From positions 44,266 to 108,265 of IMG/VR virus record IMGVR_UViG_3300021142_000012: 64,000 nt of DNA. The stretch is one strand, 5' to 3'. A program made the translations under genes and the position numbers. Positions 1 through 64,000 of this stretch are shown in pieces. Under the pieces are notes generated by a model, which worked only from the letters and a program-made list of their open reading frames with translations, was not told where the DNA came from and ran no database searches. How positions within the stretch are numbered: position 1 is the stretch's first letter; every line of letters starts with the position of its first letter. The DNA is from a virus.

Positions 1-2
1 GG

Positions 3-338
3 TTGATGGAGGCGTTTGCTGATCGTAAGACTAAAGGATATAATTGGAATAATCTAATGCTTCAGCGTTGGGTAGATCACAATGGTGTAGAACATCGTGT
101 CTTAGAAGATTATCAACGTAATGTACAGTTATGTGATCTAACAGCACAACCTGATGATATTAAAGTTTTAATTAAAGAGACGATTGAAGCAGGTGCAAAA
201 CCTAAAGATATAACACAAGTAGGTATTCGTATGCTAAAGTTTTGTAATGCATGGGACATGAAAAAGATTGCAGACAATGTCCAACAATATGCAGAACCGT
301 TACAGGCCAAATACAACAGAGAGGTAGTAATTGATTAA
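3..338 (+). CDS. Hypothetical protein, probably 5'-truncated by window edge
   Basis: The frame is open to the left edge, so this is probably the C-terminal part of a longer gene; an internal ATG lies at 6-8. The visible 110 residues are polar, with a basic-aromatic stretch (RKTKGYNWNNLMLQRW) followed by a mostly helical C-terminal half. I do not recognise a family. Its stop codon overlaps the TTG start of the halogenase by 8 bases, so the two genes are probably co-transcribed and translationally coupled. That is the only clue to a shared role. Confidence 0.5.
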   Translation: MMEAFADRKTKGYNWNNLMLQRWVDHNGVEHRVLEDYQRNVQLCDLTAQPDDIKVLIKETIEAGAKPKDITQVGIRMLKFCNAWDMKKIADNVQQYAEPLQAKYNREVVID

Positions 339-1821
339 AGCACGTGGTGTAAAGAAAGTAGTAATTGTAGGTGGCGGCACTAGTTCATGGTTGACTGCCG
401 CATGTTTATCATTTCAAAAACCTCACTATGAGATTATAGTGATTGATAAAGAGGTAGGTACTCCTGTAGGGGTTGGCGAAGGAACCTTATTGGGATTTGC
501 TGATAGCATGTCTAAAGCTGGATTTAATATAGAGGACTGGTTTTTTGAAATTGATGCAACTTTTAAATCAGGGATATTATTTCCAGGTTGGACTAACGAT
601 GGCACAGATGTATGGCATCCATTCATGTTCCCCCAATATACTAATATCAATATTTCAAATTTAGATTTATGGTCAAAACATCAAAATCTAGATCTTAAAA
701 CTACCGCATTAGCATTGTATGATGTGTCTGTTAATCTTAAGAAGGTCGACCGTGATACCTTGCTTAACTATGCTTACCATATTGACTGCGGTAAATTAGT
801 TTCTTTTATACAAAAGAAAATTGTAAACATTCGCAAAGTATCATTAATTAAATCAGAAGTAGTTGATATACAAAGAGATAATAAAGAAATATCTAAATTA
901 GTTTTAAAAGACGGGCAAGAAATAACCGCAGATTTGTTTGTTGATTGCACAGGATTTAAAGGTATGTTAAACGAAGCACCTGATCGTGTGACATTTGAAA
1001 ATCGTTTATGGTGTAATACTGCGGTTGCTGGTCATATTCCGTATATTGACAAAGCAACAGAGATGAATCCGTATGTTGTTAGTGAAGCTGTTGATCACGG
1101 GTGGATTTGGAATATCCCTGTACAGACACGTATCGGTTCCGGACTGGTGTTTAACAGAGATATCACTAGTGTAGAAGAAGCAAAAGAATATTTCTGTAAG
1201 TATTGGGATAACAGAATATCTCCCGAAAATCTTAAAGTAATCAACTGGACTCCATTTTATAATCGAAATATGTGGCACGGTAATGTTGTTAGTGTTGGAC
1301 TAAGTGCAGGATTTATCGAACCATTAGAAAGTACTGGTGTTGCATTAATTGTTAGCGGCATATATGAAATGATTGCAAGATTGGACTTAGATTATTACAC
1401 AGAAAAAGATGCTGACATGTTTAATTCAAAACTAGCAATGTTTTTCGAAGAAGCAGTTGATTTTGTAAGTATGCATTATTCTATTAGCGAAAAAGATATA
1501 CCTTTCTGGAATTGGGTTAAAGAAACTAGATTTAAATCCGATACTCAAAAAATCTTTGAAGAAAAATTAGCAAACAATTATCCATTACCGATGGTTGGCA
1601 AAGGTGCAATTTTTTCCGGAGCAAATTGGTTTGGTTGGCTAATACAATTAGGTTATCCTATGGGCAATAAGAATGTTCCATTGTCAGATGAAGAAATTGA
1701 ACAACTTATATCTAGCCATAAGACTACTGAATTAAACAAAACAACTGCTATACTACACACAGAGTATATAGAAGTATTAAGGCGTGAAGAAGAACCATTT
1801 TTAGGATTTTCAGGAACTTGA
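331..1821 (+). CDS. Flavin-dependent tryptophan halogenase family protein
   Basis: The 496-residue protein should halogenate an aromatic substrate using reduced FAD, chloride or bromide and oxygen. It has the N-terminal FAD-binding GGGTSSW motif (residues 14-20), a lysine at 79 in the context ATFKSG where PrnA-type enzymes carry their catalytic Lys79, the family signature WIWNIP (258-263) and the EPLESTG loop (330-336) with the conserved Glu and Ser. Its length fits the family (about 500-540). The start is TTG, supported by a GAGAGG ribosome-binding site 6 bases upstream; no ATG lies nearby. A flavin reductase partner is not visible, so the host may supply FADH2. Related viral halogenases are known from marine phages. 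The natural substrate cannot be told from sequence. Family assignment is firm. Confidence 0.93.
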   Translation: MIKARGVKKVVIVGGGTSSWLTAACLSFQKPHYEIIVIDKEVGTPVGVGEGTLLGFADSMSKAGFNIEDWFFEIDATFKSGILFPGWTNDGTDVWHPFMFPQYTNINISNLDLWSKHQNLDLKTTALALYDVSVNLKKVDRDTLLNYAYHIDCGKLVSFIQKKIVNIRKVSLIKSEVVDIQRDNKEISKLVLKDGQEITADLFVDCTGFKGMLNEAPDRVTFENRLWCNTAVAGHIPYIDKATEMNPYVVSEAVDHGWIWNIPVQTRIGSGLVFNRDITSVEEAKEYFCKYWDNRISPENLKVINWTPFYNRNMWHGNVVSVGLSAGFIEPLESTGVALIVSGIYEMIARLDLDYYTEKDADMFNSKLAMFFEEAVDFVSMHYSISEKDIPFWNWVKETRFKSDTQKIFEEKLANNYPLPMVGKGAIFSGANWFGWLIQLGYPMGNKNVPLSDEEIEQLISSHKTTELNKTTAILHTEYIEVLRREEEPFLGFSGT

Positions 1822-1823
1822 AT

Positions 1824-1964
1824 ATGATATATCTATCGTTGTTTATAATATGGGCATTGGCTGTTGTATTCATCTGGTGTTTTATCAAAGGTGCATATAA
1901 TGGTTGTAATGGCGGATGTATGCAAGGTCGCAAAGAATGTAATTGCAAATATGGAAAAAAATAA
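1824..1964 (+). CDS. Small membrane protein with Cys-rich tail
   Basis: A 46-residue reading frame sits exactly between two genes. It starts with ATG two bases after the halogenase stop and ends in TAA overlapping the next ATG. An AGGA ribosome-binding site lies at 1812-1815. Residues 2-21 form one hydrophobic helix (LSLFIIWALAVVFIWCF). The short hydrophilic tail has four cysteines (GCNGGC and ECNC), suggesting a metal site or disulfides. I do not recognise a family. The tight spacing on both sides and the good ribosome-binding site argue that it is real. Confidence 0.6.
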   Translation: MIYLSLFIIWALAVVFIWCFIKGAYNGCNGGCMQGRKECNCKYGKK

Positions 1965-3100
1965 TGGCTACTAAAGAAGAAAAACAAGAACTAATAGAAA
2001 TTTTAAAGTTCACTCCACGCACATACAAAATTAGTATGTGGGGCTACGGTGGTGAAAAGGTCATGGGTCGTGTGCCACGCGAAGTCTGGGACTACTGTAT
2101 GAATAACCAAGTAGACTTGCAAGACATTGCCTGGAATTCAGAGGCGGTCGAAGACATGGATCTCGATGAAGATCTGTTGCCATTTCCTCCAGGAAGCTGG
2201 TACGAATGTGATGGTATGGCGCACTCAAATGGTGTTTCACGTAGTGCTGGTACACTACAAATTGAAGATGAAAATGATAATTCTATCGTCGAAACACCGC
2301 TTGATAATTTTAGTGGTGATAATGTAGACGACGAAAGTCCGGAATTTGATTGTACTAATGAAGCATGGATCGGCGAAGCCGCCGAAGGTGAAGTAGTGTT
2401 TGTTGGTAGCTCAAACGAAAAAGGTACATTCTTCGAGGGCGAGATTGAGCTCAAACAACCGTTTGATATCCGCAAGCTAGTTTTACAATACGAAGAAATC
2501 GACGGTGAAGAATTGGTCTACGGTGTTACCTATGACGGTGAAGATATCGACAACTGGGGTGGTAGCACAGATGGCAAGAGTTCAGACTTTGATATGTATC
2601 TTGTAGGTAAGGATAGCACGTGGACACGCTATGCCCCAGAAGAAAAAGATTGGGGTCATCCAGAATATGGTTCAAGTCCGAGCGATTGGGAAAAGTCGCC
2701 TAAGTTTGAGTTTGCAAAACACAAGCCAGTATATCCCGGATACTACAATGCTGTATGGTCAAACTTTGGTACTACATACGGTAGCTTGTATTGGGATGGC
2801 AAAGAGTTTGGCGAGTGGGAATACGGTAAGTTCAAACCACAATCCGGAGTACAGACCTGGCAAGGGTACAACTGGGACACTACAGATTGGTCTAATCAGC
2901 CGCCAGAGCCACCCGGTATCGCATGCGACAATAAAGAGTGTGGCTGGGTAGGAATGAGTGAAGAACGCAGGACCGACGATGACTACAACGATCATTGTCC
3001 TGAATGTGATGGCACAGAGTTTAGCTGGATTGATTATGATCCAGACACCGAAGAAGGGTGTGCTAATCGTGCAAAGTATTGCCAACAAAATACGAGATAA
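1964..3100 (+). CDS. Conserved phage hypothetical protein with C-terminal zinc ribbon
   Basis: The 378-residue protein is acidic and rich in Trp, Tyr, Asp and Gly. Near the C-terminus, CDNKEC and HCPEC form a likely zinc ribbon (two Cys pairs about 25 residues apart). The N-terminus (FTPRTYKISMWGYGGE) resembles large acidic proteins of unknown function that I associate with marine T4-like phages (recollection, not verified). I chose ATG 1964, which overlaps the upstream stop as TAATG; an earlier in-frame ATG at 1943 would run deep into the small membrane gene. Function unknown. Confidence 0.8.
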   Translation: MATKEEKQELIEILKFTPRTYKISMWGYGGEKVMGRVPREVWDYCMNNQVDLQDIAWNSEAVEDMDLDEDLLPFPPGSWYECDGMAHSNGVSRSAGTLQIEDENDNSIVETPLDNFSGDNVDDESPEFDCTNEAWIGEAAEGEVVFVGSSNEKGTFFEGEIELKQPFDIRKLVLQYEEIDGEELVYGVTYDGEDIDNWGGSTDGKSSDFDMYLVGKDSTWTRYAPEEKDWGHPEYGSSPSDWEKSPKFEFAKHKPVYPGYYNAVWSNFGTTYGSLYWDGKEFGEWEYGKFKPQSGVQTWQGYNWDTTDWSNQPPEPPGIACDNKECGWVGMSEERRTDDDYNDHCPECDGTEFSWIDYDPDTEEGCANRAKYCQQNTR

Positions 3101-3103
3101 ATA
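3097..3103 (+). promoter_or_regulatory. Putative late promoter (ATAAATA)
   Basis: ATAAATA followed by C overlaps the stop codon of the preceding gene and lies 49 bases before the next ATG. The same heptamer recurs upstream of virion operons on both strands here, and a gp55-type late sigma factor is encoded in the window. T4 late promoters use TATAAATA. Confidence 0.45.
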
Positions 3104-3152
3104 CATACATTACTATAGTGCCTTAGGGGCTTAGTAATACAAGGAGAATAAT

Positions 3153-3632
3153 ATGACAGAAATACACGCCAAGCCTATTGTGGATGGTAAGTTTTGGATT
3201 GTAGAGCAAGACGGCTCTAAAATCGCAACACTACACAAAAAAGAAAACAACAAGTTTGTACTATCAAGTACCAACGGTGAAGTAATGTTTAACCGTAAAG
3301 ATGATCTTACTAAACAGTTTGGTAAAGACTTTTTCCTAACTAGCGATAAAATTAAAGTTACTCAAGCAGAACCAAATGAGTGCTATGACTATCCTACTAG
3401 CTGCCGCCCATACAATTCAGTCTATGATGTTCAAAAACGATTGCCGTTGTTTACTAAAAGCAATCAAAGCAAGAGTAGCTATTGTGCAGGCTATTATACA
3501 ATTAAATTTGATAAAGGTTGGGTCAAGAGTTTTTGTCCTAAATATATTACACTGCAACGGTATCCATATAAAGGACCATTTAAGTCAGAGTTTGAAATGA
3601 AAATGGTATTAAGTAATGCAAAATCAGATTAA
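3153..3632 (+). CDS. Conserved phage hypothetical protein
   Basis: This 159-residue basic protein has a good AAGGAG ribosome-binding site 7 bases before its ATG. The N-terminal half (HAKPIVDGKFWIVEQDG) looks like a small beta domain; the C-terminal half has three Cys and several aromatics (YCAGYYTIKF). I think similar proteins occur in other T4-like phages of aquatic bacteria, but no function is known to me. The last 17 bases overlap the next gene, indicating coupled translation. Confidence 0.75.
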   Translation: MTEIHAKPIVDGKFWIVEQDGSKIATLHKKENNKFVLSSTNGEVMFNRKDDLTKQFGKDFFLTSDKIKVTQAEPNECYDYPTSCRPYNSVYDVQKRLPLFTKSNQSKSSYCAGYYTIKFDKGWVKSFCPKYITLQRYPYKGPFKSEFEMKMVLSNAKSD

Positions 3633-3861
3633 TCTTTCTCCGGTAACTCAATTTATACAGCAAGTTCGGGCTGCCGAATTGAGCCAGGGTAAGGTTATCA
3701 GTATAGACATACAAAAGGCCAGATTATTAACTCTAGCACTAGCTGAAATGATGGACAAGATGAATCAAGATTATGAAACAATGTATAATCAACTGAAAAA
3801 CAGCATTGATACTGATGTAGTATCAGTTACTATGGACGGCGGAGACTTTAACGACAAATAG
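3616..3861 (+). CDS. Small helical hypothetical protein
   Basis: An 81-residue protein made of two predicted helices (SPVTQFIQQVRAAELSQGK and the stretch from ARLLTLALAEMMDKM onward) with an acidic tail. It overlaps the preceding gene by 17 bases and has no strong ribosome-binding site of its own, so it is probably translated by coupling. No family recognised. Confidence 0.65.
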   Translation: MQNQINLSPVTQFIQQVRAAELSQGKVISIDIQKARLLTLALAEMMDKMNQDYETMYNQLKNSIDTDVVSVTMDGGDFNDK

Positions 3862-3863
3862 TG

Positions 3864-3870
3864 ATAAATA
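3864..3870 (+). promoter_or_regulatory. Putative late promoter (ATAAATA)
   Basis: GATAAATATAC lies 3 bases after the preceding stop and 24 bases before the next start codon, the same arrangement as the other ATAAATA motifs of this window. Confidence 0.5.
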
Positions 3871-3893
3871 TACGTAGTTAATTGGAGCCTCAT

Positions 3894-4178
3894 ATGAGTA
3901 GACCTAAGCCACGTGTATTATTAGAAAACGTTAATAAAAAGACCTACAAAGCAGAACAAATCCTAGAAGCAGAAGCTATCTGGGCAGTATTCTATAAAAA
4001 TGAACCTTTTAATTTAAAGAGCTTTAATAGCCTCACAAGTTACCCAGGCCCTAAATATAAAAAAGTATCTTTTTCAAATCCCGGTCATGCACATAATTTG
4101 GCTAAAAAATTGAACTTAACATTTGGAACCGGAGATTTCCAAGTTGTTATGCTGACGCAGGGCACTATCATAAAATGA
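3894..4178 (+). CDS. Small basic hypothetical protein
   Basis: A 94-residue, strongly basic protein. I chose ATG 3894 because a GGAG site at 3883-3886 sits 7 bases upstream; an in-frame TTG at 3882 overlaps that site and is less likely. The sequence (SRPKPRVLLENVNKKTYKAE) suggests a nucleic-acid- or protein-binding adaptor, but I recognise no family. Its stop overlaps the next start (ATGA), so the two genes are coupled. Confidence 0.7.
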   Translation: MSRPKPRVLLENVNKKTYKAEQILEAEAIWAVFYKNEPFNLKSFNSLTSYPGPKYKKVSFSNPGHAHNLAKKLNLTFGTGDFQVVMLTQGTIIK

Positions 4179-4582
4179 TAACCCGTGATGCCCTGACTAA
4201 AATATTTTTACAACAATGGGGCAAGAGTGTTGACGAAGCTAATATAAATCTTTATTCTCGTCAATGGTGGCAATCAAATCGAGCAAATAAACAAACTGCA
4301 TTACGACTAAGCGATGACGGTTTTGACTTTTTAATCGATATTTTAGAAATACAGTCCTACGAAATCCCATTTACCGAACCAATTGAGCTGAGTCCTCAGA
4401 CTATTATATTTTTGGAAAAATATATCGACTGCCCATACTATCTAACACCATTGAGTATCACAGTTTTTTCCGAACGAAAAAGTTTTGAACTGATGTTGTT
4501 TTCTGACGATATTCGCAAATTTGGCTTGATTAAGGCTATAAACGAGCGTGAAAAAGATTCAGAATCTTTAAAAAAGAATTGA
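4175..4582 (+). CDS. Hypothetical protein
   Basis: The 135-residue protein starts at an ATG overlapping the previous stop by 4 bases. It is mostly alpha/beta, with an aromatic N-terminal part (NLYSRQWWQSNRANKQTALR) and a hydrophobic central segment without a membrane helix. I know similar short proteins only as uncharacterised phage proteins. The gene ends next to a sigma-70 promoter that drives the MoxR gene. Confidence 0.7.
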   Translation: MITRDALTKIFLQQWGKSVDEANINLYSRQWWQSNRANKQTALRLSDDGFDFLIDILEIQSYEIPFTEPIELSPQTIIFLEKYIDCPYYLTPLSITVFSERKSFELMLFSDDIRKFGLIKAINEREKDSESLKKN

Positions 4583-4607
4583 CTTTATCGCTAGTTGATA
4601 GTATAAT
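4579..4607 (+). promoter_or_regulatory. Sigma-70 promoter for the MoxR gene
   Basis: TTGACT (4579-4584), a spacer of exactly 17 bases, and TATAAT (4602-4607). The -35 box overlaps the stop codon of the preceding gene. The MoxR ATG follows 47 bases after the -10 box, leaving room for a leader. This matches the host housekeeping promoter at 11 of 12 positions. Confidence 0.8.
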
Positions 4608-4653
4608 AATTACATAGCGTAGTAAATTAACCCCGTAAATAGAAAGGTATTAT

Positions 4654-5742
4654 ATGAGCGAAGTATACAGCCGTTTAGTAGGCCCTAGCGGTGCTAAAAA
4701 ATCATTGCGTAAGGCTTTTAAAAATCAACGTCCAATCTTCCTCTGGGGTCCTCCAGGTATTGGCAAATCCGATATTGTCAAACAACTAGGCACAGAATTA
4801 GAAGCTCATGTAATTGACGTTCGTTTGTCACTTTGGGAACCTACTGATATCAAAGGTATTCCATATTTTGATTCAAATGATGGTACTATGCGTTGGGCCC
4901 CTCCTTCAGAATTGCCAAGTGCAGAGTTTGCCAAACAGCACAAACAGATTATTCTTTTCTTAGATGAAATGAACTCTGCGGCTCCGTCAGTACAAGCGGC
5001 AGCTTATCAGTTAGTTTTGAATCGCCGTGTTGGCACTTATTCATTACCAAATAATGTTGTAATTGTTGCGGCTGGTAACCGTGAAACTGACAAAGGTGTT
5101 ACCTATCGCATGCCTGCTCCGTTGGCTAATCGTTTTGTACACTTAGAAATGCAAGTTAATTGGGATGACTACTTTGAATGGGCAGTTGAAAATAAAATCC
5201 ATAAGGATGTTGTCGGTTACTTAACTTTTTCCAAAAAATCACTTTACGATTTTGATCCAAAATCTAGCTCGCGTGCTTTTGCTACTCCACGTTCATGGTC
5301 CTTTGTCAGCGAATTATTACACGATGACGACACTGATGTTGAAACACTAACCGATTTAGTGTCGGGTTCAGTTGGTGAAGGTCTAGCAATTAGTTTTATG
5401 GCACATCGTAAACATGCAAGCAAGATGCCTGATCCGCGTGATATTTTAAGCGGCAAGGTTAAAAAAATGGAAACTAAAGAAATTTCAGCAATGTATTCTT
5501 TGACCGTTTCATTATGTTACGAATTAAAAGAAGCCTGCGACAAGAAAGCTAAAAATTGGAATGATCAAGTTAATAACTTCTTCCGTTTTATTATGGATAA
5601 CTTTGAAACAGAATTAGTTATCATGGGTACTAAATTGGCATTGTCTAGCTACAAACTGCCATTGGATCCGGATGAAATTAGCTGTTTTGATGAATTCCAC
5701 AGCAAATTTGGAAAATACATCAGCGCCGCAACTGAGAAATAA
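4654..5742 (+). CDS. MoxR-type AAA+ ATPase
   Basis: The 362-residue protein carries Walker A GPPGIGKS (residues 32-39), Walker B IILFLDEM (99-106) and a sensor-1 Asn in the segment VAAGNRETD, in the order typical of MoxR/RavA-type AAA+ ATPases. Such ATPases act with a VWA-domain partner to remodel or insert cofactors into protein complexes. The next gene encodes a metallopeptidase/VWA protein of exactly this kind, so the pair probably works together. ATG 4654 is preceded by an AAAGG site. It has its own sigma-70 promoter. The target of the pair is unknown. Confidence 0.9.
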   Translation: MSEVYSRLVGPSGAKKSLRKAFKNQRPIFLWGPPGIGKSDIVKQLGTELEAHVIDVRLSLWEPTDIKGIPYFDSNDGTMRWAPPSELPSAEFAKQHKQIILFLDEMNSAAPSVQAAAYQLVLNRRVGTYSLPNNVVIVAAGNRETDKGVTYRMPAPLANRFVHLEMQVNWDDYFEWAVENKIHKDVVGYLTFSKKSLYDFDPKSSSRAFATPRSWSFVSELLHDDDTDVETLTDLVSGSVGEGLAISFMAHRKHASKMPDPRDILSGKVKKMETKEISAMYSLTVSLCYELKEACDKKAKNWNDQVNNFFRFIMDNFETELVIMGTKLALSSYKLPLDPDEISCFDEFHSKFGKYISAATEK

Positions 5743-5758
5743 TTTGGTTTTGTGCCGA

Positions 5759-5787
5759 TTGACACCTCCTTCGGGAGGTGTTATAAT
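5759..5787 (+). promoter_or_regulatory. Perfect consensus sigma-70 promoter for the VWA gene
   Basis: TTGACA (5759-5764), exactly 17 bases, TATAAT (5782-5787): 12 of 12 consensus positions at optimal spacing, 30 bases upstream of ATG 5818. The spacer is almost entirely an inverted repeat with a TTCG loop (separate entry). Confidence 0.85.
5762..5781 (+). terminator. UUCG-tetraloop hairpin inside the promoter spacer
   Basis: ACACCTCC (5762-5769), TTCG loop, GGAGGTGT (5774-5781): 8 perfect base pairs closed by a C(UUCG)G tetraloop, 19 bases after the MoxR stop. CUUCGG hairpins are common terminators in T4. Here the following bases are TTATAAT rather than a clean U run, so termination or 3' end protection is likely but not certain. 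Confidence 0.6.
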
Positions 5788-5817
5788 ATATACTATAGTG
5801 AACAAACAGGAGCAGAA

Positions 5818-7017
5818 ATGTCGCATACAGATCCAATTATAGATAAAATTATTGTAGCTCGTGTAGGGCTATTGCTACGTCATCCTTTCTTTGGCAACAT
5901 GGCGACACGTTTACAAATTAAAGAAGGCTCCGATTGGCTTACAACAGCCGCAACCGACGGGCGTGCTATCTATTTTAGCCGTCCATTCTTTGAAAAATTA
6001 ACTACTAAACAAATCGAATTCGTTATTGCACACGAAATTATGCACAATGTATTTGATCACATGACACGTCGGGAAGGACGTGATCCTAAAATTTTTAATA
6101 TTGCCGCTGACTATTGTGTAAATGGACAATTGGTCCGTGATCGTATCGGTGAGACTATTCCAGAAATTAAAATGTTCCATGATACCAAATACTATGGTTG
6201 GGGTGCCGAACAAGTTTATGATGATATCTTTGAAAAGATGGATGAGCAAGAATTAGAAGCATTGGGCCAACTTATCGACGAACACATCGATTGGGGTGAT
6301 GACGGCAATGATGGTAATAATGGGCAAGGTAATAGACCTAAATATTCTAAAGAAGAATTAAAACAAATCCGTGATGAAATTCGTGAAGCTACTATGCAGG
6401 CTGCACAGGCCGCAGGTGCAGGTAATGTACCAGCAAGTGTACAACGAATGATTAAAGAACTAACAGAACCAAAAATGAATTGGCGTCAATTGTTGCGCCA
6501 ACAGATCCAAAGTATCATTAAAAATGATTATTCATTTATGCGCCCTAATCGTAAAGGTTGGCATATGAACGCAATTTTGCCCGGTACACAATTTGACACT
6601 ACTATCGATATCTGTGTAGGCATTGATATGTCAGGCAGTATCGGCGATACTCAGGCCAAAGACTTTATCGGAGAAGTCAAAGGCATTATGCAAGAGTATA
6701 AAGATTTCAATCTTAAGTTATGGTGCTTTGATACTCAGGTTTATAACGAAGCAAATTTCGACGGCTACACTGCTGATGAATTTGACAACTACGAAGTTAT
6801 GGGTGGCGGCGGCACTGACTTTGACGCCAATTGGGAATACATGAAGGAAAATGATATTCAACCTAAAAAGTTTATCATGTTTACAGATGGCTATCCTTGC
6901 GGCTCTTGGGGTGATGAAAACTATTGCGAAACATTGTTTATTATTCACGGTAGTAACAGTATTGTTCCGCCTTGGGGCGAATATGCCTATTACGAAGGTG
7001 TTAAAGAAACTGCATAA
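5818..7017 (+). CDS. VWA-domain protein with N-terminal HExxH metallopeptidase-like domain
   Basis: The 399-residue protein has a zinc-metallopeptidase motif HEIMH (residues 72-76) with a downstream helix (NIAADYCVNGQLV), a charged Gly/Asp-rich linker near 158-175, and a C-terminal VWA domain with a complete MIDAS: DMSGS (270-274), Thr333 and Asp357. This architecture matches the VWA-like predicted metallopeptidases (DUF2201 type) that accompany MoxR ATPases; the MoxR gene is directly upstream. I chose ATG 5818 because AGGAG lies 5 bases upstream; the frame extends further upstream but only through the promoter and hairpin. Peptidase activity is inferred from the motif only. Confidence 0.88.
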   Translation: MSHTDPIIDKIIVARVGLLLRHPFFGNMATRLQIKEGSDWLTTAATDGRAIYFSRPFFEKLTTKQIEFVIAHEIMHNVFDHMTRREGRDPKIFNIAADYCVNGQLVRDRIGETIPEIKMFHDTKYYGWGAEQVYDDIFEKMDEQELEALGQLIDEHIDWGDDGNDGNNGQGNRPKYSKEELKQIRDEIREATMQAAQAAGAGNVPASVQRMIKELTEPKMNWRQLLRQQIQSIIKNDYSFMRPNRKGWHMNAILPGTQFDTTIDICVGIDMSGSIGDTQAKDFIGEVKGIMQEYKDFNLKLWCFDTQVYNEANFDGYTADEFDNYEVMGGGGTDFDANWEYMKENDIQPKKFIMFTDGYPCGSWGDENYCETLFIIHGSNSIVPPWGEYAYYEGVKETA

Positions 7018-7304
7018 TGGCGTTAAAGAATAGTAAACCTAATCCTTTAAATTACTTTGATTTACGAAGAGTAGAATTTGCAGCCCCGCATTTTAAGTAC
7101 ATAATCTTAGAAAAATATACTCCAAATTATATCAAAATGATCGATGATTGGATCAGTAAAAATTTAAATAATAGGTATTACATAGGGCAGTTTTTAATGC
7201 TAGATCACAATAACGTAATAGTATACACTACTAGAGTCGGTTTTGAAAGTGAAAAAGAACTTAGCTTCTTCAATCTTGCCTGTCCAGTTTTACAACAGAG
7301 ATAA
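7017..7304 (+). CDS. Small hypothetical protein, coupled to VWA gene
   Basis: A 95-residue protein whose ATG shares one base with the upstream stop (TAATG). It is basic at the N-terminus and has an alpha/beta pattern (FKYIILEKYTPNYIKMIDDW). I recognise no family. Position suggests it belongs to the MoxR/VWA transcription unit. Confidence 0.65.
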   Translation: MALKNSKPNPLNYFDLRRVEFAAPHFKYIILEKYTPNYIKMIDDWISKNLNNRYYIGQFLMLDHNNVIVYTTRVGFESEKELSFFNLACPVLQQR

Positions 7305-7332
7305 TTATATACGTACATATTAAGGAGATACT

Positions 7333-7584
7333 ATGTCAGATACAGTAGATACACAAGAACAACAAACGGCTGCTCCAGAAGCACAAGCTCAACAGCCAAA
7401 TCCAAATGAATTAACAATTAACGATCTTAACGCAATGAAAGTTATTATCGATATCGCTAGTTCACGTGGTGCATTCCAACCAAAAGAAATGAAAGTAGTT
7501 GGACAAACTTATGAAAAATTAGAAGCGTTCCTAGCTGAAGTACAGAAACAAGCAGAAGCAGCGAAGGCCGCACAAGGACAATAA
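7333..7584 (+). CDS. Conserved small T4-like phage protein
   Basis: The 83-residue protein has a low-complexity Gln/Ala/Pro N-terminus, then a helical core (INDLNAMKVIIDIASSRG, then AFQPKEMKVVGQTYEKLE) and an Ala/Gln-rich end. I recall this core as widespread in cyanophage-type T4-like phages without an assigned role. AAGGAG lies 7 bases before ATG. Confidence 0.75.
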   Translation: MSDTVDTQEQQTAAPEAQAQQPNPNELTINDLNAMKVIIDIASSRGAFQPKEMKVVGQTYEKLEAFLAEVQKQAEAAKAAQGQ

Positions 7585-7585
7585 A

Positions 7586-8254
7586 ATGGCTACATTAAAA
7601 CATGTAGGTAGAATTAAATCAACAGGCAAACGAGTAGTCGTTGCCTATAGAACACTACCTGGTGATGCGCATCACGCATTAGTAGTACTAACAGAAGGAC
7701 TAAGCGATAGTTATCACAATGCTCTTATTAGTGCTGTTGAAAGCAATGCTGGTCAAGAAGCAAACGAATTTGCTGAAGCAATGGATCGTACACAAACTCC
7801 AGATGGCTACAATATGCTACATGCATTCCATAGTCAAGGTAAACTAGTAAAACTACCTACAGCTGATGTTGAAATGTTGCCAAGTCCCGGAGTAACTGTA
7901 TTGTTAAGCGAATTGAATCAGATTATTGCTGAGCAACGCGGTGTTCCAGTAGACGAACTATCAGTTAAGCCAAGCGAAGCTGAATTAAAACGTCAAGCAA
8001 AAGCTACAGAAGCACGTACACGTGATCTCGGCGAACCAGCGGCTGCTGAAAGTGATACATCTAAAACAACTAGCTCAAGTATTAATGAGTCAATTGATCT
8101 TGATATCCCAGATAGCCCAACTGCTACTCCAGAATCAAGAGCAAAACAATATCGTAGTCAAGCTGACAAATTAGCTAAACAAGCGGCAGAGTTCCGTAGA
8201 AAAGCTGAAGAATTAGTTCCTACAGTTAAGAAGAAATCTAAAGACGCTGCTTGA
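7586..8254 (+). CDS. Conserved phage hypothetical protein with charged helical tail
   Basis: The 222-residue protein has an N-terminal alpha/beta domain (about 1-105) containing RVVVAYRTLPGDAHHALVV, a Ser/Thr/Asp-rich linker (about 145-180), and a Lys/Ala/Glu-rich helical tail (QADKLAKQAAEFRRKAEE). It begins one base after the previous stop with AGGA upstream. I associate the N-terminal domain with uncharacterised T4-like phage proteins; no function is known to me. Confidence 0.75.
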   Translation: MATLKHVGRIKSTGKRVVVAYRTLPGDAHHALVVLTEGLSDSYHNALISAVESNAGQEANEFAEAMDRTQTPDGYNMLHAFHSQGKLVKLPTADVEMLPSPGVTVLLSELNQIIAEQRGVPVDELSVKPSEAELKRQAKATEARTRDLGEPAAAESDTSKTTSSSINESIDLDIPDSPTATPESRAKQYRSQADKLAKQAAEFRRKAEELVPTVKKKSKDAA

Positions 8255-8256
8255 TA

Positions 8257-8577
8257 ATGACATCTAAGGGAAAAAATCTTCCCGAGGATGTCATAAAACA
8301 TTGGCCAGAAATATTTGGTGAGGTTCATTTAAATGTGATGCCTCTTAGGTATCTCCATACCGTTCTGGTTAATTTTAAGGATGGCAAAACTTGGGAAATT
8401 AAAATAACAGCCGCTGCTCGTAAAGAAGGGTGGGCTACCTTTGAAAAGACCTTAAGTGAACTTTGTAGAAGTTATGAATCTAGTATCGAAGATATTGATT
8501 TTAAATTAGACACAGATTTACTTAAAAAGCATGTCGAACAAAGCACACAACAATTTTTAAAGAAAAGAAAGTTATAA
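8257..8577 (+). CDS. Conserved T4-like phage hypothetical protein
   Basis: A 106-residue protein. I chose ATG 8257, two bases after the previous stop; an in-frame TTG at 8251 is possible but overlaps that stop. The sequence (KGKNLPEDVIKHWPEIFGEV and AARKEGWATFEKTLSEL) looks like a family I recall from many T4-like marine phages, where it has no assigned role. ThyX starts immediately after its stop. Confidence 0.75.
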   Translation: MTSKGKNLPEDVIKHWPEIFGEVHLNVMPLRYLHTVLVNFKDGKTWEIKITAAARKEGWATFEKTLSELCRSYESSIEDIDFKLDTDLLKKHVEQSTQQFLKKRKL

Positions 8578-9261
8578 ATGAATGTTCGATTACTCAGTTA
8601 CTCCCAACCCACACAGGAATTTGCAGATTTGGGCATCCAAGATGCGCAGGAACTCATTGCGTATTGCGCCCGTGTCAGCAATCCCAGCAATCAACTTAAC
8701 ACCGAAACATCAGCAAAACTCATCCAATACCTCATCAAACACCAGCACTGGAGCCCACTCGAAATGGTCTCAGCCTGTATTGAAATCACCACAACAAGAG
8801 ATATTGCAAGACAAATCCTTAGACATAGAAGCTTCAGTTTCCAAGAGTTCAGTCAGCGATATGCTGACCCTACTAAAGACTTGTCGTTTGTACTGCGAGA
8901 TGCGAGAAGACAAGATCTCAAAAATAGACAAAACTCCGTAGAGCTAGACTTAACGAATGATGCAGATCGATTCCTTGCTACGCAATGGGAAGAAATGCAG
9001 AAACGAGTTACTAGAGAATCATTAAATGCATATGAATGGGCTATTAGTGCTGGTATTGCTAAAGAGCAAGCACGTGCTGTATTGCCAGAAGGCTTAATTG
9101 AAAGTCGTTTATATATGAATGGTACACTGCGTAGCTGGATACACTTTATTGAGCTACGTTCAGCTAATGGCACACAAAAGGAACATCAAGAAGTTGCTAT
9201 TGCCTGTGCAAAAGTTATTGCTGAGATCTTTCCAATGACCACTGATCTTTTAGCCAAGTAA
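8578..9261 (+). CDS. thyX: Flavin-dependent thymidylate synthase ThyX
   Basis: This 227-residue enzyme makes dTMP from dUMP using methylene-tetrahydrofolate and FAD/NADPH, supporting phage DNA synthesis. The family signature RHR-x7-S is present as RHRSFSFQEFS (residues 82-92), followed by RY; HWSPLEM (57-63) matches the conserved H-x-SPLEH region. Length is typical. ATG directly follows the previous stop codon. The 5' third uses many C-ending codons while the 3' part is AT-rich like its neighbours, suggesting mosaic origin. The last 47 bases overlap the convergent minus-strand gene tail to tail. Confidence 0.95.
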   Translation: MNVRLLSYSQPTQEFADLGIQDAQELIAYCARVSNPSNQLNTETSAKLIQYLIKHQHWSPLEMVSACIEITTTRDIARQILRHRSFSFQEFSQRYADPTKDLSFVLRDARRQDLKNRQNSVELDLTNDADRFLATQWEEMQKRVTRESLNAYEWAISAGIAKEQARAVLPEGLIESRLYMNGTLRSWIHFIELRSANGTQKEHQEVAIACAKVIAEIFPMTTDLLAK

Positions 9262-10561
9262 AATCATTTATTTTAGAAAGTGCCACTGGATCAGTGGCAT
9301 TTCTTTCACCGTATTCTCTGCCTTGAATAGCACCCATATATGCATGAGCACCATATGGCACATCTTCATTTAATTGGCACCATGCATCTAATCGAGACAA
9401 TGCTTCTTCGTTATTAATTACTGCCAATTTACAACACTCTCTAAATGCACTGCGCCACGTACTAAATGAACTTGTATTAAATGCAGTAATATTACTTACA
9501 GTATCAACTACTTTAAATTTATTACTAATATTCATAGTCATATCCATCGTGCTTGTATTCATATCAATAGTAAGCTGTTTTGGAAATAACTTAACACCAC
9601 CGTATCCGTATTCTAAATTGTTAATAGGATTTCGGCTGCGCCAAACATGTACCATATTTTGATCATAGTACGGAACTTGATAATTGAAATCAAAGTCTTC
9701 AACTAGTTCTGCATCTGCATCGACTACCCAAAACATATTAGTAGTAGATAATTTAGCAGCTTCAATATGAGCATTATGTATTCCCACTACCCCGTTAATT
9801 CTGTGAATATTTCTGTGGGGTGATCTAGATTTTAATTTTTCAAAGTTGCTATCAGCAAACTCTTCATAATATGAGATAAAAACAATATCAAATAGATTAG
9901 GATCGCTAGCTATAATATCTATTTCTTTTTTGTTTATAAAAAATCGATTGTTTATTTCTCTACTAGTTATTTTATGTTTTTTTGGAACTAAGCATATACC
10001 GTCATAATATTCGCCATTGCGAAACACGTGTACTACTGTTTGATCATAATACGGCACTTGATAATCAAAATTAAAAGAGCTAGATACTATTAAATCATTC
10101 CATACAACCCAAAACATATTAGTTTTAGAACTAGCTAGTGCTGTTTGATATTCTTCAAATGTACTAACATAAAAAATATTATAGGGCTTTGGTATACTTG
10201 CTAGTATATCTACTTCTTTTTTGTTGATAAAAAATCTGTAGTCTAATTCTCTATTAGTTATTTTATTTAATTTTGGAACTAGGCATACTCCGTCGTAGTA
10301 CTTGCCGTTTCGAAATACATGAATAAATTCCTGGTCCCATTCGGGAACTTTGTATTCAAAATTAAAACTGTCTAGTATTTCTAAATTATCCCACACCACC
10401 CAAAACATTTTTGTAAATGCTTTTTTAACTGCCTGATCAAATGCTGTACGAATATTATCTGTAATTATGACACGTTTAATTAATGGAAATCTTTCTTGTA
10501 GCTTAGAAAAGGCAGCACGCGAGTGATCTGTATCAGAGCAAAGAAATATAATATCATACAC
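9215..10561 (-). CDS. Glycosyltransferase-like protein with three tandem domain repeats
   Basis: The 448-residue protein contains a unit of about 110 residues three times. Each has a strand ending in MFWVV, then FNF-Y-VP--DQ--VHV-R, then VCLVPK/VKLFPK and K-I-T. Only the third copy carries VVDADAELV, a DxD-type metal/nucleotide-sugar site; the first two read VVWDNL and VVWNDL and are probably inactive. The C-terminal part (TWRSAFRECCKLAVIN, CQLNEDVPYG) aligns with the next gene's protein (AWRAGFREGVKMSLD, CSVGTDVENG), so the two are paralogs. Likely membrane-free and cytoplasmic. Donor and acceptor unknown. The 3' end overlaps thyX by 47 bases. Confidence 0.72.
   Translation of the reverse strand: MYDIIFLCSDTDHSRAAFSKLQERFPLIKRVIITDNIRTAFDQAVKKAFTKMFWVVWDNLEILDSFNFEYKVPEWDQEFIHVFRNGKYYDGVCLVPKLNKITNRELDYRFFINKKEVDILASIPKPYNIFYVSTFEEYQTALASSKTNMFWVVWNDLIVSSSFNFDYQVPYYDQTVVHVFRNGEYYDGICLVPKKHKITSREINNRFFINKKEIDIIASDPNLFDIVFISYYEEFADSNFEKLKSRSPHRNIHRINGVVGIHNAHIEAAKLSTTNMFWVVDADAELVEDFDFNYQVPYYDQNMVHVWRSRNPINNLEYGYGGVKLFPKQLTIDMNTSTMDMTMNISNKFKVVDTVSNITAFNTSSFSTWRSAFRECCKLAVINNEEALSRLDAWCQLNEDVPYGAHAYMGAIQGREYGERNATDPVALSKINDFTWLKDQWSLERSQQ
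9281..9299 (+). terminator. Terminator hairpin for thyX within the convergent gene
   Basis: TGCCACTG (9281-9288), loop GAT, CAGTGGCA (9292-9299): 8 perfect base pairs followed by TTTCTTT on the plus strand. It lies 20 bases after the thyX stop but inside the coding region of the opposing gene. Confidence 0.65.
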
Positions 10562-11453
10562 GACGAATTATCCTCGGAGTATTTTGATATACTGTTTTAA
10601 AAAACTTACTACTATCTGGGTCGAGATCCGATATTTCTAACTTAGAGTTCTTGATAAGTTCTCGTCCATAAAATTTACATAAGTCGATTTGTGCGTCTAC
10701 GTCTTTCTGTTTATGATTATCATTCCAGTAGGTTGTTAAATATTCAAAATCGCGAACATTAGCATAGTCCCAATCCGTGCAGTTAGTTAAGTATGCACCT
10801 TCACGTGCTCCTAACATACTATAAAACCCATTTTCTACATCAGTGCCAACTGAACACCATACTAGGAGTCTATGATAATTTTGCCACCAAATAGTTTTAA
10901 GATCTTTTACCTTGGCACCTTGATCTAATGACATTTTTACACCTTCACGGAACCCTGCCCTCCATGCTTGGAATGGAGTAGCATTAGTATAACTTTCACT
11001 ATAATTTTCATTAAACTGATAGTATCGATCATCAAAACAAAACTCAACTAGACCCTTAGTGTCAGAGGGATCTGAATTTTCATGGGTTCGCATTTCATTT
11101 ACAAACTTACGAGTCCAAAGTTTTAAACCACCATTGCCGTACATGAGTCCGTTAACATGAACACGGCCGCACCAACTAAAAACATTTTCACTGGTTAATC
11201 CCAGTGCATCTAAGTCTATATTAACTTCTAAAAATTTAGGATCTACAATATTATCAGCATCTACAGTGACAAAGTATTCAGTTTCGCTAAGTGCGGCACA
11301 GGCTTTATGTGCGGCATCACTGCCTTTAACTCCGTGAACACGTTTAGCCCAGGGTGCTTTTGATAATAAATCTGCATAATTTTTCTCAGCATTTGGTTCA
11401 TCATAACTTAGAAATATAATGTCTTGTTCTATAATTTTAATTGGATCACTCAT
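10554..11453 (-). CDS. Glycosyltransferase-like phage protein
   Basis: The 299-residue protein opens with DIIFLSYDEPNAEKNY, then HGVKGSDAAHKACA and FVTVDADNIVD, a DxD motif (D-A-D) at about residue 70 typical of GT-A fold nucleotide-sugar binding. A second region (AWRAGFREGVKMSLD, WCSVGTD) is shared with the downstream paralog. Proteins of this kind are common in T4-like phages of aquatic bacteria. It overlaps both neighbours by 8 bases, indicating an operon. Target (host glycan, virion protein or DNA) is unknown. Confidence 0.75.
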   Translation of the reverse strand: MSDPIKIIEQDIIFLSYDEPNAEKNYADLLSKAPWAKRVHGVKGSDAAHKACAALSETEYFVTVDADNIVDPKFLEVNIDLDALGLTSENVFSWCGRVHVNGLMYGNGGLKLWTRKFVNEMRTHENSDPSDTKGLVEFCFDDRYYQFNENYSESYTNATPFQAWRAGFREGVKMSLDQGAKVKDLKTIWWQNYHRLLVWCSVGTDVENGFYSMLGAREGAYLTNCTDWDYANVRDFEYLTTYWNDNHKQKDVDAQIDLCKFYGRELIKNSKLEISDLDPDSSKFFKTVYQNTPRIIRRV

Positions 11454-12039
11454 TTACTATCCTTAATTTATAGCTTCTAAAAGCTATCTTTGAGCTAATT
11501 GAAATCTTAGTTATGTCTTGTTCTAATTTACTTTCAAATGGTACTTTTATTTTATCATTATTTACTAGCAGTTGCACATCTAATGGGATTGTTCTAATTA
11601 AAAAATCAAAGTCTGTTTCCAGTGTTACAAAAAATATCACAGTTGAAATAATCAAATTGTCATTAATAAATTTTTTATATACAGGATCCAAACTAATATA
11701 CCATGCTTGATCTGGGCTATTCCATTCAACAGTGCAATCTGTTTTTGCTTTCTTTTCTGTGATCCACTCGAATAGATTATTTTTGAAAGCATACCCTTGA
11801 TCTGTTTTCTGCACAATCGCAAACTCAGTCTTTCCATCAGCCGTACGCTTATTACCAACTAGATAATCACCAAACTTATATTCACCTGAAATAAACGGAT
11901 CGGCATCCTCACGTGTAATTTCAATATAATGTTGAAAGGTAGGATTCTTTGCATTTCCGACACAGAGAATTCCACCAGATTTTTTATCGTAGTGTAGATA
12001 AAATTTTATCGGTTCGACTTTATTTTTTCTTTTTGCCAT
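11446..12039 (-). CDS. Hypothetical protein in glycosyltransferase operon
   Basis: The 197-residue protein has a basic start (AKRKNKVEPIKFYLHYDKKS), a central domain with aromatic residues (WNSPDQAWYISLD) and a beta-rich C-terminus. No DxD motif or known family is visible. It overlaps the gene before it by 20 bases and the gene after it by 8, so it is part of the same transcript. Its pattern of beta strands could suit a virion-associated or carbohydrate-binding role, but that is a guess. Confidence 0.65.
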   Translation of the reverse strand: MAKRKNKVEPIKFYLHYDKKSGGILCVGNAKNPTFQHYIEITREDADPFISGEYKFGDYLVGNKRTADGKTEFAIVQKTDQGYAFKNNLFEWITEKKAKTDCTVEWNSPDQAWYISLDPVYKKFINDNLIISTVIFFVTLETDFDFLIRTIPLDVQLLVNNDKIKVPFESKLEQDITKISISSKIAFRSYKLRIVNE

Positions 12040-12871
12040 CTAATGTATTCTCTAATCTTGTAACTATTTCTTTACTTAAAAAATCTTTCTCTACATAGTG
12101 AAATAATTTAGTCTGTTTAATATTGCCTACTATTAAATTACCCTTGGTATTTAAAACAAACGGTACAGTATCTTGCCAAGTCGCTGGCAATGGTTGCCAA
12201 CCTTGTATAGCAGGTTTCATATGTATAAATTCTAACGGGCTAGATTCGTCTATAATATGCTGATGCCCACCCATTATTTCTATTGCGACTGCCGAAGCTA
12301 AATCCATACTTAACCAATTTTGATAATCCACAGGAGCAAACTTAGTCCATGACCATTCCCAATTATTACAGACAAATTCTAATACTTTATAAAACTCTAA
12401 TGCCAGTTGACTTTTCTTAAAATAATGTAATGCAAAATATGGATTAGTTAGATTATTTGAACGAAATGCTTTGCGATATACTGTATCATTTATTGTTTCT
12501 AATTTATAGTTTTTAATACGACTACAAAAGGATAAATCATGATTGCTACAATATTCCCACCAGCCATTGATATCTTCTAGCAGTAACATATCTGTATCTA
12601 GAACAATAGTTTCATGATACGGACTAGCATGAAATAATTTCCAACGATTCTCTACCTTCCATTTAGTATTAACTGCATCGTCACGGAATGGTATAGGAAT
12701 AATTTGATCAAATAATTTTTGGTACTTTTTAGGCACAGGATCGTTAGTAACTAGGCTAATATCAGTAACCGTTGACTGACTTATTTTTATACTAAGGGCT
12801 AATGCATAGGCCTGTTTAATATAATCAATACCTTCTGAGTTTTGTGCAAGAACTAGAAATCCTTTAGACAC
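12020..12871 (-). CDS. GT8-like glycosyltransferase
   Basis: The frame is open from ATG 12883, but a GGAGG site at 12877-12881 sits 5 bases before a GTG at 12871, and starting there makes the N-terminus (SKGFLVLAQNSEGIDYI) align with that of the upstream paralog (TVGAVIFAQNNSIIDYV). The 283-residue protein has the metal-binding DxD in ETIVLDTDMLLLED near residue 95 and a downstream region with APVDYQNWLSMDLASA, as in GT8-type galactosyl/glycogenin-like enzymes. It probably transfers a sugar from a nucleotide donor; acceptor unknown. It overlaps both neighbouring genes. Confidence 0.72.
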   Translation of the reverse strand: MSKGFLVLAQNSEGIDYIKQAYALALSIKISQSTVTDISLVTNDPVPKKYQKLFDQIIPIPFRDDAVNTKWKVENRWKLFHASPYHETIVLDTDMLLLEDINGWWEYCSNHDLSFCSRIKNYKLETINDTVYRKAFRSNNLTNPYFALHYFKKSQLALEFYKVLEFVCNNWEWSWTKFAPVDYQNWLSMDLASAVAIEIMGGHQHIIDESSPLEFIHMKPAIQGWQPLPATWQDTVPFVLNTKGNLIVGNIKQTKLFHYVEKDFLSKEIVTRLENTLDGKKKK

Positions 12872-13709
12872 CATAACCTCCATCTATATAACGTATAATG
12901 CTAGATTTGTTCATAACATGCACATCAGTATCTTCAATTTTTGCTGCTATATATTCGCCTAGATGTTTTTCTTTTTCAACTAGAAATTGCATCTTTTGAT
13001 CATTAATATCTAATAGTATATCTTTATCAATTGTGTAAAACATTTGTCCAGGTAAATCAGTAACGAACTCCCCGTTGGTTTTTCCATTCATTAAATGTAT
13101 AGCAATACTAAATGCTATATCATTCCTATACATTGCATTTTCTATGCTGTATAAAACTCTAAAATAAAACCAGTTTGATTTAATATAACTAATCAAATCA
13201 AAGAAAGATTTAATAATAGGATTCTTATCAAAAACAAAAACGGTAGCCCAATAAAATGGAATCGAATAACAATTTATCCTTTCAAATGCACTAGTGTCTC
13301 TCCATCCTGCTAAATCAAAACTTTTTCGATAGATTTGAAAATCGCTATCAGTATCTAATGCTAGTTTTAATATATTAGAATTAATAATATAGTCACTATC
13401 TAATACTAAGGTACGATCGTACGGTGTCAAATCATAAACACTATTGCGAGATAAATTTTTCCATTCTACCAGTTTAGCTGATAATGTTCCATCATAAAAC
13501 TTTTTGCTTGTTGGCTTTTCCGCAGGAATTTCAATTACTTGATCAAAGGGATGATCAGGGTACGTGTCGTTAAGATATTTTACATTATCTGTTATAAGAC
13601 TAACAGGGATGTTTAAAAATTTAGTCGCACGATTGGCTGCAAATATTGCAATTTTAACATAGTCAATAATTGAATTATTTTGAGCAAAAATTACTGCACC
13701 AACAGTCAT
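12864..13709 (-). CDS. GT8-like glycosyltransferase paralog
   Basis: The 281-residue protein resembles its downstream neighbour along its length: the N-terminal VIFAQNNSIIDYVKIA, then DRTLVLDSDYIIN with a D-S-D site near residue 105, then NDIAFSIAIHLMNGK. The GT-A type arrangement suggests a nucleotide-sugar transferase. It overlaps the 116-residue gene by 4 bases (ATGA) and the next gene by 8. Two related copies in one operon could have different sugar or acceptor preference. Confidence 0.7.
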   Translation of the reverse strand: MTVGAVIFAQNNSIIDYVKIAIFAANRATKFLNIPVSLITDNVKYLNDTYPDHPFDQVIEIPAEKPTSKKFYDGTLSAKLVEWKNLSRNSVYDLTPYDRTLVLDSDYIINSNILKLALDTDSDFQIYRKSFDLAGWRDTSAFERINCYSIPFYWATVFVFDKNPIIKSFFDLISYIKSNWFYFRVLYSIENAMYRNDIAFSIAIHLMNGKTNGEFVTDLPGQMFYTIDKDILLDINDQKMQFLVEKEKHLGEYIAAKIEDTDVHVMNKSSIIRYIDGGYGV

Positions 13710-14056
13710 AGCTCAACAATATCCTTAACTTTACGCTTGCTCTTTATTACTGTAAATTTAGCTGAATAATCATTTAACGCTTCAAAATATACAGCAGTTA
13801 TACTATCAAAAAATTCTTGAACATTGTCAATAACAACAGGAAAATTATTATCATCAACAAAAGGCAAATCATCAGTGTGACCTAAATCTAACGCTGTTTT
13901 AGTAAAGTTAATAAGACTAGGAGTTACTTTAAATGTTCCACCATTTTTGTAGTAGATACATTTTTGGTTAAACTCTTCTAAGATAATTCTTCTTTGATTT
14001 GATAGTGTAGCCATATAGCTAGCAACTTCAAATGCTTTTTCAATTCTTTCGTCCAT
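13706..14056 (-). CDS. Conserved T4-like phage hypothetical protein
   Basis: A 116-residue mostly helical protein (MDERIEKAFEVASYMATLSN, IILEEFNQKC). I recall close relatives near tail-fiber or glycosyltransferase genes in cyanophage-type T4-like phages, always without function. It is the first gene after a consensus sigma-70 promoter, so it heads the glycosyltransferase operon. Confidence 0.78.
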   Translation of the reverse strand: MDERIEKAFEVASYMATLSNQRRIILEEFNQKCIYYKNGGTFKVTPSLINFTKTALDLGHTDDLPFVDDNNFPVVIDNVQEFFDSITAVYFEALNDYSAKFTVIKSKRKVKDIVEL

Positions 14057-14076
14057 AGATAACTCCGTAATGTATC

Positions 14077-14105
14077 ATTGTACACTACAGTAATTAGCTT
14101 GTCAA
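14077..14105 (-). promoter_or_regulatory. Sigma-70 promoter for the glycosyltransferase operon
   Basis: On the minus strand: TTGACA (14105-14100), a 17-base spacer, TACAAT (14082-14077), 20 bases before the ATG at 14056. Eleven of 12 consensus positions match at optimal spacing. It separates this operon from the late tail-fiber genes upstream. Confidence 0.8.
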
Positions 14106-14128
14106 CCTATTAGAAGAAACTAAATTGA

Positions 14129-16327
14129 TTATAAATGGGCTGGATTCCAGGTACCAACTATTACTACAATTCCTGATCCACCAACTGATGAACTTACAGT
14201 TGCACCAGATCCGCCGCCACCGCCACCAGTATTGGCAGTACCATCGGCACCTAGACTAGTATTTGAACTAGATCCTGCGCCACCGCCATATCCACCGCTA
14301 GCACCACCTGAGTATGCTCCGCCACCGCCACCGACGTTAAACACAGATCCGTTAAAATTATAACTTACACCTGTACCACCTGTACCACCGCTACCTTGGC
14401 CTCCAGCACCACCACCGCCGCCACCAGATCCAGTAGCTCCTGCAAAACCTTGACCACTTGTACCAGCACCTCCAGCAGTACCGGCACCACCGCCACCAGA
14501 ACCACCACTCAATGCGCCACCGTCTGCACCGCCTCCACGTCCACCACCATAGGCAGTATAGCCAAAAGCTGAACTATTTCCGCCTGTGCTTGCACTTGCG
14601 CCACCATTACCAACTGTTATGGTATAGATTGTTCCCGGTGTAGCAGGAACACCAGTTTGATGTAATACGCCACCGGCGCCACCGCCGCCGCCACCACTTC
14701 CACCATTGCGACCACCACCACCACCACCTCCTACTACTAGTATTTCAAGATTGCCAACTAGGCTAGCAGGTGCTGTCCATGCTTGTGTAGAAGCCGAAGT
14801 AAATGTCTGTACCTGTGTCGATACATTAGAAGTGATAATATAAGAAATAGCGACTATTGCAGAGTTACCAGTTTGATCAGTCATACTTAGACTAAAATTA
14901 AAAGTACCGTAGGTCGTTGGCGTTCCGGTAATAGTTAATGTATTGATTCCCGATACAGTTGTTGGTAAGGTTATTCCCGGTGGCATTGTACCGCTAGATA
15001 ATGCAAATGTATAGGGTGCTTGACCACCAGAGGGGGTAAAGGTTTGGCTACTTGATACGTAACGAACTGCATTTACCGATGTAGGAGATAATCCAGTAAT
15101 AGTACTTACTGTGGTTATAAACTGAGAAGTTGTTGATGTTGCCGGAGGTAGTGCGTGCGATACATACGAACCTGTTGAATAATAGGCTTGCACATTACTA
15201 GTAACTATTCCGTCAACTACTTCGTCAATATTATAAGGAGAATTTTCACCTATTGAATTGTCTTCAAATAATACTGTAAAATATAAATTTGGGGCGATAT
15301 AATACGCTTGGATTTTATAATCATTAGCCGTGTAGGCTGCATCTGCAGAAGTACTCTTTGAAAATATTGTTTGAGCACTAGTTGTTAGCTGCTGAAAACC
15401 AATGTTAGATGTTGTACCAGATCCTGTACAGGTTGTGCTATTATAGTTAAAATATATAGTACCCATTCCAGTAAATATTGTATTCCACGATATATCTTTA
15501 CGATTGCTACTAGCACTAAATCCACCACCAGGTGCGGCTAATGTGGCGCTAAATTCTATCCTAGCACCTGCATTAAAAAATCCTCTGGCAGTGTTATCAT
15601 CTGCAAATGGGATCGTAACCGTATGTTGAATAGTACTGTTCCATCCTCCTCCATTTTGCAAAGCACCAAAGCTAAATGAACTATGACTGGCCATGTTAGT
15701 AGGCGGAACTGCTAGTCTGTTCGTTATGCAATCGTTGGCCATCGATAGGTATGCAGCTCGATCGGCATCTGTAATTTTATATCCTAGTGTTGTACTAGTT
15801 GTAGTATTATACGGCTCTGTTACTGTACTTCCTAAGTCAGTACCTGTTTGGTGCCAACGGCAACGTAACAAGTCTGATCTAAGATTGTGCCACTGTAGTG
15901 CTGATATTTTTGCATTAGCAGACACTTGACTACTACTAACTGACTGATTATAACCAAAAGTTTTATCGGCAACGCTTGTTATAGGATTAGTGCCGCCCAC
16001 TCCTAATACGGCTGCTACATATTGTTGTATTGTATTGTAATCGTTATTAACACTTGAAGATGGTACATTTCCTACTCCTGGGCCAAGTGTTGGGCCGGCG
16101 TCAGTAAATGTTATTGTTGCACCAGATGCAACAGTTCCAGCATTTACTACTGTTAGAGTTACTGTATTACCTACAATTGATTGTACTTTAGCACCAGATC
16201 CAATATTTGTACCGGCAACAGACATCCCAGGAAGAATTGGCTGTCCCAATACCTGGTTTACATTGATTGTATTACTACCGCTAGTTGATGTTTGTGTTGT
16301 AGTAGTTGTTACTATACGTGCCGTCAT
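14129..16327 (-). CDS. Tail adhesin with Ig-like domain and polyglycine-rich tip
   Basis: The 732-residue protein has four parts. Residues 1-75 are a beta module (TSGSNTINV...GMSVAG) that recurs in the giant tail protein. Residues about 78-400 are a paralog of the whole 299-residue protein encoded next door. About 412-505 is a putative Ig/cadherin-like domain (TFTPSGGQAPYTFALS, PPGITLP). About 525-732 is extremely Gly-rich with GGGGGG tracts ending in GGSGIVVIVGTW. Glycine-rich tips that pack as polyglycine-II helices are known in T4-type receptor-binding adhesins such as S16 gp38, so this is probably the host-range determinant at a fiber end. It is the last gene of the tail run. Confidence 0.75.
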   Translation of the reverse strand: MTARIVTTTTTQTSTSGSNTINVNQVLGQPILPGMSVAGTNIGSGAKVQSIVGNTVTLTVVNAGTVASGATITFTDAGPTLGPGVGNVPSSSVNNDYNTIQQYVAAVLGVGGTNPITSVADKTFGYNQSVSSSQVSANAKISALQWHNLRSDLLRCRWHQTGTDLGSTVTEPYNTTTSTTLGYKITDADRAAYLSMANDCITNRLAVPPTNMASHSSFSFGALQNGGGWNSTIQHTVTIPFADDNTARGFFNAGARIEFSATLAAPGGGFSASSNRKDISWNTIFTGMGTIYFNYNSTTCTGSGTTSNIGFQQLTTSAQTIFSKSTSADAAYTANDYKIQAYYIAPNLYFTVLFEDNSIGENSPYNIDEVVDGIVTSNVQAYYSTGSYVSHALPPATSTTSQFITTVSTITGLSPTSVNAVRYVSSSQTFTPSGGQAPYTFALSSGTMPPGITLPTTVSGINTLTITGTPTTYGTFNFSLSMTDQTGNSAIVAISYIITSNVSTQVQTFTSASTQAWTAPASLVGNLEILVVGGGGGGGRNGGSGGGGGGAGGVLHQTGVPATPGTIYTITVGNGGASASTGGNSSAFGYTAYGGGRGGGADGGALSGGSGGGGAGTAGGAGTSGQGFAGATGSGGGGGGAGGQGSGGTGGTGVSYNFNGSVFNVGGGGGAYSGGASGGYGGGAGSSSNTSLGADGTANTGGGGGGSGATVSSSVGGSGIVVIVGTWNPAHL

Positions 16328-16375
16328 GCGTTATCCTATACTGTCTAATTGTAGTTATCCCTGTAAAAGGATAAG

Positions 16376-17275
16376 TTAGCCTAAAGCGGTTGAGGATGCT
16401 GGTGGCAAAGGAACACTTACATAGGATCCCGAAGCGTAGTAGGCTTGTACGATACTTGTTGTTATACCATCAACATTGATATCAAAGCCATATGGTGGGG
16501 GATTACCGGTTGCATTATCTTGAAATTGGATATTTAATGTTAAGTTTCCTGTACCATCGTACTTGGCTTGTACTACATAATCGTTAGCTGAATAAACTCC
16601 AGCTGGGGCAGGTTTAACAAATATAATACTATAAACATTATTCAGTTCATAAAACCCAATACTAGAAGTATTTCCAGTGCCAGTGCAGGTAGTACTATGA
16701 GCTTTTAGGTAAACAGTGCCCATGCCAGCAAACATTGACTGCCATGTTATATCTTTATTATTACTAGCACCACTAAATGTTCCTGTTTGAGTTGCACTTA
16801 ATTCAATCCTACTACCTGTATTAAAAAAGAATCTAGCAGCATCATGGCTTGGCCAATTTATAGTTACTGTGTGCTGTATAGTACCATTCCATGCAGCAGA
16901 TCTAACTACATTGCCAAAACTAAAACTACTGCGAGAAGCCTGTAAAGTTGGAGCATCAACTAGTCTATTTGCAAGAGCATTATTACTTTGTAGCAAATAT
17001 GCTGCTCTATCGCTTTCAGTAATAGTAGTACTATGAGTAGGAACTGTTAATGCACCACTGTTATCAACACCGGTCTGATGCCACAGAGCATTTAAAATAT
17101 CTGTTCTTAAATTTTGCCATTGCTGAGCAGAAACTGGGTTTTTAGGTGCTACTTGACTGCTATTTACAGTTTGACCATAACCAGTATCGCCTGATCCACT
17201 GCCTAGTACTATTCCAATGTTAGATTGTATCTGGTTATAGTCTGCCGCTATTATTGCTGTGTATTGACCTGCCAT
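16376..17275 (-). CDS. Tail fiber-associated structural protein, paralog of adhesin core
   Basis: The 299-residue protein (YNQIQSNIGIVLGSG, QQWQNLRTDILNALWHQTG, NGTIQHTVTINW, FQDNATGNPPP, SGSYVSVPLPPAS) matches residues 78-400 of the next protein almost domain for domain. It lacks the N-terminal beta module, the Ig domain and the glycine-rich tip. It is therefore probably a structural partner, short version or older duplicate of the adhesin. It starts 9 bases after the preceding fiber gene and has a GGTAT-type weak ribosome-binding site. Biochemical role unknown. Confidence 0.72.
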   Translation of the reverse strand: MAGQYTAIIAADYNQIQSNIGIVLGSGSGDTGYGQTVNSSQVAPKNPVSAQQWQNLRTDILNALWHQTGVDNSGALTVPTHSTTITESDRAAYLLQSNNALANRLVDAPTLQASRSSFSFGNVVRSAAWNGTIQHTVTINWPSHDAARFFFNTGSRIELSATQTGTFSGASNNKDITWQSMFAGMGTVYLKAHSTTCTGTGNTSSIGFYELNNVYSIIFVKPAPAGVYSANDYVVQAKYDGTGNLTLNIQFQDNATGNPPPYGFDINVDGITTSIVQAYYASGSYVSVPLPPASSTALG

Positions 17276-17284
17276 GATATACCT

Positions 17285-18826
17285 TTAAAGAATAACTGCT
17301 TCAATTACTTTTACATTCTGATCGGGATTGTCTTCTAATGCTATGGCCATTATTCCAAAAGGCGGAATAGTTTGATTTGTACCCCAATTAACTGTTACTG
17401 CGCAACCGTCTGGGCCTGCAACCAACTGGTCGCCTTTACAAACTGCTCCTAATACTTTAACTGGTACTCGTCCTTTAAGTGCAACATAAACACCGCCTAC
17501 TAGTTCGCTATTCATCATAAACGCAGGATTAGTTGATATTGCACCTAATGCATAATCACCAAACTGACAAGCTGTAATTTCTTTATCGCCGCCTACTGTA
17601 ACTACAGTACCAACTTCGTATTCTGCATCTGGTAGATATTTCTCTGCTAAGTCAGCATAGTTAGCTGCTGTAGCTGTTCCTGAGAAGAAATTAGCTAATA
17701 ATGAACCTGCTGTAACTGTTACACCATTAATAACTTGATCACTTGCTGTTCTCATTGCAACTGTGTCTGCAACTGCTGTAGCACTTGGATATTTTCCAAC
17801 ACCACCAAGTATTAATGTCTGTGCGGATGTTGCTGTTCCAGAGAATGTGTTAGCATAAACTGTACGCCATTGATTTAAATTAGTACCGATATCATTTGTG
17901 TTGCTGGTACCTGGTTGTAATGTTGTTCCGATTAGGGCTAGTGGAGTAACTGTTGCACTATTTGATTGAGTTTGAAATACAATCTTATCATTGATAATAT
18001 TTTCAACTGTAGGATACAGTGTTGCATCTCCTGTCCAGGATGCAGTATTGAATACGTGCAATCTTGCAGGATTTCCTACAGTATATCCAATATCGGCAAA
18101 CTGTACTAGTGTACTAAATGTTGCATTTGAAGATAATGTAAAGTTACTAATATCATAACCGGCTAAGCGATCACTGTTAGATGCTGTTCCCCAGAATCTA
18201 TGATTACTTGTAGTTTGACCTAATTGACTATTATTATTTGTGTAGGCCAATGTAATACCCTGATGAATGTCTGTAAATCCTGTAATAGGATTAACTGAAC
18301 CATCTAGTGTGAATGTTGCATCTGGGCTAATAATATAAACTACTTGATTATTAGCTAGTGCTTCGATGACTGCATGACTATTGCCTAATACATCACGAAC
18401 GCTGACAGATTGCATCTGTGTTGTTCCAGACCCTGCAACACCCTGTGGGCCAATTAGAACATAGCTACTTCCGTTCCAAGTATATAGTTGATTATTAACA
18501 CTGTCGTACCAAAAATCACCGGCAGTTAATCCTGTAGGTGCTGTAGAAGAAGTTGTCGAGCCGCCGGTTGTGCGCCAGTTACTATTTTGATCATAGAACT
18601 TTAGCTTGTTGTTTGATGTATCATACCATAATTGTCCGGGTAATGGCTTACCTGGAGCATTATTATTGGCAAAATTTTCTAACAGATAGACAAAATTTTC
18701 ATTTTGGATCGCACCGTAGCCGGCATAGTTTTTACCTACAAGTTTTAAATCAAGTGTTTGATCAACAGTTCCGTCGGCTACAACTGTAATTTGTGTTCCG
18801 TTATATCTATTAATGGTATATGGCAT
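17285..18826 (-). CDS. Tail fiber-like virion protein (family A copy 3)
   Basis: The 513-residue protein begins with a domain shared with the two upstream genes: a VDGTVDQ-type strand, LVGKNYAGYG, NENFVYLLENFAN, PGQLWYD and AGDFWYDS, then GPQG. The middle has repeated beta structure with SGTATSAQTLILGG and FFSGTATAANYADLAEKY. The C-terminal 100 residues (VALKGRVPVKVLGAVCKGDQL) resemble C-terminal domains of other phage fibers, some of which are chaperone or autoproteolytic domains; no cleavage motif is evident here. An ATAAATA late motif lies 22 bases upstream, so it can start its own transcript. Confidence 0.75.
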   Translation of the reverse strand: MPYTINRYNGTQITVVADGTVDQTLDLKLVGKNYAGYGAIQNENFVYLLENFANNNAPGKPLPGQLWYDTSNNKLKFYDQNSNWRTTGGSTTSSTAPTGLTAGDFWYDSVNNQLYTWNGSSYVLIGPQGVAGSGTTQMQSVSVRDVLGNSHAVIEALANNQVVYIISPDATFTLDGSVNPITGFTDIHQGITLAYTNNNSQLGQTTSNHRFWGTASNSDRLAGYDISNFTLSSNATFSTLVQFADIGYTVGNPARLHVFNTASWTGDATLYPTVENIINDKIVFQTQSNSATVTPLALIGTTLQPGTSNTNDIGTNLNQWRTVYANTFSGTATSAQTLILGGVGKYPSATAVADTVAMRTASDQVINGVTVTAGSLLANFFSGTATAANYADLAEKYLPDAEYEVGTVVTVGGDKEITACQFGDYALGAISTNPAFMMNSELVGGVYVALKGRVPVKVLGAVCKGDQLVAGPDGCAVTVNWGTNQTIPPFGIMAIALEDNPDQNVKVIEAVIL

Positions 18827-18847
18827 TTGCTAAGTCCTCAGTGCTTG

Positions 18848-18854
18848 TATTTAT
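18848..18854 (-). promoter_or_regulatory. Putative late promoter (ATAAATA)
   Basis: On the minus strand CATAAATACAAG, 21 bases before ATG 18826 with GAGGAC ribosome-binding site in between. Same motif and spacing as before other virion genes. Confidence 0.6.
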
Positions 18855-18867
18855 GCTATTTTAGCTG

Positions 18868-20520
18868 TTATAAGTTTTGTGTGAATGCCCAAGAGCCGGC
18901 AGTAAGGGTAAACAATTTTTTATAAACAACACTACTTTGTGTGGTCCATAGACGGCAAATTACCCCGTTTTGATGTTCTGCCGGGGGGAACATTACAGTG
19001 ATTACATTAGTAGCTATCTGCGCATCTGTTTGCCCTGTAGTATCGATATTTCCTAATGCCAAGGGTTGGCTGCTTGCTGTAGTATCTACGTAACTCTTGT
19101 TGGCTGCGTCGGTATTCTGTGTCGGGGTAGCTACACTAGTAATTTTAGAACTACTTACATCAACTGTTCCTGTACCTTTAGGAGTTAGAGTAAGTGTTCC
19201 GTTAACAATACTTGGATTTGTAAAACTGATTGTGCTGCCAACAATACCAACGTTTGCTGCCTGAAGGGTGGTTAACGCACCAATACTAGTTAATCCCGGG
19301 GCACTTGTAACTGTTGGGCCTAGTTGATTATAAGATAATACAGTAAATCCATTGATATTATAGGTTTTTGTATTAGCAACGTTAATAGTTTCTGAACTAT
19401 TCCAGCTGGTAGTACTATTGCTCCATGTAATTGATTTATCAGTAGTACCGTGTAGTACAATTCCACCACCATCTGCTGTAGTATCTGTAGGAGTAGCAAC
19501 ACTGCCTAATTCAATATATTTGTCACTTACTTTTATAACTGTGGTATTAATTGCTGTCGTGGACCCTTTAACAGTTAAGCTACCTCGAATAACAGTATCA
19601 CCATTAACATCTAACGCTGCTGTAGGCAACACAGTGTTGATACCGACATATTGGCTAGCAGCGTTAATGAAGAAGTTAGTCTGGACTCCGCCTGTTGTTA
19701 AAGTTTGAATTTGATAATTCTGCCCAACACTATTACTTGCTAGGGTGCATAAACCAGAACTTACAACAAACTCGTTATTTTGATTAGGACCAAAAATTAA
19801 TGGAATGCTATTAGCAATGGTTACTGTTCCTACAGTACTGGTATTGCCCAACGAGCTCATAAATGATTCTGCTGGTTTTAAAGTACCGTCAGCTGCTAAT
19901 AAGTTTTGAGCTTTTTGAGTCAGAACATTAAATGTAATTCCATTATAGCTACCGGCTGTAAAACCAACACCTATACTTCCGCTAAAACCAGCAATAGCTA
20001 CCTGTGGAGTAAATGCAGTTGAACTAAAGATTCCCATTAACACTCGAGACACATACAACAATGTAATTGTATGTGTAACATTCGATGTATCTAAAATATC
20101 AATAGTTTGAAATCCTGATACTCCTTGTTGATCAGTATACTGTGGACCTGCTAGATAAGTTGCAGAACCATCATTAAAATATAATTGTTTTCTAAGGCTA
20201 TCAATCCAAATATCGCCCTGTACTAGCGTGGGAATTGAAGAACTTACAATAGTACCGCCTGAGACTTTAAATCCGTTGCTGTCATATACTTTTAATCGAC
20301 CTTGACTAGTATCGTACCATAATTGACCTTGAACAGGATTGCTAGGTTGGCTAGTATTTGCAAAATTTTGTAATATTTTTATAAAATTTTCATTAAGATA
20401 CTGACCATATGCTGTGGCATTTTTACCTATCAGTGTTATATCTGTAGAAATTTGATCAATAGTGCCATCAACTACACTAGTTAAAACACTGCCGTCGACT
20501 CTAGTAATTGTATAACTCAT
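18868..20520 (-). CDS. Tail fiber-like virion protein (family A copy 2)
   Basis: The 550-residue protein shares the N-terminal family A domain (TIDQISTDITLIGKN, NENFIKILQNFAN, QGQLWYD, QGDIWIDS, AGPQ). Its middle contains ADGTLKPAESFMSSLGN and a typical fiber-tip style segment around ALDVNGDTVIRGSLTVKG. The C-terminal part reads DAANKSYVDTTA, a motif often found in phage tail fibers near the distal region. It overlaps the upstream gene by 4 bases. Role: probably a trimeric fiber or baseplate appendage attached by the shared N-terminal domain (inference). Confidence 0.75.
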   Translation of the reverse strand: MSYTITRVDGSVLTSVVDGTIDQISTDITLIGKNATAYGQYLNENFIKILQNFANTSQPSNPVQGQLWYDTSQGRLKVYDSNGFKVSGGTIVSSSIPTLVQGDIWIDSLRKQLYFNDGSATYLAGPQYTDQQGVSGFQTIDILDTSNVTHTITLLYVSRVLMGIFSSTAFTPQVAIAGFSGSIGVGFTAGSYNGITFNVLTQKAQNLLAADGTLKPAESFMSSLGNTSTVGTVTIANSIPLIFGPNQNNEFVVSSGLCTLASNSVGQNYQIQTLTTGGVQTNFFINAASQYVGINTVLPTAALDVNGDTVIRGSLTVKGSTTAINTTVIKVSDKYIELGSVATPTDTTADGGGIVLHGTTDKSITWSNSTTSWNSSETINVANTKTYNINGFTVLSYNQLGPTVTSAPGLTSIGALTTLQAANVGIVGSTISFTNPSIVNGTLTLTPKGTGTVDVSSSKITSVATPTQNTDAANKSYVDTTASSQPLALGNIDTTGQTDAQIATNVITVMFPPAEHQNGVICRLWTTQSSVVYKKLFTLTAGSWAFTQNL

Positions 20521-22664
20521 AGTATTAACCCGGTAAAGATGATATAATTAATTGTTTGATATGGATTCATAAGGCTTACTGGTTGCCCTGTTGCTGAAGT
20601 TACACCACCACTGCTCGGATAACCAGATCCAGTACTGCTAGCAGGAAGTCCTAGTCCAGGAATCGCGTTTGAATCTGGAACGCCGTTAGGTAATCCAGCA
20701 GCATAATATTGTGCATTACCACTATTTAAAGTATGTCTATGATCTGGCAAATTTGTAACATCAAGTGTTTTAGATTGTGAACCAGAGGTAGATCCAATAA
20801 CTTGAGCAGTAACATCTGTTACGTGATTTGCCGGAGTTGTAATTGTTGTAATATTTTTTGTAGGATCAGCAATACTTGGAACAGTATTTCCTCCATCCAT
20901 ATTATCGGCACCTAACGGAAAACGTCCACGCAAGTCTGGCAACGCAAAAGTTTTAACACCTTGTAGACCTGTAAGTTTGTAGGTATATCCGATCACTTGG
21001 AATAATTGATAATACTTTGATATTAATACCTCGCTTCCGTCACAGAACAAATAACCATTAGGTGGGTTGGCGCCTGCATAAGGCATTATTGCGCCAACCG
21101 GTACTGTTGCTACATTTCCTAAAAAAGAGGCTTTGCTTGTAGCTTTTAATCCAACCCCTGACGGATCTAATGAGCTGCTTCTATAAATTAAAAATAAATC
21201 TGAATCGTAGCTGAGTGTAGTTGCTGTTTGATTTGTGATAACTGTGGAACTTAAACTAGTTTGAAAGGTTAGTGTGCCAGTTGGACTTTGTCCATTAAAA
21301 TTAATAACTGGCGATGTTACATCTCCTGCTAGACTATATGCAGTTGCACTTGCTAATGCACTTGCTGTACCTGTAATATTTCCTGATAGTGTACCACTAA
21401 AGCTGCCGGTGAATTGTCCATTAAAATAATCAGAATACACATTTCGAAAAGGTCTAGTTGGTGTACCAATATCGTATAAATGAGCAGCAGCATCGCTACC
21501 TGGTTGTATAACTGCACCTGCTTGTGGATTACCGTTTTGACCGTTTGATAGATTATTAAGGCTGACAGTTCCATAAGCAGTTATGGTTCCACCAAAGTTA
21601 CTGTTTAAATTTACACTAAGTCCACCAGTTGTAACCAATGCACCAGTGCCTACATGAGTAGAATCTAAATTACTTTGATTATAAATTTCACCGCTGGCTT
21701 TAATATTACCTGCAACATCTAATGCTTCTTGTGGATTAGTATTGTTTTTACCAATACCGATATATTCACTAGAATCTAAATGTAGGACTGTGGTTAATCC
21801 ATCGAGTGTATTGTTAACCTGAAAATTAATACTTGCGCCCGCAGTATTATTATATAATAATGTTTGTGTACTATCACTAGTTATATTAAAATTAAGACTG
21901 CTACCAAGACTTAGTCCGCCTGCGCTATTAATTTGTAAAGGAAAATTTGTTTTACTGGTTTGATCGCTTCTTAAGAAATTTAAAGCTGATACACTAGAAC
22001 CATTATAATTTAAATTATCAGCAACATAAGCTCTTCCATATAGTGTATTAGCACTCTGTGCTGGGTCATTAGAACTATTTGCAATATTAATTCCAGGATA
22101 AATTGTTACAAATCCAGGAATAGCACTCTTCGGTGTAAATTTTTCTGATGCAACGATAGATATTCTATTGTTGTTTGCATAGTATGTAATAACACTGTGA
22201 TTAACTGGAGGATTACCTGCATCAAGAATATTTTCTACGATTGGACCGGTTTGTGTACCAGCAGCAAATTGTGGCCCAACTAATAACCAATTCGATCCAG
22301 AATAGATATATAATTGTTTGTTAGTGGTGTCAATCCAAAGATCGCCAACCATGCCGGTAGGAGCTGAAGTTGCTTTTTTAACAGCTCCGGCGGCATTCCA
22401 TTGTGTACCGTCCCATACTTTTAATAGGTTAACACCTGTACTATTATCATACCAAAGTTGTCCTTGTATTGGACTATTAGGTGCTGTTGGTGCAGCAAAA
22501 TTTTCTAATAAGTGTAAAAAGTTTTGAGCAAGTACCGGCGCATACCCGTTATAATTTTTTCCAGGAAATGTTACACTAGTTTGACTATTAAGAGTTTGAT
22601 CAGCTACTGTGATCGTTGGTTTAGCAGGATTATTTGTTTCCGTGAAGTTAACTTGATAACTCAT
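20517..22664 (-). CDS. Tail fiber with tail-collar domain (family A copy 1)
   Basis: The 715-residue protein starts with the family A domain (LENFAAP, QGQLWYD, VGDLWIDT, VGPQ). The middle is repetitive beta structure. Residues about 530-600 form a phage tail-collar domain: VGAIMPYAGANPPNGYLFCDG, then ALPDLRGRFPLGAD, as in T4 gp12 short tail fibers. The C-terminus has LPDHRHTL and NPYQTINYIIF, also typical of collar-domain fibers. This is the best candidate for the short tail fiber or a microbial collar protein. It starts one base after the preceding gene. Confidence 0.85.
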   Translation of the reverse strand: MSYQVNFTETNNPAKPTITVADQTLNSQTSVTFPGKNYNGYAPVLAQNFLHLLENFAAPTAPNSPIQGQLWYDNSTGVNLLKVWDGTQWNAAGAVKKATSAPTGMVGDLWIDTTNKQLYIYSGSNWLLVGPQFAAGTQTGPIVENILDAGNPPVNHSVITYYANNNRISIVASEKFTPKSAIPGFVTIYPGINIANSSNDPAQSANTLYGRAYVADNLNYNGSSVSALNFLRSDQTSKTNFPLQINSAGGLSLGSSLNFNITSDSTQTLLYNNTAGASINFQVNNTLDGLTTVLHLDSSEYIGIGKNNTNPQEALDVAGNIKASGEIYNQSNLDSTHVGTGALVTTGGLSVNLNSNFGGTITAYGTVSLNNLSNGQNGNPQAGAVIQPGSDAAAHLYDIGTPTRPFRNVYSDYFNGQFTGSFSGTLSGNITGTASALASATAYSLAGDVTSPVINFNGQSPTGTLTFQTSLSSTVITNQTATTLSYDSDLFLIYRSSSLDPSGVGLKATSKASFLGNVATVPVGAIMPYAGANPPNGYLFCDGSEVLISKYYQLFQVIGYTYKLTGLQGVKTFALPDLRGRFPLGADNMDGGNTVPSIADPTKNITTITTPANHVTDVTAQVIGSTSGSQSKTLDVTNLPDHRHTLNSGNAQYYAAGLPNGVPDSNAIPGLGLPASSTGSGYPSSGGVTSATGQPVSLMNPYQTINYIIFTGLIL

Positions 22665-22665
22665 C

Positions 22666-23280
22666 TTATACTCCTGCTAGGCCGGTAAGGCTTTGGATAC
22701 GTACGGTATAATCTATCTGTATAAGTCTGTTTAAACTTTTTTGTACAGGATGGAATATTACATGAGTCAATAAGGTAGCAACCTTAGTTGTATTATTGTA
22801 GGCTACTAGTCCTAGTTCGTCAAACACTGCTGGACTATTGTTATTATTTGAATTATCAAAGGCACTTTGTCCTGTAATATTTTCGCCGTAGTCTAATAGA
22901 CAAGTAACTAGTATATCAGAATAGTTAGTACCAGTTACGTGACGCACTTCCATAAAATTTCTCGTTGGATCTGTATTTAGAGTCGAATTTCCGTCAACTA
23001 CTTTACTGTAAGTTTGGTTGTAAAGTCCGGCATTAGATCCAGAGCTATTAGGAGTTAGATAGGTAATAATTCCGGTAGGATCAACTGCCGTGCCGCCTGT
23101 ACCGAATGCCATTTGGCTGATTAATCCTTGCCCTTGATTAGAAAGACTTTGAGCCAAAGCATAACTCATGTTCTCGTAATGGATAGCATTACGCTTGTTC
23201 ACATAGATTTCGTTAGAAACTGGATCAAATATCTTAATATGACCTTCGATATGTACACCTGTTTGTTCTTTACTCTGCAT
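22666..23280 (-). CDS. Virion structural protein, fiber region
   Basis: The 204-residue protein (HIEGHIKIFDPVSNEIYVNK, ALAQSLSNQGQGLISQMAFG, LTHVIFHPVQKSLNRLIQID) looks like a beta-rich capping or connector protein. I recall similar proteins among virion proteins of T4-like and other tailed phages, without a defined role. It follows a late-promoter motif and an AGAGAG ribosome-binding site and is the first gene of the fiber subunit set. Confidence 0.7.
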   Translation of the reverse strand: MQSKEQTGVHIEGHIKIFDPVSNEIYVNKRNAIHYENMSYALAQSLSNQGQGLISQMAFGTGGTAVDPTGIITYLTPNSSGSNAGLYNQTYSKVVDGNSTLNTDPTRNFMEVRHVTGTNYSDILVTCLLDYGENITGQSAFDNSNNNNSPAVFDELGLVAYNNTTKVATLLTHVIFHPVQKSLNRLIQIDYTVRIQSLTGLAGV

Positions 23281-23300
23281 ATTTGTCTCTCTTTATCTTG

Positions 23301-23307
23301 TATTTAT
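23301..23307 (-). promoter_or_regulatory. Putative late promoter (ATAAATA)
   Basis: On the minus strand GGATAAATACAAG, 20 bases before ATG 23280, in the 54-base gap after the sedolisin gene. Confidence 0.6.
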
Positions 23308-23334
23308 CCGTGTTAATTATGTGCTAGTTTAATC

Positions 23335-24558
23335 TTATCTTGCGCCTGTTGTTTTTCTAGGATAGGTCGGGCCGGTGGTCCTAAATCCGTAATTTTGTTT
23401 TGGAAAAACACTACCAGTGCGTATTATTTGATAAATTAAATTTCCAGTAGGTGGCCCTAACCCTGTTACAGGATCCCAGCCACTGGTACCTTTGTAACCA
23501 CTAGTAATTTTAGTATTATTAGTACCTACAGTAATATCATAAAAAGCAGCAGTATGAGCATACGCAATAGCATTCCAATCTGGGCTAGATCTACGCACTC
23601 CGGTTAATTGTAAATTACGGGCTAATATTCCTGCTAGAGTCGGACAAGCAAGACTGGTTCCGCCGTAGCCGCCGATGCTACCATTGATATACAAAGCATA
23701 AGCATTCATTGGGCTAGCTATATCTGGGACACCTCGCATCATTAATGCCGTAGGACTACCTGTTACTCCATTAGTAATAGGTGTATAAAATAAACCAGAT
23801 TGCCAACTAGGTAAATTAAAGGTCGCACTTACTCCGCCACCGCCACCCCAGGTACTACCAAATCCCGAATCTCTATTATCATCTGTTTCACTCGATCTAT
23901 TATTTGCCACAGTAAGTGTGAGTTTTGTTCCACCTACTCCGATAGCATATGGACTTGATGCTGGATATACTACCCCTTCGGTAGTTGCTCCCGAACTTAC
24001 CACGCTGCCGTAGTCTCCGGAGGATGCTAAAAATGCAATTTTTGCATCAGCCAGTTGTTGAAAATGAATTTCATCACCGGTATACTCTGAGCTACCCCAA
24101 CTCATACTGCAAATGTGAACACCGTCTGATATAGCTTGAGCAACCATACTACTAATTTGATTACCAATATATATAGAAATTTCTGCTTGTGGAACAATAC
24201 AAGCTAGACAAAAAATATCTACAGTATTTTCTCCACTACCGTTATCTGGACTTAGACTAAATGTACCGGTTTGGCCATCTAACAAAACTTGTCTGATTGT
24301 AGGTGCTGTTAGTGACGAACTAATTAATCCGGCAGCTTGCAGATCTGCAAACGATTTGTTTAAATCCGACTGAAGAAATCCGCCGCCAAAACTAAAAATA
24401 GCAATTTTTATTCCGTAGCCTGTACTAGCAGGGATATTGTATGCTGTTGCTATTTGTGGACTAGAAAGATATCCAGCAGTTGGTAAAGAAGTTGGTACTA
24501 ATCCTGTTTGAGGATCTTGTACATCAATGGGAAATAAATGGACAGGTTGGAAAGTCAT
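23335..24558 (-). CDS. Sedolisin (S53) family serine peptidase, no prodomain
   Basis: The 407-residue protein has all landmarks of family S53 (sedolisin/kumamolisin) acid serine peptidases. Glu110 and Asp114 in GENTVDIF, followed by APQAEI-like VPQAEISIYIG; oxyanion Asp182 in ASSGDYGS preceded by SMSWGSSE; catalytic Ser302 in GGTSLACP; and the C-terminal calcium site YDITVG (Asp341) and GWDPVTGLGPP (Asp362). The N-terminus starts at the mature-enzyme position (SPQIATAYNIPASTGYGIKI); the usual prodomain of about 190 residues and a signal peptide are absent. It lies one base after a fiber gene and before fiber genes, so it is probably a virion enzyme that processes tail proteins or cuts host surface protein (inference). 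Start lacks a strong ribosome-binding site; translation is probably coupled. Confidence 0.92.
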   Translation of the reverse strand: MTFQPVHLFPIDVQDPQTGLVPTSLPTAGYLSSPQIATAYNIPASTGYGIKIAIFSFGGGFLQSDLNKSFADLQAAGLISSSLTAPTIRQVLLDGQTGTFSLSPDNGSGENTVDIFCLACIVPQAEISIYIGNQISSMVAQAISDGVHICSMSWGSSEYTGDEIHFQQLADAKIAFLASSGDYGSVVSSGATTEGVVYPASSPYAIGVGGTKLTLTVANNRSSETDDNRDSGFGSTWGGGGGVSATFNLPSWQSGLFYTPITNGVTGSPTALMMRGVPDIASPMNAYALYINGSIGGYGGTSLACPTLAGILARNLQLTGVRRSSPDWNAIAYAHTAAFYDITVGTNNTKITSGYKGTSGWDPVTGLGPPTGNLIYQIIRTGSVFPKQNYGFRTTGPTYPRKTTGAR

Positions 24559-24559
24559 A

Positions 24560-27166
24560 TTATTCTAATTTTAGATATGTTACAGTTGTTGTAATAGCCT
24601 GTGCTGATCCACTATTATTGTAAATTTTTAAATACATGTTTGTGCTTACAGTACCATCTGCATTATATCCAAACACTGCCGGAGTAAAATATGTAGTAGT
24701 TGCAGTTGTTGTAATTGCCTCGGCAATCACACCGGTTCCCGGACTAGGATCTGTTGTAATTGTTCTAGTGCTATCATTAGTCTGTGCAGTTGAGCTTGAA
24801 TAGACAGTTACCCATGCACCGGCTGATACTTGAATACTATACAGTACATAACCTTTGGCAGCGGCCACTGACACCGATGTTGATGCATTTACACCTAATG
24901 TACTAGTTGTATAAGATACTGTTGTTCTAGATGCTGTCGGGCTTGAACTAATGATGCCATTACTAATAGTAATTGTTGTACCGTCAACCTTGACACCGCC
25001 TAATGAACTAGTAGTTGCTGTTGGTAGAGTGTATGCACTTGCACTACTGATAACACCATTGCTGATAGTAATTGTTGTACCATCAACTTTAACACCACCA
25101 AGTGTTCCTGTACTGATTGTTCCTACGGTTGCTGTTGGTAGGTTGTATGCACTTGCACTACTGATAACACCATTGCTGATAGTAATTGTTGTACCATCAA
25201 CTTTAACACCACCAAGATTATTTGTAGTTGCCGTTGGCAATGTATAGGCCGGAGCACTAATTATACCGCTGCCGTTGATTACAATAGTGCTGCCATCGAC
25301 TTTAACACCACCTAGTGTGCTAGAACTTGCTGTCGGTAATGAATAACTCTGCGGTGGAGCTGCCCAATAAGGAACAGTACCGTTAGATGTTAAAACTTGT
25401 CCGGTGCTACCAACTCCAAGTTTTGATAATGTATTTGCAGCATTAGAATATAAAATGTCGCCTTGGGTATATGTAGTCTGTCCAGTACCGCCATATACTA
25501 CTCCTATTGTAGAAGCCTGCCATATGCCTGCGGTAATAGTGCCAACTGACGTTAAACTACTGTTAACAACATTGCTAGCTAAAGTTGTTCCGGTTAGCAC
25601 ATTAGCTGCGGCTTGAGCAACTGCGGCTACAGCAGAAATAATTCCGCTGCCATTAATGACGATACTAGTACCATCGACCTTAATGCCGCCAAGTACAGAC
25701 GAACTCGCTATTGGTAAACTATATGGCACTGCTGATATTATTCCAGCACTAGCTGTAATAGTTGTACCATCAACTTCAACAATACCTAATCTAGAATTAC
25801 TACCTACTGGAACACCACTAATTTTATTATAGGATAAGCTAGCTACCCAAGCAGGATCATAATAAGTTCCCGTTGTATATACTCCGTTAGTTACTGTGCC
25901 GGCATTGCCTGTAACACTGCCTGCAATTGGAGCGGTTACTGTCAATGAAGCTAGTGTGCCCACACTGGTAAGACTTGAATTTAAAATATTACTTGCTAGT
26001 GTTGTACCAGTTAGTTGATCAGCGGCTGCTATAGCAGTTGAAGAAATAGTACCATCTAGTGCAATAGTAATCGAAGTGCCATCTGGCTTGACTGCACCTA
26101 CCGCTGAGTTTGTAGCAATAGCTAAATTACCACTGGCTACTATTCCAGTTAATTTGCCGGCAGCTAGTGTACTAATCCATGTTGGATTGCTATAAGCTAC
26201 AGTAGTGTAAACTCCGTTAGTTACCGTACCAGCATTGCCTGTAATACTTCCTCTAATTGCGTTTGTAACTGTTAGATCAGTTAGTGTTCCAATACTAGTT
26301 AAACTACTATTGACCACATTACTTGCTAGTGTTGTCCCTGTTAAGGCGCTGGCTGCTCCATTTACAGATGTTTGTATTGTTGTTGTACCTCCAAGTGCTA
26401 CCGGAGTACCATTAATAGTAATTGTAGAGTTAGCAAGATAATTATTTGCTATAGGTGTACCATTCCATGTACCAGCAATAATTGTGCCTACACTGGTTAA
26501 ACTTGAATTTACTATTGTTGAATTTAGCACGGTTCCAGTAAGATTGGCTGAGGTGACTCCAGAAGGAATATTGGCCGAACCGCCTAATGCTATTTGTGTG
26601 CCGTTAATGGTTATATTTGGATTAGCTAGATACTGATTAGCAATTGGTGTTGCTGTCCAGGTGCCTGAGGTAATTGTGCCTACTCCTGTTAAACTTGAAC
26701 TAATAACATTACTTGCTAGTGTTGTACCAGTTATCGACGATGCTGCGGTTGTTCCCGTAGGAATAACAACTGATCCGCCAAGTGGAATAAGATTACCATT
26801 AATATTAATTCCGCCAGCAGCATTAATTGTCAATGTTTTTGTTACCGAATTAGTTACCAATGTAACGTTTGATCCAGCAGCAACATTTAATGTATCAGAC
26901 AAGGATGTTGCAGACAATCTTGCTTGTCCGGTAATTGCCAAATTTGAAAATCCCGGAGTTGCAGGCAATGTATTAACAATACTTGCATATCCTGTCGGGG
27001 ATAGGCTAACAGCTATACCTGATCCACCAACAACACCCTTAAAGGATGCTTGTGTCAATGCTGTATATAATTCAGTAAAGTTAGCATTAACTTTAGTAAA
27101 AGCCACACGCAACGTATCGCCGGTTCCGCTGTTAGCTGTTCCTATGTTTAATATTTGTTGTGACAT
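24560..27166 (-). CDS. Repetitive tail fiber protein
   Basis: The 868-residue protein starts with a conserved attachment-type domain (ILNIGTANSGTGDTLRVAF, KVNANFTELYTAL) that I know from virion proteins of T4-like aquatic phages. The shaft is made of repeats: one series built on TGTTLASNVVNSSLTSVGTI, and later a series built on LGGVKVDGTTITISNGVIS with four or five copies. The C-terminal 130 residues (STSVSVAAAKGYVLYSIQVS) look like a compact tip domain. One repeat pair is identical over 72 bases. It sits directly after the giant protein gene and before the sedolisin. Confidence 0.8.
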   Translation of the reverse strand: MSQQILNIGTANSGTGDTLRVAFTKVNANFTELYTALTQASFKGVVGGSGIAVSLSPTGYASIVNTLPATPGFSNLAITGQARLSATSLSDTLNVAAGSNVTLVTNSVTKTLTINAAGGININGNLIPLGGSVVIPTGTTAASSITGTTLASNVISSSLTGVGTITSGTWTATPIANQYLANPNITINGTQIALGGSANIPSGVTSANLTGTVLNSTIVNSSLTSVGTIIAGTWNGTPIANNYLANSTITINGTPVALGGTTTIQTSVNGAASALTGTTLASNVVNSSLTSIGTLTDLTVTNAIRGSITGNAGTVTNGVYTTVAYSNPTWISTLAAGKLTGIVASGNLAIATNSAVGAVKPDGTSITIALDGTISSTAIAAADQLTGTTLASNILNSSLTSVGTLASLTVTAPIAGSVTGNAGTVTNGVYTTGTYYDPAWVASLSYNKISGVPVGSNSRLGIVEVDGTTITASAGIISAVPYSLPIASSSVLGGIKVDGTSIVINGSGIISAVAAVAQAAANVLTGTTLASNVVNSSLTSVGTITAGIWQASTIGVVYGGTGQTTYTQGDILYSNAANTLSKLGVGSTGQVLTSNGTVPYWAAPPQSYSLPTASSSTLGGVKVDGSTIVINGSGIISAPAYTLPTATTNNLGGVKVDGTTITISNGVISSASAYNLPTATVGTISTGTLGGVKVDGTTITISNGVISSASAYTLPTATTSSLGGVKVDGTTITISNGIISSSPTASRTTVSYTTSTLGVNASTSVSVAAAKGYVLYSIQVSAGAWVTVYSSSTAQTNDSTRTITTDPSPGTGVIAEAITTTATTTYFTPAVFGYNADGTVSTNMYLKIYNNSGSAQAITTTVTYLKLE
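25031..25216 (-). repeat. Perfect 72-base direct repeat in fiber gene
   Basis: Bases 25031-25102 and 25145-25216 are identical; the offset is 114 bases (38 codons), in frame. They encode two copies of the LGGVKVDGTTITISNG shaft repeat. A more diverged copy lies just before (about 24952-25010). Confidence 0.85.
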
Positions 27167-27169
27167 TTT

Positions 27170-30100
27170 TTATCCTTGGTCAATCGTTATATTAGTGTTA
27201 TCGTCTGTAATTGCTGCACTATCAATACTTACAATTTGATGTTGATTATATCCAGTGTACCAAGCTCCCGGTACCGCTTTGATAAATGTAGCATAAGGGC
27301 CATTATCCTCTTGTATATTTACAGTAGAATCCCATATTTGGCCAGTTCTCTTAACTATAGTTACACGAGTTCCAGCAGTTATTGGTGTTGTTAATCTCAA
27401 TGAATTAGTTGTACCGTCTACTGCAAATTCAGCATCAAACTGTACATCACCTTCGGGACTTGTCGGAGCCTTGTTAACATTATAAACAGTATATGGATTT
27501 TTCTTTAGTCGAATATTTCCAATAAAATATGACCACTTTGCAGCATCATTGTTAAAATTAGTGCTGCTAGTGTTGGCAACGATACATTTATATTGATAGG
27601 ATGCAAAATTAACAATATCACCTACATTATATGCAACACCCGGGGCCCAATCTACTGAATTATATCCGCCTACAAATACATCAAGCTCGTTACTTGCGCC
27701 ATATCCCACCGGAACTGAACTAGTAAATCCGCTAGCATAGGTCCATAGAGTAGATGCCTTCTTAGGAGTAAATGATAATGGAACTATACTAGTACCGTCA
27801 CTTATAATCTGGCTTGTTGTAATTGTATCCTGATATGGTATTGTTTCGCTAGCACCAATTTCCTGTACAGTGGCGCCTGCTCGATGGACCATAGCAACAC
27901 CTGTTCCTAGTGTACCACGGCGAAGCTGTCCAAGTACGTTACCGGTAACTGTAAAGAATTCAATACGTTCACCGCGGATTTCTATAATACCTGGTTTGTT
28001 GTTTGCTGGGCTCGGTAAATCAAATGTGCTGGCATCAACAACTGTGATCGTTAGATCGGTAGGATATAAATCTACAGCAAGGTTAGTTTGTTTATTAGCA
28101 TTAAGGCGTTTGAATACAACTCTATTCAACATGTCTTTGAATTGCATATAAGCTACGCCAGATGTTAATACGTTATTACCAAATGTTAGGACAACTAGCT
28201 TATCATTAGGTGCAGGGAATTTAGCCATCTGCAGGGTCTGTTTATCAGATAACACAATGTAATCAATATTAGGACTTAATAAATTACCGTTTTGTTCTAA
28301 CCATACATAGTCGCTGTCAACCACTGGACGATCAAGTAGTATGGTACCATTTGCAATGGCTTTATAATTATAGAACTGTATAGTATCCGGAGTATAACTA
28401 AGTGCTGGATTGTTGTTTACTGTGGTAGTTTGCATATCAAGAATATCATGATTATAACTACTCATTACTTCAATGATATGTCCAGCATCATAATTCTGTG
28501 CAAACGTAATTTGGCCAGTGGTTGAATTGTAAGTGTATCCTGCTCCAGTAGAAATACTAATGCTCAGTGTACTACCAGCATAAAGATTATAAATTACTTT
28601 AGTAATTTTAATTGTAACACCACTGAGATCAATACTATAATCAACACCCGGTTTCAATAAAATATTATTAATTGTTATAATAAAATCTGTAGCATTAGCA
28701 GTGAATGGCGGAAATTTAGTATTATCAATTGTGTAATTTAATTTGTTATTAGCTAGTTTAAAATAACTCAAGCTCGGTGGAGTTAATATTTTGTTATCTA
28801 CACGAACTATCATACTTTTTTCTACAGGAACTGTATTGCCAATAGGATATTGTAATGTATAAGTTGCACTACCGTTGGGTATAATTTTTTCTTTCTTAGT
28901 AACTGCAAATGTTTGTTGACTACCGCTAACAATGACATAGCTGATTAATGCACCAAATGCAGGCGGACTAGCAAATCTTAGTCCGATCAGATTTGCAAGA
29001 ACATATGTTTTATCAGTTTCAAATAATTGATATGCCACATTTGATTGTGCTGTACCGTCAATATATACCAAACTAGTATTTGGTATTACATAGTTAGACT
29101 TAGTAATAAATTCTGTAGTAACGCCATCGCCAACAAAATGATCAATATCTAATATATTAGCACCGCTAAATCCAATATTAAAAATACTAATCATTGCTCC
29201 GGCAGCAGGCGGATTATTAAATAGAATTTCATTATTTCTATAATCAACAGTATAGTCATCAATCACTGTCATAATCTGTGATACACCCTGCGTGACAGTT
29301 TTGACTATTACTGCGTTTTTACTATTAGGAGTCTGCGCCATACTAAACTGTGTAGTAATTCCATCGGCGATATGATTATCAACTTTGATTGTAGCCGCAC
29401 CGTTTAGTGGTTTTTCAAATACCTTAATTGCCACTGCATCGACTACTTGTCCAGGAACAACCTCTTCGGGGGCCGGGCTAGTAGTTGGTGTTACAAATTG
29501 ATCACCATCAACTAGAATATCATCGGCTGCCAGACCTGTAGCTGAACTGTAGGCAAGATCGCCGCCGGTTAATGCTGTATCGTAATCTGCTTGCTGTGGA
29601 GCAAATGATCCATCGCTAGTGCTTTGACGTATAAAGAATTTATCATTAGAGTTAACAGTAAATGTATTTGGTATTACTACTGTATTAGATATCCCATCAG
29701 CTGTTATAGTCTGCATTATAGCTGTAGAATTGGTTTGTCCAGAGGTTCCAAAATTTGCATCATCTAGTCTTATTGGCTGTAGATAACTGCTTATAGATAG
29801 TACTGAACCTGTAGCTATTGGTGTGTTTAATGTTATTAGTCCTTTACCAAATGGATTCAACTGTGTAAGAACTGTAAGTGGTCTAGTAAATGCTACAGTA
29901 GATCCGCCAGCAATATCTGTATACAAGATTTGACTAATCTGTACATCTGTTGAATTTAATATTGCTGTTACCTGTGTATTAAGTGCAATATTATTTGCTA
30001 CATATGGCGAAATTGTAACCGAATCGTTTACAAATATACCAACAGTACTAGCTAAGGAAATTACATTACTACCTGCATGATTACTTAGATATGTGCTACC

Positions 30101-33100
30101 CGAAATACTATGTGCAGTTCCTAACGCTGAACTTGCTGTAACTGTAATTGTTGGAGCAATATCTCTTGGATTGTATGTATATTGTAATGTTGCACCATCA
30201 CTAGTATAATTTTCAGTATACAATTGACTATAATAAACATTCAATAATGTACCGGCTGTTGGAGTGTACGGCAATGTAAATGAGTGTGTATTTGCGGCTA
30301 CCTGTACTACATAGTCTGTAGATGTGCTGTCAATACTATCCCACTTGTCTGAATAGTATGGTAAACTTCCCCAACCAGAGTTAATTTCAAATCCAATGGC
30401 ATCGACCACAACACCACCATAATCAATACCTGTCATTAGCTGTGCTAGATCTTTACCTTGCTGACCAGATTGTGGGTTATAAAGAAACTGTATACGATCA
30501 GCGGCATTTAATAAGGACCAATCTGTTTGATAGTTTACGGTTATTGTTGCTCCGTTAGCAGGAGCGGTTATAAATGTAACTGTACCATAATAATTAGTAT
30601 AGCCTCTAGATGTGTCACTAGTAATTGCTAGAGTATATAAGTCTCTTAGGACAGGAGTAGCGTGTTTGCTACCTGGCATGGTAATAGTCACTGTGCTATT
30701 TCCAATAGAAATATTTGGTGCCCATGCTAGCGCAAATTGTACACGCGAACCTGTGCCTGTAAATGTTTCAGTATGTGTTAAACCAGTTATCAAATAATTT
30801 TGTGTTATTCGATCAAATTTAATTCCAATAGTATTAGTACGTATTACACTATTTCCAATAATTGCAACAACTTTAGCCGGTGTGCCGCTTACATCATAAC
30901 CACCATTAAGTGTAACTGTAGGTGCTGCTAGATATCCTTTACCGCTAGCACCATATTGATCAACATTAGTTAATTCTATTCGATTAACTTTACCATTCGC
31001 TATAAAGGCACGTGCTTTTGCACCGGCGCCAACCGGACTAGTAAATTCTACTGTAGGTTCGCTGATATATCCACTGCCACCGTCGACTATTTTAAGATCA
31101 ACTACACTAAATCCAACATTGTCTAGCCAATTTTTCCAAGGATATGTTGTTATTAAGTTATTATCAGACGTAATAACACCATTGCTAAATCCAGTATTAA
31201 TTCCCTGGAATAAACCATTAGCATATGTTCCAGGAAGATCAAAGTCAGTAATCATATTCTGATCAAGTTCAATACTATTATAGTTACTGACATATTCTCT
31301 AATCTTAGATCTGTAAGGCTTAACTTCGTTAATATAATCTTCAAAGTTACTTAGATTGTCAGGTTGATATGTAACAGGTTGATTTAGACTACCAACATTG
31401 TGCTCTGCCTTGATAAAACTAGTTTTAAATATCCAATCTAACTCAGTCTGTTCACTGAATGCATAACGTACATTATAGAAGAATAGATCTAGATAATTTT
31501 TTCTTAAGTCATCAATTAAAATATTATTTTTTATTGTATTAAGAATTATTCTTAATTCTTTAGTAGCAGTTAGATCAAAATTATTACCGTCATATAATGA
31601 ACCGTCGTAACCGTAGACTGTATCGGTAAATTCATATAATGCCGAACTAAACTGAACTGTTCCGTTTTCAATACCTATTACATTATAGCTTTGTGTGTAG
31701 TCGATACTAGTACTGTTAGCATATTTTTGTAATAGAGTCCAACCACCCTTATTATTATTTTTTACCTTAACAGTATCACCAATAGCTGGAGAAATTGTTG
31801 CTAGATCTGTAAATGTATCGACAGCAAGTGTAGGACTAGAATTTTGATTGAATCCAGTTGCATACCAATCAATATATGTTCTGTATTTTCTTACATCATA
31901 ACTTTGTGTTCTAACTCTTGACCAAGTCTGCGTTGTAATGTCGTATCCATAAATGCTCCAAGATCCGCCAGCCTGGGTATCTTGATGTACTAATATAGAA
32001 TATGTTCTTGTAGTTAAAAGAGTATTGCTGTCATAACCTTCGCCCGCAGCTATAACTGTAGCGCCAGTAATTGCACCTGTGGTACTATCAATAGTTGCAC
32101 GTAAGACTGCACCATCACCACTACCAATCACAGAGATATAAGGGGCTTGCAGATATCCGCTACCGGCAGTCACTATGTTAATGCCTGTAATTTTTCCATC
32201 TACAATTATCGGAGTTAATTTAGGCGTAACAAAATTTCCTATATTAATGTAAGATAATTCAGTATCAGTATCTTTTACAGCATCATACTCGCCAAGGATA
32301 ATATTTGGTTCTGTTTCATATGTGTCCAACGGTGCTATATTTTTTTGTTCTGCTATTTGATTAGCTGCCATTACTAAATTTGTTTGCTCGATTACTTGCT
32401 TCAATGCTTCAAATCGATTTAAAAACATACTTTGACGAGGTTGGAATTCTATACCGTATCGAAGTTTAGGTGGCAGACTAGTATCAGGAACTTCTCTATC
32501 AGTAGCGTCCTTACCACACAAACTATCAATCCACTTTTCTTCAATACGTGCTGGTAATTGTGTAGTCGGGTCATTACTAATAATAGCATACTGACGGTGT
32601 ATATTTCGTTGGGTTGGTTTGTCTATGGTCCAGTACTCTACAGATAATACTGCATCAGTATTTTTTAATAATGTTTTAACATTAGCCAATGCAAAGCTAT
32701 TTGGACCAGTGAGAGCAAGGAATTTGTAGCCTTCGCCTCTTGGATTTGCAATTAAATTTGAAACACTTTGCGCACTTACACTACGACCTAAAACATTTGG
32801 AACTGTAGTTTTATTTTTTACCCAGAAATAATATGTGTTTTTTGCACTATTACTAATGTTATCATATTTGGTTACAACACTATAGATCGAAGTATTGTAT
32901 AAAGTTTGACCGCTAATGCCTTGAGTTAATCCTGCATCTGTATCAGCTAGGCTATTCCATCTATCAGGTGTATATGTAGTTCCAACCCATTCATAGATGT
33001 CAATGCTTGCTCCGGGGAATAGTGTAGACCAATTGCTTGTTCTGTAGGCAACATCAACGTCATGACTATCAATAAATTTAGCTGTGCTAAGATCCCACCA

Positions 33101-36100
33101 TAACTGACCTACTTGCGCCGAAGTCCATGCCATTCCTGGTCTTACATTTACTGTAGAATCTCCCTGACTATAAATTGCAGGATCATTAAAAGATTTATAT
33201 TTAATTTCTTGATCAGCAGGACCAGGAATACGACCCTGTATCGGATCTATAACATCAAGGTATGTTAATACTTGATTTGTGCTTCTATCATATATAAAAG
33301 CACGTTTGATTTTACTAATGTCAATTTTTGGTTCTTCTAGATGAATCGGATTCCATGCAAATGTATTAGCAGGTTTTGTATACTCAAATAATTTTCCATT
33401 AGCTATTGTGCTAGTTCCTGTAATTATTATGTTGCTTACTGTTTGACTAATGCTAACTAAATATCTTCCAGAATTACCACTGACTATTGTTGTGCCTGGC
33501 GCAAGTCCAGCACCGGCTAATGTCATACCTACCACTACTTGTCCGGTGGTTACTGAACCAACTGTTAGTATTGTGCCAACAATAGAGCAATTATTTAATA
33601 CCGCAGTGATAGTAGCACTTGGTGCACCTACTACTATGTTATATGTACCGATAGCTATACTCTGACCATATTTACTATTGGATGAAGTTGCGTTTTCTAG
33701 TATTTCTCCGATAGTAAATTTTGTTCCAGTCGCAGTGTCAGCATCATATACAGCAATACTACCAGAGTTTGATTCAGTATGTCTGAAGCGTGTTGCATTG
33801 CTATCAAATACTGTGTTACCTTTATCAAATGTTGTAGTAATTTGTGCATCTGCATTATTACTATAGACTACTAATGTGTCTGAAAAATAACCAAACGCCA
33901 ATTTATAACCAAACTGTCCTTGATTTTTAGGTTTAATATTGAACAGTGATTGATACGATAAGAATTGTGAACTTGCTGTATCATAGTAAAATATTTGTAC
34001 ATTTCCTGTGCCATCGAGCGGACTACCAATTGCTAGATATTCTACAAATGTCTGTGATTGTCCTGCTTGTAAAGTAAGCGAACCACCATATGTAGATAAT
34101 GCTACAGACGTTGCATACCCATAGGTTTTGCCGGTAATTATTTGGCTTTGAGTCCAGGACAAAGTTGCGGTATTGAATCGGAATACTATCGCAGCCCCTG
34201 GAGTAGTTACTAAAGTAGCACCAGAATTAACAACAGTGCCCGGTGCACTAATTACTAAAGAATTACCAATACCGCTAGTGTTAGTGGCTAACGAACTACC
34301 AAAGCCATATAAGCTAATTGGTTGATTATTTGAATCAACAGTTGGAGCCGAGAAAGAAGAATCATATGCCCAGCCTGGTATTGTAAAATATAAGATTCCT
34401 GTCGGTGTAATATCAGGAGCAGCACTGATCACTACCGAGCCAGCACGCACAGTCGGATATAACGGATTCTGCAAAATTTGTGTTACTGTCTGGCTGGAAG
34501 TAAATGCATTTCCGATAGATGCCACACCATTAATTGTTGTAGCATTACTTACTAGCATGCCTGGAACAATATTTGTAGTATCTGATACTCCTATAGTACT
34601 ACCAATTGTTGCATAGGCGCTAGCACCAGTACCAGTCGTACTTGAGAATGTTACTAATGGTAATGCTTTTTTATCGTACCCAGACCCTGGGATTACTACA
34701 GCAATAGAGACAACTCCAAAGAATAAATCAAAGCTAGCACTTGTACCATTACCGCCAGTAACTGGAACATTTTTGGTCAATGGTGTGTGCCCAATACTAG
34801 GTGCAACTGTAGCAGCTACAGTATATGCTCCGGGATTATAAATTACTGCTGATGTTATTGTACCATTAGTTCCAATCGAAGCTACTCTGATTGTTGCTGC
34901 CTGACTATACGTACCGCCAACTACTGTAAGTAAATCATTAACATGATATCCTGCACCGGTTGAAATAATGTTAATACTAATCAGACCAATTATTGAAGTA
35001 GCCTTTGCTGGGATGCTACCAGACACCGTGCTAGCTGCTATATTGACTGTTGGATTTGTAGTGTATCCACTACCGGCATTAGTTACAATAACAGATATTA
35101 CTGAGCTATCACTACTGCTACTTGCATTATAGCCAGCGGTAGTTTGTATAGCGTTTTCATATTTAAATTGATAAACTTTACCTACTCCACTATTTGCTCC
35201 CGGTGCTCCGACAAATAAACTGTATGCAGATTGTCCTGTTGCAGATGCATGATTAACAAACGCTAGGCTAGCGCCAAATCTTTCATTAGATATCGGATTA
35301 GGACTAAGAATAGTGTCTACTAAGGTAAAGATATTATTACTATCTTTCTTATAGATACTGACTGCTCCCTGAGCTGTTAGACTACTGTTTGTTCCTGTAG
35401 AGTCCACAGGAATGTATTCAATTATAGTCCAATAGGTCGAGCCACCTTGGAACTGCAAGGTACCGTATACTGTTTGAGTGATATTTGTGTTTAAAAATAC
35501 TGTAGCACCATTTACATTTACTACAGTAGTTAAAGCTGGAATTCCAACTCCGATAACCTGCTGTAAAGCTGCGATGTTACCCACTACACTAGATACTGAT
35601 ATTTGATTAAGACCAAAAACTACAACAGAATTAACTACACCGGTAGTAGAAGAACTAATTCCTATTGCCGTTCCATTAATACCGGTAACTGTAGTTCCGG
35701 TTGGTATGCCAAGTCCAGTTACTGATTGTCCTACTAGAATGTTTGTGTTATTAGAAACTGTAATAGTATTAGATCCGCTAGTTGCAGTTGTTTGTTTTGC
35801 AATCGTAGCAAACGTTCCAGTGCCACTGACTGTTCCTGTCACTTGTTGACTTAGGAATAAAATATATGAATTACCAGCAGAGTTTAAAGTGCTACCAGTT
35901 AAAGTAGCACCGGTAGGAATATTAACTCCAATAACTGTCATTTGATTACCGATCAGTAATCCTTGTGTCGAAGACGAAACAGCGATTGTATTCGCACCAA
36001 ATAGAATTTTTCCAGTCGGTTGTCCGTATGTAGGAGTGTCTAAAATTATAATCTTGTTAGTTGCATCTATACTAAGAACTAGTGTAGCTGCCGTGATTCC

Positions 36101-39100
36101 CTCACCTTGCACTAACATTCCTGGTATTATTCCTACAGTACTATTGACAACAAGCGAGGTAGTCTGAAACACACTATTACTGCCAATAGTTACAAGAGCA
36201 CCGCCAAATGTAATTACAGTAGTTGCGGTAATCGATGTAACGGCATTACTCAATGTCAAGGTAGCAGTATTGTTAGAATTTATTACTACAGTAGAAATAA
36301 TAGTAGCAGTCGGAATACCGATACCACTAACAGTTTGCCCAACATATAATCCAGTAGTTCCATTTACAACAATTCGTTGTACTGCTGTGAACGCTGTTGT
36401 TGGGCTATAGTTTACAGAATACCATGTTCCTGTTGTACCGACTACTGAAGCAGAAATATTAGCATATACTACAGTTCCGCGAGCTGTTGCTGTTACTACT
36501 GGAGGTGTATTTGTTGTAACGTTCTGTGTAGCTTGATAATAAATTCCGTTATAGCTTATTATATCTTTTGTACTATAAGTGCTTGATTGTGACCAACTAC
36601 CTTTCCAGTGACTGGCAGCATAACTAGCAGCTGGAGATCCTACTGCTAACCAAGTTTTATCATAACTTAGTGCTAGCACTTCTCCAATAATACTACTGGC
36701 ATTTGGATTACCTCCAAAACTATCATTATTTGCAATAGTTGGTATAGCTATCGATTCTCGCTGAGTCCAACTAGTAGCCGAGGTTATAGGTTTATCCCAT
36801 ACTAGTATCTGTCCTGCATTAGTCATGGAAATTAATAAAAGACCATCTTGACTTAACGTTGCAGAGCGACCAAGCCCTAGTCCATCACTAGGATAACCAT
36901 AATCTATTTCTGATAGATTATAGACTGGAATGTTTTGCCATACCGACCATAATTTTTCTCCGTTAAATGTTGCGGAGTCGACCCATACTAACTCACCTTT
37001 TTTAATGTCTTGCAATAATCTTTGATCACCACTATTAATAGTAGTAGCTCTGTTGCTAGTTAAAATAAAAATTATTGCTCTATGCTGTTCAGTAAATGGT
37101 ACGGCTGGCGGATTAGCTAGATTAGGAGCAGAAACTGTAATTGTTACATTGTCAACTGCTACAATTTGATAAAAACCGGCAAATCCAGTGACTTCCTTGA
37201 TCCCAATATATTCGCCAGCTAATAGAGAATGATCAGAATCTGAAGTAATAATCAATTGATTTTGAGAATACGTGATGTTTACAATATTAATGTTAGCCAA
37301 TGTCATTCTATATACATTCCAGCTAACACCTTCAAATCCAATCCAAATATAGTCTCCGGAGTAAAAATTTGTAATGTCTTGTGATGTTATGTCGCTAAGG
37401 TGTGCGAGAGTTACCTTAACCTCACTGGTTCTTACAAATCCTGCAGTTCTTAAAAAAGAACGATAATTGTTTACTAGCGGCCATGGATTACTATTATATC
37501 CCATGGGTTTCAAATATATGTCAGTGGGAACCTGGCGTATAATTAAATCATTGTATGGCGGACTTAATGTTTCATCTAATTCAAATCCTTGTGGATTTGT
37601 TTTAAATAAAGATTCATCTAAGATAAATTCAATATTTTCGTATGCTTTACTGGCGCCGTATTCTCCAAGTCGAACTGCCCACTCTTCATAGAATGTTAGA
37701 CTTTCTAAATTGTCGGCACTTAGTACATTGAACAATTTATTAAGAACATTTTGTGTACCTTTTTCACGAATCATTCCTTGGAAGAATTTAAATTCGCTTA
37801 CATCGTCTTGTATAATATTATCTAGGTACTGACGCTTCTGATAACCAATCAGATGCTGTGCAACTTTCTGTTGACTAGCATCAAAGTTATCACTATCTAA
37901 GCTATAAAAATCTGTAAATTGGCTGGCTTTGTAATTCCAGTTAGGTAACAGTTTAGCAGTTGGTTTCGCTGCTAGCTGTACCCAATTAACCGTACCGTCG
38001 GCGGCTTTTATATTAAATTTTTCTGATCCAACTACTCGTTGATCAGCAGTATAATAGTATTCTTTGTATTTTACTACATCACCCAATGCATAGTCCTGCC
38101 ATGCAGACCAATTTTGTATTATCGCTTGATCATAGATAAATCCAGGAATATCAAATCCGCCGTACCAATTAGTGCTAACATATCCGGATACTTTAATACG
38201 CTCTTGACGATAACCTGTTTCAGGATTATAAATTGTATCATTGAATAATGTAGAATTATCTAATAAGATAATCTGCTCTTTTTGTATAAGATAAAAACTT
38301 GCTCCATAGATTCCATCTGCTGTGGTGGTCTTATATGTTGTCGCATTATCTTTTCTGTATAGATTGATAAAATTTGGTTCGAGCGGGGTGCCGTCTACTT
38401 TAAATATTTCATAGGTGTTGAATTTATTTTGAATACTATCAGCAACGGATAAGGTTGACGAAAATGTAATCGAGTCCGCAGCAGGGCTTAGACTAATAAC
38501 ACTACTACCGACTCCGCTTAATCCATCTAATTTAACGTATTTTGTATAGTCAAAAGATGCACTTGGAGCTACTAGTTGTATAGCTTGATAGTAGTCGCCG
38601 TTGTATTTTACAATCGCCTGATAAGCTACTGGTTGATTAGGAATCCAATCTGCCCATTTATCCTGACCAGTTGACCAGTTCTGTGTTGTCCAGAAGATAA
38701 ATTCTTTTGCACTAGTTTCCCAGTTAGTTACCGCAGCAAGATTGCCATTAAAATTATCAAAGATAAATCCTTGATCTTTTAAGTATTCTCCGTAGCCTAA
38801 AAGAAAATCTACAACTTCTTGTATAGTTAAAAAATCAGTACCATAAGGAACAGTTATTGGATTGTTACGATCCCATTTTGTTCTAATAATTGCATCAACA
38901 CCGCCGACTATTGGCAGGCTACCGAGTAGTGAATAATACTTTATTTGAAACGTAGTCTCGGTAGTATGTGTTGAAATTACACGATAAAATTGTTTGTTAT
39001 AACTAACTACCTGTCCTGAGATATATTGTTGGTATGCTGTCCAAACAACATATCCTTCACTTATTCCGCCAATATTAACAGTGGCTCCTGATCCAAGATA

Positions 39101-42100
39101 TGGATAGTACTTAAAATACGGCTCCGTTTGACTATAGCCCGTAACTTCAAATCTATCCGATAATTTGTTTACAATAACTGCACTATAGGTTATTTTCTTT
39201 ACTGGACTTGAACTGTTTAATATAATTGTATAATTTTCTTGAGGAACAAATATGCTACCAGTACTCAACGGAGTTCTACTATCTAACAATAAATTAAATT
39301 TTTCTTTGCTAGTAAATGCACCAACTCGATAGCTTAACTTAGCTACCATATTTTTTAGATCGTATTGATAAGATTTATAACTTAGTAAGGTATCACTTAG
39401 AATATAATTAACAAGATAGTTAATTAATCCTGCCGTTGAAGACACGCTAGTACTAGAATAAATGTTAGGTAATTGTATATCTGTTGGACGAATTCTTAAT
39501 CCAGTATTGCTGTAAACTAATTGTCCTGCTAGGTTCCTTACTATTCTTGATCGATCCAACAGCACGCCAAATGTTTTTGCTGGCTGCAACACTAGAGCTG
39601 TGCGTATAACACTAAATGCATAATGGCTGCTTCGACGCCAAGCTGCTTCAACTGGCCCAACATCTCCGAATACATAATCTGCATCTGTAAGATTTGTGTT
39701 TACTCCCTGTGCAACACCCGCCAAATACGGATTGATAACATTGCCTTGATCATCAACTGGAATATGTGCTAGCAAATAGGGTCTAACAAATTTTGTAATA
39801 ACATATGGAGCACCACTTGGGTCTTTGACTAGTCCGGCAGCAATGTCTTGCCACATGACTAAATTATCATTAGTATACGGTGCTGGACCATAAAGTGTAA
39901 TCCACCAAGTAGGTTGATCAGTAAATCCTAACATTTCCCACGGTGCTTCACTTGGTCTATCTGTGTCATAGATCCAACGATAGATACCTCTCCAATATCC
40001 AGGAATATCTCTGCCATCTGGAGCATAATGCCCGCGATAATTAAATGTTAATGGATTGTTTCTATCATAGCTGGCAGGTTTAGTAAAGTCTCTACCAATG
40101 TTGCCGACCCACTTGTAAAAGTTTGGTGCTAGTGCTTCGTTAAATTCTGTTAGACTATAGTCGTTTGTTCGGTTATAGCTAGGAATTAAATCATGTATAT
40201 CAAAAATTTCACTATCATACTTTGCTTTAATATTATTATAGATACGCATTTCTAATTCTAGAATAATCGCATCTCGATAATCGCCAAAGGCTGCAACTTG
40301 ACTGCCATCGTGCCCTTGAATAACTAGCGTCGGAGTTATAAGATTGGTTTCTAAATAAATCTTAGGCTGATATTTTGGCCATAGTCCTAATTTAGTCGGA
40401 GTCTCTGGTATGAAGCTTCCGTTTGTATTTTCATATTCGTAAGTAGTGATAATGTCGCCATTTGCCAGTGTTGCTGTTATAACAACAAATCCCTGAGGAT
40501 CAAACGTGTAATCTCTACCGTATAATAATTGGACATTGTTATGATAAACTAGAACTGATTTAGTTGATAGTTTATCAAGTGAGAATGGATTACTTAACGG
40601 ATAATTTTGTATTCTATAGTCTACAACTTTTAAATCTCTACGAATCGCAGCACCGTACGCTGCCATGTCACTGAAATAGTACGGACCTGTTTTAGCCTTA
40701 TCTTGATTAATACGTTGTAAAATAGTATTAACCTGTACTACAGGATCTGCATCAATTCCAAGATTAGTAGCTGCTGTAATAAAGTTTCTCTTAAAACTTT
40801 GATAATCATCTCTAGATTTTTCAATAGCTTTAATAATATTATTAGCTTCGGTTGAAATATGATACAATCCTAAACTTAAAGGACCGCTATGCTGTACGAA
40901 TTTTGTACCATACGCAGTTGAATCACCAATATCTCTTAGATTGCCTGCGCCTGGATAACTACCTACAAATGTTAGAGAGTTATCTACAATACTTGAAACA
41001 TGATCAATTACTTCGCCAAGTGTAAAATTTGAAATTGTATTATTAAAAGGATTATTTTGTAAATTAACAGGAATTTCATAATAGCCATTACTATTAATAG
41101 GTTGAGCAGCATAGGCTTTAATTGTTACTATTTGTGTCGGTAACGGTGGATAGATAAAATGAATTTGTTTATATACTGTTCCATTATGTATTGACCATAG
41201 ACTAGGATCTACACGATACCCGTCAACATATACATGCACCACTAAATCATTAAGATTGGTAATGTTGTCAAAAATATCTAAAGGAAAATCATTTAAGATA
41301 TTACTGTTTTTATAAATTCTAACAGCAGCCTGTATTGTAGGAACTGCACAAGTCTTCCATCCGTTTACATAACTTAATTGCTGTGTATATCCAGTTTTTA
41401 CTAGATAACCAGTATCAATATTAATTGTAAAAACATCGCTAGTAGTTTTATAAGTAAACGAATCTGTTGCTAGAGTAAAATTAAAAACTATGTCGCCAAT
41501 ATTATCAATATTTTTATAAGCAAGTGGAAATCCTAATGCAACATCATTAGAGCCGGTTCCTACCCCATAAGAAAATATTGTTGTTCCCTTAAAGGTCGAA
41601 CCAAGATACGCTGTCGGGTCGCTAAAGGACACCTTGTTGTTGTCAACTATATCAAATAACGGTGCTTGATTAGTGCGTGTCTTTTGCTGTCCAGCGACCC
41701 ATGTAGAACCATTATACCAATACATCTTACTTTGATTTAGGTTACCACTCTTAACTAAAATTGTATTATTTTCTATTGGTGTTTGTGTAGGGACTAAATG
41801 TATTTGTCGTTGCGCACCAACAATAATAAAATCAACTGTGAATACTTGATTTTTTACTAAGACATCAGTATCAGCAATAAACAGCACACGATGTCCTTGA
41901 ACTAGAGGTACGCCGTCTACAATATAACCAACGGCACCTTCTATGTTACTCATAGCATCAGTAGTAACTGTATCAATTACATCAATATCATCATCAATAG
42001 CAACGTTACCAAAATTAAATAATTTTAAATCTGCTTCAAATTCTATAATTGGTCTAATCGCGCGACTTTCTTGATTTAATTCTGGAACATTACCATTGAT

Positions 42101-43303
42101 TGTAGCACTAGCTGTAATAACATCCTTATGGAACCAACGATTATATCTTGACCAAGCATTATGATCCTGAGATGATCGATTAATTAATATGTAATCTTTA
42201 ATACTTGCAAATCCGCTAGCATCAGCGAACGGTCTGGCGTCAAATGGTGTTGTATCAAACAATACTGCTTCATTTGTAGTATAGGGGCTAACAACTTCTA
42301 AAGTTGTTTCTTTAATTAACTTAATAGCTACACCAACACCTTCAACATAATAATTACCGGTAGCGTATTCAGCTGGGACTACATTGCCCTCAAAGCGAAC
42401 TTTCATGCCGTTACTTAATGAAACACCGCTAGGTAATGTATAAGTTTTTTTACCTAAAATATCAGCAGTTACATTAAGGTCTGTATTTTCAGTTATATCA
42501 TAAATTTCAAATACGCCGCCAAGGTCTGGATCTCGGTTACTAACATAATATAAAATATTTGGAGCATCCGATGTAACTCTAAATGTAATGGTTCCAACTT
42601 CAACAGCATTACCAGATAATCCGCTAGGTGGAGTATAGTAGTCAATGACACCACCATCACGCACAGTTTTAATAGTAAACGGATTACCAGGGCTATTAAT
42701 TTCAAACGTATATGTTTGGCCGCGATATAACTTGATTGTTGGATTTGGAGTTAACCCATCAGGTGTAAACACATATTGATTATTACCGTGTTCATCCTGT
42801 GTTACTACACTTACAAATGTGCTAGAGATGCTGTTTTGTTGTCCGGCAATTGCAATCGTATCAGGGCCGTAAGGCAACCAATAGTAGTCGCTAAAGTTTA
42901 CAAATTTGTCCCAATCAATATGTGGACTCCAAGAATACATTTCTTGTTTGTTTAATCGAGCATGATTAAGAGTGTTACTACCAAATACATTTAATTGATT
43001 AATATAATCTTGATAATCTTTAAAAAATGTTGTGTTGCCTAGCGTATCCTGTACAGTTAGTCCAGGTTCTAATTGATAATTTTGTCTTGTTTGATCAGCG
43101 GCATCAACAAAAATATCTGTTCCTGTAGATGCTTTTGCATTTTCGCGGCCAATGTATCCACTAATCTTATTGACTGTTCCGGGCTGTATTAATTGATCAA
43201 TTGTCGCTTGGATAAATTTCTTATTAGCGTCGGACTGATAGATTCGCGGAATTAGATCCGACCCTTGACTAGTTGTTGTACTAGGGATTATATTATCAGC
43301 CAT
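27170..43303 (-). CDS. Giant (5377-residue) modular tail/baseplate protein
   Basis: One uninterrupted frame of 16.1 kb. The N-terminal 150 residues (DLIPRIYQSDANKKFIQAT, MYSWSPHIDWDKFVNFSDYYWLP) look like a wedge-attachment region. Modules include at least five short aromatic W--Y--GD-V-Y---YY-A units resembling chitin-binding-like folds (about 27540-27660, 36520-36600, 38040-38110, 38580-38660, 38990-39060); six or so FG-GAP propeller repeats (FG-SLA, LFVGAPG, LVISAPG, LAIGSPLD, IVVGAPS; residues about 2210-3230); and beta modules GxGIPxGTTV and GSGY--xP-V inserted among them. Its position after gp6 is that of gp7 in T4, and of large VrlC-like proteins in cyanomyoviruses (recollection). ATG overlaps the gp6 end by 8 bases. 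Probably baseplate periphery or adhesive structure. Confidence 0.82.
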   Translation of the reverse strand: MADNIIPSTTTSQGSDLIPRIYQSDANKKFIQATIDQLIQPGTVNKISGYIGRENAKASTGTDIFVDAADQTRQNYQLEPGLTVQDTLGNTTFFKDYQDYINQLNVFGSNTLNHARLNKQEMYSWSPHIDWDKFVNFSDYYWLPYGPDTIAIAGQQNSISSTFVSVVTQDEHGNNQYVFTPDGLTPNPTIKLYRGQTYTFEINSPGNPFTIKTVRDGGVIDYYTPPSGLSGNAVEVGTITFRVTSDAPNILYYVSNRDPDLGGVFEIYDITENTDLNVTADILGKKTYTLPSGVSLSNGMKVRFEGNVVPAEYATGNYYVEGVGVAIKLIKETTLEVVSPYTTNEAVLFDTTPFDARPFADASGFASIKDYILINRSSQDHNAWSRYNRWFHKDVITASATINGNVPELNQESRAIRPIIEFEADLKLFNFGNVAIDDDIDVIDTVTTDAMSNIEGAVGYIVDGVPLVQGHRVLFIADTDVLVKNQVFTVDFIIVGAQRQIHLVPTQTPIENNTILVKSGNLNQSKMYWYNGSTWVAGQQKTRTNQAPLFDIVDNNKVSFSDPTAYLGSTFKGTTIFSYGVGTGSNDVALGFPLAYKNIDNIGDIVFNFTLATDSFTYKTTSDVFTINIDTGYLVKTGYTQQLSYVNGWKTCAVPTIQAAVRIYKNSNILNDFPLDIFDNITNLNDLVVHVYVDGYRVDPSLWSIHNGTVYKQIHFIYPPLPTQIVTIKAYAAQPINSNGYYEIPVNLQNNPFNNTISNFTLGEVIDHVSSIVDNSLTFVGSYPGAGNLRDIGDSTAYGTKFVQHSGPLSLGLYHISTEANNIIKAIEKSRDDYQSFKRNFITAATNLGIDADPVVQVNTILQRINQDKAKTGPYYFSDMAAYGAAIRRDLKVVDYRIQNYPLSNPFSLDKLSTKSVLVYHNNVQLLYGRDYTFDPQGFVVITATLANGDIITTYEYENTNGSFIPETPTKLGLWPKYQPKIYLETNLITPTLVIQGHDGSQVAAFGDYRDAIILELEMRIYNNIKAKYDSEIFDIHDLIPSYNRTNDYSLTEFNEALAPNFYKWVGNIGRDFTKPASYDRNNPLTFNYRGHYAPDGRDIPGYWRGIYRWIYDTDRPSEAPWEMLGFTDQPTWWITLYGPAPYTNDNLVMWQDIAAGLVKDPSGAPYVITKFVRPYLLAHIPVDDQGNVINPYLAGVAQGVNTNLTDADYVFGDVGPVEAAWRRSSHYAFSVIRTALVLQPAKTFGVLLDRSRIVRNLAGQLVYSNTGLRIRPTDIQLPNIYSSTSVSSTAGLINYLVNYILSDTLLSYKSYQYDLKNMVAKLSYRVGAFTSKEKFNLLLDSRTPLSTGSIFVPQENYTIILNSSSPVKKITYSAVIVNKLSDRFEVTGYSQTEPYFKYYPYLGSGATVNIGGISEGYVVWTAYQQYISGQVVSYNKQFYRVISTHTTETTFQIKYYSLLGSLPIVGGVDAIIRTKWDRNNPITVPYGTDFLTIQEVVDFLLGYGEYLKDQGFIFDNFNGNLAAVTNWETSAKEFIFWTTQNWSTGQDKWADWIPNQPVAYQAIVKYNGDYYQAIQLVAPSASFDYTKYVKLDGLSGVGSSVISLSPAADSITFSSTLSVADSIQNKFNTYEIFKVDGTPLEPNFINLYRKDNATTYKTTTADGIYGASFYLIQKEQIILLDNSTLFNDTIYNPETGYRQERIKVSGYVSTNWYGGFDIPGFIYDQAIIQNWSAWQDYALGDVVKYKEYYYTADQRVVGSEKFNIKAADGTVNWVQLAAKPTAKLLPNWNYKASQFTDFYSLDSDNFDASQQKVAQHLIGYQKRQYLDNIIQDDVSEFKFFQGMIREKGTQNVLNKLFNVLSADNLESLTFYEEWAVRLGEYGASKAYENIEFILDESLFKTNPQGFELDETLSPPYNDLIIRQVPTDIYLKPMGYNSNPWPLVNNYRSFLRTAGFVRTSEVKVTLAHLSDITSQDITNFYSGDYIWIGFEGVSWNVYRMTLANINIVNITYSQNQLIITSDSDHSLLAGEYIGIKEVTGFAGFYQIVAVDNVTITVSAPNLANPPAVPFTEQHRAIIFILTSNRATTINSGDQRLLQDIKKGELVWVDSATFNGEKLWSVWQNIPVYNLSEIDYGYPSDGLGLGRSATLSQDGLLLISMTNAGQILVWDKPITSATSWTQRESIAIPTIANNDSFGGNPNASSIIGEVLALSYDKTWLAVGSPAASYAASHWKGSWSQSSTYSTKDIISYNGIYYQATQNVTTNTPPVVTATARGTVVYANISASVVGTTGTWYSVNYSPTTAFTAVQRIVVNGTTGLYVGQTVSGIGIPTATIISTVVINSNNTATLTLSNAVTSITATTVITFGGALVTIGSNSVFQTTSLVVNSTVGIIPGMLVQGEGITAATLVLSIDATNKIIILDTPTYGQPTGKILFGANTIAVSSSTQGLLIGNQMTVIGVNIPTGATLTGSTLNSAGNSYILFLSQQVTGTVSGTGTFATIAKQTTATSGSNTITVSNNTNILVGQSVTGLGIPTGTTVTGINGTAIGISSSTTGVVNSVVVFGLNQISVSSVVGNIAALQQVIGVGIPALTTVVNVNGATVFLNTNITQTVYGTLQFQGGSTYWTIIEYIPVDSTGTNSSLTAQGAVSIYKKDSNNIFTLVDTILSPNPISNERFGASLAFVNHASATGQSAYSLFVGAPGANSGVGKVYQFKYENAIQTTAGYNASSSSDSSVISVIVTNAGSGYTTNPTVNIAASTVSGSIPAKATSIIGLISINIISTGAGYHVNDLLTVVGGTYSQAATIRVASIGTNGTITSAVIYNPGAYTVAATVAPSIGHTPLTKNVPVTGGNGTSASFDLFFGVVSIAVVIPGSGYDKKALPLVTFSSTTGTGASAYATIGSTIGVSDTTNIVPGMLVSNATTINGVASIGNAFTSSQTVTQILQNPLYPTVRAGSVVISAAPDITPTGILYFTIPGWAYDSSFSAPTVDSNNQPISLYGFGSSLATNTSGIGNSLVISAPGTVVNSGATLVTTPGAAIVFRFNTATLSWTQSQIITGKTYGYATSVALSTYGGSLTLQAGQSQTFVEYLAIGSPLDGTGNVQIFYYDTASSQFLSYQSLFNIKPKNQGQFGYKLAFGYFSDTLVVYSNNADAQITTTFDKGNTVFDSNATRFRHTESNSGSIAVYDADTATGTKFTIGEILENATSSNSKYGQSIAIGTYNIVVGAPSATITAVLNNCSIVGTILTVGSVTTGQVVVGMTLAGAGLAPGTTIVSGNSGRYLVSISQTVSNIIITGTSTIANGKLFEYTKPANTFAWNPIHLEEPKIDISKIKRAFIYDRSTNQVLTYLDVIDPIQGRIPGPADQEIKYKSFNDPAIYSQGDSTVNVRPGMAWTSAQVGQLWWDLSTAKFIDSHDVDVAYRTSNWSTLFPGASIDIYEWVGTTYTPDRWNSLADTDAGLTQGISGQTLYNTSIYSVVTKYDNISNSAKNTYYFWVKNKTTVPNVLGRSVSAQSVSNLIANPRGEGYKFLALTGPNSFALANVKTLLKNTDAVLSVEYWTIDKPTQRNIHRQYAIISNDPTTQLPARIEEKWIDSLCGKDATDREVPDTSLPPKLRYGIEFQPRQSMFLNRFEALKQVIEQTNLVMAANQIAEQKNIAPLDTYETEPNIILGEYDAVKDTDTELSYINIGNFVTPKLTPIIVDGKITGINIVTAGSGYLQAPYISVIGSGDGAVLRATIDSTTGAITGATVIAAGEGYDSNTLLTTRTYSILVHQDTQAGGSWSIYGYDITTQTWSRVRTQSYDVRKYRTYIDWYATGFNQNSSPTLAVDTFTDLATISPAIGDTVKVKNNNKGGWTLLQKYANSTSIDYTQSYNVIGIENGTVQFSSALYEFTDTVYGYDGSLYDGNNFDLTATKELRIILNTIKNNILIDDLRKNYLDLFFYNVRYAFSEQTELDWIFKTSFIKAEHNVGSLNQPVTYQPDNLSNFEDYINEVKPYRSKIREYVSNYNSIELDQNMITDFDLPGTYANGLFQGINTGFSNGVITSDNNLITTYPWKNWLDNVGFSVVDLKIVDGGSGYISEPTVEFTSPVGAGAKARAFIANGKVNRIELTNVDQYGASGKGYLAAPTVTLNGGYDVSGTPAKVVAIIGNSVIRTNTIGIKFDRITQNYLITGLTHTETFTGTGSRVQFALAWAPNISIGNSTVTITMPGSKHATPVLRDLYTLAITSDTSRGYTNYYGTVTFITAPANGATITVNYQTDWSLLNAADRIQFLYNPQSGQQGKDLAQLMTGIDYGGVVVDAIGFEINSGWGSLPYYSDKWDSIDSTSTDYVVQVAANTHSFTLPYTPTAGTLLNVYYSQLYTENYTSDGATLQYTYNPRDIAPTITVTASSALGTAHSISGSTYLSNHAGSNVISLASTVGIFVNDSVTISPYVANNIALNTQVTAILNSTDVQISQILYTDIAGGSTVAFTRPLTVLTQLNPFGKGLITLNTPIATGSVLSISSYLQPIRLDDANFGTSGQTNSTAIMQTITADGISNTVVIPNTFTVNSNDKFFIRQSTSDGSFAPQQADYDTALTGGDLAYSSATGLAADDILVDGDQFVTPTTSPAPEEVVPGQVVDAVAIKVFEKPLNGAATIKVDNHIADGITTQFSMAQTPNSKNAVIVKTVTQGVSQIMTVIDDYTVDYRNNEILFNNPPAAGAMISIFNIGFSGANILDIDHFVGDGVTTEFITKSNYVIPNTSLVYIDGTAQSNVAYQLFETDKTYVLANLIGLRFASPPAFGALISYVIVSGSQQTFAVTKKEKIIPNGSATYTLQYPIGNTVPVEKSMIVRVDNKILTPPSLSYFKLANNKLNYTIDNTKFPPFTANATDFIITINNILLKPGVDYSIDLSGVTIKITKVIYNLYAGSTLSISISTGAGYTYNSTTGQITFAQNYDAGHIIEVMSSYNHDILDMQTTTVNNNPALSYTPDTIQFYNYKAIANGTILLDRPVVDSDYVWLEQNGNLLSPNIDYIVLSDKQTLQMAKFPAPNDKLVVLTFGNNVLTSGVAYMQFKDMLNRVVFKRLNANKQTNLAVDLYPTDLTITVVDASTFDLPSPANNKPGIIEIRGERIEFFTVTGNVLGQLRRGTLGTGVAMVHRAGATVQEIGASETIPYQDTITTSQIISDGTSIVPLSFTPKKASTLWTYASGFTSSVPVGYGASNELDVFVGGYNSVDWAPGVAYNVGDIVNFASYQYKCIVANTSSTNFNNDAAKWSYFIGNIRLKKNPYTVYNVNKAPTSPEGDVQFDAEFAVDGTTNSLRLTTPITAGTRVTIVKRTGQIWDSTVNIQEDNGPYATFIKAVPGAWYTGYNQHQIVSIDSAAITDDNTNITIDQG

Positions 43304-46300
43304 TTGTTGATCCGTATGTTGAACTTGTAATTACTTGACTTGTTGCATTAGTTGTTACTGCTGTACCTGCAATTGATTTGATTCCTGTAGCTGTGATATC
43401 TGTAATAATATCTATATCGCTAACAGTTGCCGTGCTTATGAATAATTCATTGCTAGCACTGGTTATTTCAAATAAACTACCAAAACTTAAACCACCTAGC
43501 CTTGGGACGATTACGAAACTAGAAATATCTGGAGCCATCTGTGTCATCACATAAGTTGCCATTTCTGTAAAATAAAAAGTATCTCCAAAATCCCAATTAC
43601 CTAAACTAAAATAATCATTAATAGCTGTAATAATTCGAGATTTAATATCGTTATCACTTAATACTTCGCTTGAATTTTTGATTACTTTAAATGATGCTTG
43701 TAATTCTGCAGGAGCAGTTTGTCCAAATAAAGTTTTATATTGTACTGAATGATATATGATTTCATCAGACAAACTCTTAATCAAATTAAGATTAGGCGAT
43801 AATAAATCATATAACTCATCAGTTCCTGGAGGCAACGGCTGGGTAGTTGATACCCCAGCTATCCACTGCCTAAATGCAGTATCATAATTGTTTGTTAATA
43901 CATAAACGTCAACAATGTTACTTGCACCGGGATCGATCCTACTTTCATAATCTGCATTATGGATATATTGAAATTTTAAATTATCTCGGCCTACATAAAC
44001 TTTATAATCTAATGTAGGCACGAGTGTAGCTGTAGCTAGATTTAATTTCTTAACAACATTAGTATCTTGGAAGTAAAAATATTGTCCATCAGTATATTGT
44101 GTAAGTTGGCCAACACTTGCTTGACTTGGCATGATCATTACAGTTGGATTTGCAGGATCATTATATGCATACCGATAATCTTCTTGCCCTTGTGCTATAG
44201 TATATTTTTGTTCTATAATGTAAGTAGTCAGATTAAATATTACTTGTGCAACATTTAAATTAGTTGAATTAGGCACACTTAATCCAATAGTACTACCATT
44301 AACTGATGTAACTGTAGCGTAATTGCCGATGCCTTGTCCTGTTACAGTCATTCCAGTAACAATACCAGTTGGATCTTGGACTAAAATTGTAGATTGTAAA
44401 ATAATACCGGTAGCATATGTCTGCACCACTGGTGTAACTAAATCTAAAAATAGTTGCGGATTATCTACTGTAGAATTAACTTCAGATGCTGTAAATCCTA
44501 TAACTAGTTTACTATTATCTACATAGCCGTCAAGGCCTTTCCATTCTTCTACAATATTCCAGTTATAGTCTTGACCGAATGGTATACGATCATTGGGCTT
44601 TTGATTTATGCTTAAAACACTGATAGTATCTTGTACAATCATGTTGTTAATACTATCATAAATTTTCTTGCTAGAATCAAAATAGAAACTAATTTGTGCC
44701 GCACTTTCGAACACATATCTGCTAGCACGATTAGTAATTGTATATGTCACATTATCTGTGGTGAATAATAACAACCAGCTGGAATCTTGATTTTGATTAG
44801 TTATGTCGCCTTGCTTGCCAAGACTAAATGCACTGACCCTGTCTAAATTACTTTCGTAAATAATTTGCCATGTCTGTGTAAATGCATCGTAACGCAGACC
44901 AAATGCCATGTTAGCGTAAATTAAATCAATCATCGCAGTAACTACTGAAGGAGTAATACTAGTAGTCCAAGGCGGAATAATTTGAGAAATTATTGGCGTA
45001 GCAATTATTGATCCTGCACTGTTAGTCAATGCCGGCAACGGTTTATTTAAGGTAACCGGACCTAATCCTGTAGACAATACAGTTGATCCAGTTGATGCAT
45101 ATGCAGCAGTGCCATCATCAACAACTAGCGATACTTCGGCCCAAATGTAAAGCAATGCTGAAGGAGGTAATGTAGCACCTAGTGTATATGGTGTAAGTGT
45201 GTTGGCGTTATTAGAATCAAAATAGTATCCAGAGGGTGGCACAAATTTTATAAGACTGCCAACTTGGAAATATTTTAGATCTGTTGCCGTAAATTGTCCT
45301 AGGCGTAATGGAATTTTTGTAATGGCATCACCGATATAACCAGTACCGGAAATTGAATCTGTTGTCTCTTGATACCATGCATAGTTAGCACTAGTCTGTA
45401 TTGTATTAATGTAGTTACTGTAGTAGTAATTCTTTAAATTATTATTAGCTAGAATATCATATACATTATTATAGATAACATCATAGATGTCAGTTTTTGT
45501 TAGATATGAAAATAAAAATGTCGAGCTATAAACTTCATTAAAAAGAACACCGTCTGTACCAAACAGCGTAGTTGAACCATACTTACCTGTTGGATCTGTA
45601 AGATCAAAATAACGACTAATTCCGCTGCTTGTTCTGTTAATGGCTTTAACTTTAGCAACTTGGGTACTAGCACTTAGTGGGCTAATGTTATAGTCCTCTG
45701 CCGTGATCATTCTATTTTGTGTATAGTAAGTCTGCGGAGCATTAGTTTTAATACTATCGTTTGATTCTGCGGCTGCTGCGTTAGAAACTCCTACTGTCAA
45801 TCCCATCGTAATAGATAAGTTTTGAGTTTGACCGGCAGCGTTAATATACGGTACTGCTATTGTAACACTCTTTATATCTGCTGTACTGATTGTATATGCA
45901 AGCCCGTTACTTACGCGATAGTATGCTCTAAAATTACCGAGTGGTAAATTACCAAATGTACCATCACTAAATTGCACACTAACTTGATCATTTACTCTAC
46001 TGATCACAGCATATATGTTTTTAATATTTTTATTTAGACTATTATAAATTACATTATTGCCCGACAATGATGGGATCTGTGTCCAATATTCTGACTCATT
46101 GCCGTTGTTGTCTAGACGATATAACCAGACATCTGAATCGTTAATATTATTTGCATCAATATCAATACTTTGATTACTACTTGGTTGACTTATGTTAAAC
46201 ACACCTTGATTTAATGTGCCCTGTGTAAAATTAAAGAAGAATCCGTTGGCAGAACTTCCAGGTCCATGCCCATCATCTTTATAAACACAAGCTAGTGTAT

Positions 46301-47000
46301 TTCCAACCTCTGGCGGCTCTTCATAGATATATGATTGTCCTTTGAATGTTGTACTAGTAACTTCAAATGCCATTGACCGTCCTGCTACTGTTTTTGTAAA
46401 GCTATAAACAGGTACACCGGAAATAGCACTATTAATTCTATATTGTTGAGTCGGTATTCCATAGATATTCGCAGAAGCTGCTGGGCTACCAAATTGCTGT
46501 GTACTCGGAAATGCTGCATTTATAACTCTAATAAATTGATCATACCAATTAGTATTACTTGAATCGTTCCAAACAATTGGCTGGCCGCCAAGGTTTCTGC
46601 CGTTAGCATCTGTTATATTTTCATCTGTAGTAATACTAGTAACTTTTAATAGACCGCTTGCAGCAGTATTGCGCTTGGCATTATAACTGATCATGCGAGC
46701 AAGACGTAGGATACTATCTCTGCGTTCGCTTAGTTCTAAGAAGTTATCACGAGCATTTAAATCAACGCGGAAAGCTATGCTTTGGCCCAAGAATGCTATC
46801 AAATCTATTAGGGCAAGGTATTCGCTAGACTCAACATAATCGTTAAAATCTTCTGGATAATTCGTACGAATATAATCAATCATCGTGCGACGCAGATTTT
46901 CAAAGTCGTAGCTAGTGAAGTCGGCATTGCGGAAAGATTGATAAATCTTCTTCCAATCTTGGGCTAGTAATAGCCTATTCTGTCTTGTAGTTACACTCAT
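43296..47000 (-). CDS. 6: Baseplate wedge subunit gp6
   Basis: The 1234-residue protein has the gp6-type start: LLLAQDWKKIYQSFRNADFT, YDFENLRRTMIDYIRTNYPE, SEYLALIDLIAFLGQSIAFR and NARDNFLELSERRDSILRLA. gp6 dimers form the ring of baseplate wedges, joining gp53, gp25 and gp7. It is about twice the length of T4 gp6 (660 residues); inserted beta modules, including a GMTVTGQGI copy near residue 905, account for part of the excess. It follows gp25 as in T4 and has a late-promoter motif 18 bases upstream of its ATG. Confidence 0.9.
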   Translation of the reverse strand: MSVTTRQNRLLLAQDWKKIYQSFRNADFTSYDFENLRRTMIDYIRTNYPEDFNDYVESSEYLALIDLIAFLGQSIAFRVDLNARDNFLELSERRDSILRLARMISYNAKRNTAASGLLKVTSITTDENITDANGRNLGGQPIVWNDSSNTNWYDQFIRVINAAFPSTQQFGSPAASANIYGIPTQQYRINSAISGVPVYSFTKTVAGRSMAFEVTSTTFKGQSYIYEEPPEVGNTLACVYKDDGHGPGSSANGFFFNFTQGTLNQGVFNISQPSSNQSIDIDANNINDSDVWLYRLDNNGNESEYWTQIPSLSGNNVIYNSLNKNIKNIYAVISRVNDQVSVQFSDGTFGNLPLGNFRAYYRVSNGLAYTISTADIKSVTIAVPYINAAGQTQNLSITMGLTVGVSNAAAAESNDSIKTNAPQTYYTQNRMITAEDYNISPLSASTQVAKVKAINRTSSGISRYFDLTDPTGKYGSTTLFGTDGVLFNEVYSSTFLFSYLTKTDIYDVIYNNVYDILANNNLKNYYYSNYINTIQTSANYAWYQETTDSISGTGYIGDAITKIPLRLGQFTATDLKYFQVGSLIKFVPPSGYYFDSNNANTLTPYTLGATLPPSALLYIWAEVSLVVDDGTAAYASTGSTVLSTGLGPVTLNKPLPALTNSAGSIIATPIISQIIPPWTTSITPSVVTAMIDLIYANMAFGLRYDAFTQTWQIIYESNLDRVSAFSLGKQGDITNQNQDSSWLLLFTTDNVTYTITNRASRYVFESAAQISFYFDSSKKIYDSINNMIVQDTISVLSINQKPNDRIPFGQDYNWNIVEEWKGLDGYVDNSKLVIGFTASEVNSTVDNPQLFLDLVTPVVQTYATGIILQSTILVQDPTGIVTGMTVTGQGIGNYATVTSVNGSTIGLSVPNSTNLNVAQVIFNLTTYIIEQKYTIAQGQEDYRYAYNDPANPTVMIMPSQASVGQLTQYTDGQYFYFQDTNVVKKLNLATATLVPTLDYKVYVGRDNLKFQYIHNADYESRIDPGASNIVDVYVLTNNYDTAFRQWIAGVSTTQPLPPGTDELYDLLSPNLNLIKSLSDEIIYHSVQYKTLFGQTAPAELQASFKVIKNSSEVLSDNDIKSRIITAINDYFSLGNWDFGDTFYFTEMATYVMTQMAPDISSFVIVPRLGGLSFGSLFEITSASNELFISTATVSDIDIITDITATGIKSIAGTAVTTNATSQVITSSTYGSTNG

Positions 47001-47018
47001 GAATTATCCCTATATGTG

Positions 47019-47025
47019 TATTTAT
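47019..47025 (-). promoter_or_regulatory. Putative late promoter (ATAAATA) for gp6
   Basis: On the minus strand AATAAATACAC, 18 bases before ATG 47000, in the short gap after gp25. A GGGAT ribosome-binding site lies between. Confidence 0.6.
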
Positions 47026-47047
47026 TTTGTATAATAATCTACGTATT

Positions 47048-47491
47048 TTATTGTGTTATCAATCCGTTAGCTTGATCGAACTGTATCTGCAGAGTCTGCT
47101 GTAGATTATAAGTTATGTAGGTTAATTTTAGTTCTATTTGTATTCCGCTTTCGTAAGGGGTAACTAAGATCTGATCAGCACGCACTCGAGGTTCATTGGA
47201 TACTATTTGCTGTATATTTTGTAGGATAAGATTTTTAAGACCATCTGTTAGAGGCTCAAATAATAGATCCCATATAATACACCCGTAGGTAGGATTCATT
47301 AGACGCTCACCTTGGCGTATATAAAAATTATTCAGTAAATCTTGTTTAACTAACTGAAAATCATACAATGCATAATTCTCTGTATCGGGACTTATTGTGC
47401 TAAATCCGCGATATTGCTGTATAATATTTTGATCATTATTTTTAGCATTAGTTAGTGCTATTTTATTATAAAGGTTAGCTGGGGCACTCAT
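47048..47491 (-). CDS. 25: Baseplate wedge subunit gp25
   Basis: The 147-residue protein belongs to the GpW/gp25 family: LYDFQLVKQDLLNNFYIRQGE, then RLMNPTYGCIIWDLLFEPL and EPRVRADQILV. gp25 is a central wedge component that links gp6 and gp53 and starts sheath assembly. Size equals that of T4 gp25 (132) plus a short N-terminal extension. It starts 2 bases after gp5 stop with an AGGAT site. Confidence 0.93.
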   Translation of the reverse strand: MSAPANLYNKIALTNAKNNDQNIIQQYRGFSTISPDTENYALYDFQLVKQDLLNNFYIRQGERLMNPTYGCIIWDLLFEPLTDGLKNLILQNIQQIVSNEPRVRADQILVTPYESGIQIELKLTYITYNLQQTLQIQFDQANGLITQ

Positions 47492-47493
47492 AA

Positions 47494-49092
47494 TTATGAT
47501 CCTTTCCTAAATGTGTCAACTGTAGTAGTATAGTTGTTGTATGCTTTTGGTGTTGCTATATTTCCAGCAACTTCCCTATCTGTTTTAGCCGATGAGAATG
47601 ACATCGGATCTAAGTTTTCGTGATGCGCATATGGCTCATGCACTGGAATACGTTTTAATATACTAGCTACAGTAATACCCGGATTAGTATATGTTGTTAA
47701 TGCTACTGCTTTTGTTGCAGCAGTAGCAGTTGCGGTTACTGCTGCTGTTCCACCACCAGCTGGTAACGAAAAATATCCGGCAGCATTTTGTGTATATCTT
47801 CCGCCAGCTTTTATATTAGTATCTGCGGCAGATGTTAGATTAATTTTTCCGGTACTATTAATATTTGTATCTTTAGCAGAAGTAAAATTATTAAGTCCGG
47901 TAGTATTAACTTGTAAATTGCCAGTAGTTGTGATAACTCCGTCCTTGGCTATGATTAAATTAAAATTAGCTTTTGTTTCAGCTTGTATGCGGCCAGTGGC
48001 TTTCATATTAATATTACGACCAGCTTCTATATTAACATCACGGCTAGCATGAAAATTCATATCAGCATCAGTATGTACACTAATACTATCTTTTGCATAG
48101 ATATCAATTTTACCGTTGCTGGTTAATTCAATCCAGGTTGTTCCAGAAGCATTTCCAATGTAAATTAAATCTTCTGAATTATGCATTAGGATTTGATGCC
48201 CGGTACGTGTGCGAATACGTACTAATTCATTATGAGGAATCGTTACCATTCCCGATGGTCTTGTATTATCGGCTAGCCCCTCAATCGATTCATACACCGG
48301 AGGCCCTGAGCTAGCAGAAGTCATTCTTAAAAATTTGTCATCGCCGTCGTCCATGACAAATGTAGCTCCGCCGAGTCGGCTTACTGGAACGTTTTGTGCA
48401 GGACTATCTGCTTTACCTACTTCACCTCTTTGAGCATTAGGTTGTTTGTCTATCGGGCCCGGAGTGGATATGCCAAACACCATACTTGGTATTTCTCTAC
48501 GAGCACTACTAGTTGTAATACCTCTGATATCATCTTTGATTAACCCCTGGGTATTGAGAATTTCTGCAAACGGATGAGTTGGTTTAGGAATTTTAGTTGC
48601 ATCAAGAGAACTTGCACTATTAACAACTTTATTATATTCTGCTACTGGTGCACGAGTATATTTTCCCTCGACATTAAATTCAGTGGCAGCTAATCCTGGT
48701 ACTGAAAAATTAGCATCCTCAGGAGGAACGCATCCTATCCAGAAAGGTTGAGCTGCATCACCGTTAACAAAAATAACCATTACTGTTGCGCCAACGTCCG
48801 GAGGAATCATCCACATACCATAACTCTTTTGTGTATTGTTATAGTCGTTGGCATTGTCGCGAATAAACTGATCACCGGTTGATCCAAAGAATGGACTCAT
48901 CATGCGAGCTTTAAATGTTTGTCCGGTGGAGCTGTCATTGCCTGTTGGTTTGATTAGTTGTACTTCGAGTACACCCATATAGTTTGGTTCAAAATGTCCA
49001 ACTACCTTGGCTAGATACGGGCCTGCGTTGATTACCGCATCATTACTAGGTAAATTAGCTGTGTAGTCTTGACTGTTAAATGTTCCGCTCAT
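47494..49092 (-). CDS. 5: Baseplate central spike gp5 (lysozyme-less)
   Basis: The 532-residue protein has an N-terminal OB-fold of gp5/VgrG type (AKVVGHFEPNYMGVLEVQLI, GMWMIPPDVGATVMVIFVNG, PFWIGCVPPE), a linker with NTQGLIKDDIRGITTSSARR and SMVFGISTPGP, and a C-terminal beta-helix of short repeats (ASRDVNIEAGRNINMKA, AKDTNINSTGKINLTSAAD). Together these form the membrane-piercing spike. T4 gp5 carries a lysozyme domain between OB-fold and helix; here that region is short and has no lysozyme motif, as in cyanophage-type gp5. It lies between the hub and gp25 genes. Confidence 0.88.
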   Translation of the reverse strand: MSGTFNSQDYTANLPSNDAVINAGPYLAKVVGHFEPNYMGVLEVQLIKPTGNDSSTGQTFKARMMSPFFGSTGDQFIRDNANDYNNTQKSYGMWMIPPDVGATVMVIFVNGDAAQPFWIGCVPPEDANFSVPGLAATEFNVEGKYTRAPVAEYNKVVNSASSLDATKIPKPTHPFAEILNTQGLIKDDIRGITTSSARREIPSMVFGISTPGPIDKQPNAQRGEVGKADSPAQNVPVSRLGGATFVMDDGDDKFLRMTSASSGPPVYESIEGLADNTRPSGMVTIPHNELVRIRTRTGHQILMHNSEDLIYIGNASGTTWIELTSNGKIDIYAKDSISVHTDADMNFHASRDVNIEAGRNINMKATGRIQAETKANFNLIIAKDGVITTTGNLQVNTTGLNNFTSAKDTNINSTGKINLTSAADTNIKAGGRYTQNAAGYFSLPAGGGTAAVTATATAATKAVALTTYTNPGITVASILKRIPVHEPYAHHENLDPMSFSSAKTDREVAGNIATPKAYNNYTTTVDTFRKGS

Positions 49093-49094
49093 AA

Positions 49095-51332
49095 TTAAAA
49101 TAAATTAGAAATTGTTGTTGTAAGCTGTGTAGCGTAATCTGATACGGTTTTCATTAAGTTAGACGTATTGCCTAATTGATCTGCTGTAGCAGTATCAGAG
49201 TCTGGTAAGTCTTGATCTATATATCGCATACCGATAAGTTGCTGTGTAAATTTACCACCGTTAAACATATTTTTAACTTCTGTGACATAGTATAATCCAC
49301 TCCATGCTGTTACAGGTACTGTCGAGGTTCCGGCGCCAAAATCATATAATCCAGTATTCTGATTAATGTCTATTGGGGTTCTAAAATTTACTACTATATC
49401 AACATAACCGCTTTGGTATGCGACTGCGCCTGTAGAATCAATGCCTGGCTGAGCTGGATTTACTCCTGCTGTAAAATTTCCAGAACCACTATGCGGTAAA
49501 AAATAAGGATCGCCTACAATCTTTAAATCTAGATCCATCATCTCTTTACCTTTGGTCAATGCTTGGTGAAATACACGAGCTGCTCTGGTGCTGGCGAATT
49601 CATTCCCTGAACCGCCTTGGAAATCTGATCCAAACTTGGTCTGGGTGAGACTTGTTTTACGATTTGATGTTACATTATTTGGGTCGGATCCTATGTTGCC
49701 TTCAACTACAAGATTGTTAGTACTACCGTCAGCGGTCTTATCCACGCCACTGTTAGCACTAGCCCCTTCTACCTTTCCTGGATTATTTGTAGTAGCATCA
49801 GCAGACATTACGTTAGCAAATGCTGCTGAAAAATTTATGCTGAAGTCTAATATTTCAGTATTTTTTCCAGTATAGATATAATTGTACCATTTAATTGCTT
49901 GTTTTACTTTTTGTGCATATCCCGGAGATTTTGTCTGCGGTGCATTTGGCAATAGACTTGTGTGTACTTTATATGGAATTACACGATATACTAATAGCTT
50001 TGTATAGTATCCTGTAGTTTTTAAATTTGCATCACTAACAAGATACACTTGTGTATCAATATTAAACCATTTACGATTTCCTGCAGAATCGATATTGCCT
50101 TCTTTAAATGCTAGTTTAGGATAGCCACTATTTAAAATAGTTTGCACAATGGCATTAGTAATTGTGCTGTCTTGTGGAAATGTTAAAACACCGGTAGTAG
50201 GATCAATTTTGATATTTGATCGCACCCACGTCTCTTTAATAGGATCCCATACAGTATTTTCTGCCGCAGGAGCAGCGTTAGGTTTTTTCTCAGGACCAAA
50301 CTCCATTGAGCAAGCACCAATTTCGTTAACCGCGGTAGATTGAATTAATTGTTGTTTGTCATTTCTTGTTAGGCCTAGTGTTTTATAGATACTACTGTTT
50401 GCTGTTAGCGTAAGGCTTTGTGTTGCAGTAACATTAGCCGCCGATGTAGCTAGACTGCTTACACCATCTTGTCCGGCACTAGGTATTTGATCCTGAGTTG
50501 GGAATATAATAGCTATTTCGTCTGCATCTTTCAATATTCCTTTTTTAACTAGATCTTGAAATTTAGCATTGACTACAGATTGTAAACTGGTCGGGCTCGA
50601 TTGCAATACCTCTTGTATTGTTTTACCTTGAACCGCGTGATCTGATTTAAGCTGATTAAACTTAGTTGTTTTTGCATCATGCGACCAATCATATCCTGTG
50701 CAATGATATGTGGTTCCTGCTGATGTCACTTTAAATTCAATGTCGGTAAATTTAAAAACAATATATCTGCTAGATTGCGGAACTGTTGACATTGCTCCGT
50801 TTTCTTTGGCGCCTACGAATTCAATTTTAAGTAAGAACGGTGATTCTGTATATGCTTGTTCGCCGAGGCGATAAGCAATCGCCTGGACCGACTGTAGGAA
50901 TAATCCCATACTGTACGGTTCAAGAACATCAAATGTTATATTACCAACCATCATAGACGATCCGTCTTTTTGACCTATAGTATTTTCAATAAGTAGATTG
51001 TCAATAAAGAAATCAAACTTACCATATGCTGTTTGAATTCGATTAGTTGGATCAACGTTAGCTGTTTTAGCTAGCAATGGCAGTGTCTGTCCATTAGTAT
51101 ATTGTGTAGGATCGTTTACCTGTGACTTAGTAAGTACTGATAGACTTATAAGATATTCGTAGCTAGCATATGATGCTAAAGGATTAGGTAATGGTACTTG
51201 AACTGGAGCTATTGCAGAAAATAAACTAGATACACTACCCAATGCTCCGCTGATCGCAGATACCGGGCCTGAATTTGTTACTGTGCTAACTAGTTGACTA
51301 GTTGCGCTCGTTGCTCCTATAATATCTGCCAT
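49095..51332 (-). CDS. Baseplate hub protein, gp27-like
   Basis: The 745-residue protein precedes gp5 directly, the slot of the hub subunit that holds the spike. The N-terminal third has a beta-barrel-like pattern (YEYLISLSVLTKSQVND, FDFFIDNLLIENTIG, GNITFDVLEPYSMGLFLQSV, FLLKIEFVGAKENG, YIVFKFTDIEFKVTSAGT), as in hub proteins. Several later segments describe a second barrel (VYLVSDANLKTTGYYTKLLV, GYVDIVVNFRTPID). Its length exceeds T4 gp27 (391). The gp27 assignment rests mainly on context and fold pattern, not on clear motifs. Confidence 0.7.
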   Translation of the reverse strand: MADIIGATSATSQLVSTVTNSGPVSAISGALGSVSSLFSAIAPVQVPLPNPLASYASYEYLISLSVLTKSQVNDPTQYTNGQTLPLLAKTANVDPTNRIQTAYGKFDFFIDNLLIENTIGQKDGSSMMVGNITFDVLEPYSMGLFLQSVQAIAYRLGEQAYTESPFLLKIEFVGAKENGAMSTVPQSSRYIVFKFTDIEFKVTSAGTTYHCTGYDWSHDAKTTKFNQLKSDHAVQGKTIQEVLQSSPTSLQSVVNAKFQDLVKKGILKDADEIAIIFPTQDQIPSAGQDGVSSLATSAANVTATQSLTLTANSSIYKTLGLTRNDKQQLIQSTAVNEIGACSMEFGPEKKPNAAPAAENTVWDPIKETWVRSNIKIDPTTGVLTFPQDSTITNAIVQTILNSGYPKLAFKEGNIDSAGNRKWFNIDTQVYLVSDANLKTTGYYTKLLVYRVIPYKVHTSLLPNAPQTKSPGYAQKVKQAIKWYNYIYTGKNTEILDFSINFSAAFANVMSADATTNNPGKVEGASANSGVDKTADGSTNNLVVEGNIGSDPNNVTSNRKTSLTQTKFGSDFQGGSGNEFASTRAARVFHQALTKGKEMMDLDLKIVGDPYFLPHSGSGNFTAGVNPAQPGIDSTGAVAYQSGYVDIVVNFRTPIDINQNTGLYDFGAGTSTVPVTAWSGLYYVTEVKNMFNGGKFTQQLIGMRYIDQDLPDSDTATADQLGNTSNLMKTVSDYATQLTTTISNLF

Positions 51333-51333
51333 A

Positions 51334-51636
51334 TTAAATTCCTAACAATATAGTTAAACCGCTTTTCTTTGGAATATAAATTTGTGTACCTGGAACAAAA
51401 TCAAAAATTGGGTCTTGTAATACATTAAGATTGCGTTGTATAAACACCCACCATAGGGCTGCTGACTGATAAAGGTCGTATGCTAATAAATCTGGTCGGT
51501 GACTATATTGACTTTCAATTGTATATAGGAAATCATCTGGATCAGCTGGCACTGGTCTAATTTGCAAAAAGCTAAGATAGTTCTGCACTACCGGTGTAAC
51601 ATAATATGGACTCGTGTTAGTATAAAGTGCGGGCAT
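51334..51636 (-). CDS. 53: Baseplate wedge subunit gp53
   Basis: This 100-residue protein carries the gp53 signature: RPDLLAYDLYQSAALWWVFI followed by RNLNVLQDPIFDF and GTQIYIP. The C-terminus resembles a LysM-like fold. gp53 joins neighbouring wedges in the T4 baseplate. It is about half as long as T4 gp53 (196). It lies between the tube initiator and hub genes, one base from the latter. Confidence 0.88.
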   Translation of the reverse strand: MPALYTNTSPYYVTPVVQNYLSFLQIRPVPADPDDFLYTIESQYSHRPDLLAYDLYQSAALWWVFIQRNLNVLQDPIFDFVPGTQIYIPKKSGLTILLGI

Positions 51637-51638
51637 GA

Positions 51639-52673
51639 TTAAATGTATCCAAATGAATTATTCAAGTAACCGCCAGTGACAAATCTATCAAGACTAAATT
51701 TCCTTGCACTTGCACGACTGTAGATTGGTTGTAATGTTACAGTGAAAGTACTCTTAGTTGGCACATGAGCTTGGCCGCCGCTGACTGATCCACCAAGACC
51801 AAATGTACCTGCTAGTCCTGCTACTTGGCTAGCGACTCCAAGTAGGCTACTTGCTGTACTTGTTATGTCACTTAATCCACTCAGTCCTGGGATAACTGAA
51901 CTAAGTCCTGGGATTGTTGCTCCAATCGTGTCTGCTAGGCCTCCAAGACTATCTGTGATACCTTGGATATCTCCTGCGGCACTACCAACAACATCAACAG
52001 CTATATAATCACATCCGTTTTCAAGAGTGGACTGAAAGTTTGTAACAACACAAGGAACATTTTTAAAAACATATTGTCCATACCCATTTAAATAAATTAC
52101 AGGTGGTGGGTTTCCAGCTTTAGGATCACTTCCGGCAAACATTTTTGTTAAACTTCTGCAATAGTGTAGCGCGGCAATCCAATATAGAGCTTGTGTTTTA
52201 TCTTCAACGTTCATTGGAGCTTGGATTTGAATCGTTCCAGGATCGCTGTTCTTAAACGATGGAAATGTATAATTAGTTTGTGTAACAGGAAGACTGTCAT
52301 ACTTTGCAGATTGATTTATAGTGATTGTTGGAGTGTAAGGAAATACTAAGCCGCCGGCATCAACTAATGGTTTTAATACTGGGCTGTTACCAAATGCAGT
52401 CCAATTGGCCATACTTAATTGTACACGCCAATCATTAGGATTAGTAGCAGTACCCGAAAAACTTCCTATCGCCCCTAATATATCGCCAACTGCTTCACCA
52501 GCCGCTGGCAAATTAATACTACGGATAGAACTTACTATATTATTTGAATCAAAACTACCAAGGGCTCCTGCTAATCTACCAGCTGTACCGACGGCTGTTT
52601 GTACTGCGCCAATGGTGCTTGCTGTTGCAGTAATACCCGAAATTAATCCTTGTCCTAGCGGTGCGTTAGCCAT
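51639..52673 (-). CDS. Baseplate tail-tube initiator, gp48/gp54-like
   Basis: The 344-residue protein has the conserved gp19/gp54-type core: LVFPYTPTITINQSAKYDSL, TNYTFPSFKNSDPGTIQIQA, RSLTKMFAGSDPKAGNPPPV and LNGYGQYVFKNVPCVVTNF. Such proteins cap the hub and nucleate tail-tube polymerisation. The N- and C-terminal flanks are Ala/Gly/Ser-rich. I cannot separate gp48 from gp54 by motif. It is the first gene of the minus-strand tail module, behind a late-promoter motif and an AGAGGAAAG ribosome-binding site. Confidence 0.82.
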   Translation of the reverse strand: MANAPLGQGLISGITATASTIGAVQTAVGTAGRLAGALGSFDSNNIVSSIRSINLPAAGEAVGDILGAIGSFSGTATNPNDWRVQLSMANWTAFGNSPVLKPLVDAGGLVFPYTPTITINQSAKYDSLPVTQTNYTFPSFKNSDPGTIQIQAPMNVEDKTQALYWIAALHYCRSLTKMFAGSDPKAGNPPPVIYLNGYGQYVFKNVPCVVTNFQSTLENGCDYIAVDVVGSAAGDIQGITDSLGGLADTIGATIPGLSSVIPGLSGLSDITSTASSLLGVASQVAGLAGTFGLGGSVSGGQAHVPTKSTFTVTLQPIYSRASARKFSLDRFVTGGYLNNSFGYI

Positions 52674-52694
52674 AATTCTTTCCTCTTTGGCAAG

Positions 52695-52701
52695 TATTTA
52701 T
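52695..52701 (-). promoter_or_regulatory. Putative late promoter (ATAAATA) for the baseplate run
   Basis: On the minus strand AATAAATACTTG, 21 bases before ATG 52673. It abuts the -35 box of the plus-strand gp55 promoter, so late and early control diverge from one 80-base gap. Confidence 0.62.
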
Positions 52702-52730
52702 TTGACTTTATTAACTGCATATATTATAAT
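52702..52730 (+). promoter_or_regulatory. Sigma-70 promoter for gp55-gp47-gp46
   Basis: TTGACT (52702-52707), 17-base spacer, TATAAT (52725-52730), 22 bases before ATG 52753. Identical in boxes and spacing to the promoter before the MoxR gene. Confidence 0.82.
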
Positions 52731-52752
52731 TGTACTAAAATAGGAATGAATA

Positions 52753-53589
52753 ATGACCGCTAAAGTAAACTACCTAAATAACAAGGATTTACTATCCGAA
52801 ATACACAAGTCAAAAAACTCATATTGTAGCTTTGTTAAGCCAGAATATCACCAATATGATATAATTTTGTCAAGTGTTGATAAAATCAATATACGCACCA
52901 TTGCAGAAGCCAAACGTAATAAAGCCAAACGACTCGGCGATGCAGAGTACGCTAGCCGTAAAAAGGCTGGAGAAAAAGTTAAACAAGCAGACTGCGAAGT
53001 CGACTATAAAAAGATTCAAAAGCAAGAGTTAATTTTTAGAGTAATGGGCTTTGATCATATTCCTTTAAACAAAACTCGTAAGAAAAATCCAAAGACTCTA
53101 GCCGATCATCGTGATAAAGTTAACTTTCCACCATTCCAACACTACAAGTTCAACGATGCAGATGAATTAGAATGTGTTGGTAGAAGTCATTGGAAGGGTT
53201 CTTTAGAAAAGGGTAAGTTTAATAAAGATCACGGACAAATCACAGATACCTTAGCACGCATGATGTTAAAATTGTGTGAACGTTATGCTACCCGCGGAAA
53301 TGTACGTGGCTATACTTACAACGACGAAATGAAAGGACAAGCTATTCTACAGCTAACACAGATAGGACTACAATTTGATGAATCAAAGTCGGACAATCCT
53401 TTTGCATATTTTACTGCGGCGGTTACTAATAGCTTTGTTCGTGTTATTAATATTGAAAAGCGAAACCAGAATATTCGCGATGATATTTTAGAAATTAACG
53501 GTATGAATCCAAGTTATTCAAGGACAGGTGCCGGAGAACACGAAGCCGCTATGAAACGTAACGCAGATACATCAAGCAGTGAGGAATAA
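52753..53589 (+). CDS. 55: Late transcription sigma factor gp55
   Basis: The 278-residue protein is a T4 gp55-type sigma factor that directs host RNA polymerase to late promoters. The diagnostic region lies in the C-terminal half: ITDTLARMMLKLCERYATRG, YNDEMKGQAILQLTQIGLQF, NPFAYFTAAVTNSFVRVI and NIEKRNQNIRDDILE, corresponding to sigma region 2. The N-terminal 100 residues are basic. It is longer than T4 gp55 (185), as in cyanophage homologs. An AGGA site lies 7 bases before ATG. It is first in an operon with gp47 and gp46, and its product presumably recognises the ATAAATA motifs listed here. Confidence 0.9.
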   Translation: MTAKVNYLNNKDLLSEIHKSKNSYCSFVKPEYHQYDIILSSVDKINIRTIAEAKRNKAKRLGDAEYASRKKAGEKVKQADCEVDYKKIQKQELIFRVMGFDHIPLNKTRKKNPKTLADHRDKVNFPPFQHYKFNDADELECVGRSHWKGSLEKGKFNKDHGQITDTLARMMLKLCERYATRGNVRGYTYNDEMKGQAILQLTQIGLQFDESKSDNPFAYFTAAVTNSFVRVINIEKRNQNIRDDILEINGMNPSYSRTGAGEHEAAMKRNADTSSSEE

Positions 53590-54602
53590 TGTCGAATTTA
53601 TTTAAAAAAGTAGCTTGTTTCACAGACATTCACTTTGGCCTAAAGTCTAATAGCTCTGTCCATAACCAAGACTGTGAAGATTTTGTAGATTGGTACATTG
53701 CCAAGGCAAAGGAGGAAGGCTGTGATACAGGTATATTCATGGGAGATTGGCATCATAACCGCAATAGTCTTAATATCACAACTATGGATTATAGTCTTCG
53801 GGCGTTGGAAAAGTTGGGACAAGCGTTTGATAATTTCTACTTTTTTCCTGGCAATCATGATCTATACTATAAAGACAAGCGAGATATTCATAGTGTTGAA
53901 TTCGGGAAGTACATTCCCGGGATAACTGTAGTTCACGAACCAGTGACTATCGGTGATGTTACTATGTGTCCTTGGTTAGTAGGTGACGAATGGCGATCAA
54001 TTGGTAAAAAAGGTGGCAAATACATATTTGGACACTTTGAATTACCTAGCTTCTTTATGAATGCCATGGTACAGATGCCGGACCACGGTGAGATACAACT
54101 AGATAGTTTTCAGAATTATGAGCTAGGATTTAGCGGACACTTCCATAAACGTCAGCAACAACGGAATATGATCTATATTGGCAATGCATTTCCGCACAAC
54201 TACGCAGATGCATGGGATGATGATCGCGGTATGATGATACTAGAGTGGGGAGGACAGCCTGAATATCATAGTTGGCCTGCTCAACCTACATTCCGTACTA
54301 CAAAATTAAGCGAATTGATTGATCGTGCAGATGAAATTATCTTGCCCAAGCAACATTTACGTGTTACACTAGACATTGACATCAGCTTTGAAGAAGCTAG
54401 TTTTATTAAAGAAAAGTTTATCGGCGATTATGATATACGTGAACTTACTTTAATTGCAGAAAAGAAACAAATAGAAATTAATACAGACATTGATATTCAA
54501 GCATTTGAATCAGTAGATCAAATTGTTAGCAATCAACTAGTTAGTATTGAAAGCGATACTTACGACAAAAATACATTACTAGCAATTTATAACAATCTAT
54601 GA
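53589..54602 (+). CDS. 47: Recombination endonuclease subunit gp47 (SbcD/Mre11-like)
   Basis: The 337-residue protein is a calcineurin-like metallophosphoesterase with all metal-site motifs: DIH (13-15), GDWHH (52-56), GNHD (88-91) and GHFH (183-186). With gp46 it forms the nuclease that resects DNA ends and degrades host DNA in T4-type recombination-dependent replication. ATG overlaps the gp55 stop by one base, and its own stop overlaps gp46 by 4 bases. Confidence 0.95.
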   Translation: MSNLFKKVACFTDIHFGLKSNSSVHNQDCEDFVDWYIAKAKEEGCDTGIFMGDWHHNRNSLNITTMDYSLRALEKLGQAFDNFYFFPGNHDLYYKDKRDIHSVEFGKYIPGITVVHEPVTIGDVTMCPWLVGDEWRSIGKKGGKYIFGHFELPSFFMNAMVQMPDHGEIQLDSFQNYELGFSGHFHKRQQQRNMIYIGNAFPHNYADAWDDDRGMMILEWGGQPEYHSWPAQPTFRTTKLSELIDRADEIILPKQHLRVTLDIDISFEEASFIKEKFIGDYDIRELTLIAEKKQIEINTDIDIQAFESVDQIVSNQLVSIESDTYDKNTLLAIYNNL

Positions 54603-56380
54603 GTATAAATCTTAAAGAATTAACAGTAAAAAACTTCATGAGTGTGGGTAATCAAACTCAAGGAGTTAACTTTGCCCAAGAAAATCTTACACTAGTACTA
54701 GGTGAAAACTTAGATCAGGGCGGTGATGACAGCGGTTCACGCAATGGTACGGGTAAAACAACTATTGTTAATGCTCTAAGCTACGCATTATATGGTATAG
54801 CACTTACTAATATCAAACGCGATAACTTAATTAATAAGATTAACAATAAGAATATGCTAGTTACTCTAGCATTTGAAAAGGATGGCAACAGCTATCGTAT
54901 TGAACGTGGACGTAAACCTAACATTTTAAAGTTTTATGTTAACGATCAAGAGCAAGAAACAGATGAAACAGATGATGCTCAAGGCGATATGCGTGAAACG
55001 CAAAAGGATCTAGACGACTTACTAGGTATGAGTCATGATATGTTCAAGCATATCGTAGCATTGAATACCTATACAGAACCATTCTTAAGCATGAGAGCTA
55101 GCGATCAGCGAGTAATCATTGAACAGCTACTAGGTATTACACTATTATCAGAAAAAGCAGAAGCTCTTAAAGAACTAGTTAAACAAACTAAAGATGCTAT
55201 CTATCAAGCTAACGCAGATATTGAAGCTGCCAAGAAATCAAATGAAGGTATTCAAAAGAGTATCGACAGTTTAACTACCAAGCAGAGTGCTTGGAAATTA
55301 CAACAGAATGCAGATGTTGAAAAAATAGGCAGGGCTATCGTAGAATTGGAAAGCGTAGATATCGATGCTGAGCTTGCGAAGCATGCGGAGCTAAAAGATT
55401 TTTCGGAGAAGACAGCGAAGCTGCAAAGCCTGAATAAGGAGAGAGCTACGTTAACTAGCGCGATAGCGCAAGCAGAGCGAAGCGTCACGAAGTATGACAG
55501 CGAGCTTATGAAGTTGGCGAATAAGCAGTGCCACGCTTGTGAACAAGAGCTACATGATCACAAACACACTGAGATGGTTGCTTCTGCGGAAGCTCACCTG
55601 GCGGAAGCACGCAAGTACTATGACAAAGTCACCGCTGATCTGGCAAAGATCACTAGTGAAATCGCCCTACTAGGTGAGCAAGGGCCCCGGCCGGAAACCT
55701 ATTATGACACAGTTGAAGCCGCACTCAAGCATCAAAACAATCTAAAACAGCTGGAAACACAAATAACTATCCGTGCAGGCGAAGTAGATCCCTATCAAGA
55801 ACAGATAGACGAGCTTACTCACACTGCTATGCAGCCTATAAGCTGGGATCATGTCAACGATATGACTCTAATGCGTGAGCATCAGGAGTTCTTGCTCAAG
55901 CTGTTAACATCAAAAGATTCGTTTATACGCAAAAAGATCATAGATCAAAACCTAGCTTATTTGAACAATAGATTAACCTATTATCTGGATCGCATGGGCT
56001 TGCCGCACTCTGTTATATTCCAGAACGATCTAACAGTACTGATAACACAGCTAGGGCAAGACTTGGACTTTGATAATCTAAGTCGAGGAGAGCGTAATCG
56101 TCTTATCTTAGGCTTATCGTGGGCATTCCGTGATGTATGGGAGTCACTGTATCAGTCGATCAACTTGTTGTTTGTCGACGAGCTCATAGACAACGGCCTA
56201 GATGCATCAGGTGTCGAGGGCGCACTGGCAGTACTGAAGAAAATGGCTCGTGAACGCAAGAAAAACATATTCTTGATATCGCACAAGGACGAACTAATCG
56301 GCCGTGTTAACAATGTGCTTAAGGTTATCAAAGAAAACGGGTTCACTAGCTATGCTAATGATCTCGAAGTTACCGAATAA
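54599..56380 (+). CDS. 46: Recombination endonuclease subunit gp46 (SbcC/Rad50-like)
   Basis: The 593-residue ATPase has Walker A GSRNGTGKT (46-54), a long central coiled coil with a zinc hook CHAC (311-314), the ABC signature LSRGER (494-499) and Walker B LLFVDE (523-528). It pairs with gp47 in DNA-end processing. Codon usage changes near residue 255: the first half is AT-rich, the second uses many GC-rich codons and contains three GCGAAGC heptamers in about 110 bases. This suggests replacement of the 3' part by recombination, continuing into the downstream genes. Confidence 0.95.
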   Translation: MSINLKELTVKNFMSVGNQTQGVNFAQENLTLVLGENLDQGGDDSGSRNGTGKTTIVNALSYALYGIALTNIKRDNLINKINNKNMLVTLAFEKDGNSYRIERGRKPNILKFYVNDQEQETDETDDAQGDMRETQKDLDDLLGMSHDMFKHIVALNTYTEPFLSMRASDQRVIIEQLLGITLLSEKAEALKELVKQTKDAIYQANADIEAAKKSNEGIQKSIDSLTTKQSAWKLQQNADVEKIGRAIVELESVDIDAELAKHAELKDFSEKTAKLQSLNKERATLTSAIAQAERSVTKYDSELMKLANKQCHACEQELHDHKHTEMVASAEAHLAEARKYYDKVTADLAKITSEIALLGEQGPRPETYYDTVEAALKHQNNLKQLETQITIRAGEVDPYQEQIDELTHTAMQPISWDHVNDMTLMREHQEFLLKLLTSKDSFIRKKIIDQNLAYLNNRLTYYLDRMGLPHSVIFQNDLTVLITQLGQDLDFDNLSRGERNRLILGLSWAFRDVWESLYQSINLLFVDELIDNGLDASGVEGALAVLKKMARERKKNIFLISHKDELIGRVNNVLKVIKENGFTSYANDLEVTE

Positions 56381-56646
56381 TGTATCCACAAGACGAAGAA
56401 CTTCATGCAGAGCTAATGGCAGCGTTTCGTGTCTACTTTGAAGCTAACCAGCGTTGGCTAGCTGAGGGCACTAAACGAGCCTGTATGGACACTCGAGCAG
56501 CTATGAGTGAAATCAGGCGCATCTGTTCAGCTCGCCGCAAGGACTTGATGAAGTGGCGCGAGTGGAAAGATCTAGCATGGGCAGAAAGAAAACGTGAGCG
56601 ACTCGCTCAAAAGGCACAGAAGGCAAAGGTGGATCCTGATAACTAA
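56380..56646 (+). CDS. Small basic helical protein downstream of gp46
   Basis: An 88-residue, Arg/Lys/Ala-rich, almost fully helical protein (ELMAAFRVYFEANQRW, GTKRACMDTRAAMSEIRRIC, SARRKDLMKWREWKD). Its start shares a base with the gp46 stop. I recall similar short basic proteins in many T4-like phages next to recombination genes; histone-like or DNA-binding function is plausible but unproven. Confidence 0.72.
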   Translation: MYPQDEELHAELMAAFRVYFEANQRWLAEGTKRACMDTRAAMSEIRRICSARRKDLMKWREWKDLAWAERKRERLAQKAQKAKVDPDN

Positions 56647-56651
56647 GTTCG

Positions 56652-57086
56652 ATGTCATGGACTTATCAAGATCAACAAGTAGCGGAACTACCAGAAGACT
56701 GTGTGGGCTTCGTCTACATCATTACGAATCGCACCAGCGGACGTATGTACATAGGCAAAAAACTAGCAAAATTCAGTAAAACGACCTACAAGACTGTAAA
56801 GTTGAAGAACGGCACCAAGAAGAAAAAGAAAATCCGCAGCAAAATTGACAGCGATTGGCGTGAATATTATGGTTCAAGCCCGGAACTAAGCAAGGATGTT
56901 GCGCAGTTAGGTCCGGAAAATTTCACCAGGGAAATACTTTTTTACTGTAGAAGTAAGGGAGAATGCTCCTACATTGAGGCTCGTGAACAGTTTAGTCGAC
57001 GTGTCTTGGAATCAAATGACTATTATAACGGTCATATCCAAGTGCGTGTACATGGTTCACACATACGAAAACTCCAAGAAAACTAG
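56652..57086 (+). CDS. GIY-YIG family endonuclease
   Basis: The 144-residue protein has the GIY-YIG core: GFVYIITNRTSGRMYIGKK (19-37), then SDWREYYGSSPELSKDV with the conserved Arg and Tyr, and YIEAREQFSR with the catalytic-type Glu. It resembles small GIY-YIG proteins widespread in T4-like phages, where many are free-standing homing endonucleases (Seg type). It lies 5 bases after the preceding gene and directly before a 500-base structured gene-free region, a location that would fit a mobile element. Confidence 0.85.
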   Translation: MSWTYQDQQVAELPEDCVGFVYIITNRTSGRMYIGKKLAKFSKTTYKTVKLKNGTKKKKKIRSKIDSDWREYYGSSPELSKDVAQLGPENFTREILFYCRSKGECSYIEAREQFSRRVLESNDYYNGHIQVRVHGSHIRKLQEN

Positions 57087-57109
57087 GCATTAAACTACCA
57101 AATATTATG

Positions 57110-57565
57110 GCTATCGCCGGCCTTGTGGGCGCCTTTTAACTGGATCTCGGATCGCAGGGTAAGGAATTTCTGACTGGTAGCAGAGTTATAAATCAGTATC
57201 CTTAACAGGACCTCGACGGAACGTGCCTTTAATCTGTTTGATTTATAAGAGAAAATTTTAAACAGGCTAAAAGAAGGGAGAAAAACCCTACGTTGTTATG
57301 CATGGTAGCGAATGCGTAGCAACCGCCGTCATATAAAGACTTGGCTCGAGGTACAGGATGACCGCCTCTGTAATGCCATACCGCTACTGTGACAATGTGC
57401 AACTCAGATAATGTTGTGTATATTGTTTTGTTTACTTTGCCCGGTCTGGGCAAAGTGTGACTGAACAATCTAGATAATATTTACAGTGCTTCGCACTTTA
57501 CTATAGTCTAAAGATTGAGATTAGTTCGAGCGAAGTGAAGAACAGAAGAACGCAAGTTCTTCTTA
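57110..57565 (+). ncRNA. Candidate large structured noncoding RNA
   Basis: The gap 57087-57586 has no convincing gene. It holds many stems. A long helix pairs 57301-57310 with 57382-57391 (10 bp, two G-U) and continues 57289-57296 with 57392-57399 (8 bp) across a 4-base bulge. Inside are TGGC/GCCA (57342-45/57375-78) and TACAG/CTGTA (57352-56/57368-72). Other hairpins: TAAGGA/TCCTTA (57160-65/57199-204) with CTGA/TCAG inside, 57233-41/57258-66, CTTTGCCC/GGGCAAAG (57435-42/57448-55), AGTGC/GCACT around 57485-97, and AGAAGAAC-GCAA-GTTCTTCT (57544-63) with a GNRA loop. Strand is assumed from the flanking genes. No tRNA, tmRNA or intron core was recognised. Confidence 0.5.
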
Positions 57566-57574
57566 TAAGGCTAG

Positions 57575-57581
57575 ATAAATA
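57575..57581 (+). promoter_or_regulatory. ATAAATA motif 5 bases before a start codon
   Basis: GATAAATATTCGC-ATG: the late-promoter heptamer ends only 5 bases before ATG 57587, and no ribosome-binding site fits in between (an AAGG lies 17 bases upstream). If active, the transcript would be leaderless or nearly so. Confidence 0.45.
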
Positions 57582-57586
57582 TTCGC

Positions 57587-58348
57587 ATGAAAGTCTATGA
57601 AATAATCGCAAATGAAGGAATCTTGGCTAAAGGGCTAGGAGCTCTGAAAGGTCTTGCTAAAAACTCTAAAGGAGTAGCAGCAGCTACATTGCCAGCAGTT
57701 GCCAGTGGTAAAACTGATGTAATGGCTAAGACCAGCAAGTTACTTGGGCTATTTACAACACTAGGTCTTGGACTCAGTGTTAATAGATACTTTCAACATA
57801 TGAAGGCTAACAAACAAGAGTTAGACAGCGGAAGTATCAGCAAAGAAGAATTTGACAGTCGTAGACAAGCTGAAGTAGCAGTCTTAACTGAAAGTATCGT
57901 GGCTACCTTGGCAGCACATACTATTACATTGATAGCACTGGGTCCAATAAGACTTATCCTTGGATTCATTCCGGGAACCAGCGGACTGGTTAGCCTACTG
58001 CATCTCACAGACGAAGCCGCTGGTGCTGCGGTCATTGCGTATCTTAACACTACCAGTGGCCGTGAACTGCTAGCCAAAACTCTAACACTGCCCATTATTG
58101 GTCAAGGTATTGAAACTGTGTTTGGTGCTGGCCCAGAATACATTTATTCACAGCTTGAAGCAGGTATTAGAAGTGCTATCGGTGCTCCACAGAACAAGTA
58201 TGCTCCGGGCAACTATGATAAGTTTAAAAAACCCAGTACCGGAGTAGACAGTACCAGCGGTGACAGTGCTATTACACTACCCAGCAACGATGCCAGTATC
58301 CGAGCAGGATGGCAAGCTGGTTCCGGATTTGCCAAGACTACAGATTAA
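57587..58348 (+). CDS. Putative internal virion protein with hydrophobic segments
   Basis: The 253-residue protein begins MKVYEIIANEGILAKGL, similar in character to the N-terminal capsid-targeting sequences of T4 internal proteins (MKTYQEFIAEA in T4), which are cut after Glu by the prohead protease. A hydrophobic segment lies at 52-64 and a long one at 104-137 (LAAHTITLIALGPIRLILGF), so the protein may enter or cross a membrane. The C-terminus is Ser/Gly/Thr-rich. No family recognised; the role as ejected protein is an inference. Its stop overlaps the convergent frame by 4 bases. Confidence 0.6.
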   Translation: MKVYEIIANEGILAKGLGALKGLAKNSKGVAAATLPAVASGKTDVMAKTSKLLGLFTTLGLGLSVNRYFQHMKANKQELDSGSISKEEFDSRRQAEVAVLTESIVATLAAHTITLIALGPIRLILGFIPGTSGLVSLLHLTDEAAGAAVIAYLNTTSGRELLAKTLTLPIIGQGIETVFGAGPEYIYSQLEAGIRSAIGAPQNKYAPGNYDKFKKPSTGVDSTSGDSAITLPSNDASIRAGWQAGSGFAKTTD

Positions 58349-58578
58349 ACCAAGGGCATTTGAGCAGTCTTGCTGGCTTCTAGATTTTCTTTAATTATTG
58401 CGTACATGGCTTCTCTGTCATCGCTAGAATAGATATGCAGTAGCTCGTGTAGAGTAACACCCCCACGCATGAACCAGCTTATTCTGCTGAGTTCTTCTTT
58501 AAACTGCTTAATTTCTTGTTCTTGCCTAACCAAGTACTCTTCAATTTCTTGGCTCGATAACCTAGTTAGGCGTTGCCG
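58345..58578 (-). CDS. -1 frame extension of gp26 (probable frameshift product)
   Basis: This frame has no good start codon: upstream of an internal TTG at 58533 there is no ATG or GTG, and it stays open through the slippery site in the end of gp26. It encodes 77 residues (QRLTRLSSQEIEEYLVRQEQ, EIKQFKEELSRISWFMRGGV, LHELLHIYSSDDREAMYAII), a helical, charged domain. A -1 shift at 58578-58587 would add it to gp26 residue 271, giving a 348-residue fusion. Alternatively it starts at TTG 58533 with a weak GAAGAG site as a 62-residue protein. Confidence 0.6.
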   Translation of the reverse strand, partial: RQRLTRLSSQEIEEYLVRQEQEIKQFKEELSRISWFMRGGVTLHELLHIYSSDDREAMYAIIKENLEASKTAQMPLV

Positions 58579-59390
58579 AAAAAATTTGATTGATCCAAGA
58601 ATACCGAAACAGTGTCCTCAGCGGAACAGGATTCGCAGATGACCTTGTGGGGCGGTGTGTCCCAGGCCTTTTGATTAGCAACAATCTGATCGCGTATTTT
58701 TAAAAATACATCCTTGTCCGAGTTTTCAAGCCATTCTTTGATCCATTCTTTTTCTGTAACTATACTGGATCCAGCATGTACTGATTCAATACCTGCACAG
58801 TAGATTTCTTTTTGTAGCTCGGCCATTTGTTCAAATAGACCGTTGACAAATTTTTTGCGTTCTTCTTCGTCCTCTATGTCGTTAGCTTGATTCATCTGGC
58901 GCTGCAAGGTAAAGTTTTTTTCAGCAAACTGCGATGATACACGATAGCTTAATGGTCGTATATAGACTTTAAATTGATCAAATACTACTTCGTTATCATA
59001 CTGGCATGTTTTAAAATGATCAATCATAGTGCCAAGATCTAAATCATAATCATTTTCTGTAGAACATTTACTACAGGTATGACCCATGCTGAGCATGTTG
59101 CCATAGGTAGCTATACGGATAGCCGCTAGTATTACTTCTAGATCTAAATTGCTGATTTCCCAAGCATCTTTGATATTAGGACAGCAGCTTTCGATCACTG
59201 TCACTGTACTTTCGCCTGTGATTAAAGCATCAGGAGTCTTAAGCATGATTTCATCCATTCCAGTCATACCAAATACAGGCATGTGATCCGGATCAACTAC
59301 TGATCCTGGCGGATTGTAAATGCCTTTTGAAGGTAAACTAATGTAGATTTTAGGTTGTCTAAAATACTTTTGTAATGGATTTGTGGCCAT
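58566..59390 (-). CDS. 26: Baseplate hub/tail assembly chaperone gp26-like
   Basis: The 274-residue protein fits the T4 gp26 baseplate family: IYISLPSKGIYNPP, FGMTGMDEIMLKTPDALITG and VTVIESCCPNIKDAW, then LDLEVILAAIRIATYGN. Two Cys pairs, CSKC and CESC, could form a zinc ribbon between the ends of the protein. T4 gp26 acts in hub/tape-measure assembly. I chose ATG 59390 because CAGGAG lies 6 bases upstream; the open frame extends 32 codons further but through promoter sequence. The divergent neighbour is the likely tape measure, matching the usual pairing of tape measure with chaperones. Confidence 0.75.
   Translation of the reverse strand: MATNPLQKYFRQPKIYISLPSKGIYNPPGSVVDPDHMPVFGMTGMDEIMLKTPDALITGESTVTVIESCCPNIKDAWEISNLDLEVILAAIRIATYGNMLSMGHTCSKCSTENDYDLDLGTMIDHFKTCQYDNEVVFDQFKVYIRPLSYRVSSQFAEKNFTLQRQMNQANDIEDEEERKKFVNGLFEQMAELQKEIYCAGIESVHAGSSIVTEKEWIKEWLENSDKDVFLKIRDQIVANQKAWDTPPHKVICESCSAEDTVSVFLDQSNFFGNA
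58578..58587 (-). promoter_or_regulatory. Programmed -1 frameshift slippery site
   Basis: In the gp26 frame the codons read TCA AAT TTT TTC GGC. This contains two overlapping canonical X-XXY-YYZ heptamers, A-AAT-TTT and T-TTT-TTC, four codons before the gp26 stop. A slip of one base back at either leads into the open downstream frame. A-AAU-UUU is a proven slippery heptamer in type D retroviruses. A small stem TAAC-TAG-GTTA follows; no strong stimulator is seen. Confidence 0.6.
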
Positions 59391-59402
59391 ATCGGGCTCC
59401 TG

Positions 59403-59409
59403 ATAAATA
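59403..59409 (+). promoter_or_regulatory. Putative late promoter (ATAAATA) toward tape measure
   Basis: TGATAAATATAAC on the plus strand, 47 bases before ATG 59457. A second TATTTAT at 59425 reads on the opposite strand, so two divergent late motifs interlock in the 66-base gap. Confidence 0.5.
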
Positions 59410-59424
59410 TAACTTATACCCGTG

Positions 59425-59431
59425 TATTTAT
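59425..59431 (-). promoter_or_regulatory. Putative late promoter (ATAAATA) toward gp26
   Basis: On the minus strand TATAAATACACG, 34 bases before ATG 59390. This copy matches the full T4 consensus TATAAATA. Confidence 0.62.
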
Positions 59432-59456
59432 ATACGCACTTTTTAAGGAAAAAATA

Positions 59457-61451
59457 ATGCCTACCGTAGGAGAGATGGACGCTCAAGACTTTGCAAGAAT
59501 GAACGCTGATGCATTAAGAAGCGTCCTAGGTAATCGTACAGGTGACACTGGTGGTGGATTTGGTAGTTCAGGACAACAACTTGGCGATGGGCTAGGCGGT
59601 GCTATCAATGCTGCTGGTAAATTTGCTACAGGTCAATATGCTGCCGCCGATGCTACACAGCAAGCAACCGCAATGCTCAATAGGATTCCTGTTGCCGGCG
59701 GTATAATTTCTAATGCATTTAGTACTGTTGGTAATACAGCACTTACAATGAACCAAGCTCTTAATGATGCTGGTCAATCCGGTGGAAATTTTGGCAATAG
59801 ACTAGGCGAAGCTGCTGAAGCAGTACTAGGTGCTCGTATGTCGTTCAGCGAATATACCGAGACCATTAGAAAAAATGCAACTACAATAACAGCCTTTGGT
59901 GGCACAGTCAATGATGGTGCAAGAACCTTATTAGCTTTAGATAAGGGAGTTCAGGAAACTAATATTGCAAGAACACTGGTAGAAGCAGGGGTTAGCCAGA
60001 AAGAAATTAATGATGCTACTCTAGTTTATTATAACAGAGCGATCGGTATTAATAGATTAGACGAAGCGGGTAAACTACAAGCAGCAGAAAGTGCTGCAAG
60101 ATTCTCCGAAGAGCTAGATAAAAATGCTAGATTGTTTGGTAAGAGTCGTGCTGAGCAACAAAAAGATATTCAAGCACAACAAGATAAAGCAGCAGTTCAA
60201 GCCTACTATCTACAACAAGATCTCAAAGGAAGGCAAGCATTTAGTGACATGCAGGCAGCAGTAAGTCCGATGGGTCCTAAATTTATGGACATGGCTACTG
60301 AAATAACTTTATATGGACAAGTGCGTAGTCAAGATAGTAGATTGTTACAATCAGCTTTAGGACAAGCTGGTATCGATTTTCAAAATGCAGTATTAGAACA
60401 GAAAAATGCAAGAACCGATGAAGAAAAGAAACTAGCAAACGAACATATGGCAACAGCTAGACAAGCAGTTGATGCTAGGATGGCCACAAAGGAATTTACT
60501 AATCAAGCTATGCAAGCTGGAGTAACTAATAGTAAATCTGCTCAGGTGTTTAGTGAAGCTATTGCAGGCAGCAGAACACTATTAGCAGACAGAGCTGCAT
60601 TTGAGCAGGCAGCAGAAGAAGTACGCCAAGGCAAATTAAAAGCCGGTGACGATGCAGCATTTCAACTTAGAGTAAAACAAATAAATGACGAAAAAGCTGC
60701 TAAAGCCAAAGATGAACTAGCAGGCGCCGCTGGCGGTAAAAAAGATCCAGCGGCCGCAGTAGGTCGTACTCTAAATGATGTTAATGGTACACTAAAGGAT
60801 TTTAGTGCTGGCTTTGGCAAGACATTAAATGCAACTTCACTTAAAGTTGGAAAAGAAATATCCGATGCAGGATCACAGCTTGCTTCGGCTATTAGGAATG
60901 CACTACATCCTCGTACAGCTGACGAAGCTAACCGAGTATTTGACATTAACAAAATTGTTCCAGGTAGTGCAAGTCCTGCAGCCCGCGGAGATTATAATCC
61001 AGCTAATCCTCCTAAGAAATTAGCTTCGGGTACCATGGGAAGTTTTGGAGATTTCTTCCACGACTTTGGTGCAGAAAGTATAGACACATTCAAACTTCAT
61101 GGCAAAGAAATGGTACTTCCAGAAAATCAACTGCCGCAGTTTATGCAACAGTTTACTAGTCAGATGAAGGACAAGATTCCAAATCCGCAAGACATGATGA
61201 AGCAGATGCAAGGTGGCATGCAGGTTCCTTCAGAAATTTCAAATATGGTAAAATCGAGTGCAGCTTCTGCTCAAACCATGAATACAATGCCCTCAAACAG
61301 TGGATCAGTTACTCTAGATGTCCTGCACGATGATCTACAACGCTTAAATAAGAGCATCGAACAAATGGTAGCACATACCGAAACGTTAAAAGATAATTCG
61401 GGTAGACAAGTTAAAGCCACTAGGGCTATGGCCGGTAATAAGTTGGCCTAA
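59457..61451 (+). CDS. Tail tape measure protein (gp29-like)
   Basis: The 664-residue protein is Ala/Gln/Asn-rich and mostly helical, with Gly-rich N-terminal part, central coiled stretches (residues about 195-260, 310-340, 380-420) and a C-terminal segment typical of tape measures: LASGTMGSFGDFFHDFGAES and LHGKEMVLPENQLPQFMQQF. Tape measure length sets tail length; at about 0.15 nm per residue 664 residues imply a tail near 100 nm, like T4 (gp29, 590 residues). The divergent gp26-type gene supports this. AAGGA lies 7 bases upstream of ATG. Confidence 0.75.
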   Translation: MPTVGEMDAQDFARMNADALRSVLGNRTGDTGGGFGSSGQQLGDGLGGAINAAGKFATGQYAAADATQQATAMLNRIPVAGGIISNAFSTVGNTALTMNQALNDAGQSGGNFGNRLGEAAEAVLGARMSFSEYTETIRKNATTITAFGGTVNDGARTLLALDKGVQETNIARTLVEAGVSQKEINDATLVYYNRAIGINRLDEAGKLQAAESAARFSEELDKNARLFGKSRAEQQKDIQAQQDKAAVQAYYLQQDLKGRQAFSDMQAAVSPMGPKFMDMATEITLYGQVRSQDSRLLQSALGQAGIDFQNAVLEQKNARTDEEKKLANEHMATARQAVDARMATKEFTNQAMQAGVTNSKSAQVFSEAIAGSRTLLADRAAFEQAAEEVRQGKLKAGDDAAFQLRVKQINDEKAAKAKDELAGAAGGKKDPAAAVGRTLNDVNGTLKDFSAGFGKTLNATSLKVGKEISDAGSQLASAIRNALHPRTADEANRVFDINKIVPGSASPAARGDYNPANPPKKLASGTMGSFGDFFHDFGAESIDTFKLHGKEMVLPENQLPQFMQQFTSQMKDKIPNPQDMMKQMQGGMQVPSEISNMVKSSAASAQTMNTMPSNSGSVTLDVLHDDLQRLNKSIEQMVAHTETLKDNSGRQVKATRAMAGNKLA

Positions 61452-61461
61452 AGGATAATAC

Positions 61462-63210
61462 ATGAGTTGGAAAAAGTACTTTTCACCAGCACCTATTAGT
61501 AGCGGTGCACTAAGTCCAGTTAATGGAATGAATTCTACAGGCAGCCGTCCTGGCCCAGCTCGATCAAATTATTCAAGCTACTTACCAGATGTGTATGCCG
61601 GTGCACCAAATCGTTCAGAGCGTTATGCACAATACGAAACAATGGACTCAGATCCGGAAGTTAACGCAGCTCTAGATATCCTAGCAGAATTTTGTACACA
61701 AAAGAATAAAGACGGTAAGACTCCGTTTACTTTATTCTATCGCCATAAGGCAACTAATTCAGAAATACGTATCCTAGGTGAATATCTACAGCAATGGGCC
61801 AAGCTACAACGCTTTGATACTCGTATTTTCCGTATGGTTCGCAACGTATTCAAGTACGGTGATGCATTTTTTATTCGTGATCCTGAAACACAAAAATGGA
61901 CCTATGTAGATCCAACTAAGGTTACAAAAGTAATCGTAAATGAAAGTGAAGGCAAGAATCCAGAGCAGTATGTAATTAGAGATCTAGCACCAAACTTCCA
62001 AGATTTGATCGCTACAATGATCACTCCTAATGTAAATCCACGCATACCTAATGGTGGTATTGCTACAGGTGGTTCATACCTAGGCCAAGGTGGTGGTAGT
62101 GGTGGATCAACTGGCAGTGCTTACCCAACAAGTAGTACAGGTAGTCGCTTTACTATTGGACAAACAGAGCATGCAGTAGATGCAAAACATGTGGTACACC
62201 TTAGTTTATCAGAAGGGTTGGACAACATGTTCCCGTTTGGTAATAGCCTGTTGGAAAATATTTTTAAAGTTTACAAACAGAAAGAACTGCTTGAAGATGC
62301 TATTCTAATCTATCGTATACAACGTGCCCCAGAGCGCAGAGTGTTCCATATTGACGTAGGTAATATGCCAGCACACATGGCTATGGCCTTTGTTGAACGT
62401 GTTAAGAACGAAATACATCAACGCCGCATTCCATCGCAAACTGGTGGTGGACAGAATGTCATAGACAGTGCGTATAACCCGTTGAGTATCAACGAAGACT
62501 ACTTCTTTCCAACAACAGCAGAAGGTCGCGGCAGTAAAGTAGATACCTTGCCCGGTGGTACAAATCTTGGTGAAATTGACGACTTAAAGTATTTTACTAA
62601 TAAATTGTTCCGTGGTTTGCGTATCCCATCAAGCTATTTGCCAACAGGTGCAGATGATAGTCAAGCTAGTTATAATGATGGACGTGTAGGCACTGCTTAT
62701 ATTCAAGAGCTACGCTTTAACAAGTATTGTGAACGCTTACAAGCACTAATCACTGAAAAATTTGATCAAGAATTTAAGATGTATATGTTTAGTAAAGGTG
62801 CTAATATTGATCCTAGCCTCTTTGAACTTCGCTTTAATCCACCATTAAACTTTGCATCAAGCCGTCAAGCATCTTTAGATACAGAACGTATTAATACATT
62901 TAACACCATACAAGCAGTGCCGTTTATGAGCAAACGCTTTGCACTCAAACGCTTCTTGGGCTTAACCGATGAAGAGATTGCAGAAAATGAACGTCTATGG
63001 GGCGAAGAGACTGGCAAAGGTGAACCTACTGACACTGATGCATCAGGCGAACTACGCTCTGCAGGTCTGTCAGCAGCAGGTATTGAAGCTGATTTATCTT
63101 CAGCATCAGACACTAGCGCACCAGAAGACATGCAGGGAGAACCAGCAGAAGGCGATGCTGGCGTAGTTCCTCCTATTGCACCAAGCCCAACATCAGCACC
63201 AGCAGCATAA
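61462..63210 (+). CDS. 20: Portal vertex protein gp20
   Basis: The 582-residue protein is the T4-type portal: RYAQYETMDSDPEVNAALDI, YGDAFFIRDPETQKWTYVDP, ILIYRIQRAPERRVFHIDVG, EDYFFPTTAEGRGSKVDTLP, FRGLRIPSSYLPTGADDSQA and FNKYCERLQALITEKFDQEF. It forms the dodecameric DNA-entry ring and starts prohead assembly. A Gly/Ser-rich loop (residues about 195-220) and an acidic Ala/Pro tail are insertions relative to T4 (524 residues). An AAAGGA site precedes ATG. Confidence 0.95.
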   Translation: MSWKKYFSPAPISSGALSPVNGMNSTGSRPGPARSNYSSYLPDVYAGAPNRSERYAQYETMDSDPEVNAALDILAEFCTQKNKDGKTPFTLFYRHKATNSEIRILGEYLQQWAKLQRFDTRIFRMVRNVFKYGDAFFIRDPETQKWTYVDPTKVTKVIVNESEGKNPEQYVIRDLAPNFQDLIATMITPNVNPRIPNGGIATGGSYLGQGGGSGGSTGSAYPTSSTGSRFTIGQTEHAVDAKHVVHLSLSEGLDNMFPFGNSLLENIFKVYKQKELLEDAILIYRIQRAPERRVFHIDVGNMPAHMAMAFVERVKNEIHQRRIPSQTGGGQNVIDSAYNPLSINEDYFFPTTAEGRGSKVDTLPGGTNLGEIDDLKYFTNKLFRGLRIPSSYLPTGADDSQASYNDGRVGTAYIQELRFNKYCERLQALITEKFDQEFKMYMFSKGANIDPSLFELRFNPPLNFASSRQASLDTERINTFNTIQAVPFMSKRFALKRFLGLTDEEIAENERLWGEETGKGEPTDTDASGELRSAGLSAAGIEADLSSASDTSAPEDMQGEPAEGDAGVVPPIAPSPTSAPAA

Positions 63211-63213
63211 ATA
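63207..63213 (+). promoter_or_regulatory. ATAAATA motif 5 bases before a start codon
   Basis: The motif overlaps the portal stop codon and ends 5 bases before ATG 63219, exactly the spacing seen at 57575. No ribosome-binding site fits between. Confidence 0.42.
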
Positions 63214-63218
63214 TCAAT

Positions 63219-63458
63219 ATGATTCTACGCGAACTATTCTATATAGATCCAGATACTAGACGCACATCTAACGATATGCGTTATGAACCTCACCTTGATT
63301 CAAGCACTATGCATCGTAATGATACACGTAAAACTAGACTAACTCTGCGTCAAATTAATGAATTACGCAAGGCTAGCGAAGCACACATATTAGAACAGGA
63401 ACAGGAACTAGACTTTATACATTCAATGTATTTTACACCCCCTGCACCCGCAGCATAA
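63219..63458 (+). CDS. Small hypothetical protein between portal and prohead core
   Basis: The 79-residue protein (MILRELFYIDPDTRR, LTLRQINELRKASEAHILEQ, QELDFIHSMYFTPPAPAA) has a charged helical middle. Its start MILRELF resembles the short N-terminal segment of the 253-residue putative internal protein (MKVYEII). In T4 the region after gp20 encodes prohead core proteins gp67 and gp68, so a core or packaged protein is plausible; sequence alone does not show it. Confidence 0.6.
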   Translation: MILRELFYIDPDTRRTSNDMRYEPHLDSSTMHRNDTRKTRLTLRQINELRKASEAHILEQEQELDFIHSMYFTPPAPAA

Positions 63459-63520
63459 CTATTTTTACTAAAAAATCTGTCGTTTTGACGGTATTTAAGG
63501 TACTATTTTACATTTAGGCG

Positions 63521-63526
63521 TAAATA
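63521..63526 (+). promoter_or_regulatory. Weak late-promoter-like motif for gp67
   Basis: GTAAATATC, a one-base variant of the late motif, lies 42 bases before ATG 63569. A small stem CTGTC/GACGG (63477-63490) sits between the previous gene and this site. Confidence 0.3.
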
Positions 63527-63568
63527 TCTTACAGCCTTGTATAACCATCATTCACAGGAGAACTAACA

Positions 63569-64000
63569 ATGACTGACCGTACTAATTTTGAAGCCATGCT
63601 TGAGGCATTGATCAACGAAGATCAAGAAACAGCAAAAGAAATTTTCCACAATATCGTAGTAGCTAAATCACGCGAAATCTATGAAGAACTTCTAGAATCC
63701 GATTTCAGCCAAGACCAAGGAAATCCTTACAAGAAGCATGAAGAAGAGTCTGCTGAAGAAGAGGAAGAAGAAGGTGAAGAGGAAGAAGAAGGTGAAGAAG
63801 AATCAGGTGACGAAGAAGGTGAAGAAGTTGGCGGCGATGAAGGCGACGACTTTGTAAGCGACGTTTCTGATGATGAAGAAGGTGAAGAAGGTGAAGAGCA
63901 CGGTGATATGGAAGATCGTGTTATGGATCTAGAAGATGCCTTAGAAGATCTAAAAGCAGAATTTGAACAACTAATGGCTGATGAAAATCACGAGCCAGAG
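63569..64000 (+). CDS. 67: Prohead core protein gp67-like, 3' end outside window
   Basis: The first 144 codons are present and the frame runs off the edge. The N-terminus (FEAMLEALINEDQETAKEIF, HNIVVAKSREIYEELLESDF) matches the helical start of T4 gp67 (PIP), followed by a very acidic stretch with EEEEEE and GEE repeats. gp67 is a scaffold-core component cut by the prohead protease. This version is much longer than T4's 80 residues: after the acid tract it has a second helical, coiled-coil-like part (RVMDLEDALEDLKAEFEQLM). A CAGGAG site lies 8 bases upstream of ATG. Confidence 0.82.
   Translation, partial: MTDRTNFEAMLEALINEDQETAKEIFHNIVVAKSREIYEELLESDFSQDQGNPYKKHEEESAEEEEEEGEEEEEGEEESGDEEGEEVGGDEGDDFVSDVSDDEEGEEGEEHGDMEDRVMDLEDALEDLKAEFEQLMADENHEPE

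Follow-up and report, generated by a model that had tools for sequence, protein, structure and literature searches.

A freshwater phage sedolisin shares its C-terminal tag and fibre-tip partner gene with S8 proteases of marine phages, suggesting interchangeable tail-fibre proteases

The S53 peptidase gene and its tail operon

The window, which is the whole 64,000-nucleotide stretch of viral DNA analysed here, contains a peptidase gene set among tail genes (Table 1). An earlier note, made from the sequence letters alone, had placed this gene between a repetitive fibre and other fibre genes, within the late structural run. That placement is correct: the gene lies between the repetitive fibre gene and the p204 and collar-fibre genes, and it shares its strand with the tail run at 9215-52673. 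The gene's position had also been given correctly; its strand had been left out, and the open reading frame is on the minus strand. The baseplate wedge protein points to a contractile-tail (jumbo myovirus-like) operon. The p204 gene is context and lies outside the mobile cassette described below.

Table 1. Features at the peptidase locus (coordinates are those of the window).
Feature	Coordinates	Strand	Remarks
S53 peptidase gene	23335..24558	-	407 aa (P0001); Pfam and kumamolisin match
S53 catalytic domain, residues 34-382	23413..24459	-	E110, D114, D182, S302; calcium-site D341/D362
C-terminal tag, residues 383-407 (...FPKQNYGFRTTGPTYPRKTTGAR)	23338..23412	-	R393/P400/R401 invariant in 35/35; pLDDT <50 in isolation
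Repetitive tail-fibre gene, 868 aa	24560..27166	-	homologues directly upstream in 43/45 S53 loci
TAATATG junction: fibre stop, one base, protease start	24556..24562	-	probable translational coupling
Fibre-tip domain, last 120 residues (phrog_15343 region)	24563..24922	-	beta sandwich predicted, pLDDT 96
p204 (phrog_11259), next gene downstream of S53	22666..23280	-	68-84% conserved in syntenic relatives
Baseplate wedge protein	43296..47000	-	contractile-tail context

Two other genes of the run deserve mention. A single 5377-aa open reading frame fills 27170-43303 (minus strand), flanked by the baseplate wedge gene on one side and fibre genes on the other; at this position relatives and Agrobacterium phage Atu_ph07 have large structural proteins. 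At 17285-18826 (minus strand), a 513-aa fibre has a sub-threshold match to PF11962 (Peptidase_G2, an autoproteolytic cleavage domain) and is possibly a self-cleaving fibre chaperone.

Judged by its residues and predicted fold, the peptidase is an S53 sedolisin of the kumamolisin subgroup. The earlier note had proposed a Pfam search and a predicted structure compared with kumamolisin, and both bore out its assignment. The only Pfam match was PF00082 (E 2.1e-11, 44 bits), a model that spans the wider subtilase clan, so that the match is that of a clan relative. A phmmer search against the PDB matched residues 34-379 to kumamolisin (1t1g, E 1.7e-32). In the alignment, the four residues named in the earlier note as catalytic (E110, D114, D182 and S302) correspond to the tetrad of kumamolisin; the protein does not have the Asp-His-Ser triad of S8 subtilisins and aligns with the S53 tetrad instead. 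These four residues are invariant in 70/70 distinct phage homologues across deep divergence. The calcium site, also called intact in the note, is a predicted metal site whose D341 and D362 are retained in nearly all of the phage copies.

An AF2 model built from an alignment of 35 relatives had a pLDDT of 84 and a pTM of 0.87. When it was searched with Foldseek, the top matches were all S53 structures, with kumamolisin-As and kumamolisin the best in the PDB (E 1.5e-25, TMt 0.84). The gene is under purifying selection, with dN/dS of 0.07-0.16 against relatives in the informative pairs; near-identical pairs carry little information. Kumamolisin and kumamolisin-As (1t1g, 1gt9, 1sio; MEROPS S53) therefore resemble the window protein in their Glu/Asp/Asp/Ser tetrad, calcium site and fold, at about 30% identity. 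They differ in being secreted and in having a large prodomain, whereas the window enzyme has neither, is encoded in a tail operon, and carries a C-terminal tag that we propose to be a dock.

The missing prodomain and the phage S53 family

Neither the S53 protein nor any other part of the whole 108,265-bp virus record matched the prodomain family PF09286 (Pro-kuma_activ) in Pfam searches, and we therefore rejected the possibility that another gene of the record supplies the prodomain. No signal peptide was apparent on inspection of the protein sequence. The earlier note was right about both absences, but it made the missing prodomain look more exceptional than it is. Twenty-six bacterial S53 homologues have signal or lipoprotein leaders but no room for a prodomain; proteins of this description make up about one third of the fetched cellular homologues, and six were checked by Pfam. 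Given such bacterial homologues and the sister phages compared, a missing prodomain is not exceptional in itself, and we did not treat the prodomain as obligatory for S53 membership.

Relatives were collected from IMG/VR, where a single-protein query gave 45 loci and an alignment query gave 135, of which the best 80 were used. No S53 homologue was found by tblastn in 50,697 phage records, and the 407-aa protein had no PHROG match. The phage proteins come in three architectures: prodomain-less, as in the window; prodomain-bearing; and fused to Ig-like repeats (L020 and L022). PF09286 was found in 19 of 35 aligned phage S53 proteins. The prodomain-bearing sisters (the L029-L045 group) share with the window enzyme its catalytic clade, tag, upstream fibre tip and synteny; they differ in having kept the Pro-kuma_activ domain, still with no signal peptide.

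A maximum-likelihood tree separated the phage S53 proteins from 30 cellular sequences with 100/100 support. The monophyly of the phage proteins is thus relative to their closest cellular sequences, the only cellular ones sampled. The prodomain-less phage proteins formed one clade in the same tree, again at 100/100, which suggests that the prodomain was lost once within a monophyletic phage family. The nearest cellular relatives are secreted peptidases, many of them from acidophilic or peat and bog bacteria and archaea. Identity between the phage proteins and the sampled cellular ones is at most about 35%, and together with the separation in the tree this argues against a recent capture. A near-identical phage contig, with adjoining genes 99-100% identical, has its S53 gene (L006:10001-11264) split by a 40-bp tandem duplication, which is either a natural variant or an assembly error.

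A fibre tip and a C-terminal tag shared by two protease families

The search of related phages for the same gene next to fibres, another of the checks proposed in the earlier note, returned the strict upstream arrangement given in Table 1. The adjacency persists where the other neighbours are unrelated (L005, L017, L021, L024-L028, L044). The gap between the fibre and S53 genes is 1 nt in 19 of 22 pairs, typically with the sequence TAAT|ATG, and from this junction the two genes are probably translationally coupled. What the fibre homologues of the S53 loci have in common is their C-terminal 120 residues, the tip domain. It matches cyanophage tail fibres in BFVD; no PDB fold matched it at E<=0.001, and weak matches to GOLD domains and the HFTV1 turret were not used. 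Two scans of the collection with the tip as query gave at least 585 and at least 580 confirmed stretches. Among the matches listed, which include redundancy, the tip was the extreme C-terminus in all but one of 207 tip-bearing open reading frames, and the gene that followed was an S8 protease in 113, an S53 protease in 81 and something else in 13.

The proteases next to the tip end in a motif of the form R-P-x-x-G-x-x-[YFW]-P-R. Its R/P/R residues are invariant in all 35 aligned S53 proteins and in 58/58 S8-type proteins, and the segment is predicted to be disordered in the S53 model. Invariant residues in a disordered segment are a typical combination for a short docking motif, which is what the tag is likely to be. 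Among distinct viral S53 proteins, tag and tip occurred together in 48 and were both absent from 13, with the tip alone in 3 and the tag alone in 1 (Fisher's exact p = 4.5e-10, indicative only because the sequences are related). Of the four discordant cases, three trace to two split genes; in the fourth, the tag is a variant.

Across both families, the tag was present in 103 of 107 distinct complete tip-adjacent proteases (34/36 S53, 69/71 S8) when forms split by an insertion were counted, using a loose pattern written after the sequences had been seen. The strict pattern alone was found in 89 of the 107 (33/36 S53, 56/71 S8). Both S53 proteins that missed the tag are split genes; of the two S8 misses, one shows a variant form of the tag, and the second probably falls outside S8. 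Outside the tip-adjacent proteases, 6 of 606 open reading frames had the strict tag, and none of 1440 shuffled sequences did. One of the six represents the latter half of a split S53 gene, and the other five look S8-type by their N-termini. Within the window the tag was found on no protein other than S53, so we rejected the idea that it is a general tag of tail proteins there. Neither tag nor tip was found among the cellular S53 loci listed.

In some proteins the tag lies internally, or a fusion to structural domains takes its place, and this suggests that attachment is lasting. S53 proteins with neither tag nor tip are fused to Ig-like structural repeats (L020) or have other C-termini. The C-terminus of the L020 fusion was considered as a homologue of the 5377-aa window protein and rejected, as no homology was found. 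Other untagged phage S53 proteins end in Trp-rich repeats or other segments, again with no tip upstream. Those of L238, L243, L244, L249, L251, L252, L254, L255 and L266 end in KTxxTTWxxVxxV repeats and closely follow a gene of structural size; these repeats are possibly another tail-attachment module.

The S8 counterparts are present in cultured phages. In the Synechococcus phages S-CREM1, S-H9-1 and S-CAM1, the tip gene is followed by an S8 subtilisin with the tag sequence RPTTGHIFPR, RTSGMTFPR and RPVEGATYPR, respectively, and gene coordinates place tip and S8 genes side by side in S-H38, S-RSM4, S-CAM4, S-WAM2 and ACG-2014j as well. PF00082 matched 56 of 58 aligned S8-type proteins, in which the His and Asp columns are invariant (58/58) and the Ser is kept in at least 90%. 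These cyanophage enzymes (phrog_9158; S-CREM1 UYA57622, S-H9-1 QPB08157) are like the window enzyme in their upstream tip, 1-nt junction and tag. They differ in belonging to another peptidase family (Asp/His/Ser) and in having an N-terminal region of their own. In the S8 protein of S-H9-1 (L048:4374-6380), the tag is followed by a domain, residues 557-667, with a match to phrog_677 (baseplate wedge tail fibre connector), and other S8 copies have cupredoxin-like domains after the tag.

In a quick tree of 125 tips, made from few columns by a short search, switches between the S53 and S8 labels number 8, and 3-4 of them are forced by well-supported branches. These forced changes disfavour a single co-inheritance of tip and enzyme type, and it appears that the two kinds of enzyme have replaced each other on a common dock. 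The recurrence of the freshwater phage tag and fibre-tip gene with another protease family in marine phages suggests that these are interchangeable tail-fibre proteases.

Probable attachment to the virion and proposed function

Evidence on virions comes from relatives, chiefly in cyanophage S-SCSM1. The virion proteome published for this phage comprises 45 phage proteins (PMC9602691), and the virion notes in its GenBank record are taken to reflect that mass-spectrometry list. The tip-bearing fibre, SSCSM1_231, is noted there as a virion protein. So is SSCSM1_228, a LamG-fused S8 relative of 1411 aa that is untagged and does not adjoin a tip. A third protein with this annotation, the 368-aa tail protein SSCSM1_235 (L363:20594-21700), ends exactly in RPQSGQMYPR and has no recognisable protease domain and no PHROG match; the tag may therefore be a more general tail-attachment signal that anchors other proteins too. 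By its annotated sequences, S-SCSM1 would thus carry a member of the protease family in its virions and would have the tag on one tail protein of the particle, the protease there being an untagged S8. The available portions of the S-CREM2 and S-SZBM1 proteome papers do not mention a tail protease.

Read from these sequences, the S53 enzyme is linked to one structural tail gene and carries a conserved candidate attachment element, as would be expected of a fibre-docked tail enzyme. We consider it highly probable that it is attached to the virion. The earlier note's suggestion of a virion-carried protease is likely to be right, by way of the S-SCSM1 relatives. Its broader reading, an active-type S53 peptidase of the tail, is well supported by the invariant tetrad, the predicted fold, the placement, the common tag and the virion annotation of relatives. 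The note's interpretation as a whole is supported in part. It did not include the tag on the C-terminus, the fibre's tip domain, the sisters with a prodomain or the S8 counterparts.

We propose that the S53 protein is made in the cytosol with neither prodomain nor signal peptide, by coupled translation right after the fibre gene. Its disordered C-terminal tag would bind the C-terminal tip domain of the fibre, the proposed receptor, so that the finished virion would carry the protease at the fibre end. During adsorption the enzyme would cleave a host-surface protein, which could be an S-layer, an outer-membrane protein or a protein matrix; the earlier note's idea that the enzyme may open a proteinaceous host coat such as an S-layer is thus plausible. 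Known sedolisins work in acid, and for this reason the S53 enzyme could be inactive while in the cytosol, which is near-neutral. The dock would be portable, with S53 and S8 enzymes exchanging on it. Taken as a whole, this chain from active peptidase to host-surface cleavage seems to us rather probable.

The strict coupling to one fibre gene and the tag would serve equally well to bring an enzyme to its substrate. The tag might then recruit the protease during assembly only, so that within the infected cell it trims the fibre or some different tail protein, and the host surface would not be its target. The earlier note had raised such fibre trimming, and we found no positive evidence for it. 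In S53 and S8 loci alike, the tip forms the very C-terminus, and nothing there looks like a segment to be removed. Fusion of S53 to structural repeats and the virion annotation of the S8 relative point to lasting attachment. Acid-type enzymes should also be poorly active in the cytosol, from what is generally known of S53. We regard a maturation protease as unlikely. Less probable again, and by a clear step, is a protease fold retained solely to decorate the tail, in a structural or receptor-binding role. Protease-like tail domains could act as adhesins, and some S8-type copies do not match simple Ser/His motif patterns, but the conservation of the catalytic residues in both families, described above, argues against a non-enzymatic role. 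That the protein is a captured host exoprotease, working as a secreted, nutrient-acquiring (auxiliary metabolic) enzyme and lying in the tail operon by chance, is very improbable: its nearest cellular relatives are of this secreted kind, but it has no signal peptide, is no recent capture, and keeps its link to the tip while other neighbours change.

The preferred reading, a fibre-docked peptidase acting on the host surface, has a parallel among enzymes that digest sugars, which are well known on phage tails. Conserved anchor segments join tail glycan depolymerases to fibres or to one another, and by analogy the present system would likewise combine interchangeable enzymes with a conserved docking element. 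What sets it apart is the use of a peptidase, with a short motif at the C-terminus of that enzyme as the docking element. To our knowledge, proteases on tail fibres are hardly documented. In the literature searched, which lay outside most subscription journals, no paper describing a phage sedolisin was found, in agreement with the earlier note's remark that no phage tail sedolisin had been characterised, and the tag/tip cassette appears to be undescribed.

The chances are about even that this is a widespread plug-in system of phage tails, in which one conserved tip domain holds interchangeable S53 or S8 enzymes through a short C-terminal motif and with which many aquatic phages breach host protein coats. 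If so, host-surface protein would be an obstacle through which many aquatic phages cut their way, and exchange of the cutting enzyme would be explained by a tag that is short and transferable. The idea is directly testable, since cultured Synechococcus phages have the S8 version. Two PHROGs listed as unknown, phrog_9158 and phrog_15343, would also gain a proposed function, and the tag/tip pair could serve for mounting enzymes on fibres.

Tip-bearing fibres also have a second, untagged class of partner on their 3' side (L046:4603-6933, L048:951-3254, L363:16709-18679 and L363:18939-20594). These proteins have a common C-terminus like GDTxTxSGxExYEVI... and no Pfam match.
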